Below are positions 1 to 38,451 of a stretch of 38,451 bases of DNA, piece by piece. The position numbers were made by a program, and so were the translations under genes. A model generated the notes under the pieces. The model did not search any database, had not been told where the DNA came from, and worked only from the letters and a program-made list of their open reading frames with translations. Within the stretch, counting starts at the first letter, position 1, and each line of letters begins with the position of its first letter. This DNA comes from Candidatus Aerophobetes bacterium Ae_b3b (GTDB lineage Bacteria > Aerophobota > Aerophobia > Aerophobales > AE-B3A), in assembly GCA_005223085.1 (NCBI GenBank), contig NJBP01000015.1, forward strand, positions 1 to 38,451, in the 5' to 3' direction.

Positions 1-54
1 GTGTTTTGGGTAGAACTGGATGCGGTGAGGAGATGAGGCTAATGTGGCAGGGTC

Positions 55-879
55 TTACCTGCTGGCCAGGTGGGTTAATATTTTTTCATGCTGTGCGCAG
101 AAATCGTTTTTGCTGGTAAGTTGAGCCTGGATGAGGTCTTCCTGCCAGTGGGCATTGTAGAGGCGGCAGTTTTTGTTCTTACAGAAAGGATTGCCGGTGA
201 GATGAAAGAATAAGGCTTGCATCACATATCCTTTCATAACCTCGGTTAAGCGGGGATCATTATAATCAATGAACTTTCCTTTGAACTCCTCTTTTAAAGT
301 GAGGAGACTGGCTCCTAGTTGTTGTTTTAGATAGAAATCCCTGGGTTTGGCTGGTGCCTCAACCACTCCAGTGGTGGAAATGAGAGAAGGAAAACCATAA
401 ACACTCACCCGGGCGTGATAGCGATGATCATCCTCACTCCAGGTGCCAAAAAGCTGATTGGTGAAAACGATGTGGCAATGATCGAGGCTAAGTTCGGCCT
501 CAGGGATTAGCCGGGAAAGGAGAGCCAGGAGTTCTAAGCCATCATACAAGATTCCAAAAGATTTAACTTTCCCGTAAAGAAGTTTTCTTCTTTCATATTC
601 AACTTCCCCTTCAAGAGGCTCAGCAAAACTCTTATTTCTATTTACCTGGCGGACCTTTATGGCAGCAGTTTTTCGAGCTAGCTCATCCGCCGTAGTCTCT
701 TTCTTTTCGCGTGGTACACGAGAAAAGTAGTAGGAGAAAAAATCTTCCCTTAGCTCGATTTTGACCTGCTTGAGCCAGCTTTCAAGATACCCCGCTATTT
801 CCTCAAGATTTAGGCTCTCCGTTCCTGCCCCATGGTAGAGATAAATAAAAGAGGGAAGATGGACCGTGGAGGAGAACAT
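55..879 (-). CDS. Conserved protein of unknown function with C-terminal Cys/His cluster (possibly DUF6775-like)
   Basis: A 274-residue soluble protein without signal peptide or membrane segment. Its start lies 3 bases after the Thi4 stop, so it is very probably co-translated as the last visible gene of the sulfur train. The most telling part is the C-terminus: residues about 233-265 hold C-x4-C, then an HWQ motif, then a C-x2-H pair (FCAQH), a spacing that looks metal-binding. I have a weak memory of an archaeal/anaerobe family annotated as a putative metallopeptidase (DUF6775) with this ending, but there is no HExxH motif and I do not claim protease activity. Placement after thi4 suggests a role with thiazole synthesis or metal/sulfide handling; that is inference from position only. 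The CDS itself is well supported by coupling and length. Confidence 0.7.
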   Translation of the reverse strand: MFSSTVHLPSFIYLYHGAGTESLNLEEIAGYLESWLKQVKIELREDFFSYYFSRVPREKKETTADELARKTAAIKVRQVNRNKSFAEPLEGEVEYERRKLLYGKVKSFGILYDGLELLALLSRLIPEAELSLDHCHIVFTNQLFGTWSEDDHRYHARVSVYGFPSLISTTGVVEAPAKPRDFYLKQQLGASLLTLKEEFKGKFIDYNDPRLTEVMKGYVMQALFFHLTGNPFCKNKNCRLYNAHWQEDLIQAQLTSKNDFCAQHEKILTHLASR

Positions 880-882
880 TTC

Positions 883-1674
883 TCACTCTAACTTACTCAA
901 GACGGTCTCGGCTCCTCTTTTTCCGGAAAGAAGCATTGCTCCAAAAGTAGGACCCATTCGGGGAAGCCCATAGGTGGTAGAGACAGCCATTCCTACTACC
1001 ACCAGGCCCGGATGAGCCTCACCGGTATGCTCGATTATTAAGTCCTCGGACTGTTCCACCCACATGGCTCCAAATCCTGATGTTTTCGCTAGACCCCTTT
1101 CTTCCAATTTTTTTACCACACAGGCATCGTGGCCTGTGGCATCCACTACCATTTTGGTCTCCAGGGCCACCGGGTCAACACAGCTAATCTGACGAGGTAG
1201 GGCCTGTACAGGAGTCCAGTTGACCACTACCCCAGCCACTCGATTGTTCTCTCTTAAAACTACATCATCAAAAATTGTCATATTAGCGAACTTCACCCCG
1301 GCATCACAGGCAGCAGCGATGAGCTTGGAACAGGCATGGGGTCCGTCTGCTACATATAATCCCTGGCTAACTTCATCAAAGGGTACCCCTAGCTCCGAGA
1401 GAATCTCTTGAGCAGGCCCTCTCACCGTTACTTTGTTCATCAAATATCCGCCAAGCCAGAATCCACCTCCGAGGTAATTGTTTCTTTCCACGATAAGCAC
1501 CTTTTTTCCTTCTTTGGCAACCCCGGCTCCCAACATTAGACCACTCGGTCCGCCACCTACGATGAGACAATCACTTTCCACATATTCATGGAACTGTTTA
1601 GTAAACTCATCCACAATAGCCCTGGTTATTTCTGTCTCTCCCACCGGGGCAAAGATCTTTTTTTTCGCCGGCAT
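883..1674 (-). CDS. thi4: Thi4-family thiamine thiazole synthase with an active-site cysteine
   Basis: Makes the adenylated thiazole precursor of thiamine from NAD and glycine, with sulfur from sulfide or from the enzyme's own cysteine. The 263-residue protein has the FAD/NAD-binding start VGGGPSG near residue 40, the ERNNYLGGG segment typical of Thi4, and a late [17 protein letters not shown] block lining the active site. At the position where sulfide-using archaeal enzymes such as that of Methanocaldococcus jannaschii carry His (HVDP), this protein reads SCVDP with Cys165 (codon 1180-1182), as in yeast-type self-sacrificing Thi4. A strong AAAGGAGG precedes the ATG. It follows the NIL-ferredoxin gene by 15 bases. 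Family assignment is secure; whether the cysteine is sacrificed is unknown. Confidence 0.93.
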
Positions 1675-1689
1675 ACATGGCCTCCTTTT

Positions 1690-2097
1690 TTAAAATAAAA
1701 TCTCCACTGCCTTATAAGGACAGGCAGGAATGCATGCTCCACAGACGATGCACCTGTCTTTATCAAGAGATATCTCCATCCTTTCCCGATCGACTACGAT
1801 GGCTTCGGTGGGACAAAGGGGGACACAGACGGTACAGTGGGTGCATCTATCCTCAAGCCATCTTACATCCTTAGCCAGAGGCTGAATAGCAACTCCTATC
1901 TTTTTCAGATAGTTTAATCCTTTATCAAGAGCCTCTTTTTCACCGCTTATCTCCATTATCAGTCGTCCTTCCTCTTCCCGACTGATTCTGGCTCTCAAGA
2001 TATTTACCACCAGATCATAATCTTTTATCAATCGATAGGTGATGGGCTCCTCAACCACGGTTTGAGGGAAAGTCAAGACTAATCTTTTCTTTGGCAT
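1690..2097 (-). CDS. NIL-domain ferredoxin, partner of the DUF39 homocysteine synthase
   Basis: A 135-residue protein of two parts. Residues 1-75 form an NIL domain (ferredoxin-like fold found also in methionine ABC ATPases). Residues 80-135 carry two [4Fe-4S] motifs of the CxxCxxCxxxCP type (CTHCTVCVPLCP and CIVCGACIPACP). In Methanosarcina the equivalent protein acts with the DUF39 enzyme to form homocysteine from aspartate semialdehyde and sulfide, and is thought to supply electrons for the reductive step. Here the DUF39 gene ends 39 bases upstream, which supports the same pairing. AAAGGAG lies at a good distance from the ATG. Function is assigned by family and context. Confidence 0.88.
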   Translation of the reverse strand: MPKKRLVLTFPQTVVEEPITYRLIKDYDLVVNILRARISREEEGRLIMEISGEKEALDKGLNYLKKIGVAIQPLAKDVRWLEDRCTHCTVCVPLCPTEAIVVDRERMEISLDKDRCIVCGACIPACPYKAVEILF

Positions 2098-2136
2098 CTC
2101 GTGACTCCTTTCTTCCCGGGATAACTTTTTCCTCGA

Positions 2137-3342
2137 TTACCTTATTGGCCTTTCCTTAAGGGGTTTAAAGGTCATACCTGACTCTGCTGAAGGAAGAAGC
2201 TCAACCGGCTCAGTTAAGAGAAACTCTCCTTTTTTTATCCAATCCTTAAGTAGGCTGGCAATCTTCCTTGCCTTAGCGTAGCTGGAAAGTGAACCTGTGG
2301 GGACTTCTTTCCCCTGAACGGCGATCTTACCACTTTTAAGCTGGGTGTAGCTTATCTCACCTAAACTACCTGATTTACCTTTAGGATAGGCATCACTGTA
2401 ATCTACTATCTGGGCAAGAATCTCCTCATCCTTAACAGCCGCATATGAAAGTATCTCCTCATTTAAGATAGGGATGGGAACACCAATTCCTACGCTCAAG
2501 GTCACCCCGTACCCTGTCATAGTCGTTCCCTTCAGCCACTCGGGGCTCATTTGTTTTAAATCGCCCAGCACGGCAATAGTACCGGCAGAAGACCGAGGGA
2601 TGCCTTTCTCTGTCCGGGGAGCAGTAGGATTATGCTGGGTACCCTGCCAGACTACGTAGCCCACTCCACCTCCCAGGAAAATTCTTGTTCCCACTCCAAT
2701 AGTTTTATAATAAGGGTCGTTAAGAAGGGGTGAGAGCTGACCTGCACTACAGTAGTTGGCATTGCCCAGATTGGGTTGAAGAATACCCATGTAGGTATAG
2801 ATGACCTTGTGGGAAAGATTCACCGCCACATTGTAATTTTGATAGGCATTCCTGGGATTAAAAAGAACCGCCTCATTGACATCCTTCAAATTAATCCAGG
2901 TCTCAAGACTCCTTCGGGGATAGCAGTCCGTTCCGTAGGCGGTGGCCACCAACTTCACGTCCTTTCCCGCTACCAGATCCTCGATAACGTGCCCACCCCC
3001 GTATCTGAACTCTCCGGGATGGACTCTGTTCCTCGGATCATCATCGGGAAGGGCCGTAGCCCCGAGGTAAATATCGACTGCCGCAAAGCCTGTGTAAACA
3101 GGGACCTCATTGAGATAAGTCTTGCCTCCCCCCAGCTTGATCTTGGGTTTGGAATGTCCAGTATTAAGATAGATACCTGATGAGCACATAGGTCCAAAGG
3201 TAGCGCTGGTTACCACATCTACCTCTTGGGCAGCTTTCTTGATTCCTTTTTCATCCACTAGATCAATGATCTCTTCCGCCGTCACCACTACCGCCTTACC
3301 CTTCTTTATCTTCTCGTTAATTTCAGCTAGTGTCTTGGCCAT
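2137..3342 (-). CDS. DUF39 L-aspartate semialdehyde sulfurtransferase (homocysteine biosynthesis)
   Basis: A 401-residue DUF39 protein. Family members in methanogens and other anaerobes build homocysteine from aspartate semialdehyde using sulfide, bypassing O-acyl-homoserine. Two conserved cysteines fit the expected catalytic pair: Cys53 in GPMCSSG and Cys141 in YGTDCYPRR. Glycine-rich segments (GGGKTYLNE, FLGGGVGYV, GTQHNP) are also typical. There is no separate CBS domain; the partner NIL-ferredoxin is the next gene. GGGAGGG precedes the ATG, and the gene starts 10 bases after the cysK stop. Placing the Cys-forming and Hcy-forming enzymes side by side suggests both draw on the same sulfide pool. 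Confidence 0.9.
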   Translation of the reverse strand: MAKTLAEINEKIKKGKAVVVTAEEIIDLVDEKGIKKAAQEVDVVTSATFGPMCSSGIYLNTGHSKPKIKLGGGKTYLNEVPVYTGFAAVDIYLGATALPDDDPRNRVHPGEFRYGGGHVIEDLVAGKDVKLVATAYGTDCYPRRSLETWINLKDVNEAVLFNPRNAYQNYNVAVNLSHKVIYTYMGILQPNLGNANYCSAGQLSPLLNDPYYKTIGVGTRIFLGGGVGYVVWQGTQHNPTAPRTEKGIPRSSAGTIAVLGDLKQMSPEWLKGTTMTGYGVTLSVGIGVPIPILNEEILSYAAVKDEEILAQIVDYSDAYPKGKSGSLGEISYTQLKSGKIAVQGKEVPTGSLSSYAKARKIASLLKDWIKKGEFLLTEPVELLPSAESGMTFKPLKERPIR

Positions 3343-3352
3343 TTTTCCCTCC

Positions 3353-4279
3353 CTATCCGCTAAATAATTCCGTACTTGAATATCTTTCCCCGGTGTCAGG
3401 TAATATCACCACAATTAATTTTCCTCTGGATTCGGCCCTTTTGGCCACCTTTAATGCGGCAAAGACTGCCGCTCCTGAGGAGACCCCGGCTAAGATACCC
3501 TCTTCCTTAATTAACCTGCGGGTGGTAATAATCGCCTCCTCGCTTTTCACCTTGATAACCTCGTCGACTAATCCTACCTCTAGTACCTCGGGGATGAAGC
3601 CAGCTCCGATTCCTTGAATCTTATGGGATCCTGGTGATTCTCCGGAAAGGACGGCTGACTCAGCCGGCTCTACCGCGACTGCCTTAAGATCAGCCTTTTT
3701 TTTCTTTATTAGCTGGGCCACGCCGGTAAGGGTTCCCCCTGTGCCTACACCACTTATCAGTATATCTATTCTGCCATCGGTGTCCTCCCAGATCTCTTTA
3801 GCCGTGGTTTGGCGATGTATAGCCGGATTAGCCGGATTCTTAAACTGTTGGGGGATGAAGGCCCTGGGGTTGTTGCTGGCCAGCTCTTCTGCCTTTCTCA
3901 CCGCTCCCCTCATTCCTTCTGAACCAGGGGTTAAGATGAGTTCTGCTCCAAAAGCCCTGAGCAAACTTCTTCTCTCAATACTCATAGTGTCGGGCATAGT
4001 GAGGATTAGTTTATAGCCTTTTACAGCAGCCACAAAGGCTAAAGCAATGCCAGTATTGCCACTGGTTGGCTCAATAATGATGGTATCCTCATTGATCAGA
4101 CCTTTCTTCTCCGCTGCTTCAATCATGGAAAGGCCTATTCGGTCCTTCACCGACCCGCAGGGATTAAAAGATTCAAGCTTTCCTACTACTTCTGCTCCCA
4201 GGCCCTTGGAAATCCTGGCTAATCTAACCAGCGGAGTTCTTCCTATCAGTCCGGTAATGTCATCGGCTATCTTTGCCAC
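3353..4279 (-). CDS. cysK: Cysteine synthase (O-acetylserine sulfhydrylase), PLP-dependent
   Basis: Converts O-acetylserine and sulfide to cysteine in the cytoplasm. The 308-residue length is normal for CysK. Visible hallmarks are the PLP lysine Lys45 in GSVKDR, the substrate loop [11 protein letters not shown] (residues about 71-81), the phosphate-binding [10 protein letters not shown], and the end segment [14 protein letters not shown]. There is no extra regulatory domain as in cystathionine beta-synthase. Translation starts at GTG, 8 bases after a GGGGAGG; no ATG nearby fits the fold. The 43-residue zinc-ribbon gene ends 14 bases before it. It supplies cysteine to NifS, BshC and other neighbours. 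A close relative using phosphoserine or homoserine esters cannot be excluded by eye. Confidence 0.93.
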
Positions 4280-4293
4280 TTATCTCGCCTCCC

Positions 4294-4425
4294 CTAATCT
4301 TCCCCCTGATGGTAGCTAACAACATCTGTGCACTTGGGACAGATTTGGAAGCCATCTTCATTAAATATATAGATACACTCTCCACATCTTGAGCACACTT
4401 TAATCTTCCCATCCCCATCTTTCAT
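4294..4425 (-). CDS. Small 43-residue zinc-ribbon/rubredoxin-like protein
   Basis: A short reading frame of 43 codons between nadA and cysK, easily missed. It encodes a CxxCxxC group (Cys11, Cys14, Cys17) and a CxxC group (Cys29, Cys32) separated by 11 residues, a layout expected for one zinc or iron knuckle. A near-ideal AAGGAGG stands just upstream of the ATG. The gene fits exactly into the gap: it starts 19 bases after the nadA stop and ends 14 bases before the cysK start. That spacing and the Cys pattern make it a convincing gene. Function unknown; a redox or metal-carrier role for NadA or CysK is only a guess. Confidence 0.8.
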   Translation of the reverse strand: MKDGDGKIKVCSRCGECIYIFNEDGFQICPKCTDVVSYHQGED

Positions 4426-4444
4426 CGCCTCCTTAGCAGCTTTT

Positions 4445-5371
4445 TTATGTTAATTCCAGCATTCTATCAACAGCCTTTCCTGCCCTATTAGCTATCCTAG
4501 CTGGAACCTTAATTTGATACCGCATCTCTTTTAACGACCAGACAACCTTCTCCAGAGTGATGAGCTTCATATTAGGACAAATAGCCTGTTCAGAGACAGA
4601 GAAAAATTTTTTTTCGGGGTTTTCCTTACGTAGCCGGTGGATGATTCCCAACTCTGTTCCCACGATGATCTCATTGTTTTCGGTAGTTTTAGCATATCGG
4701 CACATTACCCCCGTACTTTGTACTTCATCAGCCAGAGAAATTACCTCCGGTCTACACTCCGCATGGACTATTACCTTGGCCTGAGGATGGTCTTTTCGCA
4801 GCCTCGCAATATCCTGAGGAAGAATTCTAAGGTGAGTGGGACAATAACCAGGCCAGAGAATCATCTCCTTTCCCACCTGACTGGAGACATAATGGCCCAG
4901 GTATTGATCAGGGATGAATAGGACTTTCTTCCTCTGATCAAGTCCCCTCACAATCTTTACCGCATTGGCTGAAGTGCAGCAAATATCAGACTCTGCCTTG
5001 ACTTCAGCGGCAGAATTGACGTAACACACTACATAGGGATAGCCATATTTTTGTTTTTTCTCTTTCAGCTTTTCTACCGTTACCATATTGGCCATAGGGC
5101 ATCCAGCGTTTATATCCGGTAACAAAACGATCTTATCCGGACTGAGAATAGAGGCGGTCTCCGCCATAAATTGAACTCCACAGAAGACAATCACTTCCGC
5201 CCTGGTTTTGGCTGCTTTTCGACTCAAATCTAAAGAATCACCCACAAAATCTGCCATGTCCTGCACCTCACCTAACTGATAGTTATGAGCAAGGATAACG
5301 GCATTTCTCTGTTTCTTTAACTGAATGAGCTTATCCACTAACGCTTGATTTTTATTATTTTTTGTAAGCAT
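4445..5371 (-). CDS. nadA: Quinolinate synthase (NadA)
   Basis: Condenses iminoaspartate with dihydroxyacetone phosphate to quinolinate in NAD synthesis, using a [4Fe-4S] cluster. With the start used here (308 residues) the three cluster ligands are Cys91 (INAGCPM), Cys177 (GYCPTH) and Cys265 (QAICPNM); their spacing of about 86-88 matches known NadA. The motifs AHNYQ near the N-terminus and HAECRPEV are also present. An upstream in-frame ATG at 5440 would add 23 residues and overlap the bshB1 gene by 53 bases; I prefer the ATG at 5371, 16 bases after the bshB1 stop. nadB and nadC are not in the window. Its presence among Fe-S genes fits its demand for a cluster. Confidence 0.93.
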   Translation of the reverse strand: MLTKNNKNQALVDKLIQLKKQRNAVILAHNYQLGEVQDMADFVGDSLDLSRKAAKTRAEVIVFCGVQFMAETASILSPDKIVLLPDINAGCPMANMVTVEKLKEKKQKYGYPYVVCYVNSAAEVKAESDICCTSANAVKIVRGLDQRKKVLFIPDQYLGHYVSSQVGKEMILWPGYCPTHLRILPQDIARLRKDHPQAKVIVHAECRPEVISLADEVQSTGVMCRYAKTTENNEIIVGTELGIIHRLRKENPEKKFFSVSEQAICPNMKLITLEKVVWSLKEMRYQIKVPARIANRAGKAVDRMLELT

Positions 5372-5387
5372 TTTCTCTTTTTTGTTC

Positions 5388-6116
5388 TTATCTATTTTTG
5401 TGAGATTGAACATGAAATAGATCTGAAAGAACCTCGGCATTTAGGGGACCTTCCACCAGGAAAGCCTCGGCATACTTTACATTAATTAAGGAGCCATAGA
5501 ATTGATTTCGCGCTTCTATGTGAAAAAAGTAATCCCTTGCTCCGATAGGTCGAACCTCCATTTTGGCTGCTTTCTGTCCAAACTGAGAACAATATGCTTC
5601 AATAGCCTCCATTTTCTTAGAGTAATATGGAGTAATATCGATGACTATAGTGGGAGAAGAATAATCGTGCAATAAGTAAAAAAGGAAAAGTTGGGGATCA
5701 TGAGGAGGAAAGGGGATATTAAGTTTTTCCAGGCGACAGTAAAGATTTGAATTTCTCACCAACCATCCTGCCATGCGGTGATCATTGTGTCGATCCTCCC
5801 AGTAGGGAGCAAGGACAAAATTTGGTTGAAGTTCTCGGATTATTCCAGAAACCGTAACTCTGTTCTCATGGGTGTCCTCAATTCTAGCATCTCCCAGGTC
5901 TAAAGTTCTCCTCAGATCAGCCCCTAAAATCTTAGCTGCTTTCGATGCCTCCTCGACAATAATTTCAGAAGTTGCCTTAGAATTCATCTCTCCTCGGGTA
6001 AGGTCTATTATTCCTGTTGTCCACCCTAGCTCCTTCATCTTTAAGAGAAAACCACCACAGGCTAGTTCTACATCATCACAGTGTGCCCCAAAGGCTAAGA
6101 TATCTATTTTCTTCAT
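5388..6116 (-). CDS. bshB1: Bacillithiol biosynthesis deacetylase BshB1 (PIG-L/LmbE family)
   Basis: Zinc-dependent deacetylase that turns GlcNAc-malate into GlcN-malate, the second step of bacillithiol synthesis. The 242-residue protein shows the LmbE-family zinc motif as AHCDDVE (residues 12-18; the usual Pro of AHPDD is Cys here), the GIIDLTRGEM block specific to BshB, and the late ED-RHNDHR motif (residues about 110-117). GAGGATCG precedes the ATG. It lies between bshA (80 bases upstream) and nadA. The Pro-to-Cys change next to the first metal ligand is unusual, but the ligands themselves (His, Asp, distal His) are kept. Confidence 0.9.
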   Translation of the reverse strand: MKKIDILAFGAHCDDVELACGGFLLKMKELGWTTGIIDLTRGEMNSKATSEIIVEEASKAAKILGADLRRTLDLGDARIEDTHENRVTVSGIIRELQPNFVLAPYWEDRHNDHRMAGWLVRNSNLYCRLEKLNIPFPPHDPQLFLFYLLHDYSSPTIVIDITPYYSKKMEAIEAYCSQFGQKAAKMEVRPIGARDYFFHIEARNQFYGSLINVKYAEAFLVEGPLNAEVLSDLFHVQSHKNR

Positions 6117-6196
6117 ACGATCCTCGAATACCTTCTGTTTAAATAAGAAATTTTTTTCCCGTTTTTTAAGTACCGCAGGTGAAGCATTCCTATACT

Positions 6197-7285
6197 TTAA
6201 GAAACCAAGGTCTTTTGATATAATGAGACGTATCGGGGAACGACCTTCTCGGTGGCAAATTTTTCTAAAACTCTCATCCTTGCCTCTCTTCCCATTTTTT
6301 TTGCTAAACCCTCATTAGTTAGAATTTTCAGACAGTGTTCTGCCATGGTGTCTAAATCTCCTACTTTGGCTAAATACCCATCCTTTCCATGGCGGATTAC
6401 CTCTGGCAGCCCTCCTACTCTGGTGGCAACCACAGGTACCTCTGAGCTCATAGCCTCCAGGGCAGCAAGGCCAAAGCTTTCCTGCTGTGATGGGAGTAAG
6501 AAAAGGTTAGATTTCCCCAAAATTTTGGAGACGTCACCTACGTTACCCCGAAAGCAGACTTTCTCCTCCAGACCCAGTTTTTCCACCAGTTTTTGAGCTG
6601 GATGCCTGGTTGGTCCCTCTCCAACTAGATAAAGCCGGCAATCTCTTTCTTTAACTATCATACCAAAGATCTGAACAACATCTGCTACCCTTTTAAGAGG
6701 TCTGAAGTTGGAAATGTGGCAGATTATCTTCTCTTTACCTCTGCCTGTTCTTTTGTACTTCTCCGGGTTGACGAAGTTAGGTATAACTGCGATGGGTCTG
6801 GTAATGCTAAATTTTTCCAGAGTTTCTTTTTTCAAAAACTCAGAAACAGCGATTAAACTGTCGGAGTTTTCCATGCTAAACTCGACAATCGACTTATATG
6901 AGGGATTTAGCCCGAGCAAGTATACATCTGTCCCATGGAGAGTGGTGACAATTTTTACTTTACCATGAAGGGCTTTCTTGGCAAGATAGGCAGAAGTAGC
7001 ATGGGGAATTGCGTAATGAACATGAATTATATCCAGGCGATGATGCTCCATGACATCGATTATTTTTGAAGTCAAAGCCAGGGTATAAGGACTATACTCA
7101 AATAAGGGATAGGGAGGGACATCAACTTTATGAAAGATTACTCTGTCATTATGCGCTTGTAATCGGACCGGGCAGGCATAGGAGATAAAATGGACCTCAT
7201 GCTCCTTGGCCAGGCTAAGTCCGAGCTCAGAAGCAAGAACCCCACTTCCTCCAAAAGTTGGGTAGCAAACTATTCCGATCTTCAT
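6197..7285 (-). CDS. bshA: N-acetyl-alpha-D-glucosaminyl L-malate synthase BshA (GT4 glycosyltransferase)
   Basis: Joins GlcNAc from UDP-GlcNAc to L-malate, the first step of bacillithiol synthesis. The protein begins with MKIGIVCYPTFGGSG, the typical BshA N-terminus, followed by VDVPPYPLFEYSPYTLAL, HVHYAIPHA and TTLHGTDV, then a C-terminal GT4 domain with PSQQESFGLAALEAM (nucleotide-sugar binding, residues about 270-285). A longer in-frame version starting at 7330 adds 15 residues with no family likeness; the ATG at 7285 is preceded by AGAGG, though very closely, so the exact start is somewhat uncertain. It lies 87 bases after bshC and before bshB1. Confidence 0.92.
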   Translation of the reverse strand: MKIGIVCYPTFGGSGVLASELGLSLAKEHEVHFISYACPVRLQAHNDRVIFHKVDVPPYPLFEYSPYTLALTSKIIDVMEHHRLDIIHVHYAIPHATSAYLAKKALHGKVKIVTTLHGTDVYLLGLNPSYKSIVEFSMENSDSLIAVSEFLKKETLEKFSITRPIAVIPNFVNPEKYKRTGRGKEKIICHISNFRPLKRVADVVQIFGMIVKERDCRLYLVGEGPTRHPAQKLVEKLGLEEKVCFRGNVGDVSKILGKSNLFLLPSQQESFGLAALEAMSSEVPVVATRVGGLPEVIRHGKDGYLAKVGDLDTMAEHCLKILTNEGLAKKMGREARMRVLEKFATEKVVPRYVSLYQKTLVS

Positions 7286-7372
7286 TTCCTCTTTCGCTTT
7301 TGCAAAATCATTAATCTGGCAATAACACAACTAAACAAGATATGCCTCAAGATCATAGAGCTGAACTTTCTT

Positions 7373-8932
7373 TTAAGACTGGAAACTTATTACTTTATGT
7401 TCGCCATAATCTGCCTTTGAAAAGTCACCGTGTACAACTCTTAAGAAATCTTGGCCAAACTTTATGAGGTATTCCAGTACATTGAGTTTTCTTTCCTGCA
7501 AGTCCTGGAGAGGAAAAATATTATGGGCAGCTTTATTAATCTGACTTTGCATAATGATATTCTGCCTTTTTGATTTTCTGGCGACTTTATCCTCAAGGAT
7601 ATCCATCGCCCTTAATGCCTTCCTCAACGATGCCTGAGATGAATCTCTTAAACCCCTGTCAATTTTTACAGCGGCCTCTTCAACGGGTGAGAAGGCCTCC
7701 AAAATCTTGCTTCTTGCAGATCCGAACAGAGAATCCATCTTTTTTCGAGCTAATTCTTTGGTTAAGAGTTCCGGAAACCTCAGATCCAGGATTTCGAAAT
7801 GATATTTGTTAAGGACTTTTAGAATCTTATTTTCAACTATGGTGGCGCCAAACCGAGGCCAGATTAGAGGCATTTCTATCTCAAATTCTTCATAAATCCT
7901 TTTCAGTTGCGCAAAATAAGCTATTTCAGATGGCCCAGCCATATAAGCGTAGGTGGGAAGGATCCAATCTTGGATGAGGGGTCTGGTGACGACATTAGCG
8001 CTGAAAGCAGAAGGATTTTTCTCTAACCAATCAAGCATCTCTTCTGAGGAGTAAACGTTCTCCCCCACATGAAATTTCCCCCTATAAATCACACTTTTTC
8101 TCTCCACCAAGAAGTTGCAAAAATCACCACGTTTATGAATGCGTGGAGAATATCCTAACTCCTTGAGTTTTACTTCCTCTTGACTTAGAATTTTACTGCA
8201 CCTGGTAGGATTTTCTATTAACTTTTTAAAAACAGGAATCATCAACTTTTTCAAATCTTTTGGTTCAATTAAAATCAGACCGAAATCTCCTAAAAGAGAA
8301 AGCATGAGCTTGGAGAAGACCTGGCCAAGATTTTGTCGTCTTTGGCATATAGATACCAGCTTTTCCAGAATGGAATCTTTAAATTCAGTGTCGGGGGTAA
8401 ATTCTTCTATTTTGGCTATCATCCGATCTATTTTCTCCTTATCAAGTCTTATCTCAGAAGTGCTTTTCTCTCCCTGAACAGGATAGCTGATCTTTCGAGG
8501 GTAATTATTATGCATCAAATAAATGTGATCGACTTCTGAGGGATCATGGTCTTCAGAAGCATTCCAGAAAATAGGCACCAATGGATGTTTCTTGTCCGAG
8601 TTATTGTTAGCTACTATAATAGCGGAAAGAGCCTTGTAAATGGTGTAAAGGGGACCGGTAAAGATTCCCGGCTGTTGCCCGGTAACTACAGTATAAGTAT
8701 TCTCGTCAAGCAGCATCTCGATGTTCTCCATAACCTTCTGAGGGGCCTCGATTTTGCGGTTGTATTCCCTCAAGACTTTCACAACCCCCTCCCTATCTAT
8801 TTCAACCTTTCTAAATTTTCTTTCTCTGAAGTGATAAGGATAAAAATGGGAGACTCTTTCATACCTCTCAAGATAGTCTAAGGTTATACGGCTAGGGGTA
8901 ATCTCAGCCGCGGGTAAACTTTCAATAGTCAT
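7373..8932 (-). CDS. bshC: Bacillithiol biosynthesis cysteine-adding enzyme BshC
   Basis: Putative cysteine ligase that attaches Cys to GlcN-malate to finish bacillithiol. The 519-residue length is close to the usual 530-540. Characteristic segments are TVVTGQQPGIFTGPLYTIYK (residues about 81-100) and VPIFWNASEDHDPSEV (residues about 118-133), followed by a long coiled-coil-like C-terminus with many Lys/Glu (residues 380-460), as in the family. All three bsh genes occur here in the order C, A, B1. The gap to the upstream fdhD gene is 136 bases, the largest within this gene train, so a secondary promoter there is possible; I see no convincing one. Confidence 0.92.
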   Translation of the reverse strand: MTIESLPAAEITPSRITLDYLERYERVSHFYPYHFRERKFRKVEIDREGVVKVLREYNRKIEAPQKVMENIEMLLDENTYTVVTGQQPGIFTGPLYTIYKALSAIIVANNNSDKKHPLVPIFWNASEDHDPSEVDHIYLMHNNYPRKISYPVQGEKSTSEIRLDKEKIDRMIAKIEEFTPDTEFKDSILEKLVSICQRRQNLGQVFSKLMLSLLGDFGLILIEPKDLKKLMIPVFKKLIENPTRCSKILSQEEVKLKELGYSPRIHKRGDFCNFLVERKSVIYRGKFHVGENVYSSEEMLDWLEKNPSAFSANVVTRPLIQDWILPTYAYMAGPSEIAYFAQLKRIYEEFEIEMPLIWPRFGATIVENKILKVLNKYHFEILDLRFPELLTKELARKKMDSLFGSARSKILEAFSPVEEAAVKIDRGLRDSSQASLRKALRAMDILEDKVARKSKRQNIIMQSQINKAAHNIFPLQDLQERKLNVLEYLIKFGQDFLRVVHGDFSKADYGEHKVISFQS

Positions 8933-9068
8933 GCTATCTTCTCTGTTCCGGTAAAATTATTCTTATGATGAGTTTTAAAAAAAATCCTTCATACTAATCA
9001 CCAATCTTGAGTTTTAAGAGATCCTGGGTGAATTGAATTAAAATGGTTCTTTTGTTACCCTCTCCGTT

Positions 9069-9869
9069 TTATTTAATTCTAAAATTATGGGTATAAATAT
9101 TCATCCGTTTACCCCTGGCAAAACCGATTATTGATAATTTCGTCTTTTCAGCCAACCTTACCGCTAAATCTGTAGGTGCAGCTCGGGAGGCAATAATAGG
9201 TATTTTTCGTTTTGCTACCTTGATTACTATTTCTGAGGATATCCTCCCGCTGGTCAAGATGATCTTATTTCTGGTTGATATATTCTTTAAGAAACATTCC
9301 CCGAAAATTTTATCAATGGCGTTGTGGCGACCTATGTCTTCCGCAAATATTTCTATTTCATCCGGACTGCTGAGAGCAGCCGAATGGACGCCACCAGTTT
9401 TTTTGAAGAGAGAAGATTTTGCCTGGAACGCTTTCATCAAATTAATAATTTGCCCATAATTGATTTGAACATCTGAATTTACTGGTCTACAATCTACAAT
9501 GTCTTGAAAATCATAAAAAGAAGGACCTCTTCCGCAGCCCGAACTAATCAATCTTTTTCGAAAGAGGTCTTGAGGAACTTTAAGATCTCCATCTACCTTC
9601 ACGTTAGCATAATACCCATCTTTACCAAGACTTACACCTTTTATGGGAATGTTATTTTTGACCAGGCCCTCCGATAAAAGAAAGCCTACCGCCAAGTATT
9701 CTAATTTATCAGGACTACACAGAAGAGTTACTATTTCCTGGCCATTAACCAAAATTGTAAAGGGAATTTCTTTTATGATCCAATCTTTCTCCACATACAT
9801 CTTGCCAGAACTGAGACGAGTTATGTTCAGAGATTGGGTTTGTGAAATTTTCTCAATTTCTTCTTGCAT
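9069..9869 (-). CDS. fdhD: FdhD sulfurtransferase for molybdenum/tungsten cofactor sulfuration
   Basis: FdhD carries sulfur from a cysteine desulfurase (NifS/IscS type) to the Mo/W-pterin cofactor of formate dehydrogenases and relatives. The 266-residue protein keeps the FdhD core: LSEGLV near residue 65, SSGCGRG at 109-115, KKTGGVHSAAL near 155 and the EDIGRHNAIDKI block near 175. E. coli FdhD has a CxxC pair in the first loop; here only Cys112 remains and the second position is Gly. NifS, the likely sulfur donor, is five genes upstream in the same train. No formate dehydrogenase is in the window; the only pterin enzyme seen is the AOR at 23.5-25.5 kb. Confidence 0.93.
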   Translation of the reverse strand: MQEEIEKISQTQSLNITRLSSGKMYVEKDWIIKEIPFTILVNGQEIVTLLCSPDKLEYLAVGFLLSEGLVKNNIPIKGVSLGKDGYYANVKVDGDLKVPQDLFRKRLISSGCGRGPSFYDFQDIVDCRPVNSDVQINYGQIINLMKAFQAKSSLFKKTGGVHSAALSSPDEIEIFAEDIGRHNAIDKIFGECFLKNISTRNKIILTSGRISSEIVIKVAKRKIPIIASRAAPTDLAVRLAEKTKLSIIGFARGKRMNIYTHNFRIK

Positions 9870-9950
9870 TTTTCTATGCTTCCTCTGTTTCTATCTTATT
9901 ACCAATTCTGACCATTTCACCGTGTATCACTCGAGCAAATATTCTTCTTT

Positions 9951-10697
9951 TTATTGACGCCTGAGCCCGAAACTTTCACTGCACACAGGACAGGACGGAT
10001 TTGGTTTGATCTCTATACATTCTGCTTTATTTTGACGCAAATCATAAGTAAAAAGCTTACCTCTCAAGCTATCTCCGTATCCGGTGATTAATTTTATAAC
10101 CTCATTTGCTTCCAAAATTCCAAAAAGTCCAGCCGTCACTCCAATTATGGGAAATTTTATTTTTTTGGGTGCATTCGGAAATAGACACCTCAGGCAGGCC
10201 GTTTTCCCCGGTACTATAGTGGTGATTTGACCATAGAATCCCTCGACGGCAGCATGTATAAGTGGCTTTCTGCCTTTGACACAGAACTCATTCAACAAAT
10301 ATCTTGTTTCAAAGTTATCAAGGGCGTCTACAACTATATCTACATCATTCAGTAGATCTTCTACGTTTTCCCTGCAAATTCTTTTAGCCCATGTTTTTAT
10401 TTTTATTTGTGAATTTAATTGCTTAAGCTTTTCTTTGGCGGACACAGACTTTGCTTTTTTGTTCAAATCTTCTTCCCCATACAGAATTTGTCTGTTTAGA
10501 TTACTGAGCTTCGGCTTCTGCTCATCAATTAAAAACAAGTATCCGATCCCTGCTGCTGTTAAATATATACTGATAGGCGAGCCCAGTCCCCCTACTCCTA
10601 CGATAGCTACCCTTGCTTTTTTTAGCTTCTCCTGGGCATATTTTCCAAATATCATTATCTGACGATCATATCTTCTTAATTCCTTTTCGTTTAGCAT
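9951..10697 (-). CDS. MoeB/ThiF/HesA-family adenylyltransferase
   Basis: E1-like enzyme that adenylates the C-terminal glycine of a small sulfur-carrier protein. The 248-residue protein has the ATP loop GVGGLGS (residues 34-40), the DEQKPKLSNLNRQ motif with Asp and Arg contacts, and DALDN near residue 124. Two zinc pairs are complete: Cys168/Cys171 (CLRC) and Cys236/Cys239 (CPVC). It starts one base after the stop of the MoaD-like gene, so the two are translationally coupled and almost certainly partners. Whether the pair serves molybdopterin, thiamine or another sulfur pathway cannot be settled from sequence; FdhD next door favours molybdopterin, and the presence of Thi4 argues against a need for ThiF-ThiS. 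Confidence 0.9.
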   Translation of the reverse strand: MLNEKELRRYDRQIMIFGKYAQEKLKKARVAIVGVGGLGSPISIYLTAAGIGYLFLIDEQKPKLSNLNRQILYGEEDLNKKAKSVSAKEKLKQLNSQIKIKTWAKRICRENVEDLLNDVDIVVDALDNFETRYLLNEFCVKGRKPLIHAAVEGFYGQITTIVPGKTACLRCLFPNAPKKIKFPIIGVTAGLFGILEANEVIKLITGYGDSLRGKLFTYDLRQNKAECIEIKPNPSCPVCSESFGLRRQ

Positions 10698-10698
10698 G

Positions 10699-10947
10699 TT
10701 ATCCCCCTGCTATGGGAGGAAATAGGGCTATTTCATCATCATTTTTTAATTGAGTTCGCAAGTTTGCATAGTTCCCGTGGATAAATACCCATACATACTG
10801 GGGTAGCCATTTTTTGAGTTTAGGAAAATCATTAGCTATTTTTTCCAGGGCCTCCTTTACGGTAGCCCCTTGAGGGAGGTTAAGCTCAGTTTTATCCACT
10901 CCGCATAAATTCCCGAAAAAAGTGAAAAATTTGATTTTTACCTTCAT
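10699..10947 (-). CDS. MoaD/ThiS-like ubiquitin-fold sulfur carrier
   Basis: An 82-residue beta-grasp protein ending in ...PPIAGG, the free C-terminal Gly-Gly that is adenylated and thiocarboxylated. The pattern MKVKIKFFTFFGNLCG and LPQGATVKEALE is typical of MoaD rather than ThiS. Its stop is one base before the adenylyltransferase start. In molybdopterin synthase the partner would be MoaE, which is not in this window, so the acceptor reaction is inferred. Confidence 0.88.
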   Translation of the reverse strand: MKVKIKFFTFFGNLCGVDKTELNLPQGATVKEALEKIANDFPKLKKWLPQYVWVFIHGNYANLRTQLKNDDEIALFPPIAGG

Positions 10948-11026
10948 TTAATCAAACCTTCACCCACAGTAGTGGAAAACCCCATTAAAGACTCAGTTTT
11001 TTTGAGATATTGGGAACTAACAAGAG

Positions 11027-11248
11027 TCATACAGCTTCTACTCTTTTTATCTCTGGAACTTCTTTCTTAAGACTTTCTTCGATCCCATCCTTGAGGGTTA
11101 GCGTTGCCATAGGGCATCCAATACAAGCCCCAGTTAGTTTCACTTTGACTATACCATCTTCGGTAACTTCAATTAATTCTACGTCTCCACCGTGAGCTTG
11201 TAAAGAAGGACGAATTTCAGTCAATGCTCGTTCTACTTTTTCACGCAT
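11027..11248 (-). CDS. Nfu-type iron-sulfur cluster scaffold (NifU C-terminal domain)
   Basis: A 73-residue stand-alone NifU C-terminal domain. It contains the essential CxxC pair, Cys42 and Cys45 in GACIGCPMATLTLK, preceded by the family segment RPSLQAHGGDVELI. Such proteins hold or transfer [4Fe-4S] clusters. AGGAGG lies 6 bases ahead of the ATG. It follows nifS by 118 bases. No U-type IscU/NifU N-terminal scaffold, HscA/B or ferredoxin is found in the train, so this may be the only scaffold co-expressed with NifS here. Confidence 0.92.
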   Translation of the reverse strand: MREKVERALTEIRPSLQAHGGDVELIEVTEDGIVKVKLTGACIGCPMATLTLKDGIEESLKKEVPEIKRVEAV

Positions 11249-11366
11249 TTTTTATCCTCCTGCGTAAATGCTCAGTAAACGCCGTGTCACATTGGATTTT
11301 CAGGGTAGCCACACCCTTTATAGTCATCAATGGCTGATTTTCGTAGTTTTTATGCAAATGATGAGA

Positions 11367-12536
11367 TTATTTTTTTCTTCCTGCAAAAAGAGGGGACATT
11401 TCTCTGAGCCTCGTCACAATCTCCACCAAGTTTTCTACGGTATAGTCTATATCTTCTTTTCGGTTGTCCCTGCCCAAGGAAAATCTTATTGACCCCTGAG
11501 CTATCTCTGGAGCAACACCCATGGCCATGAGAACATGCGAAGACTCTAAGCTGCCAGAGGTACAGGCTGACCCGGTAGAGGCTGCGATTCCTTTGAGATC
11601 AAGATTTAAGATTAAGGATTCTCCCTCAATAAACTCAAAAGAGATGTTCAAAGTATTGGGTAGTCTTTGAGTGGGGTGTCCATTCAGTTGACAATGGTTT
11701 ATATTTTCCCGGATCATTTTCTCCAATCTATCCCGAAGATTAGATTCGCGTCGTGATTGCTGCACCATTTCTTTTGGTGCTATCTCGGCTGCTTTTCCTA
11801 GTCCTACTATGCCGGCCACGTTTTCCGTACCTGCGCGACGACGCCTTTCCTGATATCCACCATGAAGTAAGGGGTAAATCCTGGTACCTTTGCGGACATA
11901 TAAAGCTCCCACTCCTTTTGGACCATAGAACTTATGAGCAGATAGGGAAAGAAGGTCTACCTTTAGATCATCAACGTTAACTTTTATCTTTCCTATGGTT
12001 TGCACAGCATCGGTGTGCAGGTAAATTCCGGCTTTTTGGGCAATCTCGCCTATTTCTGAAATAGGCTCAATGGTTCCTACCTCGTTATTTGCATGCATCA
12101 CACTGATAAGAACGGTCTGGCTGGTAATGGCTTCCTCGACCTCTCCAGGGTCGAGCCATCCATGTTCATCCACCGGCAAAAAGGATACCTTGTAGCCTCT
12201 TTTTTCTAAATACTTGAGGGTTGATAGTACTGCGTGATGTTCTATGGAAGATGCTACGATATGTTTTCCTTTCTTTTCCAGGGCAGCAGTTACTCCTTTT
12301 AGAGCAAGGTTATCTGCCTCTGTCCCCCCACTGGTGAAGATTATTTCCTCTGGGCTAGCCCCGATAAGATTAGCCACCGTTTCTCTTGCCTCGTCAGTTG
12401 CCTTCCTTGTCTCTTGGCCAAAAGAATAAATAGTTGAGGGGTTGCCAAACGCCTCTTTATAGTAAGGCAGCATCGCCTCCAAGACCTCTGGATGAAGAGG
12501 AGTGGTGGCATTGTGGTCTAAATATATCCTTTTCAT
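11367..12536 (-). CDS. nifS: Cysteine desulfurase, NifS/IscS class
   Basis: PLP enzyme that frees persulfide sulfur from cysteine for Fe-S clusters, FdhD and other acceptors. The 389-residue protein shows the start YLDHNATTPLHPEV, the PLP lysine in LSAHKFYGPKG (around residue 203) and the persulfide loop TGSACTSGSLESSHV (around residue 320), as in class I desulfurases. It starts 13 bases after the iscR stop. It is the likely sulfur hub for the Nfu protein, the MoaD/MoeB pair and FdhD just downstream. I use nifS because of overall likeness; IscS would be an equally valid name. Confidence 0.95.
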   Translation of the reverse strand: MKRIYLDHNATTPLHPEVLEAMLPYYKEAFGNPSTIYSFGQETRKATDEARETVANLIGASPEEIIFTSGGTEADNLALKGVTAALEKKGKHIVASSIEHHAVLSTLKYLEKRGYKVSFLPVDEHGWLDPGEVEEAITSQTVLISVMHANNEVGTIEPISEIGEIAQKAGIYLHTDAVQTIGKIKVNVDDLKVDLLSLSAHKFYGPKGVGALYVRKGTRIYPLLHGGYQERRRRAGTENVAGIVGLGKAAEIAPKEMVQQSRRESNLRDRLEKMIRENINHCQLNGHPTQRLPNTLNISFEFIEGESLILNLDLKGIAASTGSACTSGSLESSHVLMAMGVAPEIAQGSIRFSLGRDNRKEDIDYTVENLVEIVTRLREMSPLFAGRKK

Positions 12537-12549
12537 TTTAACTGTCCCT

Positions 12550-13014
12550 TCAAATTTGAAACATATATTTGTGTCCTGGCTGAGGAAGTCTGGAGACCCG
12601 TCTTGCCTCTACAAGGAGGTCTTCTAAACTCGTTCCTTTCAGAATTTCCTTTATCTTATCTCCTAATCTTTGCCAGAGGAGTCGGGAGACACAGCTATCC
12701 ACCCGCTCACATTGAGATATTTCATCTTCCTTATCCAGACAAAATACCGGAGCAACCGGGACCTTTAAGGCTTTTATGATATCCATCACAGTAATATCTT
12801 TTGGGGACCTGGCCAGGAGAAATCCTCCTCCCGGTCCTCTTATACTTCTCACCAACTCTGCCCGGCGTAGCTGATTGAAGATCTGTTCCAGGTAATTGAC
12901 AGAGATTCCTTCTCTTTGGGAGATATTTTTGATGGAGACGGGGCCAATGGCTTCATGGATGGCTAAATCAAGCATTGCCCTCACTCCGTATCTTCCTTTG
13001 CTAGATAATCTCAA
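12550..13014 (-). CDS. iscR: IscR-like Rrf2-family transcription regulator
   Basis: A 154-residue Rrf2 protein with an N-terminal winged helix (MRLSSKGRYGVRAMLDLA... through RGPGGGFLLARSP) and three cysteines at 92, 102 and 108, the expected [2Fe-2S] ligand region (E. coli IscR uses Cys92, Cys98, Cys104). It is therefore probably a true Fe-S sensor and not an apo-type Rrf2. The start codon is TTG, preceded by GAGGAG and AAGGA. As first gene of a 15-gene sulfur train with motif-bearing promoters directly upstream, it probably controls its own operon. It could alternatively be a CymR-like cysteine regulator, but CymR lacks the Cys cluster. Confidence 0.9.
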   Translation of the reverse strand: MRLSSKGRYGVRAMLDLAIHEAIGPVSIKNISQREGISVNYLEQIFNQLRRAELVRSIRGPGGGFLLARSPKDITVMDIIKALKVPVAPVFCLDKEDEISQCERVDSCVSRLLWQRLGDKIKEILKGTSLEDLLVEARRVSRLPQPGHKYMFQI

Positions 13015-13049
13015 TCCTTATCTCCTCTTTTCTATTTTCTTACTTTTCA

Positions 13050-13081
13050 ATTATAAATTTATAACAATTTTAGTCAAGTAT
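13050..13081 (-). promoter_or_regulatory. Promoter P2 of the iscR operon with IscR-type half-site
   Basis: Read on the minus strand there is a -35 box TTGACT (13072-13077), a 16-base spacer and a -10 box TATAAT (13050-13055), 36 bases before the iscR start. The -35 is embedded in the 16-mer ATACTTGACTAAAATT (13066-13081). This agrees closely with the first half of the E. coli IscR type-1 consensus (ATA-x-YYGACT followed by A/T-rich bases). The second half is poorly kept. Confidence 0.75.
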
Positions 13082-13093
13082 TAGCTAATTTAC

Positions 13094-13124
13094 ATTATAA
13101 AAAAATATAATTTTTGTCAAGTAT
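13094..13124 (-). promoter_or_regulatory. Promoter P1 of the iscR operon with a second copy of the motif
   Basis: A further upstream -35 box TTGACA (13115-13120), 15-base spacer and -10 box TATAAT (13094-13099). Its -35 lies in ATACTTGACAAAAATT (13109-13124), differing at one base from the P2 copy; the two motifs are 43 bases apart, about four helical turns. The short spacer makes it a weaker promoter on paper unless activated. Confidence 0.65.
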
Positions 13125-13128
13125 ATCG

Positions 13129-13822
13129 CGTTAAGTCATATATAAGAGAGCTCTGGTTTTCTTCTTAAGTTAAGACTTTTCAAAAATAAAAGGATAGCGA
13201 AGAATCTATTTTTCTTTGTCTTTCTGTAGCATCTTTTTCCTTAATGCCGTGTCTTGCAACAACGCTGCTGTTAGTAATAGGCAACTAACAGGAGAGATTC
13301 TCACCCTCTGGCTGATTAGTCCTCCGGGCGTTACCAAAAAGCTACTGAGATAAGTAAAATTCTTCAGATACTCGTTCTTTTCTGTTCAACTTCTACTTTT
13401 TTTCTCCCAACTTACCTCTTATTTAGAGATTTTTTATCCACTTTTCAGTAGAAAACGGGGGTTCTTAAACGACCTCACTGGTTGAGTGAGATTTTCACGA
13501 AAGGACGTACCATTCTCTCTCGTTTATCTTTCACTGATCTAGAGCCACATCTTTTGGGTACAAAAACTGGTCTGATAGCAATACTTGCAAAGGTTTGAGT
13601 GCTTTTACCACAATTGTAAGGGGACTGCCTGCGAGGGAAGAGTAACAGAAAAGATTACTTGTCCCGGGCCTTTGGGTACTGTCACCAAAACTCTCCTCAC
13701 CTTCTTTGATTTACGATAGAAAAGAGGGCCATCAGAGTCTATCACAACCCGTGTGGGATGATAGAATGATGACCCTCACCCTTGATGACACCAAAACGAA
13801 GCTGGAGAAGGATTGGAAAAAG
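13129..13822. other. Non-coding stretch between the sulfur train and the ABC binding protein
   Basis: About 690 bases with no convincing gene. The minus strand is open from 13775 to 13605 (56 codons) but has no good start or Shine-Dalgarno site and resembles no family I know; it could be the tail of a lost gene. A plus-strand frame at 13706-13990 overlaps the binding-protein gene and is a shadow. A modest inverted repeat (CTATCA ... TGATAG, about 13738-13763) lies 60 bases beyond the binding-protein stop and might help end its transcript, but lacks a T run. Confidence 0.5.
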
Positions 13823-15178
13823 TTATTCTTGCCCCAACACTTCTTTCTCCTGTTCAACAATCCAGTCTATGCCCTTCAGTATTGTCATTTCTTTTGCCCC
13901 TATTTTGGACATTCCCTCCATCATGATATCAATGATGTGACCCATTTCTGGTATCTTCATGGTTGGGACAACGTGTTTTGCTTCAGCTAGATAACCAGCT
14001 ATCCAAGGGATAGAAGCAAACTCAGGATCATTCAAAACATCGAGTCTAAAGGTCGAACCCTTCAGGCGTTGATACTTTCTCTGCACATCGTATTGGGAAA
14101 CATATTGAAGCCATAACCAGCCCATTTCCGGGTTCTTGGACGGTCGTGATACAAACCATGTATGAGTGTCAGCCCAAATTCTCTTTGTTTCTGGAGGTAA
14201 AAAGTAACCCAACTTCCCGGCCACCTTGGATTCCTTTGGGTCTTCGAAATACGCCATCGCATCTGGCCATTGAGGGGCCATGAAAAACTTGCCCATCATG
14301 ATGTCACGATTCATCTCATCCCAAGTGTAGTCCAGAATGGCAGGAGTTGAGAATTTTCCGAGGAGCATATAGAGTTCTAGCGCTCTGCGAAAAACAGGAG
14401 TGTTTGCTGTTATCTCGCCCTTTTGACCAATCAAACCATCCCCGCCCATTCCTACGATAAAGATATTGAGCTGATACGGTGCGCATTCATGGCGCTTCAG
14501 AGGGGTGCATGTCCCATAATAGGCTTCCTGTAATACCTTTCCAGCTAGTTTGTCACCTTTCTTACGTGTAAAGAACTCAGCTAGTTGATAGTATTCAATC
14601 CAAGTTTGAGGGGGTATGGGCATCTCGTATCCGTATCGTTCTCTAAAAGCTTGACGCTCTTCGGGGTGTTCAGCAGGCTCCTTCTGGTAGACGAATCCCG
14701 GTGGAATGTACTGGTAAGGAATACCGTAGTATTCACCCTGATAGTAACAAGCGGCCTTATATGTTTCCGGAAATTCTGTCAGTGGATCGAAATCAGGACG
14801 AGTTATCTCAGATCTGTCCAAGAAGGCATCGTTAGAAAAAGCCCATTCGTTTTCTGCGACTCTCCCTAGCAGAAAAGTGTTCAGTGCAAACACATCATAA
14901 TATCCAATTTTTGAGGTCGCATCAGCAGTGATTTTCTCTACCAAATTTCCATATTCTAGGCCTTCTATTTCGACTTTAATGCCGGTTACTGCTTGAAAAT
15001 CCTTTGCGATTTCCTTATAAGCCCATAGCGGTGCATAGGCCTCTGCTACCATTCTTAAGGTTTTTCCTTTGAATGGCTCAGCTGCTTTCTCAAAAGACCA
15101 CTCTGCACAGGCCTGCAAAGTAAAGCCTGTTGCCAACAATACAACTACTGTGATCAACATTAATCTACGTAATTTCAT
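13823..15178 (-). CDS. ABC transporter extracellular solute-binding protein (sugar type, family 1)
   Basis: A 451-residue exported binding protein. The N-terminus has basic residues, a hydrophobic core (residues 7-20) and ends in ACA-E, a signal peptidase I site after residue 25; the Cys is not in a good lipobox. The mature part begins with the TLRMVAEAYAPLWAYKEIAKDFQAVTGIKVEIE pattern of carbohydrate-binding family 1 proteins. A later motif around residues 285-300 (DEMNRDIMMGKFFMAPQWPDAM) is typical of this group. AGGAG lies before the ATG. Its two permeases are 1 kb upstream, behind a decayed transposase, and no ATPase gene is near. Substrate unknown; a sugar, polyol or sugar derivative is likely from family and neighbours. 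Confidence 0.88.
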   Translation of the reverse strand: MKLRRLMLITVVVLLATGFTLQACAEWSFEKAAEPFKGKTLRMVAEAYAPLWAYKEIAKDFQAVTGIKVEIEGLEYGNLVEKITADATSKIGYYDVFALNTFLLGRVAENEWAFSNDAFLDRSEITRPDFDPLTEFPETYKAACYYQGEYYGIPYQYIPPGFVYQKEPAEHPEERQAFRERYGYEMPIPPQTWIEYYQLAEFFTRKKGDKLAGKVLQEAYYGTCTPLKRHECAPYQLNIFIVGMGGDGLIGQKGEITANTPVFRRALELYMLLGKFSTPAILDYTWDEMNRDIMMGKFFMAPQWPDAMAYFEDPKESKVAGKLGYFLPPETKRIWADTHTWFVSRPSKNPEMGWLWLQYVSQYDVQRKYQRLKGSTFRLDVLNDPEFASIPWIAGYLAEAKHVVPTMKIPEMGHIIDIMMEGMSKIGAKEMTILKGIDWIVEQEKEVLGQE

Positions 15179-15373
15179 TTTTTGCTCCTATGGCTTGGAT
15201 TAGTTAACGCACGTTTTTCTTTCCCCAGCTTCCTTTTTTGTTTCGATTGCAGAGTTTCTTTCTACACGGTTCCCATCACCTCCTCATAATAATATTATAG
15301 TTCTCTCGGAAATTCTTTTCCCCTTCCTGTTCAGTATTTCACTGAGCAGGAATAATCTCATCACCCCCACTAA
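15179..15373. other. Leader region of the binding-protein gene with hairpin
   Basis: On the minus strand a hairpin with 10-base arms (15326-15335 and 15341-15350, one G-T pair, 5-base loop) is followed by a possible -10 box TATAAT (15294-15299, no good -35) and a near-perfect Shine-Dalgarno GGAGGTGAT (15275-15283). The latter is followed only by a 4-codon frame. This may be the leftover start of a gene broken by the adjacent mobile element, or a regulatory leader. The real binding-protein ribosome site is 100 bases further on. Confidence 0.4.
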
Positions 15374-15779
15374 ATGTCCCTACCAAAGGTAAGGACGCAC
15401 AAAAACTATCAGGAGTTTGTGAAAGAACAGCTTGCCCCAGGGAAAATAGAGATTCCCATTATTTTCAGAAATGTTTTTATTAAGCTGTTTCATCTGGATT
15501 TATCTCCTGTTAGTCTTATCCTGAAGAATCGCTACTCTCACCAAGGCCCCTCTGCAAGAGATCCCCAAGATATGCTTCGTTCCCTTTTAGCCATGACCCT
15601 TTTAGGGGTGACCTTCATCGATGAATGGGTAGTTTTGTTTAGAAGTTTCCCTTCATTTACCATCATTAGTGGATTCCTGCCAGATTAGCCCCATCATTAA
15701 GCTTAACAAAAGATGTCAGGGTATCTCCTACAACAAGGATCTTATCTTCTTTACCCCGGATGGGGTTCCCATAAGTTAG
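15374..15779 (+). mobile_element. Decayed transposase remnant
   Basis: The plus strand encodes a 104-residue N-terminal piece (15374-15688) with the segments RDPQDMLRSLLAMTLLGVT and DEWVVLFRSFPSFTIISGF, which I recognise as the start of a transposase family seen in uncultured anaerobes. After its stop, a second frame (15690-15779) reads LNKRCQGISYNKDLIFFTP, followed by DGVP, which looks like an internal part of the same protein, and then also stops. A block between them and the whole C-terminus are missing, so the element is dead. I could not assign an IS family or find terminal inverted repeats. It lies between the permease and the binding protein of one ABC system. Confidence 0.6.
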
Positions 15780-16155
15780 ATATCACCAGAACACGAGGGG
15801 AAAAATGTGGTCCATTAGAGTAGCATTAGCTTGTATGTGTCAACATATAGATGCTCAAGCACAGATGCTTTTATCTTTTACTGAGGAGAAAAAGCTTGTA
15901 GGAACAGGTTAATCTTTCAAAATCCTGGTAAAGGAGTTTCCCAGATCTCATGGGGAGCTACGCTTTGTTTTAGCCTTTTTCCTTAAAAACTCCCTTCTTT
16001 AACGAGAAAGAACAATTTTTAAGCAAAATTCTTGGTGACTTGGTCTTACTTTCCTAATTTTTCGTCTTCTTTTCCGAGAATACTCTAATAGAAATTTGGC
16101 CCAGGACTTCACACCTCTCAATAGCCACCCATAGCTCCTTTAGCTGACTGCAGTC
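15780..16155. other. Non-coding, probably degenerate mobile-element DNA
   Basis: No open frame of note on either strand. It follows the transposase remnant and reaches the stop of the first permease gene. I see no terminator-like hairpin with a T run. It may contain the decayed 3' part of the insertion element. Confidence 0.4.
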
Positions 16156-17022
16156 TTATGCACTCTTAACCGACTCCATTGCCTTAAGTAGCAAAATAGT
16201 GGCCGTAAAGGCGATAAAAAGGATGAACAAAGTAATTGTAGATCCGTAGCCAAAATCCCAACGAATGAAGTTTATTCGATACGAATACATGTTCAATATC
16301 TCGGTCGCGCTACCAGGGCCACCTTTCGTTAGCAGGTATACCTTGTCAAATGTCTTTAAGACAGTTATCAACCTAAAAAGAATTGCCAGTGCAATTGTTG
16401 GTTTTAATAGAGGAAGCGTGACATTCTTAAATATCTGAAGAGCTGACGCTCCATCAACCAGTGCAGCTTCAAATGGTTCTTTCGGAAGACTAACCAAACC
16501 CGCTGCCAATATGAGTATAATGAGCGGAGTCCATTGCCAAACATCAATTAATACCAGTGTATAAAACGCTGACCCTGCTGTCGAGAAAATGCCCATATCA
16601 ACACTCTCAACTATTCCTAATCGAGCCAAATAGTACAAGAATGTACCGAAGTGGGGCATAAGTAGAAAGCGCCAAATTAAGGCTACCGAAATGGGTGACA
16701 ACATTGAAGGTATAATTATGAAAGACATTATGAATCTCTTTGCTCTAAAGTCCTTATTTAGCAAAATTGCTCCACCTAAACCAAAAACGAATTCTACGCT
16801 TACAGCCAAAAAGCAAAACCAGAGGGTCAGTTTTAGGCTTTTCCAAACTGCGGGCTCTCCTAAAAACTTTCGATAATTCTCCAATCCGATAAACTGACCG
16901 CTAAATCTAGGTAAAGCCAGATTGTAAGCGGTAAAACTATATTTTATCATATAGCCGTAAGGTATAATTATCACTGCTATCAAAAAACCAATCGCCGGAA
17001 GTAGGAAAACGAGTTTCCTCAT
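16156..17022 (-). CDS. ABC sugar-type permease (UgpA/MalF-like)
   Basis: A 288-residue inner-membrane protein with about six hydrophobic segments, starting with a helix right after MRKLVFLLPAIGFLIAVIIIP. The cytoplasmic EAA loop, which docks the ATPase, is clear: EAALVDGASALQIFKNVTLPLL (around residues 196-217). FTAYNLALP and FIGLENYRKFL near the N-terminus are typical of carbohydrate-uptake family 1 permeases. It starts 26 bases after the stop of the other permease and should pair with it. The binding protein is the next real gene downstream, beyond the transposase remnant. The ATPase must be supplied from elsewhere in the genome. Confidence 0.9.
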   Translation of the reverse strand: MRKLVFLLPAIGFLIAVIIIPYGYMIKYSFTAYNLALPRFSGQFIGLENYRKFLGEPAVWKSLKLTLWFCFLAVSVEFVFGLGGAILLNKDFRAKRFIMSFIIIPSMLSPISVALIWRFLLMPHFGTFLYYLARLGIVESVDMGIFSTAGSAFYTLVLIDVWQWTPLIILILAAGLVSLPKEPFEAALVDGASALQIFKNVTLPLLKPTIALAILFRLITVLKTFDKVYLLTKGGPGSATEILNMYSYRINFIRWDFGYGSTITLFILFIAFTATILLLKAMESVKSA

Positions 17023-17048
17023 TGACTTAATCTTTCAATAGCTTTTTC

Positions 17049-17864
17049 TTATTTTAACGCTCCAAAGGTTAACCCACGTATGAGGTGTTTGAAAATAAAA
17101 ATGGCTAATACAATAACTGGAATTGTTGAAACGATACACAATGCTGTTACCTGACCCCATAATGTGCCTGTATGAGTAATGAGAGCCGGGATAACGATTG
17201 GCAATGTGCTGTTGCCGCCGTGGGTTAGAACTAGAGCAGCCAAAAATTCGTTCCAAGAGAAGATAAACACCAATACACCTGTAGCAACTAACCCCGGTTT
17301 TGCCAGAGGTAGAATGATTTTGACTAACATCGTTAATGCTCCCGCTCCCTCTATCATTGCTGCCTCATCCATTTCTTTAGGGATACCGCTCATAAAGCTT
17401 TCCACTACTAAGACTACCAAACCTAGGTTAATACCAGTATGCGCAATAATTAGTCCAATATGTGTTCCAACCAAGCCTATCTGGGCAAAAACAAAATAAA
17501 GAGGAAAAGCAATACCAAGGGGAGGTGCCATGCATGTAAGGAGTATGAAAAGCTTAAACTTTCTCAGACCAAAAAACCGAAACCTAGAAAAAGCATATGC
17601 CACAGGTATACCAATAGCGAAACTTAAGAACAACGTTCCTATTGCAGTAACGAAGCTATTGATAATAAATCGGTAATACCCCTTTTGAATTAGTATATCG
17701 AAATAGTACTCCAATACCGGCCTAAACATCCACACCGGTTTCGTTGCGAACATCGCCTCCATTGGTTTTAAACTTGTGATCAAAACGGTAACGTAGGGCA
17801 CAATGAAAATTGCTAAAATCAGAAGGATGCCAAATCCCCTTGGAAGTGACAATCTTTTATTCAT
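17049..17864 (-). CDS. ABC sugar-type permease (UgpE/MalG-like)
   Basis: Second membrane subunit of the importer, about 271 residues and six hydrophobic segments. The EAA loop EAAMIEGAGALTMLVKIILP and the downstream FIFSWNEFLAALVLT are diagnostic of MalG/UgpE-type permeases. An ATG at 17885 would give seven more residues, but the sequence GGAGGAGAGG right after it is a better Shine-Dalgarno site for the ATG at 17864, so I use that start. The usual order (UgpA before UgpE) is reversed here. A strong hairpin lies just upstream, separating the transporter genes from the enzyme genes. Confidence 0.88.
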   Translation of the reverse strand: MNKRLSLPRGFGILLILAIFIVPYVTVLITSLKPMEAMFATKPVWMFRPVLEYYFDILIQKGYYRFIINSFVTAIGTLFLSFAIGIPVAYAFSRFRFFGLRKFKLFILLTCMAPPLGIAFPLYFVFAQIGLVGTHIGLIIAHTGINLGLVVLVVESFMSGIPKEMDEAAMIEGAGALTMLVKIILPLAKPGLVATGVLVFIFSWNEFLAALVLTHGGNSTLPIVIPALITHTGTLWGQVTALCIVSTIPVIVLAIFIFKHLIRGLTFGALK

Positions 17865-17914
17865 TCCTAATTTCCTCTCCTCCATCCTCCGTGTACAAAG
17901 ACATACCCTCGCGA

Positions 17915-17945
17915 ATCCATTTGGTCAGACATAGACCAAATGGAT
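17915..17945 (-). repeat. Perfect 12-bp inverted repeat (hairpin) between isomerase and permease genes
   Basis: Arms ATCCATTTGGTC (17915-17926) and GACCAAATGGAT (17934-17945) are exact complements with a 7-base loop. It starts 31 bases downstream of the isomerase stop on the transcribed strand and is not followed by a T run, so it is not a classical terminator. It may be an RNA-processing/stability hairpin or an operator for the transporter genes. Confidence 0.7.
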
Positions 17946-17976
17946 GTTTATGCGATCAAGAATAAAACAAAATGAA

Positions 17977-18849
17977 TTACTGAAAGCTGTTGCCACTCGC
18001 CAATCGTTGAAATATATCACGAATAAATAACGCAGACTGGGTAAGCTCTTGATCTATCTCATGTAATGGTTTACGAGGTCCTACAATGAAATCTGTTGAT
18101 CCTGTTAGATTTAATTCCAACTCCAAACTCATAGGACCATGGAAATTCATGTTGATTATTTGTGCAATGAAAGCGGGAAAATTTACCAAGCCTTTTCCCA
18201 AGCCAGGAAACGACCACTCATCACCAGTCTTTGTTATTTCTTTGAGGTGCACGTGTATTAGACGCCCACGTAAATATGCCACATCATGCTCGGGTAAAAC
18301 GTTCGATCTGAAAAAAATGACATTTCCTGGATCATAGTTAATACCAACATTCGGATAATCATCGAGCTTTTCGAGAAGTTCCGCACCTTCCTCTCCGGTA
18401 TAGATTAAGCCTGCATCTGTCTCTAGTCCTATCCAAATACCTCTTTTCTCAGCATAACGAGCGACAACGTCAAGGTTTTTCCTAAATAAGCAGTAGTTTT
18501 GAGGTTCTGTTGTGAAAGTATTGATAATTCTTGCGCCAATATGCTCGGCAAAATCAATCCTCTTTTTAATGACTTCCACAGTATTATCTTGTCCCAGATC
18601 TGCATGGCCACTAAAACTCATCGATGAAAGACCATTACTATTCATCAATTTCGCAACGCGGCTAAAATCTGAAAGGCACATCTTTTCGGGGATAACGTGT
18701 TCGGTAAAACCCTTTATTGCTGCAATCTCAACCAAGCCAAAACCAAGTCTGGCTACATGTTCAAGAACGACTGGCAAATCATAACCATCGTAACTGGCCG
18801 TGTTCACCGCTAATTCTGGTTTTACTTTTACCATCCCGAAATTTATCAT
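17977..18849 (-). CDS. Sugar phosphate isomerase/epimerase-like TIM barrel (AP endonuclease 2 family)
   Basis: About 290 residues with the Xyl-isomerase-like TIM-barrel layout: start KPELAVNTASYDGYDLPVVLEHVARLGFGLVEIAA, mid part GARIINTFTTEP, then metal-ligand-like segments GLETDAG, GINYDPGN, LIHVHLKEI and a final LELEL. The Glu, Asp, His, Glu set of this family appears present. Such proteins isomerise or epimerise ketoses, inosose or related compounds. An extended frame to a TTG at 18942 exists but adds 31 residues with no family likeness; AAGG before the ATG at 18849 makes that the better start, with 18834 also possible. The neighbouring SDR and ADH suggest a shared sugar or polyol pathway; substrate unknown. 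Confidence 0.82.
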   Translation of the reverse strand: MINFGMVKVKPELAVNTASYDGYDLPVVLEHVARLGFGLVEIAAIKGFTEHVIPEKMCLSDFSRVAKLMNSNGLSSMSFSGHADLGQDNTVEVIKKRIDFAEHIGARIINTFTTEPQNYCLFRKNLDVVARYAEKRGIWIGLETDAGLIYTGEEGAELLEKLDDYPNVGINYDPGNVIFFRSNVLPEHDVAYLRGRLIHVHLKEITKTGDEWSFPGLGKGLVNFPAFIAQIINMNFHGPMSLELELNLTGSTDFIVGPRKPLHEIDQELTQSALFIRDIFQRLASGNSFQ

Positions 18850-19091
18850 CCCCTTGCCTTTTGGTATACAGACCCTTTTGACCAATTTCATTCCTCGTTT
18901 AGGGAAAGAATTTCTTCCCTCCAAGAGAAATTTGCTAAACAAACTCTTGTTCCCCAGAAAACCTATGAGAATAAAAACTTAAATTACCTTTATCTGTGGT
19001 AAATCGATTCGACTACAATTCTCCTCTTCCCACGCTTACTATGATCACGCTAATATAAAAAAGAGCCTCGCGCGTAACAAGAATACAATTG

Positions 19092-19892
19092 TTACCCAGA
19101 ATAAAAGCCACCACAAATATTAAAGGATTGGCCAGTTATCCACGCAGCATCATCTGAGGCTAAGAAAGCAGCAAGACCTGCTATATCCTCAGGGGTTCCT
19201 AACCGACCGAGCGGGACCTTGGCGACACAACCATCCAAGTATTCCTTTTCTGAGATGCCAAACCGCTTAGATAAAGTCGTAACCTCTGCTTGCATCATGG
19301 GAGTCATGGTATCGCCAGGGCAAATTGCGTTGACATTTATATTATGTCGTGCTAATTCGAGGGCTACAGTTTGTGTGAAGCTTATGACTGCGGCCTTAGA
19401 TGCATTGTAATGTGAGAATAACTTCACCCCAAATTTCCCAAAAACAGAAGCAATATTGATAATTTTACCACCTTTTTGCTTGGTCATTTGTTTAGCCACT
19501 GATTGTGTGCATAAAAACACCCCTTTCGTATTAACATTGAATATAGAATCCCAGTCTTTCTCTTCTATCTCTGCCAGAAGTGCCCAATCTACAATCCCAG
19601 CCCCATTAACAAGGATATCTACTTTATTAAATTTTTCTATAGCAGTATTTACCATCTGATTTACGTCTTCCTTATTTATAACATCCGTTTTTACTGCCAA
19701 AACCTGACGTCCCAGCCCTCTAATCTCTTGAGCCACTTTTTCGGCACCCTCTAAGTCGACATCAGCTATAACTACATTTGATCCCTCGTGTGCAAATCGG
19801 ATTGCAATGGCCCGTCCAATACCTGAACTGCCTCCTGTCGCTATGGTTACCTTGTCAGTGAATCTTCTCATTGTTGCTGGTTGATGATTCAT
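19092..19892 (-). CDS. Short-chain dehydrogenase/reductase (SDR), NAD(H)-type
   Basis: A 266-residue classical SDR. Visible are the nucleotide loop TGGSSGIG (residues 19-26), acidic residues in VIADVD at the end of strand 2 (favouring NAD over NADP), the NGAG motif at 96-99, Ser149 and the catalytic YNASK (Tyr162, Lys166), and a late PGDTMTPM. The C-terminal ITGQSFNICGG is standard. GGGAGG precedes the ATG. Resemblance to sugar-alcohol or ketone dehydrogenases is general, so the substrate cannot be named. It follows the iron-type alcohol dehydrogenase after a 182-base gap that contains a repeated motif (19951-19978). Confidence 0.9.
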   Translation of the reverse strand: MNHQPATMRRFTDKVTIATGGSSGIGRAIAIRFAHEGSNVVIADVDLEGAEKVAQEIRGLGRQVLAVKTDVINKEDVNQMVNTAIEKFNKVDILVNGAGIVDWALLAEIEEKDWDSIFNVNTKGVFLCTQSVAKQMTKQKGGKIINIASVFGKFGVKLFSHYNASKAAVISFTQTVALELARHNINVNAICPGDTMTPMMQAEVTTLSKRFGISEKEYLDGCVAKVPLGRLGTPEDIAGLAAFLASDDAAWITGQSFNICGGFYSG

Positions 19893-19950
19893 CTTTAACC
19901 TCCCTCATAACATTCACTATATCGCTTTTTACAAAACTTTGAAAGACTTA

Positions 19951-19978
19951 CCGAACCCTACTTTTAGAAACCTACTTT
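19951..19978. repeat. Repeated intergenic motif, copy 1
   Basis: CCGAACC, six bases, then TTAGAAACCTAC followed by a T run. The same blocks occur at 26060-26087 with one extra base between them. Both copies lie in intergenic gaps of the catabolic locus in the same orientation. Function unknown. Confidence 0.45.
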
Positions 19979-20074
19979 ATTGGAACTCATTACAAAATCG
20001 ATTAATAAGAATTTATTTTTCGTCAACTCATACCTTTCTAACAAAGCAATTTTTGCTAAGGTTCTCGCAATTGC

Positions 20075-21301
20075 TCAGTAACACTGCTCATAAAGAGCTA
20101 CAATATCTTCTTCACTAACTTTTCTTGGATTTGCCTGAATAGCTTCAGGCATAGTTTTAATCGCATCCTCAGCCATTAATTTGAATTTTGTCCTTTCTAC
20201 ATCTAAGTCTTTTAGACTCACATTGAGCTTTATTGTTTTTAACAATTTCTCTATCAAATCCACGCTTTTTGAAGCTTCTTCTTTTCCAGTCTTATTGTCG
20301 AAAATCGACTTTCCTGTTGCCGCTCTAGTAACCTTACAGTACTTTTCTATAGTGCACTTATCGGCTCCCTCCAAATTGAAGCGCATAATAGCAGGAAATA
20401 GAGCCGCTAAACTTACCCCATGAGCTACCCGTGGATGGTGACCACTGACGGGATGAGCCATGGCATGGGGAAGGATATCAGAGGTAGTAGTATCAGCCCA
20501 TCCAGCGTAAGTATCTGCTAAAGCCATTTCTTTTCTCGCTTGTTGGTCGTCACCGTTTTCGTAAGCCTGGGGTAAATTGCGAAAAATAAGTCTGATTGCC
20601 TCAAGCGAATAGAGCTCTGAGATGGGATTGCTATGCGCAGAAAAAAAAGATTCTATCGCATGGGTTAGAGCATCAAACCCCACTATAGCAGTTAAACGGG
20701 GTGACATTTTAGAGAGGATTTCTATATCTATTATGCTAATTTTGGGAAACAAAAATGGACTTCCAAAACCTTGTTTTTGCTTGGTTTTAGAATTGGTAAT
20801 GACGCTATCTTGACTGACATGACTTCCTGTTCCTGATGTAGACGGAATAGTCACCAGTGGTAATGTTTGGGCAGTAATTTCTTCGTTTGCTCCTTCTGGA
20901 GAAATGAAATCCCAAATAGAAATAGGTTTTCCACGTGCATGTCCCGCTGCGACGGCAATGGCCTTTGCAGTGTCTATGGAAGAACCTCCACCAAGAGCTA
21001 CAATTACATCACATGCATTTTCAATGGCTTTTTTAGCCCCTTCGTTGACTATGTCAACTGTTGGGTTTGGTTCCACCTCTCCATAGTGAACCACTTGAAC
21101 ACCAGCTTTTTTAAAGGACTCAATTGTTTTATCTAAGAAACCTAATTTTTTCATACTACTTCTGCCAGTTACGAGAAGGGCTACTTTACCAAGTTTTCTC
21201 GTTTCATATCCTACGACTTCTAAAGCCCCTGGATAAAAGATAATGTCAGTCTTTGGGGCATAGAATTTAAATCTTCGACCTTTACCTGTGAGACCGCTCA
21301 T
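20075..21301 (-). CDS. Iron-containing (group III) alcohol dehydrogenase
   Basis: A 408-residue Fe-ADH family enzyme that interconverts alcohols and aldehydes or ketones with NAD(P). The NAD-binding motif GGGSSIDTAKAIA (residues about 100-112), the segment GFDALTHAIESF and the metal-binding HAMAHPVSGHHPRVAHG (residues about 278-294) are all clear. GAGGAG stands before the ATG, 16 bases after the BFD-like gene, so it is in the same transcript as the redox proteins. It may produce or consume the aldehyde handled by the AOR encoded upstream; this is inference. Substrate is not predictable in this family. Confidence 0.92.
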   Translation of the reverse strand: MSGLTGKGRRFKFYAPKTDIIFYPGALEVVGYETRKLGKVALLVTGRSSMKKLGFLDKTIESFKKAGVQVVHYGEVEPNPTVDIVNEGAKKAIENACDVIVALGGGSSIDTAKAIAVAAGHARGKPISIWDFISPEGANEEITAQTLPLVTIPSTSGTGSHVSQDSVITNSKTKQKQGFGSPFLFPKISIIDIEILSKMSPRLTAIVGFDALTHAIESFFSAHSNPISELYSLEAIRLIFRNLPQAYENGDDQQARKEMALADTYAGWADTTTSDILPHAMAHPVSGHHPRVAHGVSLAALFPAIMRFNLEGADKCTIEKYCKVTRAATGKSIFDNKTGKEEASKSVDLIEKLLKTIKLNVSLKDLDVERTKFKLMAEDAIKTMPEAIQANPRKVSEEDIVALYEQCY

Positions 21302-21317
21302 TCACCAGCTCCTCGAC

Positions 21318-21593
21318 TTACATGTTTTTAGATTTAGCCAGAATCTCCGCTGTAATTGGCCTGATGGGTGATCGATGGGTAGCGGGAAGAATCTCCTTTA
21401 TTGGCTTCCCGGTCATTTCATGGATTATCTTGACTATCAATGTGTAGCATGTGTGTGATTGACAAAGTCCCATCCCTGCCCTAGTTGCTCTCTTAACCGC
21501 ATCTACATTATCTGCTCCTTCTCTTATCGCCTTTTTAATTTCCTCCTCCGTTACTTCCTCACACCTACAAATAATTAAATCTTTTTTACTCAT
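21318..21593 (-). CDS. BFD-like [2Fe-2S]-binding protein (split dehydrogenase subunit)
   Basis: About 91 residues. Cys9, Cys11, Cys44 and Cys49 (ICRC ... GLCQSHTC) match the [2Fe-2S] site of bacterioferritin-associated-ferredoxin-like domains. In heterotrimeric amine, opine or hydroxyproline dehydrogenases this domain is normally the C-terminal part of the FAD alpha subunit; here it is a separate gene. An in-frame ATG at 21620 would add nine residues, but the ATG at 21593 overlaps the stop of the preceding ferredoxin gene by 8 bases (ATGAGTAA), a coupling arrangement, so I prefer it. Confidence 0.85.
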   Translation of the reverse strand: MSKKDLIICRCEEVTEEEIKKAIREGADNVDAVKRATRAGMGLCQSHTCYTLIVKIIHEMTGKPIKEILPATHRSPIRPITAEILAKSKNM

Positions 21594-22116
21594 TTTTATC
21601 CACTTTTTGTTGAAGTTCAATTCCTCTAACCTGGTTAGAGTATTCCTTAGGTATTACAATAGTAATCACTGAAGTGTGATCATGGCTTTTTGGATCACGG
21701 ACCTTTAATACTTTTGCCTTACAAGCAATCTCCCCTTCTCGGTTCACTGCATTAACCTCATCGCCCTCTTTGGGGAGAGGATAATACTCATAAGGGAAGG
21801 AAACAGTCGCCTCTTTCTCAGAGTAAGTGTTATCCACTAGAAATATAGCTAAGCCAGGACAGATAGGTATACAGAGTCCACAAGCGTTACATTTATCCTG
21901 ATCTATTCGAGGTAAATTAGTAATTGGCTCTCCTACCACAATTGCTCCTCTGGGGCATATCGTCTCACAGGGATCACAGGGAATCTCTTCTGGACATTCT
22001 ATGACAATGACAGGCTTTCTCTTTAACTCCTCTTTAGAAGGATAACCAGGAGAAGCTTCTAATATTTCCCTAGAGATTACCCATGCTCCAGGGGTAGACT
22101 TTAGTCTGTCTTTCAT
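21586..22116 (-). CDS. Two-cluster [4Fe-4S] ferredoxin-domain protein
   Basis: A 176-residue protein with two [4Fe-4S] sites: Cys41, Cys47, Cys50, Cys54 (atypical first spacing, C-x5-C-x2-C-x3-CP) and Cys76, Cys79, Cys82, Cys86 (CNACGLCIPICP). A further 85 residues with beta-rich character follow (residues 90-176) and resemble no domain I recognise. Its ATG overlaps the stop of the FAD oxidoreductase by four bases (ATGA), so it should be made stoichiometrically with it. It probably passes electrons between that FAD subunit and a ferredoxin pool. Confidence 0.85.
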   Translation of the reverse strand: MKDRLKSTPGAWVISREILEASPGYPSKEELKRKPVIVIECPEEIPCDPCETICPRGAIVVGEPITNLPRIDQDKCNACGLCIPICPGLAIFLVDNTYSEKEATVSFPYEYYPLPKEGDEVNAVNREGEIACKAKVLKVRDPKSHDHTSVITIVIPKEYSNQVRGIELQQKVDKNE

Positions 22117-23213
22117 CTATTAACCTCACTTTCGGTAAGTTTCCTTTTGGCTTCTGCTCGCGTATCTCCAAAAGGACCCAATCTGAGGGATTCTAACCTT
22201 TTTCTGGCAAGATTTTTCTTCTCGTCTGCTTCTTCAGAACCCAGATAGCCCAACTCCTCGGCCACAGCTATTCCAGCAAGGCGTCCTTCCTCCATCGCTG
22301 TAGAGGCTTCTTCAATCCCAGCTACATCCCCAGCTACATAAATATCTTTTACGGTACTCCTCATATTTTCATCATGTATAGGTACGTGGTCTCCTAGAAC
22401 AGGGAGGAACATAAATTTACATCCTGCCATCCAGCAAAGCTCGGCAAGAGGTCGAAGTCCCACAGCAATACATATAAGGTCTACAGGCAGAACTCTTTGT
22501 GTCCCTTCCATAACATTACCCTTTTCATCTATTGAAGCTATAACTGCTTCCTCTACTTCATTTTCTCCACGAGCTTCACATATAGTAGCTGAAGTTAGAA
22601 TGGGAACGCCGGTTCTCCTTATTTTGGCGGCATGTACCATATAGCCTCCAATTTTGGGAAGAGCCTCAACAATAGCTGCTACCTTGATGCCTGCAAGAAG
22701 TAGTTGATAGCTGACAATAAGACCAACATTGCCTGAACCCACCATCAGAGCTTTCTGGCCCGGTTGAACTCGATGAACATTCATCATTGTTTGAGCAGCT
22801 CCTGCCCCCATCACTCCCGACAAAGTCCAACCCGGAAAACAGAGAGGATTTTCCGATGCTCCTGTAGCTATTATGGTCTTTTTGGTTTTTATAGTATAAG
22901 TTCTTCCATTATTTTGAATTCCCAACATATTTTTCTCAATTCCCCATACTACTGTATTGAGCATTGTCTTTACACCGAATTCTTCGCATTGAGAAAGCAA
23001 GGAATATCCTATATCATGACCCCTTATACCTGCTTGATGCTCTTTAGAGCCAAAAAATTTATGTATTTGTTTGAAAAGTTGACCTCCTGGCCTCTCATTC
23101 TCATCAAATACAGTTACCTGAACGCCATAGCTCGCTGCCTTAGCGGCAACTGCAAGACCAGCCGGACCTCCTCCCACTACTGCCAACTCTACATTCATAG
23201 TTTCTTTGCCCAT
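22113..23213 (-). CDS. FAD/NAD(P)-binding oxidoreductase, alpha-like subunit of an amine/imino-acid dehydrogenase
   Basis: A 366-residue pyridine-nucleotide-disulfide-type flavoprotein with an N-terminal FAD loop VVGGGPAGLA (residues 12-21), ERPGGQLFKQIHKFFG, a central NAD(P) loop MVGSGNVGL, and a final GDVAGIEEASTAMEEGRLAGIA. This matches the alpha subunit of HcnB/OoxA/LhpE-type complexes, except that the C-terminal [2Fe-2S] BFD domain is missing and encoded two genes later. It overlaps the [2Fe-2S] gamma-like gene by 19 bases. An internal ATG five codons later is another possible start. Confidence 0.88.
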   Translation of the reverse strand: MGKETMNVELAVVGGGPAGLAVAAKAASYGVQVTVFDENERPGGQLFKQIHKFFGSKEHQAGIRGHDIGYSLLSQCEEFGVKTMLNTVVWGIEKNMLGIQNNGRTYTIKTKKTIIATGASENPLCFPGWTLSGVMGAGAAQTMMNVHRVQPGQKALMVGSGNVGLIVSYQLLLAGIKVAAIVEALPKIGGYMVHAAKIRRTGVPILTSATICEARGENEVEEAVIASIDEKGNVMEGTQRVLPVDLICIAVGLRPLAELCWMAGCKFMFLPVLGDHVPIHDENMRSTVKDIYVAGDVAGIEEASTAMEEGRLAGIAVAEELGYLGSEEADEKKNLARKRLESLRLGPFGDTRAEAKRKLTESEVNR

Positions 23214-23512
23214 TTTCCTAACCCTTTCTGAGTTTGGATTTTCATCCCGTCTCTAGCGGGGGTAACACATGTTCTAACATTGGGTTGTCCATCTACAATC
23301 ATTACACAGTCTGTGCACCTTCCTATTGCACAGAAAACCCCCCGTGGTTCCTCTCTTTTTGGACTCATTCGCAATACTCTTATCCCTGCTGCCAATAATG
23401 CGGCTGCTATTGGTTCACCCTCATATGCTGCTATCTTTTTACCGTCCACCTCAAGAGTAATTTTTCTTTTCTCCTCCAACTTCCCCAGAATTGGATGGTA
23501 AAATATTCTCAC
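23195..23512 (-). CDS. [2Fe-2S] gamma-like subunit of the FAD dehydrogenase complex
   Basis: A 105-residue protein with a plant-ferredoxin-like [2Fe-2S] site: Cys61, Cys66, Cys69 (FCAIGRCTDC) and Cys82 (NVRTC). The segments LEVDGKKIAAYEGEPIAAALLAAG and DGQPNVRTCVTP are typical of HcnA/SoxA N-domain/LhpF-type small subunits. Translation starts at GTG, with AAGGAG seven bases ahead. It lies 37 bases after the AOR gene. It would link the DAO-type beta subunit (26.1-27.4 kb) and the alpha-like flavoprotein. Confidence 0.88.
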   Translation of the reverse strand: MRIFYHPILGKLEEKRKITLEVDGKKIAAYEGEPIAAALLAAGIRVLRMSPKREEPRGVFCAIGRCTDCVMIVDGQPNVRTCVTPARDGMKIQTQKGLGKWAKKL

Positions 23513-23548
23513 GTTTTTTCTCCTTTGTGATTTATAAGCTCAGCCTTG

Positions 23549-25492
23549 TCAAGCAATAAATTTCTTATCCAGTGGTGGACCATTCCAACTTGAACGCGGA
23601 AGGAGTTCATTGAGTTCATCAGCCACTTCTATTAAATCTAACTCGCTAACCTTACCTCTCGTTGGAACAGCACTCTTAATATCCCAACCCCTTTGGTTGA
23701 AATATCCATCTAACAATTCATCTAATTCCTTTTGAGAAACTATGCTACCTTTAAAGAGTCCGTCAGGAATTGGCTCTTGTGCGAATCTCCAAGATAGTTT
23801 GTAATGTTCCCTATTTATGCCTTCACGGACACAAAAAGCCTGTTCAAGAGTATATATTCTCTCTGCAATAAGATTAAGTTCTTTAGTAGTCCAGTCCACC
23901 CCAGTGGCTGCTGAGAGGATCTCAACGATATCTTTAAACACTCTTTTGCTTATGGGGAAGTAATATTGTATCCCATCATTCTTACAGCGAGGTAAACAGT
24001 CAGCCAATACATTTATATTTTCCTGCCATACAACCATCTTCTCTTTCCCATATATTGTTACAGGATAGGCTATCTTGCTATCGCCAAGTATTTTTTTGCA
24101 GGCTTCCGGGTTGCTAATCATACTGGGATCGCCTCTTAAATGGTCACTTCCCCTTGTGCTTGTCATCCTGGACAACGCAAATGCGTATCCTTGTCTTAAG
24201 TCGAGGTGACACATCCCTTTAACATGACCGACGTATCTCAGAGCCTCGTCTCCTATAATCCTTCCTGCATTATAGGCCCCCTCGGCCAATACATCCCCAA
24301 AACCCTCTCTTTTGGCAATTTTCTGAATCATCTGAATCTGTGCTTCGCCGTTCCCCCATTCCAATTTTACTCCACCAGCATCCTTGTGGGTTATAATACC
24401 CCTTTGATACCATTCCATGGCATTGGCTAAGACATGCCCCGCAGACATCGTATCTAAACCTAGATCATTACATAATGTATTTGATTTGAGAACTACCTCT
24501 AAATCCGTATTCATGGTCAAATATCCAAGATGTGCAACCGTTTCAAACTCTGGACCAGCAGCTCTATCCCCGGCATAAGAACCAGTCAATATGTTGTATA
24601 GGCGGTGACAACTAAGAGGACATGCCGTACAGCTTTTTAACCTAGAGACGTATCGTAAAGTATTATGGCCACTTAATTTATCAATCCCCGGTAAATTCCA
24701 ACTCTGAAAGTTTTTACACTGGCTTAAACTGGACGACCACTCAGGGTTGTTGAGCACAGTAGTTCCATACATAGAGAAGGCCTTATAGAATGCTTCTGAT
24801 CTTAACTCATCAAACCGGTGTTTCGCCAGTTTTTCAAATTTTTCTGGCTCGGCGATTTTGACCCCTCTGGTTCCCTTAACTGCGATAGCTTTGAGATTCT
24901 TTGACCCCATTACTGCTCCCATTCCGGTACGCCCAGCCGCATTACAACCTTCTGCCATTATGTTCGCAAATCGAACTAAATTTTCACCTGCTGTACCTAT
25001 ACAAACAACCATGGATTGGGCCCCAATATCTTCTTTTAAGGAAACAGTTGCCTTATATACGTTTTTGCCCCAGAATGGTCTTGCATCTCGGATCTCTACT
25101 CTTCCATTTTTTATTAAAAGATAAACTGGTTCCTCTGATCTACCAGTAATAATTATTTGGTCGTACCCTGCTCCCTTTAACGCTGCTCCAAAGTGACCTC
25201 CACAATTTGAATCACCTATAAGTCCAGTCAGTGGCGATTTCGCGCTGACATTGAATCTACCCGAAGTTGAAGCTAATGTTCCAGCCAAAGGTCCCACACC
25301 AAAACAGAGGACATTGTCCTCTCCAAGTGGGTCTATTCCAGGCTTAATTTCATCCCATAATACCTTCATATTAAACCCTCGCCCACCGAGCCATTTCTTC
25401 CGGAATCTCGTTACTAGGGGTTCAATAGTAATTTTTTTATTTTTTAAATCCACTCGTAATCTTTTTCCCGTCCATCCATAAACTTCTGGCAT
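23549..25492 (-). CDS. Aldehyde:ferredoxin oxidoreductase (tungsten/molybdenum pterin enzyme)
   Basis: Oxidises aldehydes to carboxylic acids with ferredoxin as electron acceptor. The 647-residue length is standard. Residues 35-100 carry the LGGRGFNMKVLWDE start and GRFNVSAKSPLTGLIGDSNCGGHFG pterin-binding block. The [4Fe-4S] ligands are Cys288, Cys291, Cys295 and one of Cys499/Cys503. The second pterin-binding region around residues 348-352 and GAYNAG at 405-410 are also seen. It follows a four-cluster ferredoxin gene by 26 bases, the usual AOR partner. Unusually it sits between the DAO-type beta subunit and the other subunits of an FAD dehydrogenase. Tungsten rather than molybdenum is likely from family but not provable. 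Confidence 0.94.
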   Translation of the reverse strand: MPEVYGWTGKRLRVDLKNKKITIEPLVTRFRKKWLGGRGFNMKVLWDEIKPGIDPLGEDNVLCFGVGPLAGTLASTSGRFNVSAKSPLTGLIGDSNCGGHFGAALKGAGYDQIIITGRSEEPVYLLIKNGRVEIRDARPFWGKNVYKATVSLKEDIGAQSMVVCIGTAGENLVRFANIMAEGCNAAGRTGMGAVMGSKNLKAIAVKGTRGVKIAEPEKFEKLAKHRFDELRSEAFYKAFSMYGTTVLNNPEWSSSLSQCKNFQSWNLPGIDKLSGHNTLRYVSRLKSCTACPLSCHRLYNILTGSYAGDRAAGPEFETVAHLGYLTMNTDLEVVLKSNTLCNDLGLDTMSAGHVLANAMEWYQRGIITHKDAGGVKLEWGNGEAQIQMIQKIAKREGFGDVLAEGAYNAGRIIGDEALRYVGHVKGMCHLDLRQGYAFALSRMTSTRGSDHLRGDPSMISNPEACKKILGDSKIAYPVTIYGKEKMVVWQENINVLADCLPRCKNDGIQYYFPISKRVFKDIVEILSAATGVDWTTKELNLIAERIYTLEQAFCVREGINREHYKLSWRFAQEPIPDGLFKGSIVSQKELDELLDGYFNQRGWDIKSAVPTRGKVSELDLIEVADELNELLPRSSWNGPPLDKKFIA

Positions 25493-25518
25493 CTTATAAA
25501 CTCTCTATCTATTTGTAT

Positions 25519-26028
25519 CTATTTAATCTTCCTAAGAGTCAAAACTCCTTTGGGACACCATCCTATGCATTTTGGACCATCGGAAGATCCGTCGCAAAGA
25601 TCGCACTTTACCATTATTATTTTATCTTCCCTTTTGTTGTACCACAGAGCATCAAAAAGGCAGGCACGTATACATTTGAGACATCCACTGCACTTTTTGT
25701 CATCAATTACCACAGCACCAGTTTCCACAGCTATTCTGATAGCACCTACCGGGCAAAATTGAATACAAAAACCACATTGGGTGCATATCTTGAGTTGAAA
25801 AATTTTTGAGCTTGACCCATTTATCCATTCGCATTCCTTTTTGATTACCTTTATTCCAGACAGAGATGGATTGCACTCTCTATGATGATACAGAGAGCAC
25901 GCCATTTCGCAAAGGGAGCAACCGACACATTTTTCAGTCGCACTTTCCCCCTCCTTAAGTTCAACACGATATAGTATTTTTATTGTTTTTGCCTTCTCTT
26001 TAGTCTCTTTGTCTTGTAGTTTATTCAT
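25519..26028 (-). CDS. Four-cluster [4Fe-4S] ferredoxin, AOR partner
   Basis: A 169-residue HycB/AorB-like electron-transfer protein. Four cysteine sets are visible: Cys34/37/40/44, Cys82/85/88/92, Cys113/116/119/123 and Cys142/145/154/158. The order and the split last set are typical of ferredoxin subunits attached to pterin oxidoreductases. It directly precedes the AOR gene and is expected to take its electrons. No twin-arginine signal is present, so it acts in the cytoplasm. I see no good Shine-Dalgarno site before its ATG. Confidence 0.9.
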   Translation of the reverse strand: MNKLQDKETKEKAKTIKILYRVELKEGESATEKCVGCSLCEMACSLYHHRECNPSLSGIKVIKKECEWINGSSSKIFQLKICTQCGFCIQFCPVGAIRIAVETGAVVIDDKKCSGCLKCIRACLFDALWYNKREDKIIMVKCDLCDGSSDGPKCIGWCPKGVLTLRKIK

Positions 26029-26059
26029 TTAATTATTCTACATTAGATTATTTCAATTT

Positions 26060-26087
26060 CCGAACCACTATCCTTAGAAACCTACCT
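26060..26087. repeat. Repeated intergenic motif, copy 2
   Basis: CCGAACC, seven bases, then TTAGAAACCTAC, matching 19951-19978. It lies in the 99-base gap between the DAO-type gene and the AOR ferredoxin gene. Confidence 0.45.
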
Positions 26088-26127
26088 TCAAGTAAACTAG
26101 TTTGAATGAATGTACTAAAAATTACTG

Positions 26128-27378
26128 CTATATTTGGTTTATTCTTTTATTTGCTAATTCTAAATTGTTGTACTTTTTAGCTAAAAATTCATGTAAAGTT
26201 TCATGTACGTAAGGATGAGGCCACTCTATCTTAGGACAAGGTCGTCCTGGATCAAAGATCTCCATTGGTATTGATATGAATTTCACTTGAGTAATATATT
26301 CAGTTATGAGTTCACCTACCGCAGCTGCATCAGCCATACCGTCAGCAAAGCCAGCAACTACTAACAAGCCTTCTTTATTAGGTATAGGTCCAATGAAGGG
26401 TACTCCATCAGGAGTAAAAGCCATAGTCCCTGCCCAAGATCGAATAACATTTACATGTCTTAAAGAGGGAAAAAATCCACATAGATACTCAGCGCATCTC
26501 TTTGTTTCAGATAATCTAATGAATTCATCATAATAATTATAATTTCCAGGTTCGCCCGTAGGTAAACCAGGGCCGCCGATTAGTAAATTACCATCTTTGG
26601 TTTGTGTAGTACCGTAAGCAAATTCCCCTTCAAAACGAGCTTCAAATGGACAGGAGCGAAGTTCGGGTAATGCCTCGGTAATCATAGCAATCTCCCTTAC
26701 TGGGATAATTTCTACTTCTTTTGTTAGTTGAGAAGCCCAAGCATTTGTTGCATTTACCACCCACTTAGCTTTAGTTTTACCAATGCAGCTTCTAACCCCT
26801 ATTACTTTTCCGTTGTCTTCTATTATTTCTTCTATTTTATTATTGGTGCAGATAACTGCTCCATGTTTCTTTGCGGCTCTAGCTAAAAGGTAGGTAAGCT
26901 TGAAGGGATTAAGATTCCCATCACTTGGACGATATCTGGAACCGAATACTGTTCTATCTCCGAAGATAGGCATTATTTCACGTGTTTGTTTTTCGTCAAG
27001 CAGTTCAATCTCGTTATCCCCTAACTTATGTTGGATTTCTACTAACTTTTTGAGTGAATTCCACTCTTCTTCACTAACAGCTATGTCAAAAGAACCTATT
27101 TGCTTGTATTCGAAATCCCCTATTTTGTCCTGTAATTCGAGCAACCTATGAGTATTTAGTTGAGTAAGATTAAGCCTTTTTCTTGTTTTATCTATATTTA
27201 ATTCTCTACCATATAATTGGACTACCATACCTCCACATCTTCCGCTCGCTCCTGAAGCAAGATTTCCCCGCTCGAATAAGATTACATCAATACCTTCTTT
27301 GGCTAAATGATAAGCAATGGAACATCCCACTGCCCCCCCGCCAATTACTACAACATCAGTAGCATCAAAAACTTTCAT
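26128..27378 (-). CDS. DAO-family FAD dehydrogenase, beta-like subunit (amine/imino-acid/opine type)
   Basis: A 416-residue flavoprotein of the D-amino-acid/sarcosine/proline dehydrogenase family. The FAD loop VVVIGGGAVGCSIAYHLA (residues 9-26) is followed by ERGNLASGASGRCGG, and the C-terminal RSWAGTMAFTPDGVPFIGPI and AGFADGM are typical. In known complexes this subunit oxidises the C-N bond of glycine, opines, proline, hydroxyproline or N-methylated amino acids. AGGAGG before the ATG is strong. It is the first intact gene after the regulator; the alpha- and gamma-like partners follow only after the AOR pair. The substrate cannot be read from sequence. Confidence 0.9.
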   Translation of the reverse strand: MKVFDATDVVVIGGGAVGCSIAYHLAKEGIDVILFERGNLASGASGRCGGMVVQLYGRELNIDKTRKRLNLTQLNTHRLLELQDKIGDFEYKQIGSFDIAVSEEEWNSLKKLVEIQHKLGDNEIELLDEKQTREIMPIFGDRTVFGSRYRPSDGNLNPFKLTYLLARAAKKHGAVICTNNKIEEIIEDNGKVIGVRSCIGKTKAKWVVNATNAWASQLTKEVEIIPVREIAMITEALPELRSCPFEARFEGEFAYGTTQTKDGNLLIGGPGLPTGEPGNYNYYDEFIRLSETKRCAEYLCGFFPSLRHVNVIRSWAGTMAFTPDGVPFIGPIPNKEGLLVVAGFADGMADAAAVGELITEYITQVKFISIPMEIFDPGRPCPKIEWPHPYVHETLHEFLAKKYNNLELANKRINQI

Positions 27379-27406
27379 TTAGATAGTCCTCCTAAAAAAT
27401 TCCAAT

Positions 27407-27735
27407 TCATAACTTTAATAATTTACTGATATTCTTATAAAGTATTTTTTCTTTGGCTTCTTCTGATATTTGGGCATCAGTAATCTTTGCTAATTCAGCA
27501 GCGATGTTGAGAGCTGGGCTACCTGAACCCCATACAATCTTATCATCTCCACATTCCTGCACTGCGGTCTTAATAACCAGCCACTCTGTTGGAGAGCCAG
27601 CGGTGTCTAGGTAAATATTTTTGTTTTCCTTTGCCACAAATATCCCCTCTAACCAATCCTCAAATCCAAAGTGTGCCATGATCATTTTGGCATCCGGAAA
27701 CCTTTTTGCTAAATTACCTATAAGACGTGAACTCG
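27407..27735 (-). pseudogene. C-terminal fragment of a COG2159-type amidohydrolase
   Basis: About 105 residues from LIGNLAKRFPDAKMIMAHFG to the stop match the last third of TIM-barrel amidohydrolases related to ACMSD/decarboxylases (metal ligand His in MAHFG, then LDTAGSP and KIVWGSGSP; intact members usually read GSDWP there). There is no N-terminus: immediately upstream the DNA switches to the start of a DapA-family gene in another frame. The ATG at 27760 that opens this frame is a chance codon inside that other gene. The fragment is therefore almost surely dead. Confidence 0.75.
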
Positions 27736-27830
27736 ATGTGTTGTTTAAGCGCTTTTTCATCTATCATTCCCCCTTGTGTAAAAGGAGTAATTGAAGCTAC
27801 AGCCACACCCCCCGTTTTTTTCTTTTCCAC
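27714..27830 (-). pseudogene. N-terminal fragment of a DapA/dihydrodipicolinate-synthase-family gene
   Basis: A perfect AAAGGAGG and a GTG start at 27830 open a frame of 38 codons whose residues 6-34 (GGVAVASITPFTQGGMIDEKALKQHIEF) are a classic DapA-family N-terminus. The frame then runs into the amidohydrolase fragment and stops. A deletion that removed the rest of this gene and the start of the amidohydrolase explains both pieces. A longer frame starting at 28040 exists but the extra part overlaps the regulator gene and is spurious. Confidence 0.75.
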
Positions 27831-27912
27831 TGAGTAACCTCCTTTTTGATGTCTATCTTCTCTTGTTTTCTCAAAGTAACTAAGAACGAAAAAGAGTTGC
27901 TTGTAAATCTTT

Positions 27913-28650
27913 TCAATTCGAATGATGTCTACGGAAGATAGTAAAGCTAAACAACTCAGCAGCCCAATATTCCCGACAATATAGGATCGGATGATCCTGA
28001 ATGCTATAATCGATTTCCTCGATGAGCAACAAAGGTACATTAGTCTTTATTTCCAATTTCTTCGCAATATACGGCTTTACGAGAATAGGAATTATTTCAG
28101 CTTTACTGTATTCTATTTTTTGATCGTGTCTCTCTCTAAGAAGTTTAGATAAAGATCCGCTAAATTTTTTGAAACTCCCTCTTACAATATCCTTTGAAAA
28201 AACATCAATAGTATAAACCACTGGTCTTTCATCAGCTGTTCTCACTCTCTCTATAATAAACACGGGAGAGCCTGCCTTTATAGATAGCTTTTTCGCAATA
28301 AGTTTATCAGCACTTGTTTTTTGGAGTTTAAAGCTGGATGTTCCAGCTTTAAAACCCGCCAGTTCAATCACCTCTGTTACACTTAAATCTATTTCCAAGG
28401 GATTACCTTTTAAAGACTTATAGCCCTTTGTAAATGTTCCAACACCCTGCCGCCTAATGATAAGACCATCTTCTTCTAAAAGTCGTAACCCCTCTCGCAC
28501 AGTAACACGGCTAACTCCTAGTATCTCGGCAAGCTTAACCTCACTTGGAATTCGATTACTTGGAGTAAAGGCACCCTCCTCGATTAACTGAACTATTTTA
28601 TTTCTAACTATAAAGGGTAAAGGTTGCCCAAACTTTTTAATCTTTTCCAT
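27913..28650 (-). CDS. GntR/HutC-family transcription regulator with UTRA ligand domain
   Basis: A 245-residue regulator. Residues 10-75 form the GntR winged helix (RIPSEVKLAEILGVSRVTVREGLRLLEEDGLIIRRQGVGTF). Residues about 95-235 match a UTRA effector domain, which binds small metabolites, often sugar or amino-acid derivatives. It is the first gene of the catabolic locus, and a palindrome lies between its promoter -10 box and its start, pointing to autorepression relieved by the pathway substrate. There is only a weak Shine-Dalgarno site, consistent with low expression. Confidence 0.92.
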   Translation of the reverse strand: MEKIKKFGQPLPFIVRNKIVQLIEEGAFTPSNRIPSEVKLAEILGVSRVTVREGLRLLEEDGLIIRRQGVGTFTKGYKSLKGNPLEIDLSVTEVIELAGFKAGTSSFKLQKTSADKLIAKKLSIKAGSPVFIIERVRTADERPVVYTIDVFSKDIVRGSFKKFSGSLSKLLRERHDQKIEYSKAEIIPILVKPYIAKKLEIKTNVPLLLIEEIDYSIQDHPILYCREYWAAELFSFTIFRRHHSN

Positions 28651-28675
28651 TGTTAAGCCTATCTGGGTGCTGATG

Positions 28676-28700
28676 TTGTCAGTCGTTATACGACTGACAA
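28676..28700 (-). promoter_or_regulatory. Putative GntR operator, perfect palindrome
   Basis: Ten-base arms TTGTCAGTCG (28676-28685) and CGACTGACAA (28691-28700) are exact complements around TTATA. It begins 26 bases upstream of the regulator start codon and lies 6 bases downstream of the -10 box, over the expected transcription start, the classic position for a repressor site. Confidence 0.8.
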
Positions 28701-28706
28701 TGTATT

Positions 28707-28734
28707 ATTATAGTCTATTTTTTTGATAAGTCAA
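28707..28734 (-). promoter_or_regulatory. Sigma70-type promoter of the GntR-led catabolic locus
   Basis: On the minus strand: -35 TTGACT (28729-28734), 16-base spacer, -10 TATAAT (28707-28712). The best-looking promoter of the region; the palindrome directly downstream would block it. Confidence 0.8.
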
Positions 28735-28796
28735 CCCCCCACGATATATCTCGGGACTCTTCCCCTCCGTCGCTGTATTAGTATAGCGGGTAGCGT

Positions 28797-28867
28797 AGAG
28801 CGTATAGAGTAAGTCTGAAAGTGGTAGTCGTTTAGGGTTTTACTATCCGCTAAACGCTATACGCTCT
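28797..28867. repeat. Nested inverted repeat between divergent promoters
   Basis: Outer arms AGAGCGTATAG (28797-28807) and CTATACGCTCT (28857-28867) are exact complements; an inner pair CGTTTAG (28829-28835) and CTAAACG (28850-28856) abuts the right outer arm. The GCGTATAG/CGTTTAG words recur within 80 bases, suggesting a small repeated palindromic element. It could also isolate the two divergent transcription units. Confidence 0.6.
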
Positions 28868-28919
28868 CTTTGGGGAAAGTTCCTTGATACGCGCCAGGCA
28901 AAATGGGGTGAATTTGAAA

Positions 28920-28948
28920 TTGACGGTGAGTATGATCTTTGTTATGAT
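28920..28948 (+). promoter_or_regulatory. Promoter of the plus-strand HAD gene
   Basis: -35 TTGACG (28920-28925), a 17-base spacer and -10 TATGAT (28943-28948), 76 bases before the start codon at 29024. The spacing is ideal and the orientation fits the only plus-strand gene. Confidence 0.65.
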
Positions 28949-29023
28949 TGGACAAGATCACAATTCTTTCCATAAATAAGATAAAACTTCTTGGATAAGC
29001 TCTAGAGAGGGTAAGTTTTTAAC

Positions 29024-29662
29024 ATGAGACAGGTGATTTCTTTTGATCTGGATGGTACTCTGATCAAGCCTGATTTTAACTATCTAGTCTGGTATGAGAT
29101 GGTACCCAAGCTTTATGCCAAAAAGCAGGGGATTGAGTTTGAAGAAGCAAAAAGATTGGTAAAGAAAGAGTACGACAGGATCGGCGAGAATGATTTAAGG
29201 TGGTACCGGCTTGATTATTGGCTCGAGCATTTAAAACTTAATGAAAGTCAAGAAGAGATACTTGAGAAATACATGGATAAGATAATCCTTTATCCCGATG
29301 TCCTGCCCAGCCTGAACCATCTGAAGAGAAGATACAAGCTAGTAATTGCCTCCGGCATGAGTGAAGATTTTATTTGCATTAAATTAAAAAAGAATAATCT
29401 CAGCCAGTTTTTTAGCCATATTTTCTCCGCCATTTCTCTGGGATTAATTAAAAAAGAAAAGAGTTTTTATCTTGCTATGTGCAGGAGCTTAAATGTCAAG
29501 CCAGCTGAGCTTGTCCACGTCGGCGATCATTATGAGGTTGACTATCTGGTACCCAGGAAAATAGGAATAGAGGCATACTTTTTAGATCGGGAAAACCAGC
29601 GGAAAAAAGAGGCTGGAACAGTTAATAATCTGGAAGAGTTCACTAACCACTTGATTCAATGA
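29024..29662 (+). CDS. HAD-superfamily phosphatase
   Basis: A 212-residue cytoplasmic HAD hydrolase. Motif I is FDLDGTL (residues 7-13, Asp8 nucleophile, Asp10), motif II lies in VIASGMS, motif III lysine is in LIKKEKS, and motif IV reads VGDHYEVDY. An alpha-helical cap (residues 20-95) places it among C1-cap phosphatases (PGP/2-haloacid type). GAGAGGG lies upstream of the ATG at a rather long distance. It is the only clear gene on the plus strand and divides the catabolic locus from region C. Substrate unknown. Confidence 0.9.
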   Translation: MRQVISFDLDGTLIKPDFNYLVWYEMVPKLYAKKQGIEFEEAKRLVKKEYDRIGENDLRWYRLDYWLEHLKLNESQEEILEKYMDKIILYPDVLPSLNHLKRRYKLVIASGMSEDFICIKLKKNNLSQFFSHIFSAISLGLIKKEKSFYLAMCRSLNVKPAELVHVGDHYEVDYLVPRKIGIEAYFLDRENQRKKEAGTVNNLEEFTNHLIQ

Positions 29663-29763
29663 TAATTTTCTTTATGGTTTTTATCTTCGAGATCTCTGCT
29701 AATCATAAATGGGAAGAGAAGGGTACAATTTATCTAATTCCTGTGGGCAAGGTAAGCGAGGAT

Positions 29764-30585
29764 TTACGCTCCATTCAGACTTGAAGGTTGGTGGGTCAAA
29801 AGAGAATATAACTCAGGTCGTCGATCAATAAAAAGATCGTTATGGTCCGTTAGGTGTTTATTCCGGGAGCTAGCAGGGTCTACGTTAACTGTACCGATGG
29901 TTTCCTCTTGAGAGAGTCTCAGTAGTATCCGGCCTTCGGTATTAACTATTTGGCTGGCGCCGGTAAATTTGAGCTCTTTTTGAGTCCCCCGACGTTCTAT
30001 TCCGGTCCTGTTGGCAGTTATACAGATTATCCGGTTCTCAATGGATCGAGTGACCATAGCCTTTTGACAGAAAGGAAGGATCAAATTTGCTGGATGGCAT
30101 ATAAGCTCAGCCCCTTTGAGAGCTAGAATGCGAGTTGCTTCAGGAAAGATCCAGTCAAAACAGATCATAATGCCCAGTCTGGCTATTTCTATATTAAATA
30201 CAGGAAACTCCAGATTTCCAGGAGTGAACCAGAACTTTTCTTCGTTGAAGAGATGTACTTTACGATACCGACCAATAAATCCCTCTGGTCCAACTAAGAT
30301 AGCGGAGTTATAGAAGTTTTCACCTTCTCTTTCAGCAAGTCCTGCCACAATGAAGGCATCCTTTTTTCTGGCAACTCTGGAAAGCTCTTTGGTGGTAAAA
30401 CCCTCCGGAATCTTCTCCGCTAAAGATTTTACCTCTTTTTGTGAAGTAAAAAGATAACCAGTGGTAAAAAGCTCTGGCAGAACAATAAGATCGAAAATTT
30501 CTTTTGAAATGTAATCTTCTACTTTGGTGAGGTTGACTTCAATCTGTCCAAATACAGGACTAAACTGTAGGACGGCTACTTTCAT
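29764..30585 (-). CDS. Carbon-nitrogen hydrolase (nitrilase superfamily amidase)
   Basis: A 273-residue nitrilase-family protein with the full triad Glu38 (LPELF), Lys109 (YRKVHLF) and Cys142 (MICFDW). The surrounding FTPGNLEFPVF and TANRTG segments are typical of the omega-amidase/N-carbamoyl-amidase branches. Such enzymes cleave small amides or carbamoyl groups in the cytoplasm. AGGAGGAG is right before the ATG. It lies 62 bases downstream of the APC permease gene, which may import its substrate or its product; that link is only positional. It converges with the HAD gene across a 101-base gap without an obvious terminator. Confidence 0.9.
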   Translation of the reverse strand: MKVAVLQFSPVFGQIEVNLTKVEDYISKEIFDLIVLPELFTTGYLFTSQKEVKSLAEKIPEGFTTKELSRVARKKDAFIVAGLAEREGENFYNSAILVGPEGFIGRYRKVHLFNEEKFWFTPGNLEFPVFNIEIARLGIMICFDWIFPEATRILALKGAELICHPANLILPFCQKAMVTRSIENRIICITANRTGIERRGTQKELKFTGASQIVNTEGRILLRLSQEETIGTVNVDPASSRNKHLTDHNDLFIDRRPELYSLLTHQPSSLNGA

Positions 30586-30646
30586 CTCCTCCTCTGTCGT
30601 GCAAAGTTGAAAGTATTTTTCCTATCATTTCTTTATTTTTAAATTT

Positions 30647-32518
30647 TTAGGCCCCGTCACGATGCCTTCTTGCGAGAAGTATGATATCACGCAACTCCTC
30701 AATGTTCTTAGCGCGTAGCCAGTTCTTATCAAAATCTGGATCTTGTGCAATTTGTGCAATCGCTGATAGTGCACGCAAATGGAAGTTCCTTTCGTCACGC
30801 GAGCCGACTAATACGAAGGCAGCATAGACGGGTGGCAAGTCTTGAGTGAAATTAATACCGGCCTCGCATCTCGCTATAACCAACTCGAACTTGTGCTCAC
30901 CATCAATAGTTATATGTGGAATGGCCAGCCCAGGTCGTACTTCTGTTGTTGACTCCTTCTCACGCGAAATAAGAGAGTCAAGTAATTGCTTGGGATCAAT
31001 CTTCAATCGCTCAGCGATTTTCTTTGCCACAATTGTGGAAAATTCTATAAGTGTAATTTGTTTACCTATATCAATTATTTCACATCCTTTCACTAATTTA
31101 TCAAATCTATCCTCAACTATTTTATCACGCTCTTTTAAAATTTCACGCAGTTCAGTGCCTAGTGAATCACCGGCTATCTCTTTAGCCGTAACACGCTCAA
31201 CAATATGTATCAAGGCAGACTTGCGCATAGCTATCTCGCGAACATAAATCTTATGCCATATAATGCTGGCAACGATGAATCCACCTGCTGCCAAAAGCGC
31301 TACAATGCCCATCTGAGATAAGAGAACACCATAACCGATGAGTCCAAAGATCGGTAACCAGGGATATAAGGGCGAAACGAATGTTGGCTTATAATTCAGA
31401 ATCCTCGACTCCCGCATAATAATGGATCCCAGCATCACAAGAATAAACAATATGATTATCATAGTGGAGGCCACTTTTACAAGATTTTCCAGGTTGAGAA
31501 AGAGTATGACTGTTACCATAAAAATACCGGTAAATATTATAGTGAAATGAGGTGTATTGAATCGCTTATTCACCTTTGTAAAAAATTCCGGTAAGAGTTG
31601 GTCACGACTCATTGCCATAGGGTAGCGTGACGCCGCCAATATGCCAGCGTTAGCAGTGGAAACAAAAGCAAGTATTCCTGCGAATGCCATAATTATGCTA
31701 CCAACTGTGCCAAAGATTTTATATCCACCGGTTGATATGGGGGTAAGTGAATGTGCCAATTGGTGTCCATCGAGCAAACCCACAGTCACAAAAACGGTTA
31801 ACCCATAAAGGAGCAGTACCGTACAAAATGCCAGGATCATTCCGTAAGGGATATTCTTTACAGGATTCTTGATTTCTTCGGCGATGCTGGCAACTTTTGT
31901 GAGTCCAGCAAATGATATAAAGACCAGACCCACTGCTGCAAGTAGTGCGCGCTTATCAAAGGGCATAAACGGTGTATACCTGTGAACATTGAGCGACATT
32001 GACCCACGAAAGATATACAGGAATAATAAAATGAAAAGTAGAATTACCAGAAAAATCTGAAATTTCCCTGTGAGTTTTACACTTATCAAGTTGAGAATCG
32101 TAAAAAATATACAGAACCCAATAGCAATGAGTTTAATCTGCCATTCGGTAATATTTGGATTGATCAATATTGCAAATGCACCAATGCCAACTAATGCAAA
32201 TGCACTTTTAAGACTAAGCGAGAACCAACTGGCAAACCCGCCTATTGTACCCGCTGCTGAGCCCATACTGCGCTCAATAAAGAAGTAATCGCCGCCAGCT
32301 CTGGGTATAGCCGTGGCCAGCTCAGCTTTGGCAAACAATGTAGGTAAGTATAATATACCCGCCAGAATGTAGACTAAGATCACAGCCGGTCCAACTTTAG
32401 CATAAACCAGTCCGGGAAGAATAAACAAACCGGAACTAATCATTGCACCGGCGGCGATGCAAAATACATCAATACCGCCCAGTTGACGGATTAACCTCCT
32501 ACCTTGATTACTCTGCAT
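30647..32518 (-). CDS. APC-family amino acid permease fused to a PTS EIIA-like domain
   Basis: A 623-residue fusion. Residues 1-420 are an APC transporter with about twelve hydrophobic helices, beginning RQLGGIDVFCIAAGAMISSGLFILPG, the typical substrate-contact region, and including SFAGLTKVASIAEEIKNP. Residues about 470-620 resemble a PTS fructose-type EIIA domain: ERLKIDPKQLLDSLISREKES, then RPGLAIPHI, where the His corresponds to the phosphorylated residue. No EIIB/C, HPr or EI genes are in the window. The EIIA-like part might sense phosphorylation state or nitrogen/energy status and gate transport. Such fusions are known, but their function is poorly defined. Confidence 0.9.
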   Translation of the reverse strand: MQSNQGRRLIRQLGGIDVFCIAAGAMISSGLFILPGLVYAKVGPAVILVYILAGILYLPTLFAKAELATAIPRAGGDYFFIERSMGSAAGTIGGFASWFSLSLKSAFALVGIGAFAILINPNITEWQIKLIAIGFCIFFTILNLISVKLTGKFQIFLVILLFILLFLYIFRGSMSLNVHRYTPFMPFDKRALLAAVGLVFISFAGLTKVASIAEEIKNPVKNIPYGMILAFCTVLLLYGLTVFVTVGLLDGHQLAHSLTPISTGGYKIFGTVGSIIMAFAGILAFVSTANAGILAASRYPMAMSRDQLLPEFFTKVNKRFNTPHFTIIFTGIFMVTVILFLNLENLVKVASTMIIILFILVMLGSIIMRESRILNYKPTFVSPLYPWLPIFGLIGYGVLLSQMGIVALLAAGGFIVASIIWHKIYVREIAMRKSALIHIVERVTAKEIAGDSLGTELREILKERDKIVEDRFDKLVKGCEIIDIGKQITLIEFSTIVAKKIAERLKIDPKQLLDSLISREKESTTEVRPGLAIPHITIDGEHKFELVIARCEAGINFTQDLPPVYAAFVLVGSRDERNFHLRALSAIAQIAQDPDFDKNWLRAKNIEELRDIILLARRHRDGA

Positions 32519-32558
32519 AGCTTATTCTCATCCATCTCAATTGCTCATAAATCTTTAC

Positions 32559-32572
32559 TGTCAATTTCGTAT
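32559..32572. repeat. 14-bp motif shared with 36536-36549, copy 1
   Basis: TGTCAATTTCGTAT lies 41 bases upstream of the APC permease start. The identical 14 bases lie 29 bases upstream of the S9 peptidase start, in the same orientation relative to the gene. Confidence 0.5.
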
Positions 32573-32743
32573 AACCGACGCAGCAAATTTCCGCTTATTT
32601 CAATTATACATGAGATTCGCTCTTTTATCAAATTTAGAAGAACATACGAACTTCGTATTATCTCTCAGCGGGTCCCCAAGCCAATGTGAGGGGTGAGTAT
32701 AGAGTCTTTTGATATAACTTAAGGACTGCAACTGCCGAGCCTT

Positions 32744-33619
32744 TTAGGAATGCACTTCTTCTCTCACAAATAAAAAACCAACTCCCACAAAGAGCAAGAG
32801 AATACCAAAAATTTGCATAACTGTGACTAATTCCCCTAAAATATAAAAACCCAATAATGTAGCAAAAAATGGTGTTGAAAGCTCAAGTGCAGAGGATTGA
32901 GCAGCTTTAATGCGCTTCAAACCCTCATAGTAGAGGATATATCCTGCCCCCCCTATAACTCCAACCAAGATTTGATAAATATTAGAAAAAAGCACTGAGG
33001 AGGTTGAGAGCAGGTAAATCACCAAGACAATTGAAGCGATGAAGAATCTGTAAAATGTAACAACACCCGCATTCATTTGCTTGAGATATTTTCTCATTAC
33101 TATACCGGTGGTTGCCCATGCAATCGTTGCAGACAACACCACCAGATCATAAACACTCCCCAATCGCAGCATGGATAAATTTGTTAGGGTTTTTGTCGTA
33201 ACCAGCAAACCCGCAATAATCATAAAAAATATTCCTGCATAATCAAACTTTGTTAGTTTGTCTTCTTTTAAACAAAAAAATCCCATAAAAACGATAAAAA
33301 TTGGTTGCATATGTCCTATTGAAACAGCATTAATTACTGGAATTTTAGTTAATGCAAAGAAATAGATTAAATCAGCAAATAGTGTTCCCGCCAGGGCAAT
33401 ATAAACGAGTATTGAAAATTGTTTTTTATTGACTTTCAGATTTCCCTTATTGGTAATAAAGGCGTAAGTTAATGCAATTAATGTAACAAATATAGCTCTA
33501 ACAGTGGAAGTTTCAAGAAAATCTGCGTTTGCATAAGACAATTTAGCAAAAATGGGCTCAAAAGCCCACGCTATACTTGCTCCCAGAGTTGCCAGTATTC
33601 CTATTGTTTTCACCTTCAT
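32744..33619 (-). CDS. DMT-superfamily transporter (EamA family)
   Basis: A 291-residue membrane protein of ten predicted helices in two EamA halves (first: IGILATLGASIAWAFEPIFAKL; second beginning near residue 152 with YDLVVLSATIAWATTGIVMRKYL). The helix-ending signature YLLSTSSVLF and the late FATLLGFYILGELVTVMQIFGILLLF are typical of drug/metabolite exporters of the RhaT/EamA class. Cargo is unknown. It stands alone: 106 bases from the HAD gene upstream and 225 bases from the permease downstream. Confidence 0.9.
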   Translation of the reverse strand: MKVKTIGILATLGASIAWAFEPIFAKLSYANADFLETSTVRAIFVTLIALTYAFITNKGNLKVNKKQFSILVYIALAGTLFADLIYFFALTKIPVINAVSIGHMQPIFIVFMGFFCLKEDKLTKFDYAGIFFMIIAGLLVTTKTLTNLSMLRLGSVYDLVVLSATIAWATTGIVMRKYLKQMNAGVVTFYRFFIASIVLVIYLLSTSSVLFSNIYQILVGVIGGAGYILYYEGLKRIKAAQSSALELSTPFFATLLGFYILGELVTVMQIFGILLLFVGVGFLFVREEVHS

Positions 33620-33725
33620 AATGGAGATTTATTTACCCCCTAAAAACACAAAGAATACTGGTATTTTTTAGCACAGACCCACCTTCCCTGGAATATCACT
33701 ACATTTTTAGTAGTTCATCGATGTT

Positions 33726-34400
33726 CTATTCTTTTTGCCACTGTTCATAAATCTGCCGTAGTTTTTGATAATTAATTTCTGAAAAACTATTTATAACCAT
33801 GTCTGCAGAAGATAAATCTTGCTTTCCAGAGTTTGGATTCTCAAAACCAATACATTTCATTCCGGCTGACTTAGCCGCTTCTACACCGTTCTTTGAATCT
33901 TCTATTACAATACATTCTTCGGGCTCGGCACCTATAATTTTAACAGCATAAAGAAAAATGTCTGGAGCAGGTTTTCCATTGTTGACCTCATCACCACTAA
34001 TTTTTGTCTCAAAGAATCTTTCCAAGTTAAACATTTGGAGAACTGTTTCAATGTTTTTAATTGAAGCAGATGACGCTACAACAAGTTTTACATTATTTCT
34101 ACGTAATTCTTCAATTAACTCAGTTACTCCAGGTATTGGCTTTATATTTTCCTGCGATAATAGACAATCCATGTAGCTAACTCCTTCCCTTTCAACCAAT
34201 TCTTCAATGGACTGATTAAGCTTGTATTTGTCTTTTATGTATAACCACGTTTCTCTACTCACAGTACCGACAAAAGAATGATGCTCCTCGTCAGAAATGG
34301 CTAGACCTAAATTCTTAAAGAGCTTCTTTTCAACTTTAAAATGGATTGGTTCACTGTCAATTATGACTCCATCCATATCAAAAATTATAGATTTGAACAT
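33726..34400 (-). CDS. HAD-superfamily hydrolase, beta-phosphoglucomutase/phosphatase-like
   Basis: A 224-residue HAD with a C1 cap. Motif I is FDMDGVIIDSEP (Asp8, Asp10), motif II VVASSAS, motif III lysine in NNGKPAPD, motif IV VIEDSKNGVEAA. This set is shared by beta-phosphoglucomutase and by sugar-phosphate phosphatases (GPP, YniC types); the cap sequence does not allow a choice. GGGGGT precedes the ATG. A 33-codon frame ends 15 bases upstream and may be co-translated. Confidence 0.9.
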   Translation of the reverse strand: MFKSIIFDMDGVIIDSEPIHFKVEKKLFKNLGLAISDEEHHSFVGTVSRETWLYIKDKYKLNQSIEELVEREGVSYMDCLLSQENIKPIPGVTELIEELRRNNVKLVVASSASIKNIETVLQMFNLERFFETKISGDEVNNGKPAPDIFLYAVKIIGAEPEECIVIEDSKNGVEAAKSAGMKCIGFENPNSGKQDLSSADMVINSFSEINYQKLRQIYEQWQKE

Positions 34401-34415
34401 AAAATTACCCCCGAG

Positions 34416-34517
34416 TTATCCCACCCCAACATGCTTATCATACTTTTCCGCAAAATAACCCTCGATTCCACCTTTTGAGGTCAACTGCTTTATCGTTTTG
34501 AATAAGTTCCTTTTCAT
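34416..34517 (-). CDS. Possible small protein upstream of the HAD gene
   Basis: A 33-codon frame with an ATG preceded by AGGACGAG, ending 15 bases before the HAD start. It begins with a basic helix-like stretch (MKRNLFKTIKQLTSKGG) and resembles nothing I can name. It may be a genuine small protein, a translated leader, or the stump of a lost gene. Confidence 0.3.
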   Translation of the reverse strand: MKRNLFKTIKQLTSKGGIEGYFAEKYDKHVGVG

Positions 34518-34566
34518 ATTATCTCGTCCTATTTGGTACTTGTCTGAGTCTCATCCCTAATGAAAT

Positions 34567-36507
34567 TTACTGAACAGAATCCTGAATGGTTTCCTCATAA
34601 CGGCCGCCTAAATGCTTTGCCAGGAACTTCTCTGCGGCTGCATAGAACTTGAGGCGGTTTTCTGGTTTGGCAAATCCGTGACCCTCATCGGGGAAGAGCA
34701 TATATTCGTATTCGATGCCCTTTTTCTTCATCGCCTCTACAATCTGTTCAGATTCGGCCTGTTTGACCCGGGGATCGTTCGCCCCTTGAGCAATCAAGAT
34801 AGGGATCCTTATCTCATCGACCTTGAAGAGTGGGGAGCGGGATTTCAAGAACTCTTGCTCCGTGTCCGGATTGCCCACTCTTTTGTGTAACATCGCCAGG
34901 AGGGTGGTCCAATAAGGGGGAACCGTTTTAATCCAGGTTATGAGGTTGCTGATGCCTACACCGTCCACCGCACAGCAAAAAAGGTTCGGGGTAAAAGTGG
35001 CCCCAACCAGGGCAGCATACCCGCCGTAGGACCATCCAAAAATGGCAACTTTTTTTGGATCGGCAATACCTTCCTCAACAGCCCAGTTGACGGCGTCTAC
35101 TAGATCATGGTGCATTTTCCCGCCCCACTCCTTGTTGCCGGCATTCAAAAACTCCTTGCCATAACCAGTAGAACCCCGGAAGTTCACCTGTAGGCAGACA
35201 TAGCCTCGATTGGCCAGCCACTGGGCTTCTGGATGATATCCCCAGCCGTCACGGGCCCAGGGACCACCGTGTACATTTAATACCATAGGTAGGTTGGCTC
35301 GACCCTTTCCTGGAGGATAGGTGATATAGCCATAAATAGTCAGCCCATCCCGGGAAGTGAAAGAGATAGGTTTCATCGGTGCTAAAGTATAGTTGTTCAA
35401 ATCGGGTTGGTGGTCAAAAAGGAAAATTCCTTTTTGTCTTTTGCGGTCAAAGGCGTAAAAGGGTACCGGCCCGTTATCTTTGGTGAAAGCCACCAGCCAG
35501 GTATCATCGGCATTGTCCCGATTGTAAACAAAAAAGTCTCCCTGATCGAGTTTTGCTATTGCCTCGAAATCACCTTTTATAGATTCATCTAAAACAATCC
35601 ATTCGTTGCGGGCTCTATAAAAAGAAACAGCCTGGACTTCGTAGGTATCAGGATGGATCATCACCCCGCTGATGTCATATTGTGAGTCTTCGGCTATCAC
35701 CTCTATATTCTGGGTGGCAATTTCCATCTTGACTAAGCGGCCAGCGTTGACACCTCGAGAATCCTTCAGGTAGATATACCTGCCATCTTTGGAAAAACTA
35801 ACCGGACCGCTATTGAGGCTATCTTCCAAATCCCAGGTGACCAGTTTTTTCCAGTCCGCCTCTTCATTTTCCCGGATCATTGCATCAAACCCCCCGTCAG
35901 GTTTGGCAACCATAGCACCCCGCACCTTGAAATTTCTATCAGTTAGCCAACCTATAATATTACCTGGATTCTTAGCCACTAGTTCGAGTTCACCGGAAGT
36001 TAAATCAAGATGATATACATGGTGGACCCTTGGGTTCTCTTTGTTCATGGCAATCAAGAGTTCATTAGGAAAATGTTTGCTCCGGGCAGTAATCCGAACC
36101 TGGACATCATCAAATGGGGTAAAATCCTTGATTTCATCTGTTTCAAGATTCACCCCATAAAGACGCCAGTTCTCATTTCCACCAACATCTTGAAGATACA
36201 TTATGTGTCTACTATCTTGTGCCCAAAAATAGATGCGTATTCCACGGTTGTCATCTTTGGTGACAGACCTGTCATCCTCAGCCCCCACAGTCCTCACCCA
36301 GACATTCAATACATTGTCTAGAGGAGCAAGATAAGCCAGCAGTTTTCCATCAGGTGAAATTGTGGGAGCAGCTTTGACTGGATTTCCAAAAAGTACTTCT
36401 CTGGGAATGAGTTCAGGTTCAGTTGCCAAGCAAGGAGAAGTCAGAAGCGCTACTCCACTCCAAAGCATAACCAGGATGAAAATCCAAAATGACTTCAAAT
36501 ACTTCAT
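34567..36507 (-). CDS. Secreted S9-family prolyl oligopeptidase/acylaminoacyl peptidase
   Basis: A 646-residue serine peptidase. A signal peptide (basic MKYLK, hydrophobic residues 6-24, end near CLATE) points to export. Residues 40-370 form a beta-propeller with WD-like repeats ([21 protein letters not shown]), and residues 380-635 an alpha/beta hydrolase with Ser493 in GWSYGGY, Asp578 in GANDPR and His610 in [18 protein letters not shown] forms the oxyanion region. It would process peptides outside the cytoplasm. GGAGG is before the ATG. Confidence 0.93.
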
Positions 36508-36745
36508 TGCTTTTCCCTCCTTATGTTTGTTAAATTGTCAATTTCGTATGACTGATTCTTATGATGAATATCTGGCCTGCATGCAATTAACCACTTATAT
36601 AGAAATCCGCCCATTACATCCGCTGAAGCCAAATTAGCCTAAAACTCGGTGATTGTCAATCTATCGGTAGGTAGTTAAACGGCTTGACACGTCTATCTGG
36701 AGTCTAAGAGACCCCGGAGGCCTCTGATGGGAAACCCTTTTGATA
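36508..36745. other. Intergenic region upstream of the S9 peptidase
   Basis: Holds the 14-bp shared motif at 36536-36549 and, just beyond the membrane-protein stop, a GC-rich imperfect hairpin (about 36708-36726, AGAGACC / GGCCTCT) without a following T run. No gene seen. Confidence 0.45.
36536..36549. repeat. 14-bp motif shared with 32559-32572, copy 2
   Basis: TGTCAATTTCGTAT, 29 bases upstream of the S9 peptidase start codon, in the same relative orientation as the copy before the APC permease. Both resemble one side of the GntR palindrome at 28676-28700 (TTGTCA and CGTATAAC words). Confidence 0.5.
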
Positions 36746-37384
36746 CTATTTTTCTTCTCTATAGTAGAAAGAAATAAAGAAAAGTAGATGAGCCAAAAAA
36801 CCAAATGAACTCATTAGAATACCGATGATAACAAACAAAAGAAGCTCTTTATTAACTAAAGGACGTCCAAATTTCAAAAAATAGAAATAGTTAAGTAAAG
36901 CTAATGTTTGTACCAATGTAAGAACAGAAGAACCCATGGTAGCTAAAAATGTTGCTTTTTTTAGCTTCATTAGCTCCCTATGAAGAATTTCTTTATAAAG
37001 AGCAGCAAAGAAAAACAATATAAATACTGCACTAAACCAGGGTCTAATTGCATTAATATAATGAATCAAAACTGGATAAGGTAAAATATTCATATTAAAG
37101 AGACGTAGTAAAGTCTCTACTTGTGTTACCAATCCTGCAAAAGAACCTATTATGACTAAAAGAGTTGCTATTCTTAGTTTTATTTGGTCTTTATGAACAT
37201 ACTGTCTATAAAAAGCAATAAAGAAAAATGCTATAGTTAATCTGGCAAGTAAAAACATTATTCCATTCACTCTTGCAAGAAAAAGATTTGTGAAAATACG
37301 AGGAAAAAAGGTATTCGTAGTTGTCATGGCAAAAATATAGGACATACCAATTATTGCTAACAATGTTGCCTTTCTCAATTTCAT
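36746..37384 (-). CDS. Membrane protein made of three tandem ~70-residue repeats
   Basis: A 212-residue integral membrane protein of unknown function with about six hydrophobic helices. It is internally repeated: KLRKATLLAIIG at residues 2-13, KLRIATLLVIIG at 69-80 and KLKKATFLATMG at 140-151. Each unit ends in a similar FF-x-A-x-Y segment followed by charged residues (AFYRQYVHKDQ, ALYKEILHREL, SFYYREEK). Each unit probably forms a two-helix hairpin. Base composition is more A/T-rich than the neighbours. I do not recognise the family. Confidence 0.75.
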   Translation of the reverse strand: MKLRKATLLAIIGMSYIFAMTTTNTFFPRIFTNLFLARVNGIMFLLARLTIAFFFIAFYRQYVHKDQIKLRIATLLVIIGSFAGLVTQVETLLRLFNMNILPYPVLIHYINAIRPWFSAVFILFFFAALYKEILHRELMKLKKATFLATMGSSVLTLVQTLALLNYFYFLKFGRPLVNKELLLFVIIGILMSSFGFLAHLLFFISFYYREEK

Positions 37385-37514
37385 CTTCCTTCTCCTTTAC
37401 CTTGGCAGAAAAATCTAGCAAATTTTACTGATTGTCGGCCTATCAAGTCCCACGAGACTGAAGACGAAAGCCGATAAGAAGCCACATAGTTAGTCTGTAG
37501 GTTCAATTTACCCT

Positions 37515-38195
37515 CTATAAGTATTTTGCTTCTAATAAATTTTTGTCGTAAGGCGCCCTCCTTGCAGGGCATTCTTTCCTTGGACATAACTGACAACTTT
37601 CAAACCTAATTTCTGTGGGGAAATATATTCCGGATACGGATTTATTGGGAATCATTAAGAAACTATCGGTCAGCTTAACTCCAATCAAATTTTCTACATT
37701 ACCAAAAATTGAAAACAATTGTTTTTGTTGCTCTATGGGCCACAAATCTTGGGATCCTGCTCCGGGGCTCATTTTTGACATTTGTCCCAGTGCATATTTT
37801 CTTTTTAGATAATTACTAAGATATTTTCTACCAGCCTCTAAAGCCATCTCTTTGACTGTATCCAGCCAAAATCGTCTCATAAAATCATCGGTGGCAGCTA
37901 CTATTTTCTCTAATTCACTTCCACATGTGGCAATATAGGGAAAAACTCTTTCTATTTTGTCTAAATTAACCCGAAGAACACGGCTGGTAAAGGTTACTCC
38001 TCCAATATTCACGGTGTCGCAGTCCTTGTATTGAATGTAGGAAACTTCATAGACAGCTTTGGGCTTGGCTAGAGGAGCAACGTGGTCGACGAGATGTTGA
38101 ATATCTTTGGCATCTTCGCTTTCTTTATCTATGTGTAACCTTGCTAAAAGTGTATCCATATCCAATTGAAAAGCTATATCATTGAGTACTTCCAT
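37515..38195 (-). CDS. Stand-alone vitamin-B12-dependent methionine synthase activation-domain protein
   Basis: About 226 residues resembling the C-terminal activation domain of MetH, which binds S-adenosylmethionine and helps re-methylate oxidised cobalamin. Diagnostic parts are RVNLDKIERVFPYIATCG, MSPGAGSQDLWPIEQQKQLFSIFG, IGVKLTDSFLMIPNKSVSGIYF. Unlike MetH it ends in a Cys-rich tail (SCQLCPRKECPARRAPYD), seen in stand-alone forms of anaerobes and perhaps binding a metal or Fe-S cluster. A TTG start at 38222 is possible; the ATG at 38195 with AGGGGA eight bases ahead is better. No methyltransferase gene is visible nearby. Confidence 0.85.
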   Translation of the reverse strand: MEVLNDIAFQLDMDTLLARLHIDKESEDAKDIQHLVDHVAPLAKPKAVYEVSYIQYKDCDTVNIGGVTFTSRVLRVNLDKIERVFPYIATCGSELEKIVAATDDFMRRFWLDTVKEMALEAGRKYLSNYLKRKYALGQMSKMSPGAGSQDLWPIEQQKQLFSIFGNVENLIGVKLTDSFLMIPNKSVSGIYFPTEIRFESCQLCPRKECPARRAPYDKNLLEAKYL

Positions 38196-38451
38196 TTTTG
38201 GATCCCCTAATCTTAAACGCAAAAATTTCTAATAATGTTCTCAGGCTTTGCAAAGCGGCAAAGCCGTGTTAACGGAAGAATAAACCACTTTTCTTTTTTA
38301 ATCAAGTGCTTCAGAAAGTTTACGCTTTTCAGTATACTACGGGATCTAATGAGCATAAAGGCTACCATATGGACGATGGGTATAGGGAATTAACTTCACA
38401 AATTTATCCTTTAGAATTTCTTTCAAGTTCAAGTGGATAATCGACAAAAGA
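38196..38451. other. Intergenic region at window end
   Basis: No gene recognised. A hairpin with exact 8-base arms GGCTTTGC (38244-38251) and GCAAAGCC (38258-38265) lies about 50 bases upstream of the activation-domain start; no T run follows on either strand. Confidence 0.4.

Follow-up and report, generated by a model that had tools for sequence, protein, structure and literature searches.

The sulfur genes of this locus raise the question of whether nearly all outlets of cysteine sulfur can be held in one unit under one regulator, and of what such a regulator would sense. The window (the whole stretch of DNA analysed, 38,451 nucleotides) comes from a Candidatus Aerophobota MAG; the host is a little-known deep-sediment bacterium. 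Sixteen consecutive genes occupy positions 55-13014 of the minus strand, and the sulfur outlets among them are cysteine, homocysteine, iron-sulfur clusters, bacillithiol, molybdopterin and vitamin B1. The genes follow one another in this order:

12550-13014, minus strand: iscR, Rrf2-family regulator with three cysteines in the Fe-S loop (Rrf2 PF02082, 132.3 bits)
11367-12536, minus strand: nifS, cysteine desulfurase (TIGR03402, 593 bits, above cut-off)
11027-11248, minus strand: nfu-type Fe-S carrier, NifU C-terminal domain with CxxC (PF01106, 102.7 bits)
10699-10947, minus strand: moaD/SAMP-like sulfur carrier (TIGR01687, 53.1 bits, above cut-off; SAMP1, 50.8 bits, below cut-off)
9951-10697, minus strand: moeB/ThiF/UbaA-like E1 adenylyltransferase (PF00899, 241.6 bits; PRK08328, 329 bits)
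9069-9869, minus strand: fdhD, sulfurtransferase (TIGR00129, 223 bits, above cut-off)
7373-8932, minus strand: bshC, bacillithiol synthesis, cysteine-adding (TIGR03998, 438.8 bits)
6197-7330, minus strand: bshA, glycosyltransferase (TIGR03999, 485.7 bits)
5388-6116, minus strand: bshB1, deacetylase (TIGR04001, 222.5 bits)
4445-5440, minus strand: nadA, quinolinate synthase (NF006878, 432.8 bits)
4294-4425, minus strand: 43-aa zinc-ribbon-like protein (ZnR), CxxC...CxxC, with homologues at the same place in genomes G001 and G007
3353-4279, minus strand: cysK, cysteine synthase (TIGR01139, 466.9 bits)
2137-3342, minus strand: DUF39/HcyBio homocysteine-forming protein (PF01837, 518 bits)
1690-2097, minus strand: NIL-domain ferredoxin, partner of DUF39 (PF09383, 60.3 bits, plus Fer4)
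883-1674, minus strand: thi4, thiazole synthase of the Cys type (Cys165, SCVDP; TIGR00292, 243.9 bits, above cut-off)
55-879, minus strand: DUF6775, annotated 'probable metallopeptidase' (PF20565, 308.6 bits against a gathering cut-off of 27)

All genes named in the initial annotation are present with strong family matches, and its count of sixteen holds if the 43-aa ORF, which has no match in Pfam, is included. The bacillithiol synthesis set bshA, bshB1 and bshC is complete in the window, all three scoring above the equivalog cut-offs. The last gene, DUF6775, was missing from the earlier list. It is not an obvious sulfur gene; an assignment to RecO was rejected, as the PF20565 match identifies DUF6775.

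The intergenic gaps are 1-136 bases, the sole exception being a 53-base overlap between bshB1 and nadA as called; the true start of nadA is probably later. With the small ORF included, the largest gap is, as noted initially, the one of 136 bases before bshC. Position 1 is also the end of the contig. A strain-variant contig, 94% identical, overlaps the first 616 bases of the window, and no obvious further same-strand gene is seen close by beyond the overlap; thus DUF6775 is probably the end of the run. No riboswitch or T-box was found in the window by the Rfam scan at the gathering threshold, which gives no support to control of the leader by a known RNA family. Within the run, promoters and terminators are as numerous as expected from shuffled sequence and hence uninformative.

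One explanation of the run is that it consists of several neighbouring transcription units, iscR-nifS, nfu, moaD-moeB-fdhD, bsh-nadA and cysK-thi4-DUF6775, gathered by ordinary genome streamlining and having no common control. The five gaps of 79-136 bases (nifS/nfu, nfu/moaD, moeB/fdhD, fdhD/bshC and bshA/bshB1) could hold promoters. However, the gene order is conserved in relatives, contrary to the condition named initially as refuting the grouping. The sister species G001 keeps 13 of the 16 genes in unchanged order on two contigs overlapping in gene content, iscR-nifS-moaD-moeB-fdhD-bshA-nadA-ZnR-cysK-DUF39 and cysK-DUF39-NIL-thi4-DUF6775; its cluster lacks nfu, bshC and bshB1. The spacing of just a few bases between fdhD and bshA in this species also argues against separate units. 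Partial sets are found in the same family: (cysE)-iscR-nifS-cysK-DUF39-NIL in G002 and G005, and nadA-ZnR-cysK-DUF39-NIL-moeB-thi4-DUF6775 in G007. In other phyla the order is shuffled, with a three-cysteine Rrf2 regulator at the head: iscR-cysK-thi4-cysE-DUF39-NIL-COG2122-nifS-fdhD-nadA in Dehalococcoidia, iscR-thi4-cysK-nfu-DUF39-NIL-(unnamed ORF)-nifS-iscU in Omnitrophota, and iscR-iscU-cysE-cysK-nifS-thi4-DUF6775-DUF39-NIL-mnmA in a Clostridia-like genome. At least five of the cluster families stand in one run at 20 of 80 DUF39 loci; the other 60 have no large set, part of them lying on short contigs. The grouping is not due to chance, given that a second species keeps the order and other phyla have the set again. 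This recurrence of the same families under the same regulator type makes independent units unlikely.

The bacillithiol genes behave differently, and their failure to be conserved in place is a point for separate units. In G001 bshA is linked to the cluster, bshB1 is unlinked, and so is bshC, 55% identical to that of the window. Outside the window's genus, no linkage of bsh and sulfur genes was seen at the 80 DUF39 loci, and 20 other bshC neighbourhoods contain no linked sulfur genes, bar one distant MoeB. As judged from these gene neighbourhoods, the cysteine/homocysteine/NifS/Thi4 part is a conserved unit, and the bacillithiol genes, initially counted as members of the set, are a lineage-specific insertion outside it, captured late in the window's genus. 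No description of the whole set was known initially; it is not wholly without precedent, as public genomes of several phyla contain versions of it. The joining of the bacillithiol genes is seen only in this genus.

The run is preceded by a strong sigma-70 promoter of iscR (TTGACT-16-TATAAT, 11/12 in the promoter scan) and by two candidate boxes:

13057-13081, minus strand: IscR type-1-like box ATACTTGACTAAAATTGTTATAAAT, overlapping the -35 element of the iscR promoter
13109-13124, minus strand: second, tandem box ATACTTGACAAAAATT, 43 bases upstream of the first

The first box matches the E. coli type-1 consensus in 20 of 25 positions (shuffle p=0.003), a score inflated by the overlap with the -35 element. 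Its 16-base core has one exact match in the whole genome of 2.04 Mb, upstream of iscR, and is found exactly at the same place in G001; the second box is the sole match with one mismatch. The uniqueness of the box to the iscR promoter is a further argument against separate units. Genome-wide matches with two mismatches are about as frequent as those of the reversed-pattern control, and no wider regulon is claimed. One of them sits at a cobalamin operon.

The regulator scores 142.6 bits against the NCBIfam IscR equivalog (cut-off 207.6) and 118.5 bits against CymR (cut-off 195). Being under the IscR cut-off, it is named IscR-type rather than IscR. The initial description of one long co-directional set led by an IscR-like regulator is supported, the three cysteines being kept. 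The pattern C-x9-C-x5-C supplies three candidate Fe-S ligands; a fourth ligand was not found in this protein.

It is quite possible that the regulator senses cysteine, directly or via CysK/CysE-type partners as in a CymR-like system, and not Fe-S, which would make the run a cysteine-limitation operon. The similar standing of the IscR and CymR scores, both under their cut-offs, is consistent with this, and in an Omnitrophota relative the CymR score exceeds that for IscR. Most clusters have cysK or cysE near the regulator. The CymR regulon of Firmicutes, too, ties an Rrf2 regulator to cysteine synthesis. However, Bacillus CymR lacks the three Fe-S-loop cysteines, which every cluster regulator examined retains. 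The targets of CymR are scattered, whereas the window has a three-cysteine regulator and one gene run. The resemblance of the boxes to IscR type 1 also points away from cysteine sensing. On the other hand, the nearest studied case, the Rrf2-iscS-iscU-trmU operon of C. perfringens (cpe1786-1783), responds to cysteine and is induced under cysteine limitation (PMC2940859).

This operon and the isc operon of E. coli begin, like the run in the window, with a three-cysteine Rrf2-type regulator followed by a cysteine desulfurase, and mnmA/trmU also occurs in several relatives of the window cluster. Unlike those operons, the run also contains genes for cysteine, homocysteine, bacillithiol, pterin, NAD and thiazole. 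Of the isc set (iscS-iscU-iscA-hscBA-fdx), only nifS and nfu are represented in the window cluster, from which iscU, hscBA and fdx are absent. The adjacency of DUF39 and NIL-ferredoxin repeats that of the DUF39/NIL-ferredoxin/COG2122 homocysteine pathway (Dehalococcoides DET0921-0919; PMC5764234), a work that covers the homocysteine genes but no super-cluster headed by a regulator and including nifS, cysK, thi4, fdhD and nadA. All three components are present in the window genome, COG2122 elsewhere than in the run (261.5 bits against a subfamily cut-off of 271); in Dehalococcoidia it lies inside the cluster.

The sixteen co-directional genes with their short gaps, the conserved order, the three-cysteine regulators and the tandem boxes suggest that the run probably is one regulatory and functional unit, which in an anaerobic bacterium makes cysteine and supplies almost every user with its sulfur. 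Cysteine would be made by CysK, and NifS would draw its sulfur for Fe-S assembly (Nfu, NadA) and for molybdo/tungstopterin maturation (MoaD/MoeB, FdhD). DUF39 with NIL-ferredoxin would form homocysteine, the Bsh enzymes bacillithiol, and the Cys-type Thi4, with DUF6775 as its partner, thiazole. The IscR-type protein may repress its own promoter via the two predicted boxes; loss of the cluster from the regulator, or low cysteine, would then release the whole set as a single transcript. In anaerobes of several phyla, nearly all cysteine-sulfur outlets are grouped behind one Fe-S-type regulator, so that one signal may set the partition of sulfur.

The place of Thi4 among outlets of sulfide or cysteine, as proposed initially, needs a qualification: the protein is present, but Cys165 aligns with SCMDP of Arabidopsis THI1 (1rp0), and an enzyme of the Cys type may use its own cysteine, not sulfide, as the source of sulfur. 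The same active-site cysteine is carried by the Cys-type (suicide) THI4s of Haloferax (HvThi4; PMC4215014), yeast and plants. The neighbour described in the literature is a TRASH metal-binding protein, next to non-Cys THI4s (PMC8454699), whereas here it is DUF6775.

DUF6775 was found in 19 of 290 genomes, all 19 of which also have a Cys-type Thi4; none has non-Cys Thi4 alone. The two genes adjoin in 18 of them (12 families), and in one family they are convergent. In three genomes with both Thi4 types, DUF6775 stands beside the Cys type and is never linked to the other. When the phyla that include G073 and G223 were added to the search, only two new DUF6775 genomes came up, both with a neighbour of the Cys-Thi4 family. 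On the other hand, a Cys-type Thi4 occurs without DUF6775 in nine genomes (8 families), and DUF6775 is absent from all 14 control genomes, which seem to include Haloferax volcanii, whose Thi4 has the cysteine. These exceptions would fit a gene that merely lies next to thi4 and serves another purpose, the pair being carried by horizontal transfer; the constant company of the Cys type, the convergent arrangement and the choice made where both types are present speak against it, and we consider it doubtful. DUF6775 looks rather like a dedicated, undescribed partner of Cys-Thi4 in bacteria, with metal delivery, disposal or repair of the spent enzyme as candidate roles.

The HExxH catalytic motif of zinc metallopeptidases is absent from DUF6775, and the only invariant motif is C-x4-C-x5-H-x16-C. 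The hhalign comparison with archaemetzincin M54 is weak and covers the Cys motif only (E=0.007, probability 5%), and the profile has no match among PDB sequences. An AlphaFold model of DUF6775 built from five sequences has a mean pLDDT of 49 and thus is too poor for a fold search.

A more specific proposal, improbable as it stands, is that DUF6775, likely a metal-site protein lacking HExxH, services Thi4: the cysteine of the spent dehydroalanine form would be restored by means of sulfide that the operon provides, or the spent form would be removed, perhaps with the MoaD/SAMP-like carrier and MoeB. If repaired, Cys-Thi4 in these anaerobes would act more than once. DUF6775 follows the Cys type only, and we know of no repair factor for suicide Thi4; together with the cost of replacement, this makes the protein directly worth testing. 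For plants, the cost of replacing the spent enzyme has been put at 2-4% of biomass (PMC8454699). In several genomes the moaD/SAMP-like carrier and the E1-like MoeB are encoded near thi4.

ORF calling and family searches confirmed the sixteen consecutive minus-strand genes of the initial annotation. In the order of transcription, these are iscR, nifS, nfu, moaD, moeB/ThiF-like, fdhD, bshC, bshA, bshB1, nadA, a 43-aa CxxC...CxxC zinc-ribbon-like protein (ZnR), cysK, DUF39/HcyBio, the NIL-domain ferredoxin (NIL), thi4 and DUF6775. All genes named there were found; the last gene of the run (55-879), left unnamed, encodes DUF6775. Neighbouring genes are 1-136 bases apart, except for one pair that overlaps by 53 bases. 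At 38,451 bases, the window is one entire contig of a MAG that is 89% complete and has 2.04 Mb.

4294-4425, minus strand: 43-aa CxxC...CxxC protein
12550-13014, minus strand: iscR
13057-13081 and 13109-13124: two tandem boxes upstream of iscR, overlapping the -35 elements

A second copy of window positions 1-616, 94% identical, lies at the end of another contig of the same MAG (G000:C36, locus L257, 10796-11411); it reflects either strain variation or a recent duplication. Downstream of DUF6775 on this variant contig, no obvious same-strand gene was seen nearby. Elsewhere, at 23549-25492 and 21586-27378, the window encodes a tungstopterin-family aldehyde ferredoxin oxidoreductase accompanied by two FAD oxidoreductases and by ferredoxins; this is a likely user of pterin sulfur from the moaD, moeB and fdhD genes.

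Ten window proteins were used as a query over 17 genomes, and the contigs were fetched and re-annotated. The gene order proved to be conserved in relatives, as the initial annotation required. The sister species G001 retains 13 of the 16 genes in the same order, with 83-97% protein identity across most of the run, on two contigs: iscR-nifS-moaD-moeB-fdhD-bshA-nadA-ZnR-cysK-DUF39 and cysK-DUF39-NIL-thi4-DUF6775. Its run lacks nfu, bshC and bshB1, and BshC and BshB1 are encoded on a separate contig. Since this BshC is only 55% identical to that of the window, not above the identity to BshC from another genus, whereas BshA is 83% identical, bshC, and perhaps bshB1, was gained or replaced recently. 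Within the family, two genomes (G005 and G002) have cysE-iscR-nifS-cysK-DUF39-NIL, and G007 has nadA-ZnR-cysK-DUF39-NIL-moeB-thi4-DUF6775.

For comparison across phyla, a DUF39 alignment yielded 80 named loci, to each of which the window proteins were matched. Among genes on the same strand as DUF39 and no more than 10 kb from it, we observed NIL-ferredoxin (70 loci), cysK (30), thi4 (26), Rrf2 (20), nifS (14), nadA (10), nfu (7) and fdhD (4); bsh genes were found there in none of the 80. At least five of the families form one run in 20 loci. Several of the other neighbours are serine acetyltransferase (cysE), COG2122 (PRK04334), iscU and mnmA.

Examples of DUF39 clusters in other phyla
Dehalococcoidia (L111): iscR-cysK-thi4-cysE-DUF39-NIL-COG2122-nifS-fdhD-nadA
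Omnitrophota (L115): iscR-thi4-cysK-nfu-DUF39-NIL-(unnamed ORF)-nifS-iscU
Clostridia-like G223 (L260): iscR-iscU-cysE-cysK-rseC-nifS-DUF559-thi4-DUF6775-DUF39-NIL-mnmA

Between phyla the content is kept and the order is shuffled, as would be expected under selection for co-regulation, not from one inherited block. The DUF559 (restriction-endonuclease-like) gene of L260 (6249-6638) lies between nifS and thi4 in a cluster otherwise consisting almost entirely of sulfur genes. A further recurrent neighbour, in or near the clusters, is a MnmA/ThiI-like ATP pyrophosphatase that carries an NFACT-R_2 domain at its C terminus (L066, G002:C76 7973-8986; L144, 4298-5287); it may thiolate tRNA or proteins.

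The three Fe-S-loop cysteines are kept in every full-length cluster regulator examined. The window regulator scores below the equivalog cut-offs of both IscR (142.6 vs 207.6) and CymR (118.5 vs 195). Against the E. coli type-1 consensus, the box at 13057-13081 matches at 20 of 25 positions (shuffle p=0.003), part of this score being promoter, because TTGAC is common to the box and the -35 element. The 16-base box core occurs in the 2.04 Mb genome once exactly and once with one mismatch, both upstream of the window iscR, and in G001 once exactly, again upstream of iscR. Similar sites were found at several other clusters, some of them 3' of -10 and palindromic. No known RNA regulator was found in the window. 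The signal may be either Fe-S or cysteine, since the comparable Rrf2-iscS-iscU-trmU operon of Clostridium perfringens responds to cysteine limitation (PMC2940859). The initial proposal that a single signal sets sulfur partition is plausible.

Homocysteine synthesis in Desulfovibrio requires DUF39, NIL-ferredoxin and COG2122 (PMC5764234). COG2122 is encoded elsewhere in the window genome, which therefore has every known component of the pathway; COG2122 is also present in all seven other Aerophobota genomes searched. A short stand-alone protein (37515-38222) gives a partial match of 29 bits to PF02965, the activation domain of methionine synthase, and may be part of a methionine synthase that is split or independent of folate.

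In the window Thi4 (gene at 883-1674), Cys165 of the SCVDP motif aligns with the active-site cysteine of Arabidopsis THI1 (SCMDP). Most thi4 genes of the other DUF39 clusters encode the non-Cys type (LHVDP). The cysteine is missing from the characterised Thi4 enzymes that use sulfide, and yeast and plant Thi4, once spent, are not reconverted (PMC8454699); in Haloferax, sampylation is the proposed means of clearing the spent enzyme (PMC4215014).

The unexpected result of the analysis is the pairing of DUF6775 with Cys-type Thi4. A search of 290 genomes gave 20 matches, one being a 29-residue fragment from a 59%-complete genome, leaving 19 real carriers. All 19 have a Cys-type Thi4 (residue checked), adjacent in 18, which span 12 families; none of the 290 genomes combines DUF6775 with solely non-Cys Thi4. 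The Fisher p value is 6e-12 for the 80 Thi4-bearing genomes and 2.5e-23 for all 290, the genomes being non-independent. Where both Thi4 types are present (G002, G007, G008), DUF6775 adjoins the Cys type only. Two additional genomes, found later, have thi4-DUF6775-DUF39. The two genes are convergent in one family, hence adjacency is due to more than co-transcription. A moeB-like E1 gene is immediately 5' of thi4-DUF6775 in four genomes (G007, G008, G052, G197). Nine genomes have Cys-type Thi4 without DUF6775, and DUF6775 was absent from 14 control genomes; as these appear to include Haloferax volcanii, it is not required by every Cys-type Thi4. The literature searched does not mention DUF6775. 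Its invariant motifs are C-x4-C-x5-H-x16-C and H-x-R, a motif check of the sequences found no HExxH, and the profile match to archaemetzincin is weak, local and over the Cys motif; our guess from these features is a metal-binding, probably non-peptidase protein.

Follow-up and report, generated by a model that had tools for sequence, protein, structure and literature searches.

Gene content and layout of the locus

The window, i.e. the whole 38,451-nucleotide stretch of DNA analysed here, carries on its minus strand, from 27378 down to 20075, a series of genes encoding, in this order, a beta-like DAO-family subunit, a four-cluster ferredoxin, an aldehyde:ferredoxin oxidoreductase (AOR), a gamma-like [2Fe-2S] subunit, an alpha-like FAD subunit, a 2x[4Fe-4S] subunit, a BFD-like subunit and an iron-containing alcohol dehydrogenase (Fe-ADH). 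All are intact in the list of open reading frames, at or inside 20075-27378, and the family of each was confirmed by a Pfam search. The claim of the earlier note that the AOR and its ferredoxin separate the beta-like subunit from the gamma, alpha, 2x[4Fe-4S] and BFD subunits is borne out by both analyses. The features are as follows:

28676-28700, no strand: perfect inverted repeat (10-bp arms, 5-bp spacer), candidate GntR operator; one match in the window versus 0.01 expected in shuffles
27913-28650, minus: GntR-family regulator, PhnF/HutC/LSA1692-like, below every listed equivalog cut-off
27714-27830, minus: DapA-family remnant (PF00701 positions 2-30, E 0.0018, 17.5 bits, below the gathering cut-off of 22.1)
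27407-27760, minus: Amidohydro_2 C-terminal fragment fused to the DapA remnant (PF04909 positions 159-289, E 2.1e-15)
26128-27378, minus: beta-like DAO-family FAD subunit, probably substrate-oxidising (PF01266, 222 bits)
25519-26028, minus: four-cluster ferredoxin, WorS/AorA-like AOR small subunit (Fer4 families; number of clusters judged by eye from its cysteines)
23549-25492, minus: AOR large subunit, WorL (PF02730, 270 bits; PF01314, 330 bits)
23195-23512, minus: gamma-like [2Fe-2S] subunit (PF13510; N-terminal part of soxA)
22113-23213, minus: alpha-like FAD/NAD-binding subunit (PF07992; soxA, 133.8 bits, below the whole-protein cut-off of 1164)
21586-22116, minus: 2x[4Fe-4S] subunit bearing a beta domain at its C-terminus (Pfam; model pLDDT 85.6)
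21318-21620, minus: BFD-like [2Fe-2S] subunit (PF04324, PF17806, the latter the sarcosine oxidase A3 domain)
20075-21301, minus: Fe-ADH, below all equivalog cut-offs, nearest to ErcA, choline dehydrogenase and lactaldehyde reductase
19092-19892, minus: SDR oxidoreductase (family profile), possibly of the same regulon, after a 182-bp gap
17977-18942, minus: xylose-isomerase-like TIM barrel protein (family profiles)
13823-17885, minus: sugar-type ABC uptake system, a putative member of the module (family profiles, spacing)

From DAO to Fe-ADH the intergenic gaps are 99, 26, 36, -19, -4, -35 and 16 bp, a spacing as in one transcript, and these genes would thus be transcribed together. The AOR gene stands 26-36 bp from both neighbours, its ferredoxin gene lying 26 bp upstream, and its insertion left this tight operon unbroken. 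Next to the inverted repeat lies a promoter-like site (28734-28707, minus strand, 11/12 matches), of a kind no commoner window-wide than in shuffles (33 versus 36.4). The DapA-family stump mentioned in the earlier note is real, though short (~29 residues of PF00701), and it passes into the C-terminal region of the Amidohydro_2 protein, so that both genes are broken. The ABC system comprises two permeases (17885-17049 and 17022-16156), followed, after a 977-bp gap holding a short plus-strand open reading frame, by a candidate binding protein (15178-13823) that has no NCBIfam match.

A predicted five-subunit amine dehydrogenase

By profile, sequence and structure comparisons, the window subunits resemble archaeal L-proline dehydrogenase and the sarcosine and opine dehydrogenase complexes. 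The AlphaFold model of the DAO protein (pLDDT 82) best matched 1y56_B (Z 46.1, rmsd 2.1 over 365 residues), and gave Z 45.6 with 2gag_B. At full length, it comes nearest to imino-acid and amine enzymes, namely 1y56_B, sarcosine and dimethylglycine dehydrogenases and glycine oxidase. It also carries at R313-S-W315 the R-x-W motif, which the accessible text of PMC4575208 ties to FMN in amine-oxidising complexes. The gamma subunit has a C-x4-C-x2-C-x11/12-C pattern (spacing by eye), the alpha subunit is 50-56% identical to those of three relatives from the same phylum, and the eight cysteines of the 2x[4Fe-4S] subunit are invariant across 13 sequences. The BFD-like C-x-C...C-x4-C cluster is carried by a protein separate from the alpha FAD subunit.

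From these likenesses we predict a flavin/iron-sulfur enzyme of five subunits, an amine (or imine) dehydrogenase of the archaeal proline/D-hydroxyproline/opine dehydrogenase type, which probably oxidises an amine. Similarly to PDH1, the dye-linked L-proline dehydrogenase of Pyrococcus horikoshii (1Y56), it has a matching FAD alpha subunit and a beta subunit for which PDH1 is the best match in both structure and PDB sequence. Unlike PDH1, it has separate gamma and BFD proteins, an added 2x[4Fe-4S] protein, a nested AOR pair, and a Val in place of the Arg of the PDH1-beta motif GIRQQF. It shares the beta, gamma and alpha components and the R-x-W motif with the D-hydroxyproline and flavin-containing opine dehydrogenases (alpha4beta4gamma4), whereas the latter, as far as the accessible text of PMC4575208 goes, are encoded by adjacent beta-gamma-alpha trios, with the BFD-like motif within alpha and no AOR.

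The nested AOR pair

The AOR carries both AFOR domains of WorL, matches 1aor_A (E 7.3e-119) and retains C288, C291, C295 and C503 (alignment read by eye). Regarding the residues Thr243, Glu313, Tyr427 and His448 (Pf numbering), which according to the accessible part of PMC13328260 vary little in most aldehyde-oxidising members, the equivalents of Thr243, Glu313 and His448 are kept, and Tyr427 is replaced by Leu430, as judged by eye from one pairwise alignment. The first and third PDB relatives of the ferredoxin, 8c0z_C and 9mqx_E, are both aldehyde oxidoreductase small subunits. The pair appears to have the make-up of the Class II WorLS enzymes, presumably with tungsten. It resembles P. furiosus ASOR and C. 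bescii GOR in its large and four-cluster small subunits (PMC13328260, accessible text), and departs from them in the leucine at the Tyr427 position. It also recalls the Class III WOR of Aromatoleum (8C0Z), whose small subunit 8c0z_C is what the window ferredoxin matches best in the PDB, and a gene for a FAD/NAD-domain protein lies nearby, as for WorN; unlike WorN, this protein is by sequence the alpha subunit of a DAO complex (soxA, 133.8 bits), and the gene order is different.

The closest relative of the window AOR that we fetched is only 44% identical, and a scan of the genome collection with this AOR as the query found no close relatives. To the earlier note, the gene combination looked undescribed, in line with our search of the papers available, which turned up no description of a DAO-complex/AOR pairing; as far as it was accessible, the main text of PMC13328260 contains neither "proline" nor "sarcosine", and no WorLS beside a DAO complex.

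Recurrence of the pairing

An AOR is present at seven of the 80 alpha-subunit loci. In the 50 searched genomes, a simple random-placement null predicts 1.04 instead of these seven (P ~4e-5), and 0.15 immediate same-strand neighbours instead of three. Within the phylum of the window, the alpha subunit occurs in four of 17 genomes (E<=1e-60), and in three of these four, the window genome and two others, an AOR is next to the complex or not far from it. The AOR is thus not absent from the cluster in all relatives, the outcome that the earlier note had named as refuting; the combination recurs across phyla, and more often than under random placement. The AOR lies between beta and gamma at one of the 80 loci, L048, where the order DAO-AOR-gamma-alpha reproduces the nesting seen in the window, and at L078 it overlaps the 2x[4Fe-4S] gene. 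A split complex is itself ordinary: at many of the 80 loci beta lies at the opposite end or apart, and where apart it stands behind UroD-like or symporter genes. The AORs found beside DAO complexes are diverse, mostly 23-40% identical, so that repeated recruitment is likely. This recurrence in unrelated bacteria suggests that the two enzymes act in sequence.

It could instead be that the AOR pair landed by chance, as a guest, in a DAO-complex operon; it would then be a Class II WOR that detoxifies aldehydes or is linked to carbohydrates, and would share at most a regulator and the ferredoxin pool, and no intermediate, with the DAO complex. We regard this as unlikely, while leaving it a substantial weight. 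First, AORs are frequent, 29 of the 50 genomes holding 221 copies between them, and stand in varied contexts; the window genome has others, one of them in an unrelated sugar-type cluster. Second, the rest of the window's DAO clade is devoid of AOR (see below), and the AOR lineages at DAO complexes are mutually distant. This explanation is opposed by the enrichment over random placement, by the co-inheritance of AOR and complex in L033/L060/L150 and in L057/L078/L103 (AORs 55-63% identical in the latter), and by the insertion within an operon that stayed tight and unbroken.

The DAO clade of the window

The window DAO clusters with those of L051, L046 and L074 (SH-aLRT 100). All eight loci of this clade have a Gfo/Idh gene, and several have glycosidase-like, PIG-L or xylose-isomerase-like genes. 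None of the eight, some of which are just 3-5 kb long, has an AOR, hence the pairing is seen once in this clade. The window operon lacks the Gfo/Idh, UroD-like and cyclase genes that are the carbohydrate partners in the relatives; the window itself has TIM-barrel and sugar-type permease genes.

This carbohydrate context would also suit a C-O oxidation, in which the DAO protein takes a polyol, a sugar acid or a glycerol-3-phosphate-like substrate, while AOR and Fe-ADH handle the aldehyde made by a sugar-acid aldolase from the once-intact DapA gene. The DapA and Amidohydro_2 remnants, the SDR, the TIM barrel and the permeases fit a sugar-acid pathway, and the BFD protein scores best against GlpA (46 bits). 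Such a route is nevertheless quite improbable, given the R-x-W motif and the proximity of the full-length DAO protein to imino-acid and amine enzymes.

A hydroxyproline-linked lineage in other genomes

The DAO proteins of L033, L043, L060 and L150 fall into a single clade (SH-aLRT 99), with an AOR at all four loci, three of these AORs being 59-76% identical. In one lineage (G001, the Desulfobacteraceae locus L060, and G345), a related AOR stands beside hydroxyproline-type genes. L060 combines an AOR with a complete DAO complex, two DapA-family genes and two proline-racemase-family genes, one of which exceeds the NCBIfam cut-off for 4-hydroxyproline epimerase (382 versus 376 bits). In G001 the order is racemase-DapA-BFD-DAO-FeS/[2Fe-2S]-FAD-AOR, spread over two contigs that overlap exactly, by 127 bases, at their ends. 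A search of 395 genomes with the L060 AOR as sole query, a partly independent test of the pairing, returned a single additional gene; it belongs to G345 and lies ~7 kb from a DAO complex of the same clade. G345 also encodes a glycyl radical enzyme resembling HypD (1055 bits versus a cut-off of 1100). In G010, one AOR of the L033/L060 group stands without a DAO complex. Across the 80 loci, AOR co-occurs with DapA (5/7 AOR loci versus 20/73 others, Fisher P 0.028).

The idea of the earlier note that, in a hydroxyproline route, AOR replaces the aldehyde dehydrogenase therefore suits these relatives. In the window, it would make the DAO protein a D-hydroxyproline dehydrogenase and the AOR an alpha-ketoglutarate semialdehyde:ferredoxin oxidoreductase, the DapA deaminase coming from elsewhere. 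The window genome does encode five intact DapA-family homologues away from this locus, and its one aldehyde dehydrogenase is ProA-like (judged by eye from its sequence). We consider this route very unlikely here, as the adjacent DapA is a stump, no member of the proline racemase family (including 4-hydroxyproline epimerase) was found in this 88.6% complete genome, the window DAO falls outside the L033/L060 clade (29-32% identity to it), and the AOR is ~33% identical to the L033/L060 AORs.

Lastly, it is most improbable that the complex demethylates an N-methyl amino acid or amine, leaving AOR to oxidise the formaldehyde: the beta, alpha, gamma and BFD subunits do look like parts of heterotetrameric sarcosine oxidase (soxA, PF17806, 2gag_B), but Pfam lists no folate-binding (GcvT-like) domain in the window subunits, and the carboxylate-binding arginines of the sarcosine and glycine enzymes appear to be missing, in view of the aligned Val at the Arg of the PDH1-beta motif and of the glycine-oxidase loop W-A-G-L-R-P, which reads W-A-G-T-M-A in the window DAO (presumed equivalence).

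Proposed function

We tentatively propose, with a probability of about 0.4, that the locus is one operon for an amine/imine dehydrogenase that recruited a WorLS pair. A carbohydrate-linked amine would be imported by the neighbouring sugar-type system, and its C-N bond oxidised by the DAO subunit, whose FAD would feed electrons via alpha, gamma and the additional iron-sulfur subunits into ferredoxin or some other carrier. On hydrolysis, the imine would yield an aldehyde that AOR would convert into the acid, sending electrons through WorS to ferredoxin, while Fe-ADH may serve as a redox valve between aldehyde and alcohol. Gene content, spacing, protein families, recurrence across phyla and the DAO clade were observed; the single transcript, tungsten, the substrate, the direction of electron flow and the intermediate common to both enzymes are what we infer. 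Several lines of evidence favour the proposal: the tight spacing around AOR; the GntR gene, with its palindromic candidate operator, at the operon head; the protein families and folds; the recurrence of the pairing, with co-inheritance in L033/L043/L060/L150; and the carbohydrate link of the window's DAO clade. Weighing against this proposal are the eight AOR-less loci of that clade and the isolation of the window AOR; the abundance and varied contexts of AORs, including the G010 gene; the leucine at the Tyr427 position; and the absence from the operon of the relatives' carbohydrate partners, the C-N activity of the DAO complex itself being a prediction.

A bolder variant, to which we give little credence, is that alpha, gamma, 2x[4Fe-4S] and BFD form a shared electron hub on which DAO and WorLS dock as two catalytic heads, such that one complex would oxidise an amine and next the aldehyde thereby set free, which would never escape, and all four electrons would reach low-potential carriers. 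In opine dehydrogenases, beta subunits are exchanged on a common alpha/gamma (PMC4575208, accessible text).

According to the accessible part of PMC13328260, only five of 92 WOR clades include an enzyme of defined role. The recurrent link between diverse AORs and DAO complexes offers a testable one, in which AOR oxidises the aldehyde made by DAO and conserves the electrons as reduced ferredoxin. For the L060 and G001 clusters, the specific prediction is the oxidation of alpha-ketoglutarate semialdehyde in anaerobic hydroxyproline catabolism, which, if true, would be a new way of running a known pathway. Should the shared hub exist, the unrelated AORs recruited repeatedly would be a general anaerobic substitute for NAD-linked aldehyde dehydrogenases where amines and imino acids are broken down.

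Organization of the window operon

The earlier note had placed an AOR (a tungsten-type aldehyde:ferredoxin oxidoreductase, WorL) and its four-cluster ferredoxin (WorS) inside a split operon for a DAO complex, i.e., an amine/imino-acid dehydrogenase made of DAO-family beta, [2Fe-2S] gamma, FAD alpha, 2x[4Fe-4S] and BFD subunits. All the ORFs it named proved to be present, intact and in that order, and each family was confirmed by Pfam. Successive genes, DAO first and Fe-ADH last, are separated by 99, 26, 36, −19, −4, −35 and 16 bp, so they are likely transcribed as one message.

Features of the window operon and its surroundings
28734-28707, minus strand: promoter-like site preceding the GntR gene
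28676-28700: perfect inverted repeat with 10-bp arms, beside this promoter-like site
28650-27913, minus strand: GntR gene, heading the run
27407-27830: fusion of a DapA-family gene start with an Amidohydro_2 gene end
27378-20075, minus strand: the ORFs named in the earlier note
Downstream of Fe-ADH: SDR, then a xylose-isomerase-like TIM barrel and sugar-type ABC permeases

The palindrome at 28676-28700, which occurs once in the window (0.01 expected) and was not found in the other loci compared, is probably the operator of the GntR regulator. The GntR-DAO interval holds two broken genes: a DapA-family remnant of about 29 residues continues into the C-terminal 130 positions of an Amidohydro_2 protein. 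A single deletion (or an assembly join) seems to have disrupted both, which implies that the operon formerly encoded the two enzymes. Separately, a short plus-strand ORF at 15374-15688, transposase-like by eye, lies within the 977 bp that separate an ABC permease from a candidate binding protein, and may mark an insertion remnant.

Identity of the subunits

The nearest protein to the window DAO, both in sequence (E 6e-49) and in fold (Z 46.1 and rmsd 2.1 across 365 residues for an AlphaFold model with pLDDT 82), is 1y56_B, the beta subunit of the Pyrococcus L-proline dehydrogenase PDH1; next come sarcosine oxidase beta and then glycine oxidase. Three further subunits resemble sarcosine oxidase: the FAD and [2Fe-2S] proteins align with consecutive segments of its alpha family, and the BFD protein with its A3 domain. 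Eight cysteines of the 2x[4Fe-4S] protein are invariant in 13 relatives, as read by eye from the alignment. A fold search with this protein gave nothing above Z 6.0 (8ftm_B, 77 residues) and was uninformative on function; the C-terminal part (about residues 89-176) of this subunit (21586-22116) is confidently predicted to be a beta domain. PMC8704557 served as a source on the archaeal complexes; its lactate dehydrogenase is not part of the evidence here.

The window AOR is nearest to the P. furiosus AOR (1aor_A, E 7.3e-119) and to 9mqx_D, and its ferredoxin has the small subunits 8c0z_C and 9mqx_E among its closest relatives. AOR and ferredoxin together have the composition that PMC13328260 names Class II WorLS. 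As read by eye from the alignment, the window AOR retains its cluster cysteines along with the residues equivalent to Thr243, Glu313 and His448, and has Leu430 at the equivalent of Tyr427. This leucine calls for caution, because PMC13328260 lists Tyr427 and the other three as residues that vary little in most aldehyde-oxidizing members. The window AOR stands apart: its best relative, in another genome (G007), is 44% identical, and a first scan of the genome collection with it as query returned no relative.

Recurrence of the DAO-AOR association

Among 17 genomes of the window's phylum, four carry the alpha subunit (E ≤ 1e-60), and in three of these four an AOR lies next to the DAO complex or close by: the window's own genome, G001 (DapA-BFD-DAO-FeS/[2Fe-2S] fusion-FAD-AOR-MBL-HyuA) and G013 (AOR, dehydratase fragment, BFD-DAO-FeS/[2Fe-2S]-FAD-ThiS/MoaD-like). 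In the fourth, G008, the complex is accompanied by a dipeptide-type transporter, and its 8.7-kb contig holds no AOR.

The association was also found in other phyla. From 506 relatives found by scanning the species-genome collection with an alpha alignment, we retained the top 80, which are not a random sample, and an AOR was present at 7 of these 80 loci (L048, L057, L060, L062, L065, L078 and L103), a lower bound because many loci are short contigs. In 50 of the corresponding genomes, 29 of which hold 221 AOR copies in all, random placement (with rounded genome sizes) would put an AOR at 1.04 loci versus the 7 observed (P ~4e-5), and as immediate same-strand neighbor at 0.15 versus 3. These 50 loci comprise L046-L092 in rank order plus the hand-picked L097, L103 and L118; picking L103 favors the result, because it holds an AOR, and the rank-order loci without it give 6 of 47. 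At L048 the order is nested (DAO-AOR-gamma-alpha), at L078 the AOR gene overlaps the 2x[4Fe-4S] gene, and on the L062 contig (L147) it follows that gene by 48 bp. A run of five AOR genes, with a four-cluster ferredoxin, lies directly behind the DAO complex at L147 6075-17999 (G033:C3). An alpha search of 400 Chloroflexota genomes (E ≤ 1e-110) gave three matches; in the stretches read, an AOR occurred only in the already known G033.

Most AORs that neighbor a DAO complex share only 23-40% identity, apart from two related groups (L033/L060/L150, 59-76%; L057/L078/L103, 55-63%), and the DAO tree unites L033, L043, L060 and L150 in a single clade (SH-aLRT 99). For these reasons, the pairing seems to have arisen several times and to have persisted in at least one phylum-crossing lineage. 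Our impression, which is not a count, is of about six positions of recruitment in the AOR tree; both the DAO and AOR trees come from quick searches, with numerous poorly supported forks and several long branches. In a check that took AOR as its starting point, a search of 395 genomes with the AOR of L060, a Desulfobacteraceae locus, returned itself and one gene in G345. Roughly 7 kb separate that gene from a DAO complex belonging to the L033/L060 clade; the interval holds, on the AOR's strand, an SDR and a pair of glycyl radical enzymes with their activase. Against a constant pairing, G010 carries a member of the wider L033/L060 AOR group without a nearby DAO complex, and its genome has no alpha match at E ≤ 1e-40. 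The L103 AOR found only itself in 391 genomes of its class.

A possible hydroxyproline route

The hydroxyproline-type route of the earlier note, in which the AOR replaces the aldehyde dehydrogenase, suited relatives more than it suited the window. The evidence from relatives is as follows. First, the L060 locus encodes, in one direction, AOR, racemase, DapA, racemase, DapA, BFD, gamma, alpha, 2x[4Fe-4S] and DAO, and one of its racemases passes the NCBIfam 4-hydroxyproline epimerase cut-off of 376 bits (382.2) whereas the other fails it (341.9). Second, a G001 racemase gene, below the same cut-off (307.7), sits at a contig end with an exact 127-base overlap to the contig that starts with DapA and runs on to DAO and AOR; because such an overlap is the k-mer residue left by the assembler at a graph junction, the racemase likely, though not provably, adjoins DapA. 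Third, G345 encodes a glycyl radical enzyme whose score for hydroxyproline dehydratase, 1055, falls below the cut-off of 1100. Fourth, AOR goes with DapA among the 80 loci (5/7 AOR loci versus 20/73 others; Fisher P 0.028), and an aldehyde dehydrogenase occurs at one of the 80, L086, likewise the only such case in 87 stretches. Apparent aldehyde dehydrogenases at L101, L102, L109 and L122 were rejected, the L136 query behind them being a carbohydrate-kinase-like ORF.

Two further loci deserve mention. The G345 cluster (L150 1-19001 and L151, G345:C22) combines two MttB-like genes, a branched-chain-type ABC system, AOR, the DAO complex and two glycyl radical enzymes, one of them HypD-like, and is a candidate betaine or hydroxyproline-betaine pathway. 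At L142 5271-9808 (G015:C47), a proline-racemase-family gene lies beside a fused FAD/iron-sulfur protein and DAO, without AOR.

Hydroxyproline was rejected as first choice for the window's substrate: there is no racemase, only a stump is left of the nearby DapA, and its DAO belongs to a different clade. The window's genome as a whole has no proline racemase; its sole Aldedh-family gene looks like ProA, and five intact DapA-family genes lie away from the operon, so that the route is improbable for the window rather than refuted.

Probable substrates and proposed mechanism

The window DAO groups with those of L051, L046 and L074 (SH-aLRT 100), and 7 of 35 genomes in the phylum of L074 carry this type. 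Together with L051, these give eight loci for the clade (L046, L051, L074, L162, L163, L164, L165 and L166), L067 being omitted as its DAO is cut by a contig end. None of the eight has an AOR; a cyclase-family gene occurs in five (L051, L074, L162, L165 and L166) and a UroD-like gene also in five (L046, L051, L162, L163 and L164). The presence of Gfo/Idh in all eight (as two ORFs in L051), together with glycosidase-like, PIG-L and xylose-isomerase-like proteins among the neighbors, points to carbohydrate-linked substrates. In several phyla, the UroD-like gene (MtaA/CmuA family) lies within the DAO-complex operon or borders it (L046, L051, L067, L162, L163 and L164).

By eye, the four aligned clade members lack the arginine of the glycine oxidase W-A-G-L-R-P motif (R302 in the accessible text of PMC3818420), and the three reaching that far lack the arginine of the PDH1-beta G-I-R-Q-Q-F motif. 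Since sarcosine oxidases hold the substrate carboxylate through Arg52, Tyr55 and Lys348 (PMC12582975, accessible part), it is plausible that the window's substrate carries no simple amino-acid carboxylate, the equivalence of these residues being inferred.

Beyond the gene content, spacing, families and recurrence observed, we propose that a carbohydrate-linked amine would be imported and its C-N bond oxidized by DAO, the electrons passing via the alpha, gamma and iron-sulfur subunits. Hydrolysis of the imine would free an aldehyde, which AOR would oxidize with ferredoxin, while Fe-ADH would balance aldehyde against alcohol. We found no description of a DAO complex combined with AOR in the literature searched, which included few subscription journals, and the main text of the WOR classification paper (PMC13328260) mentions neither proline nor sarcosine. 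We rate the window operon as a PDH/HypDH/OpnDH-type dehydrogenase operon, built of parts from known families, that took up a Class II WOR.
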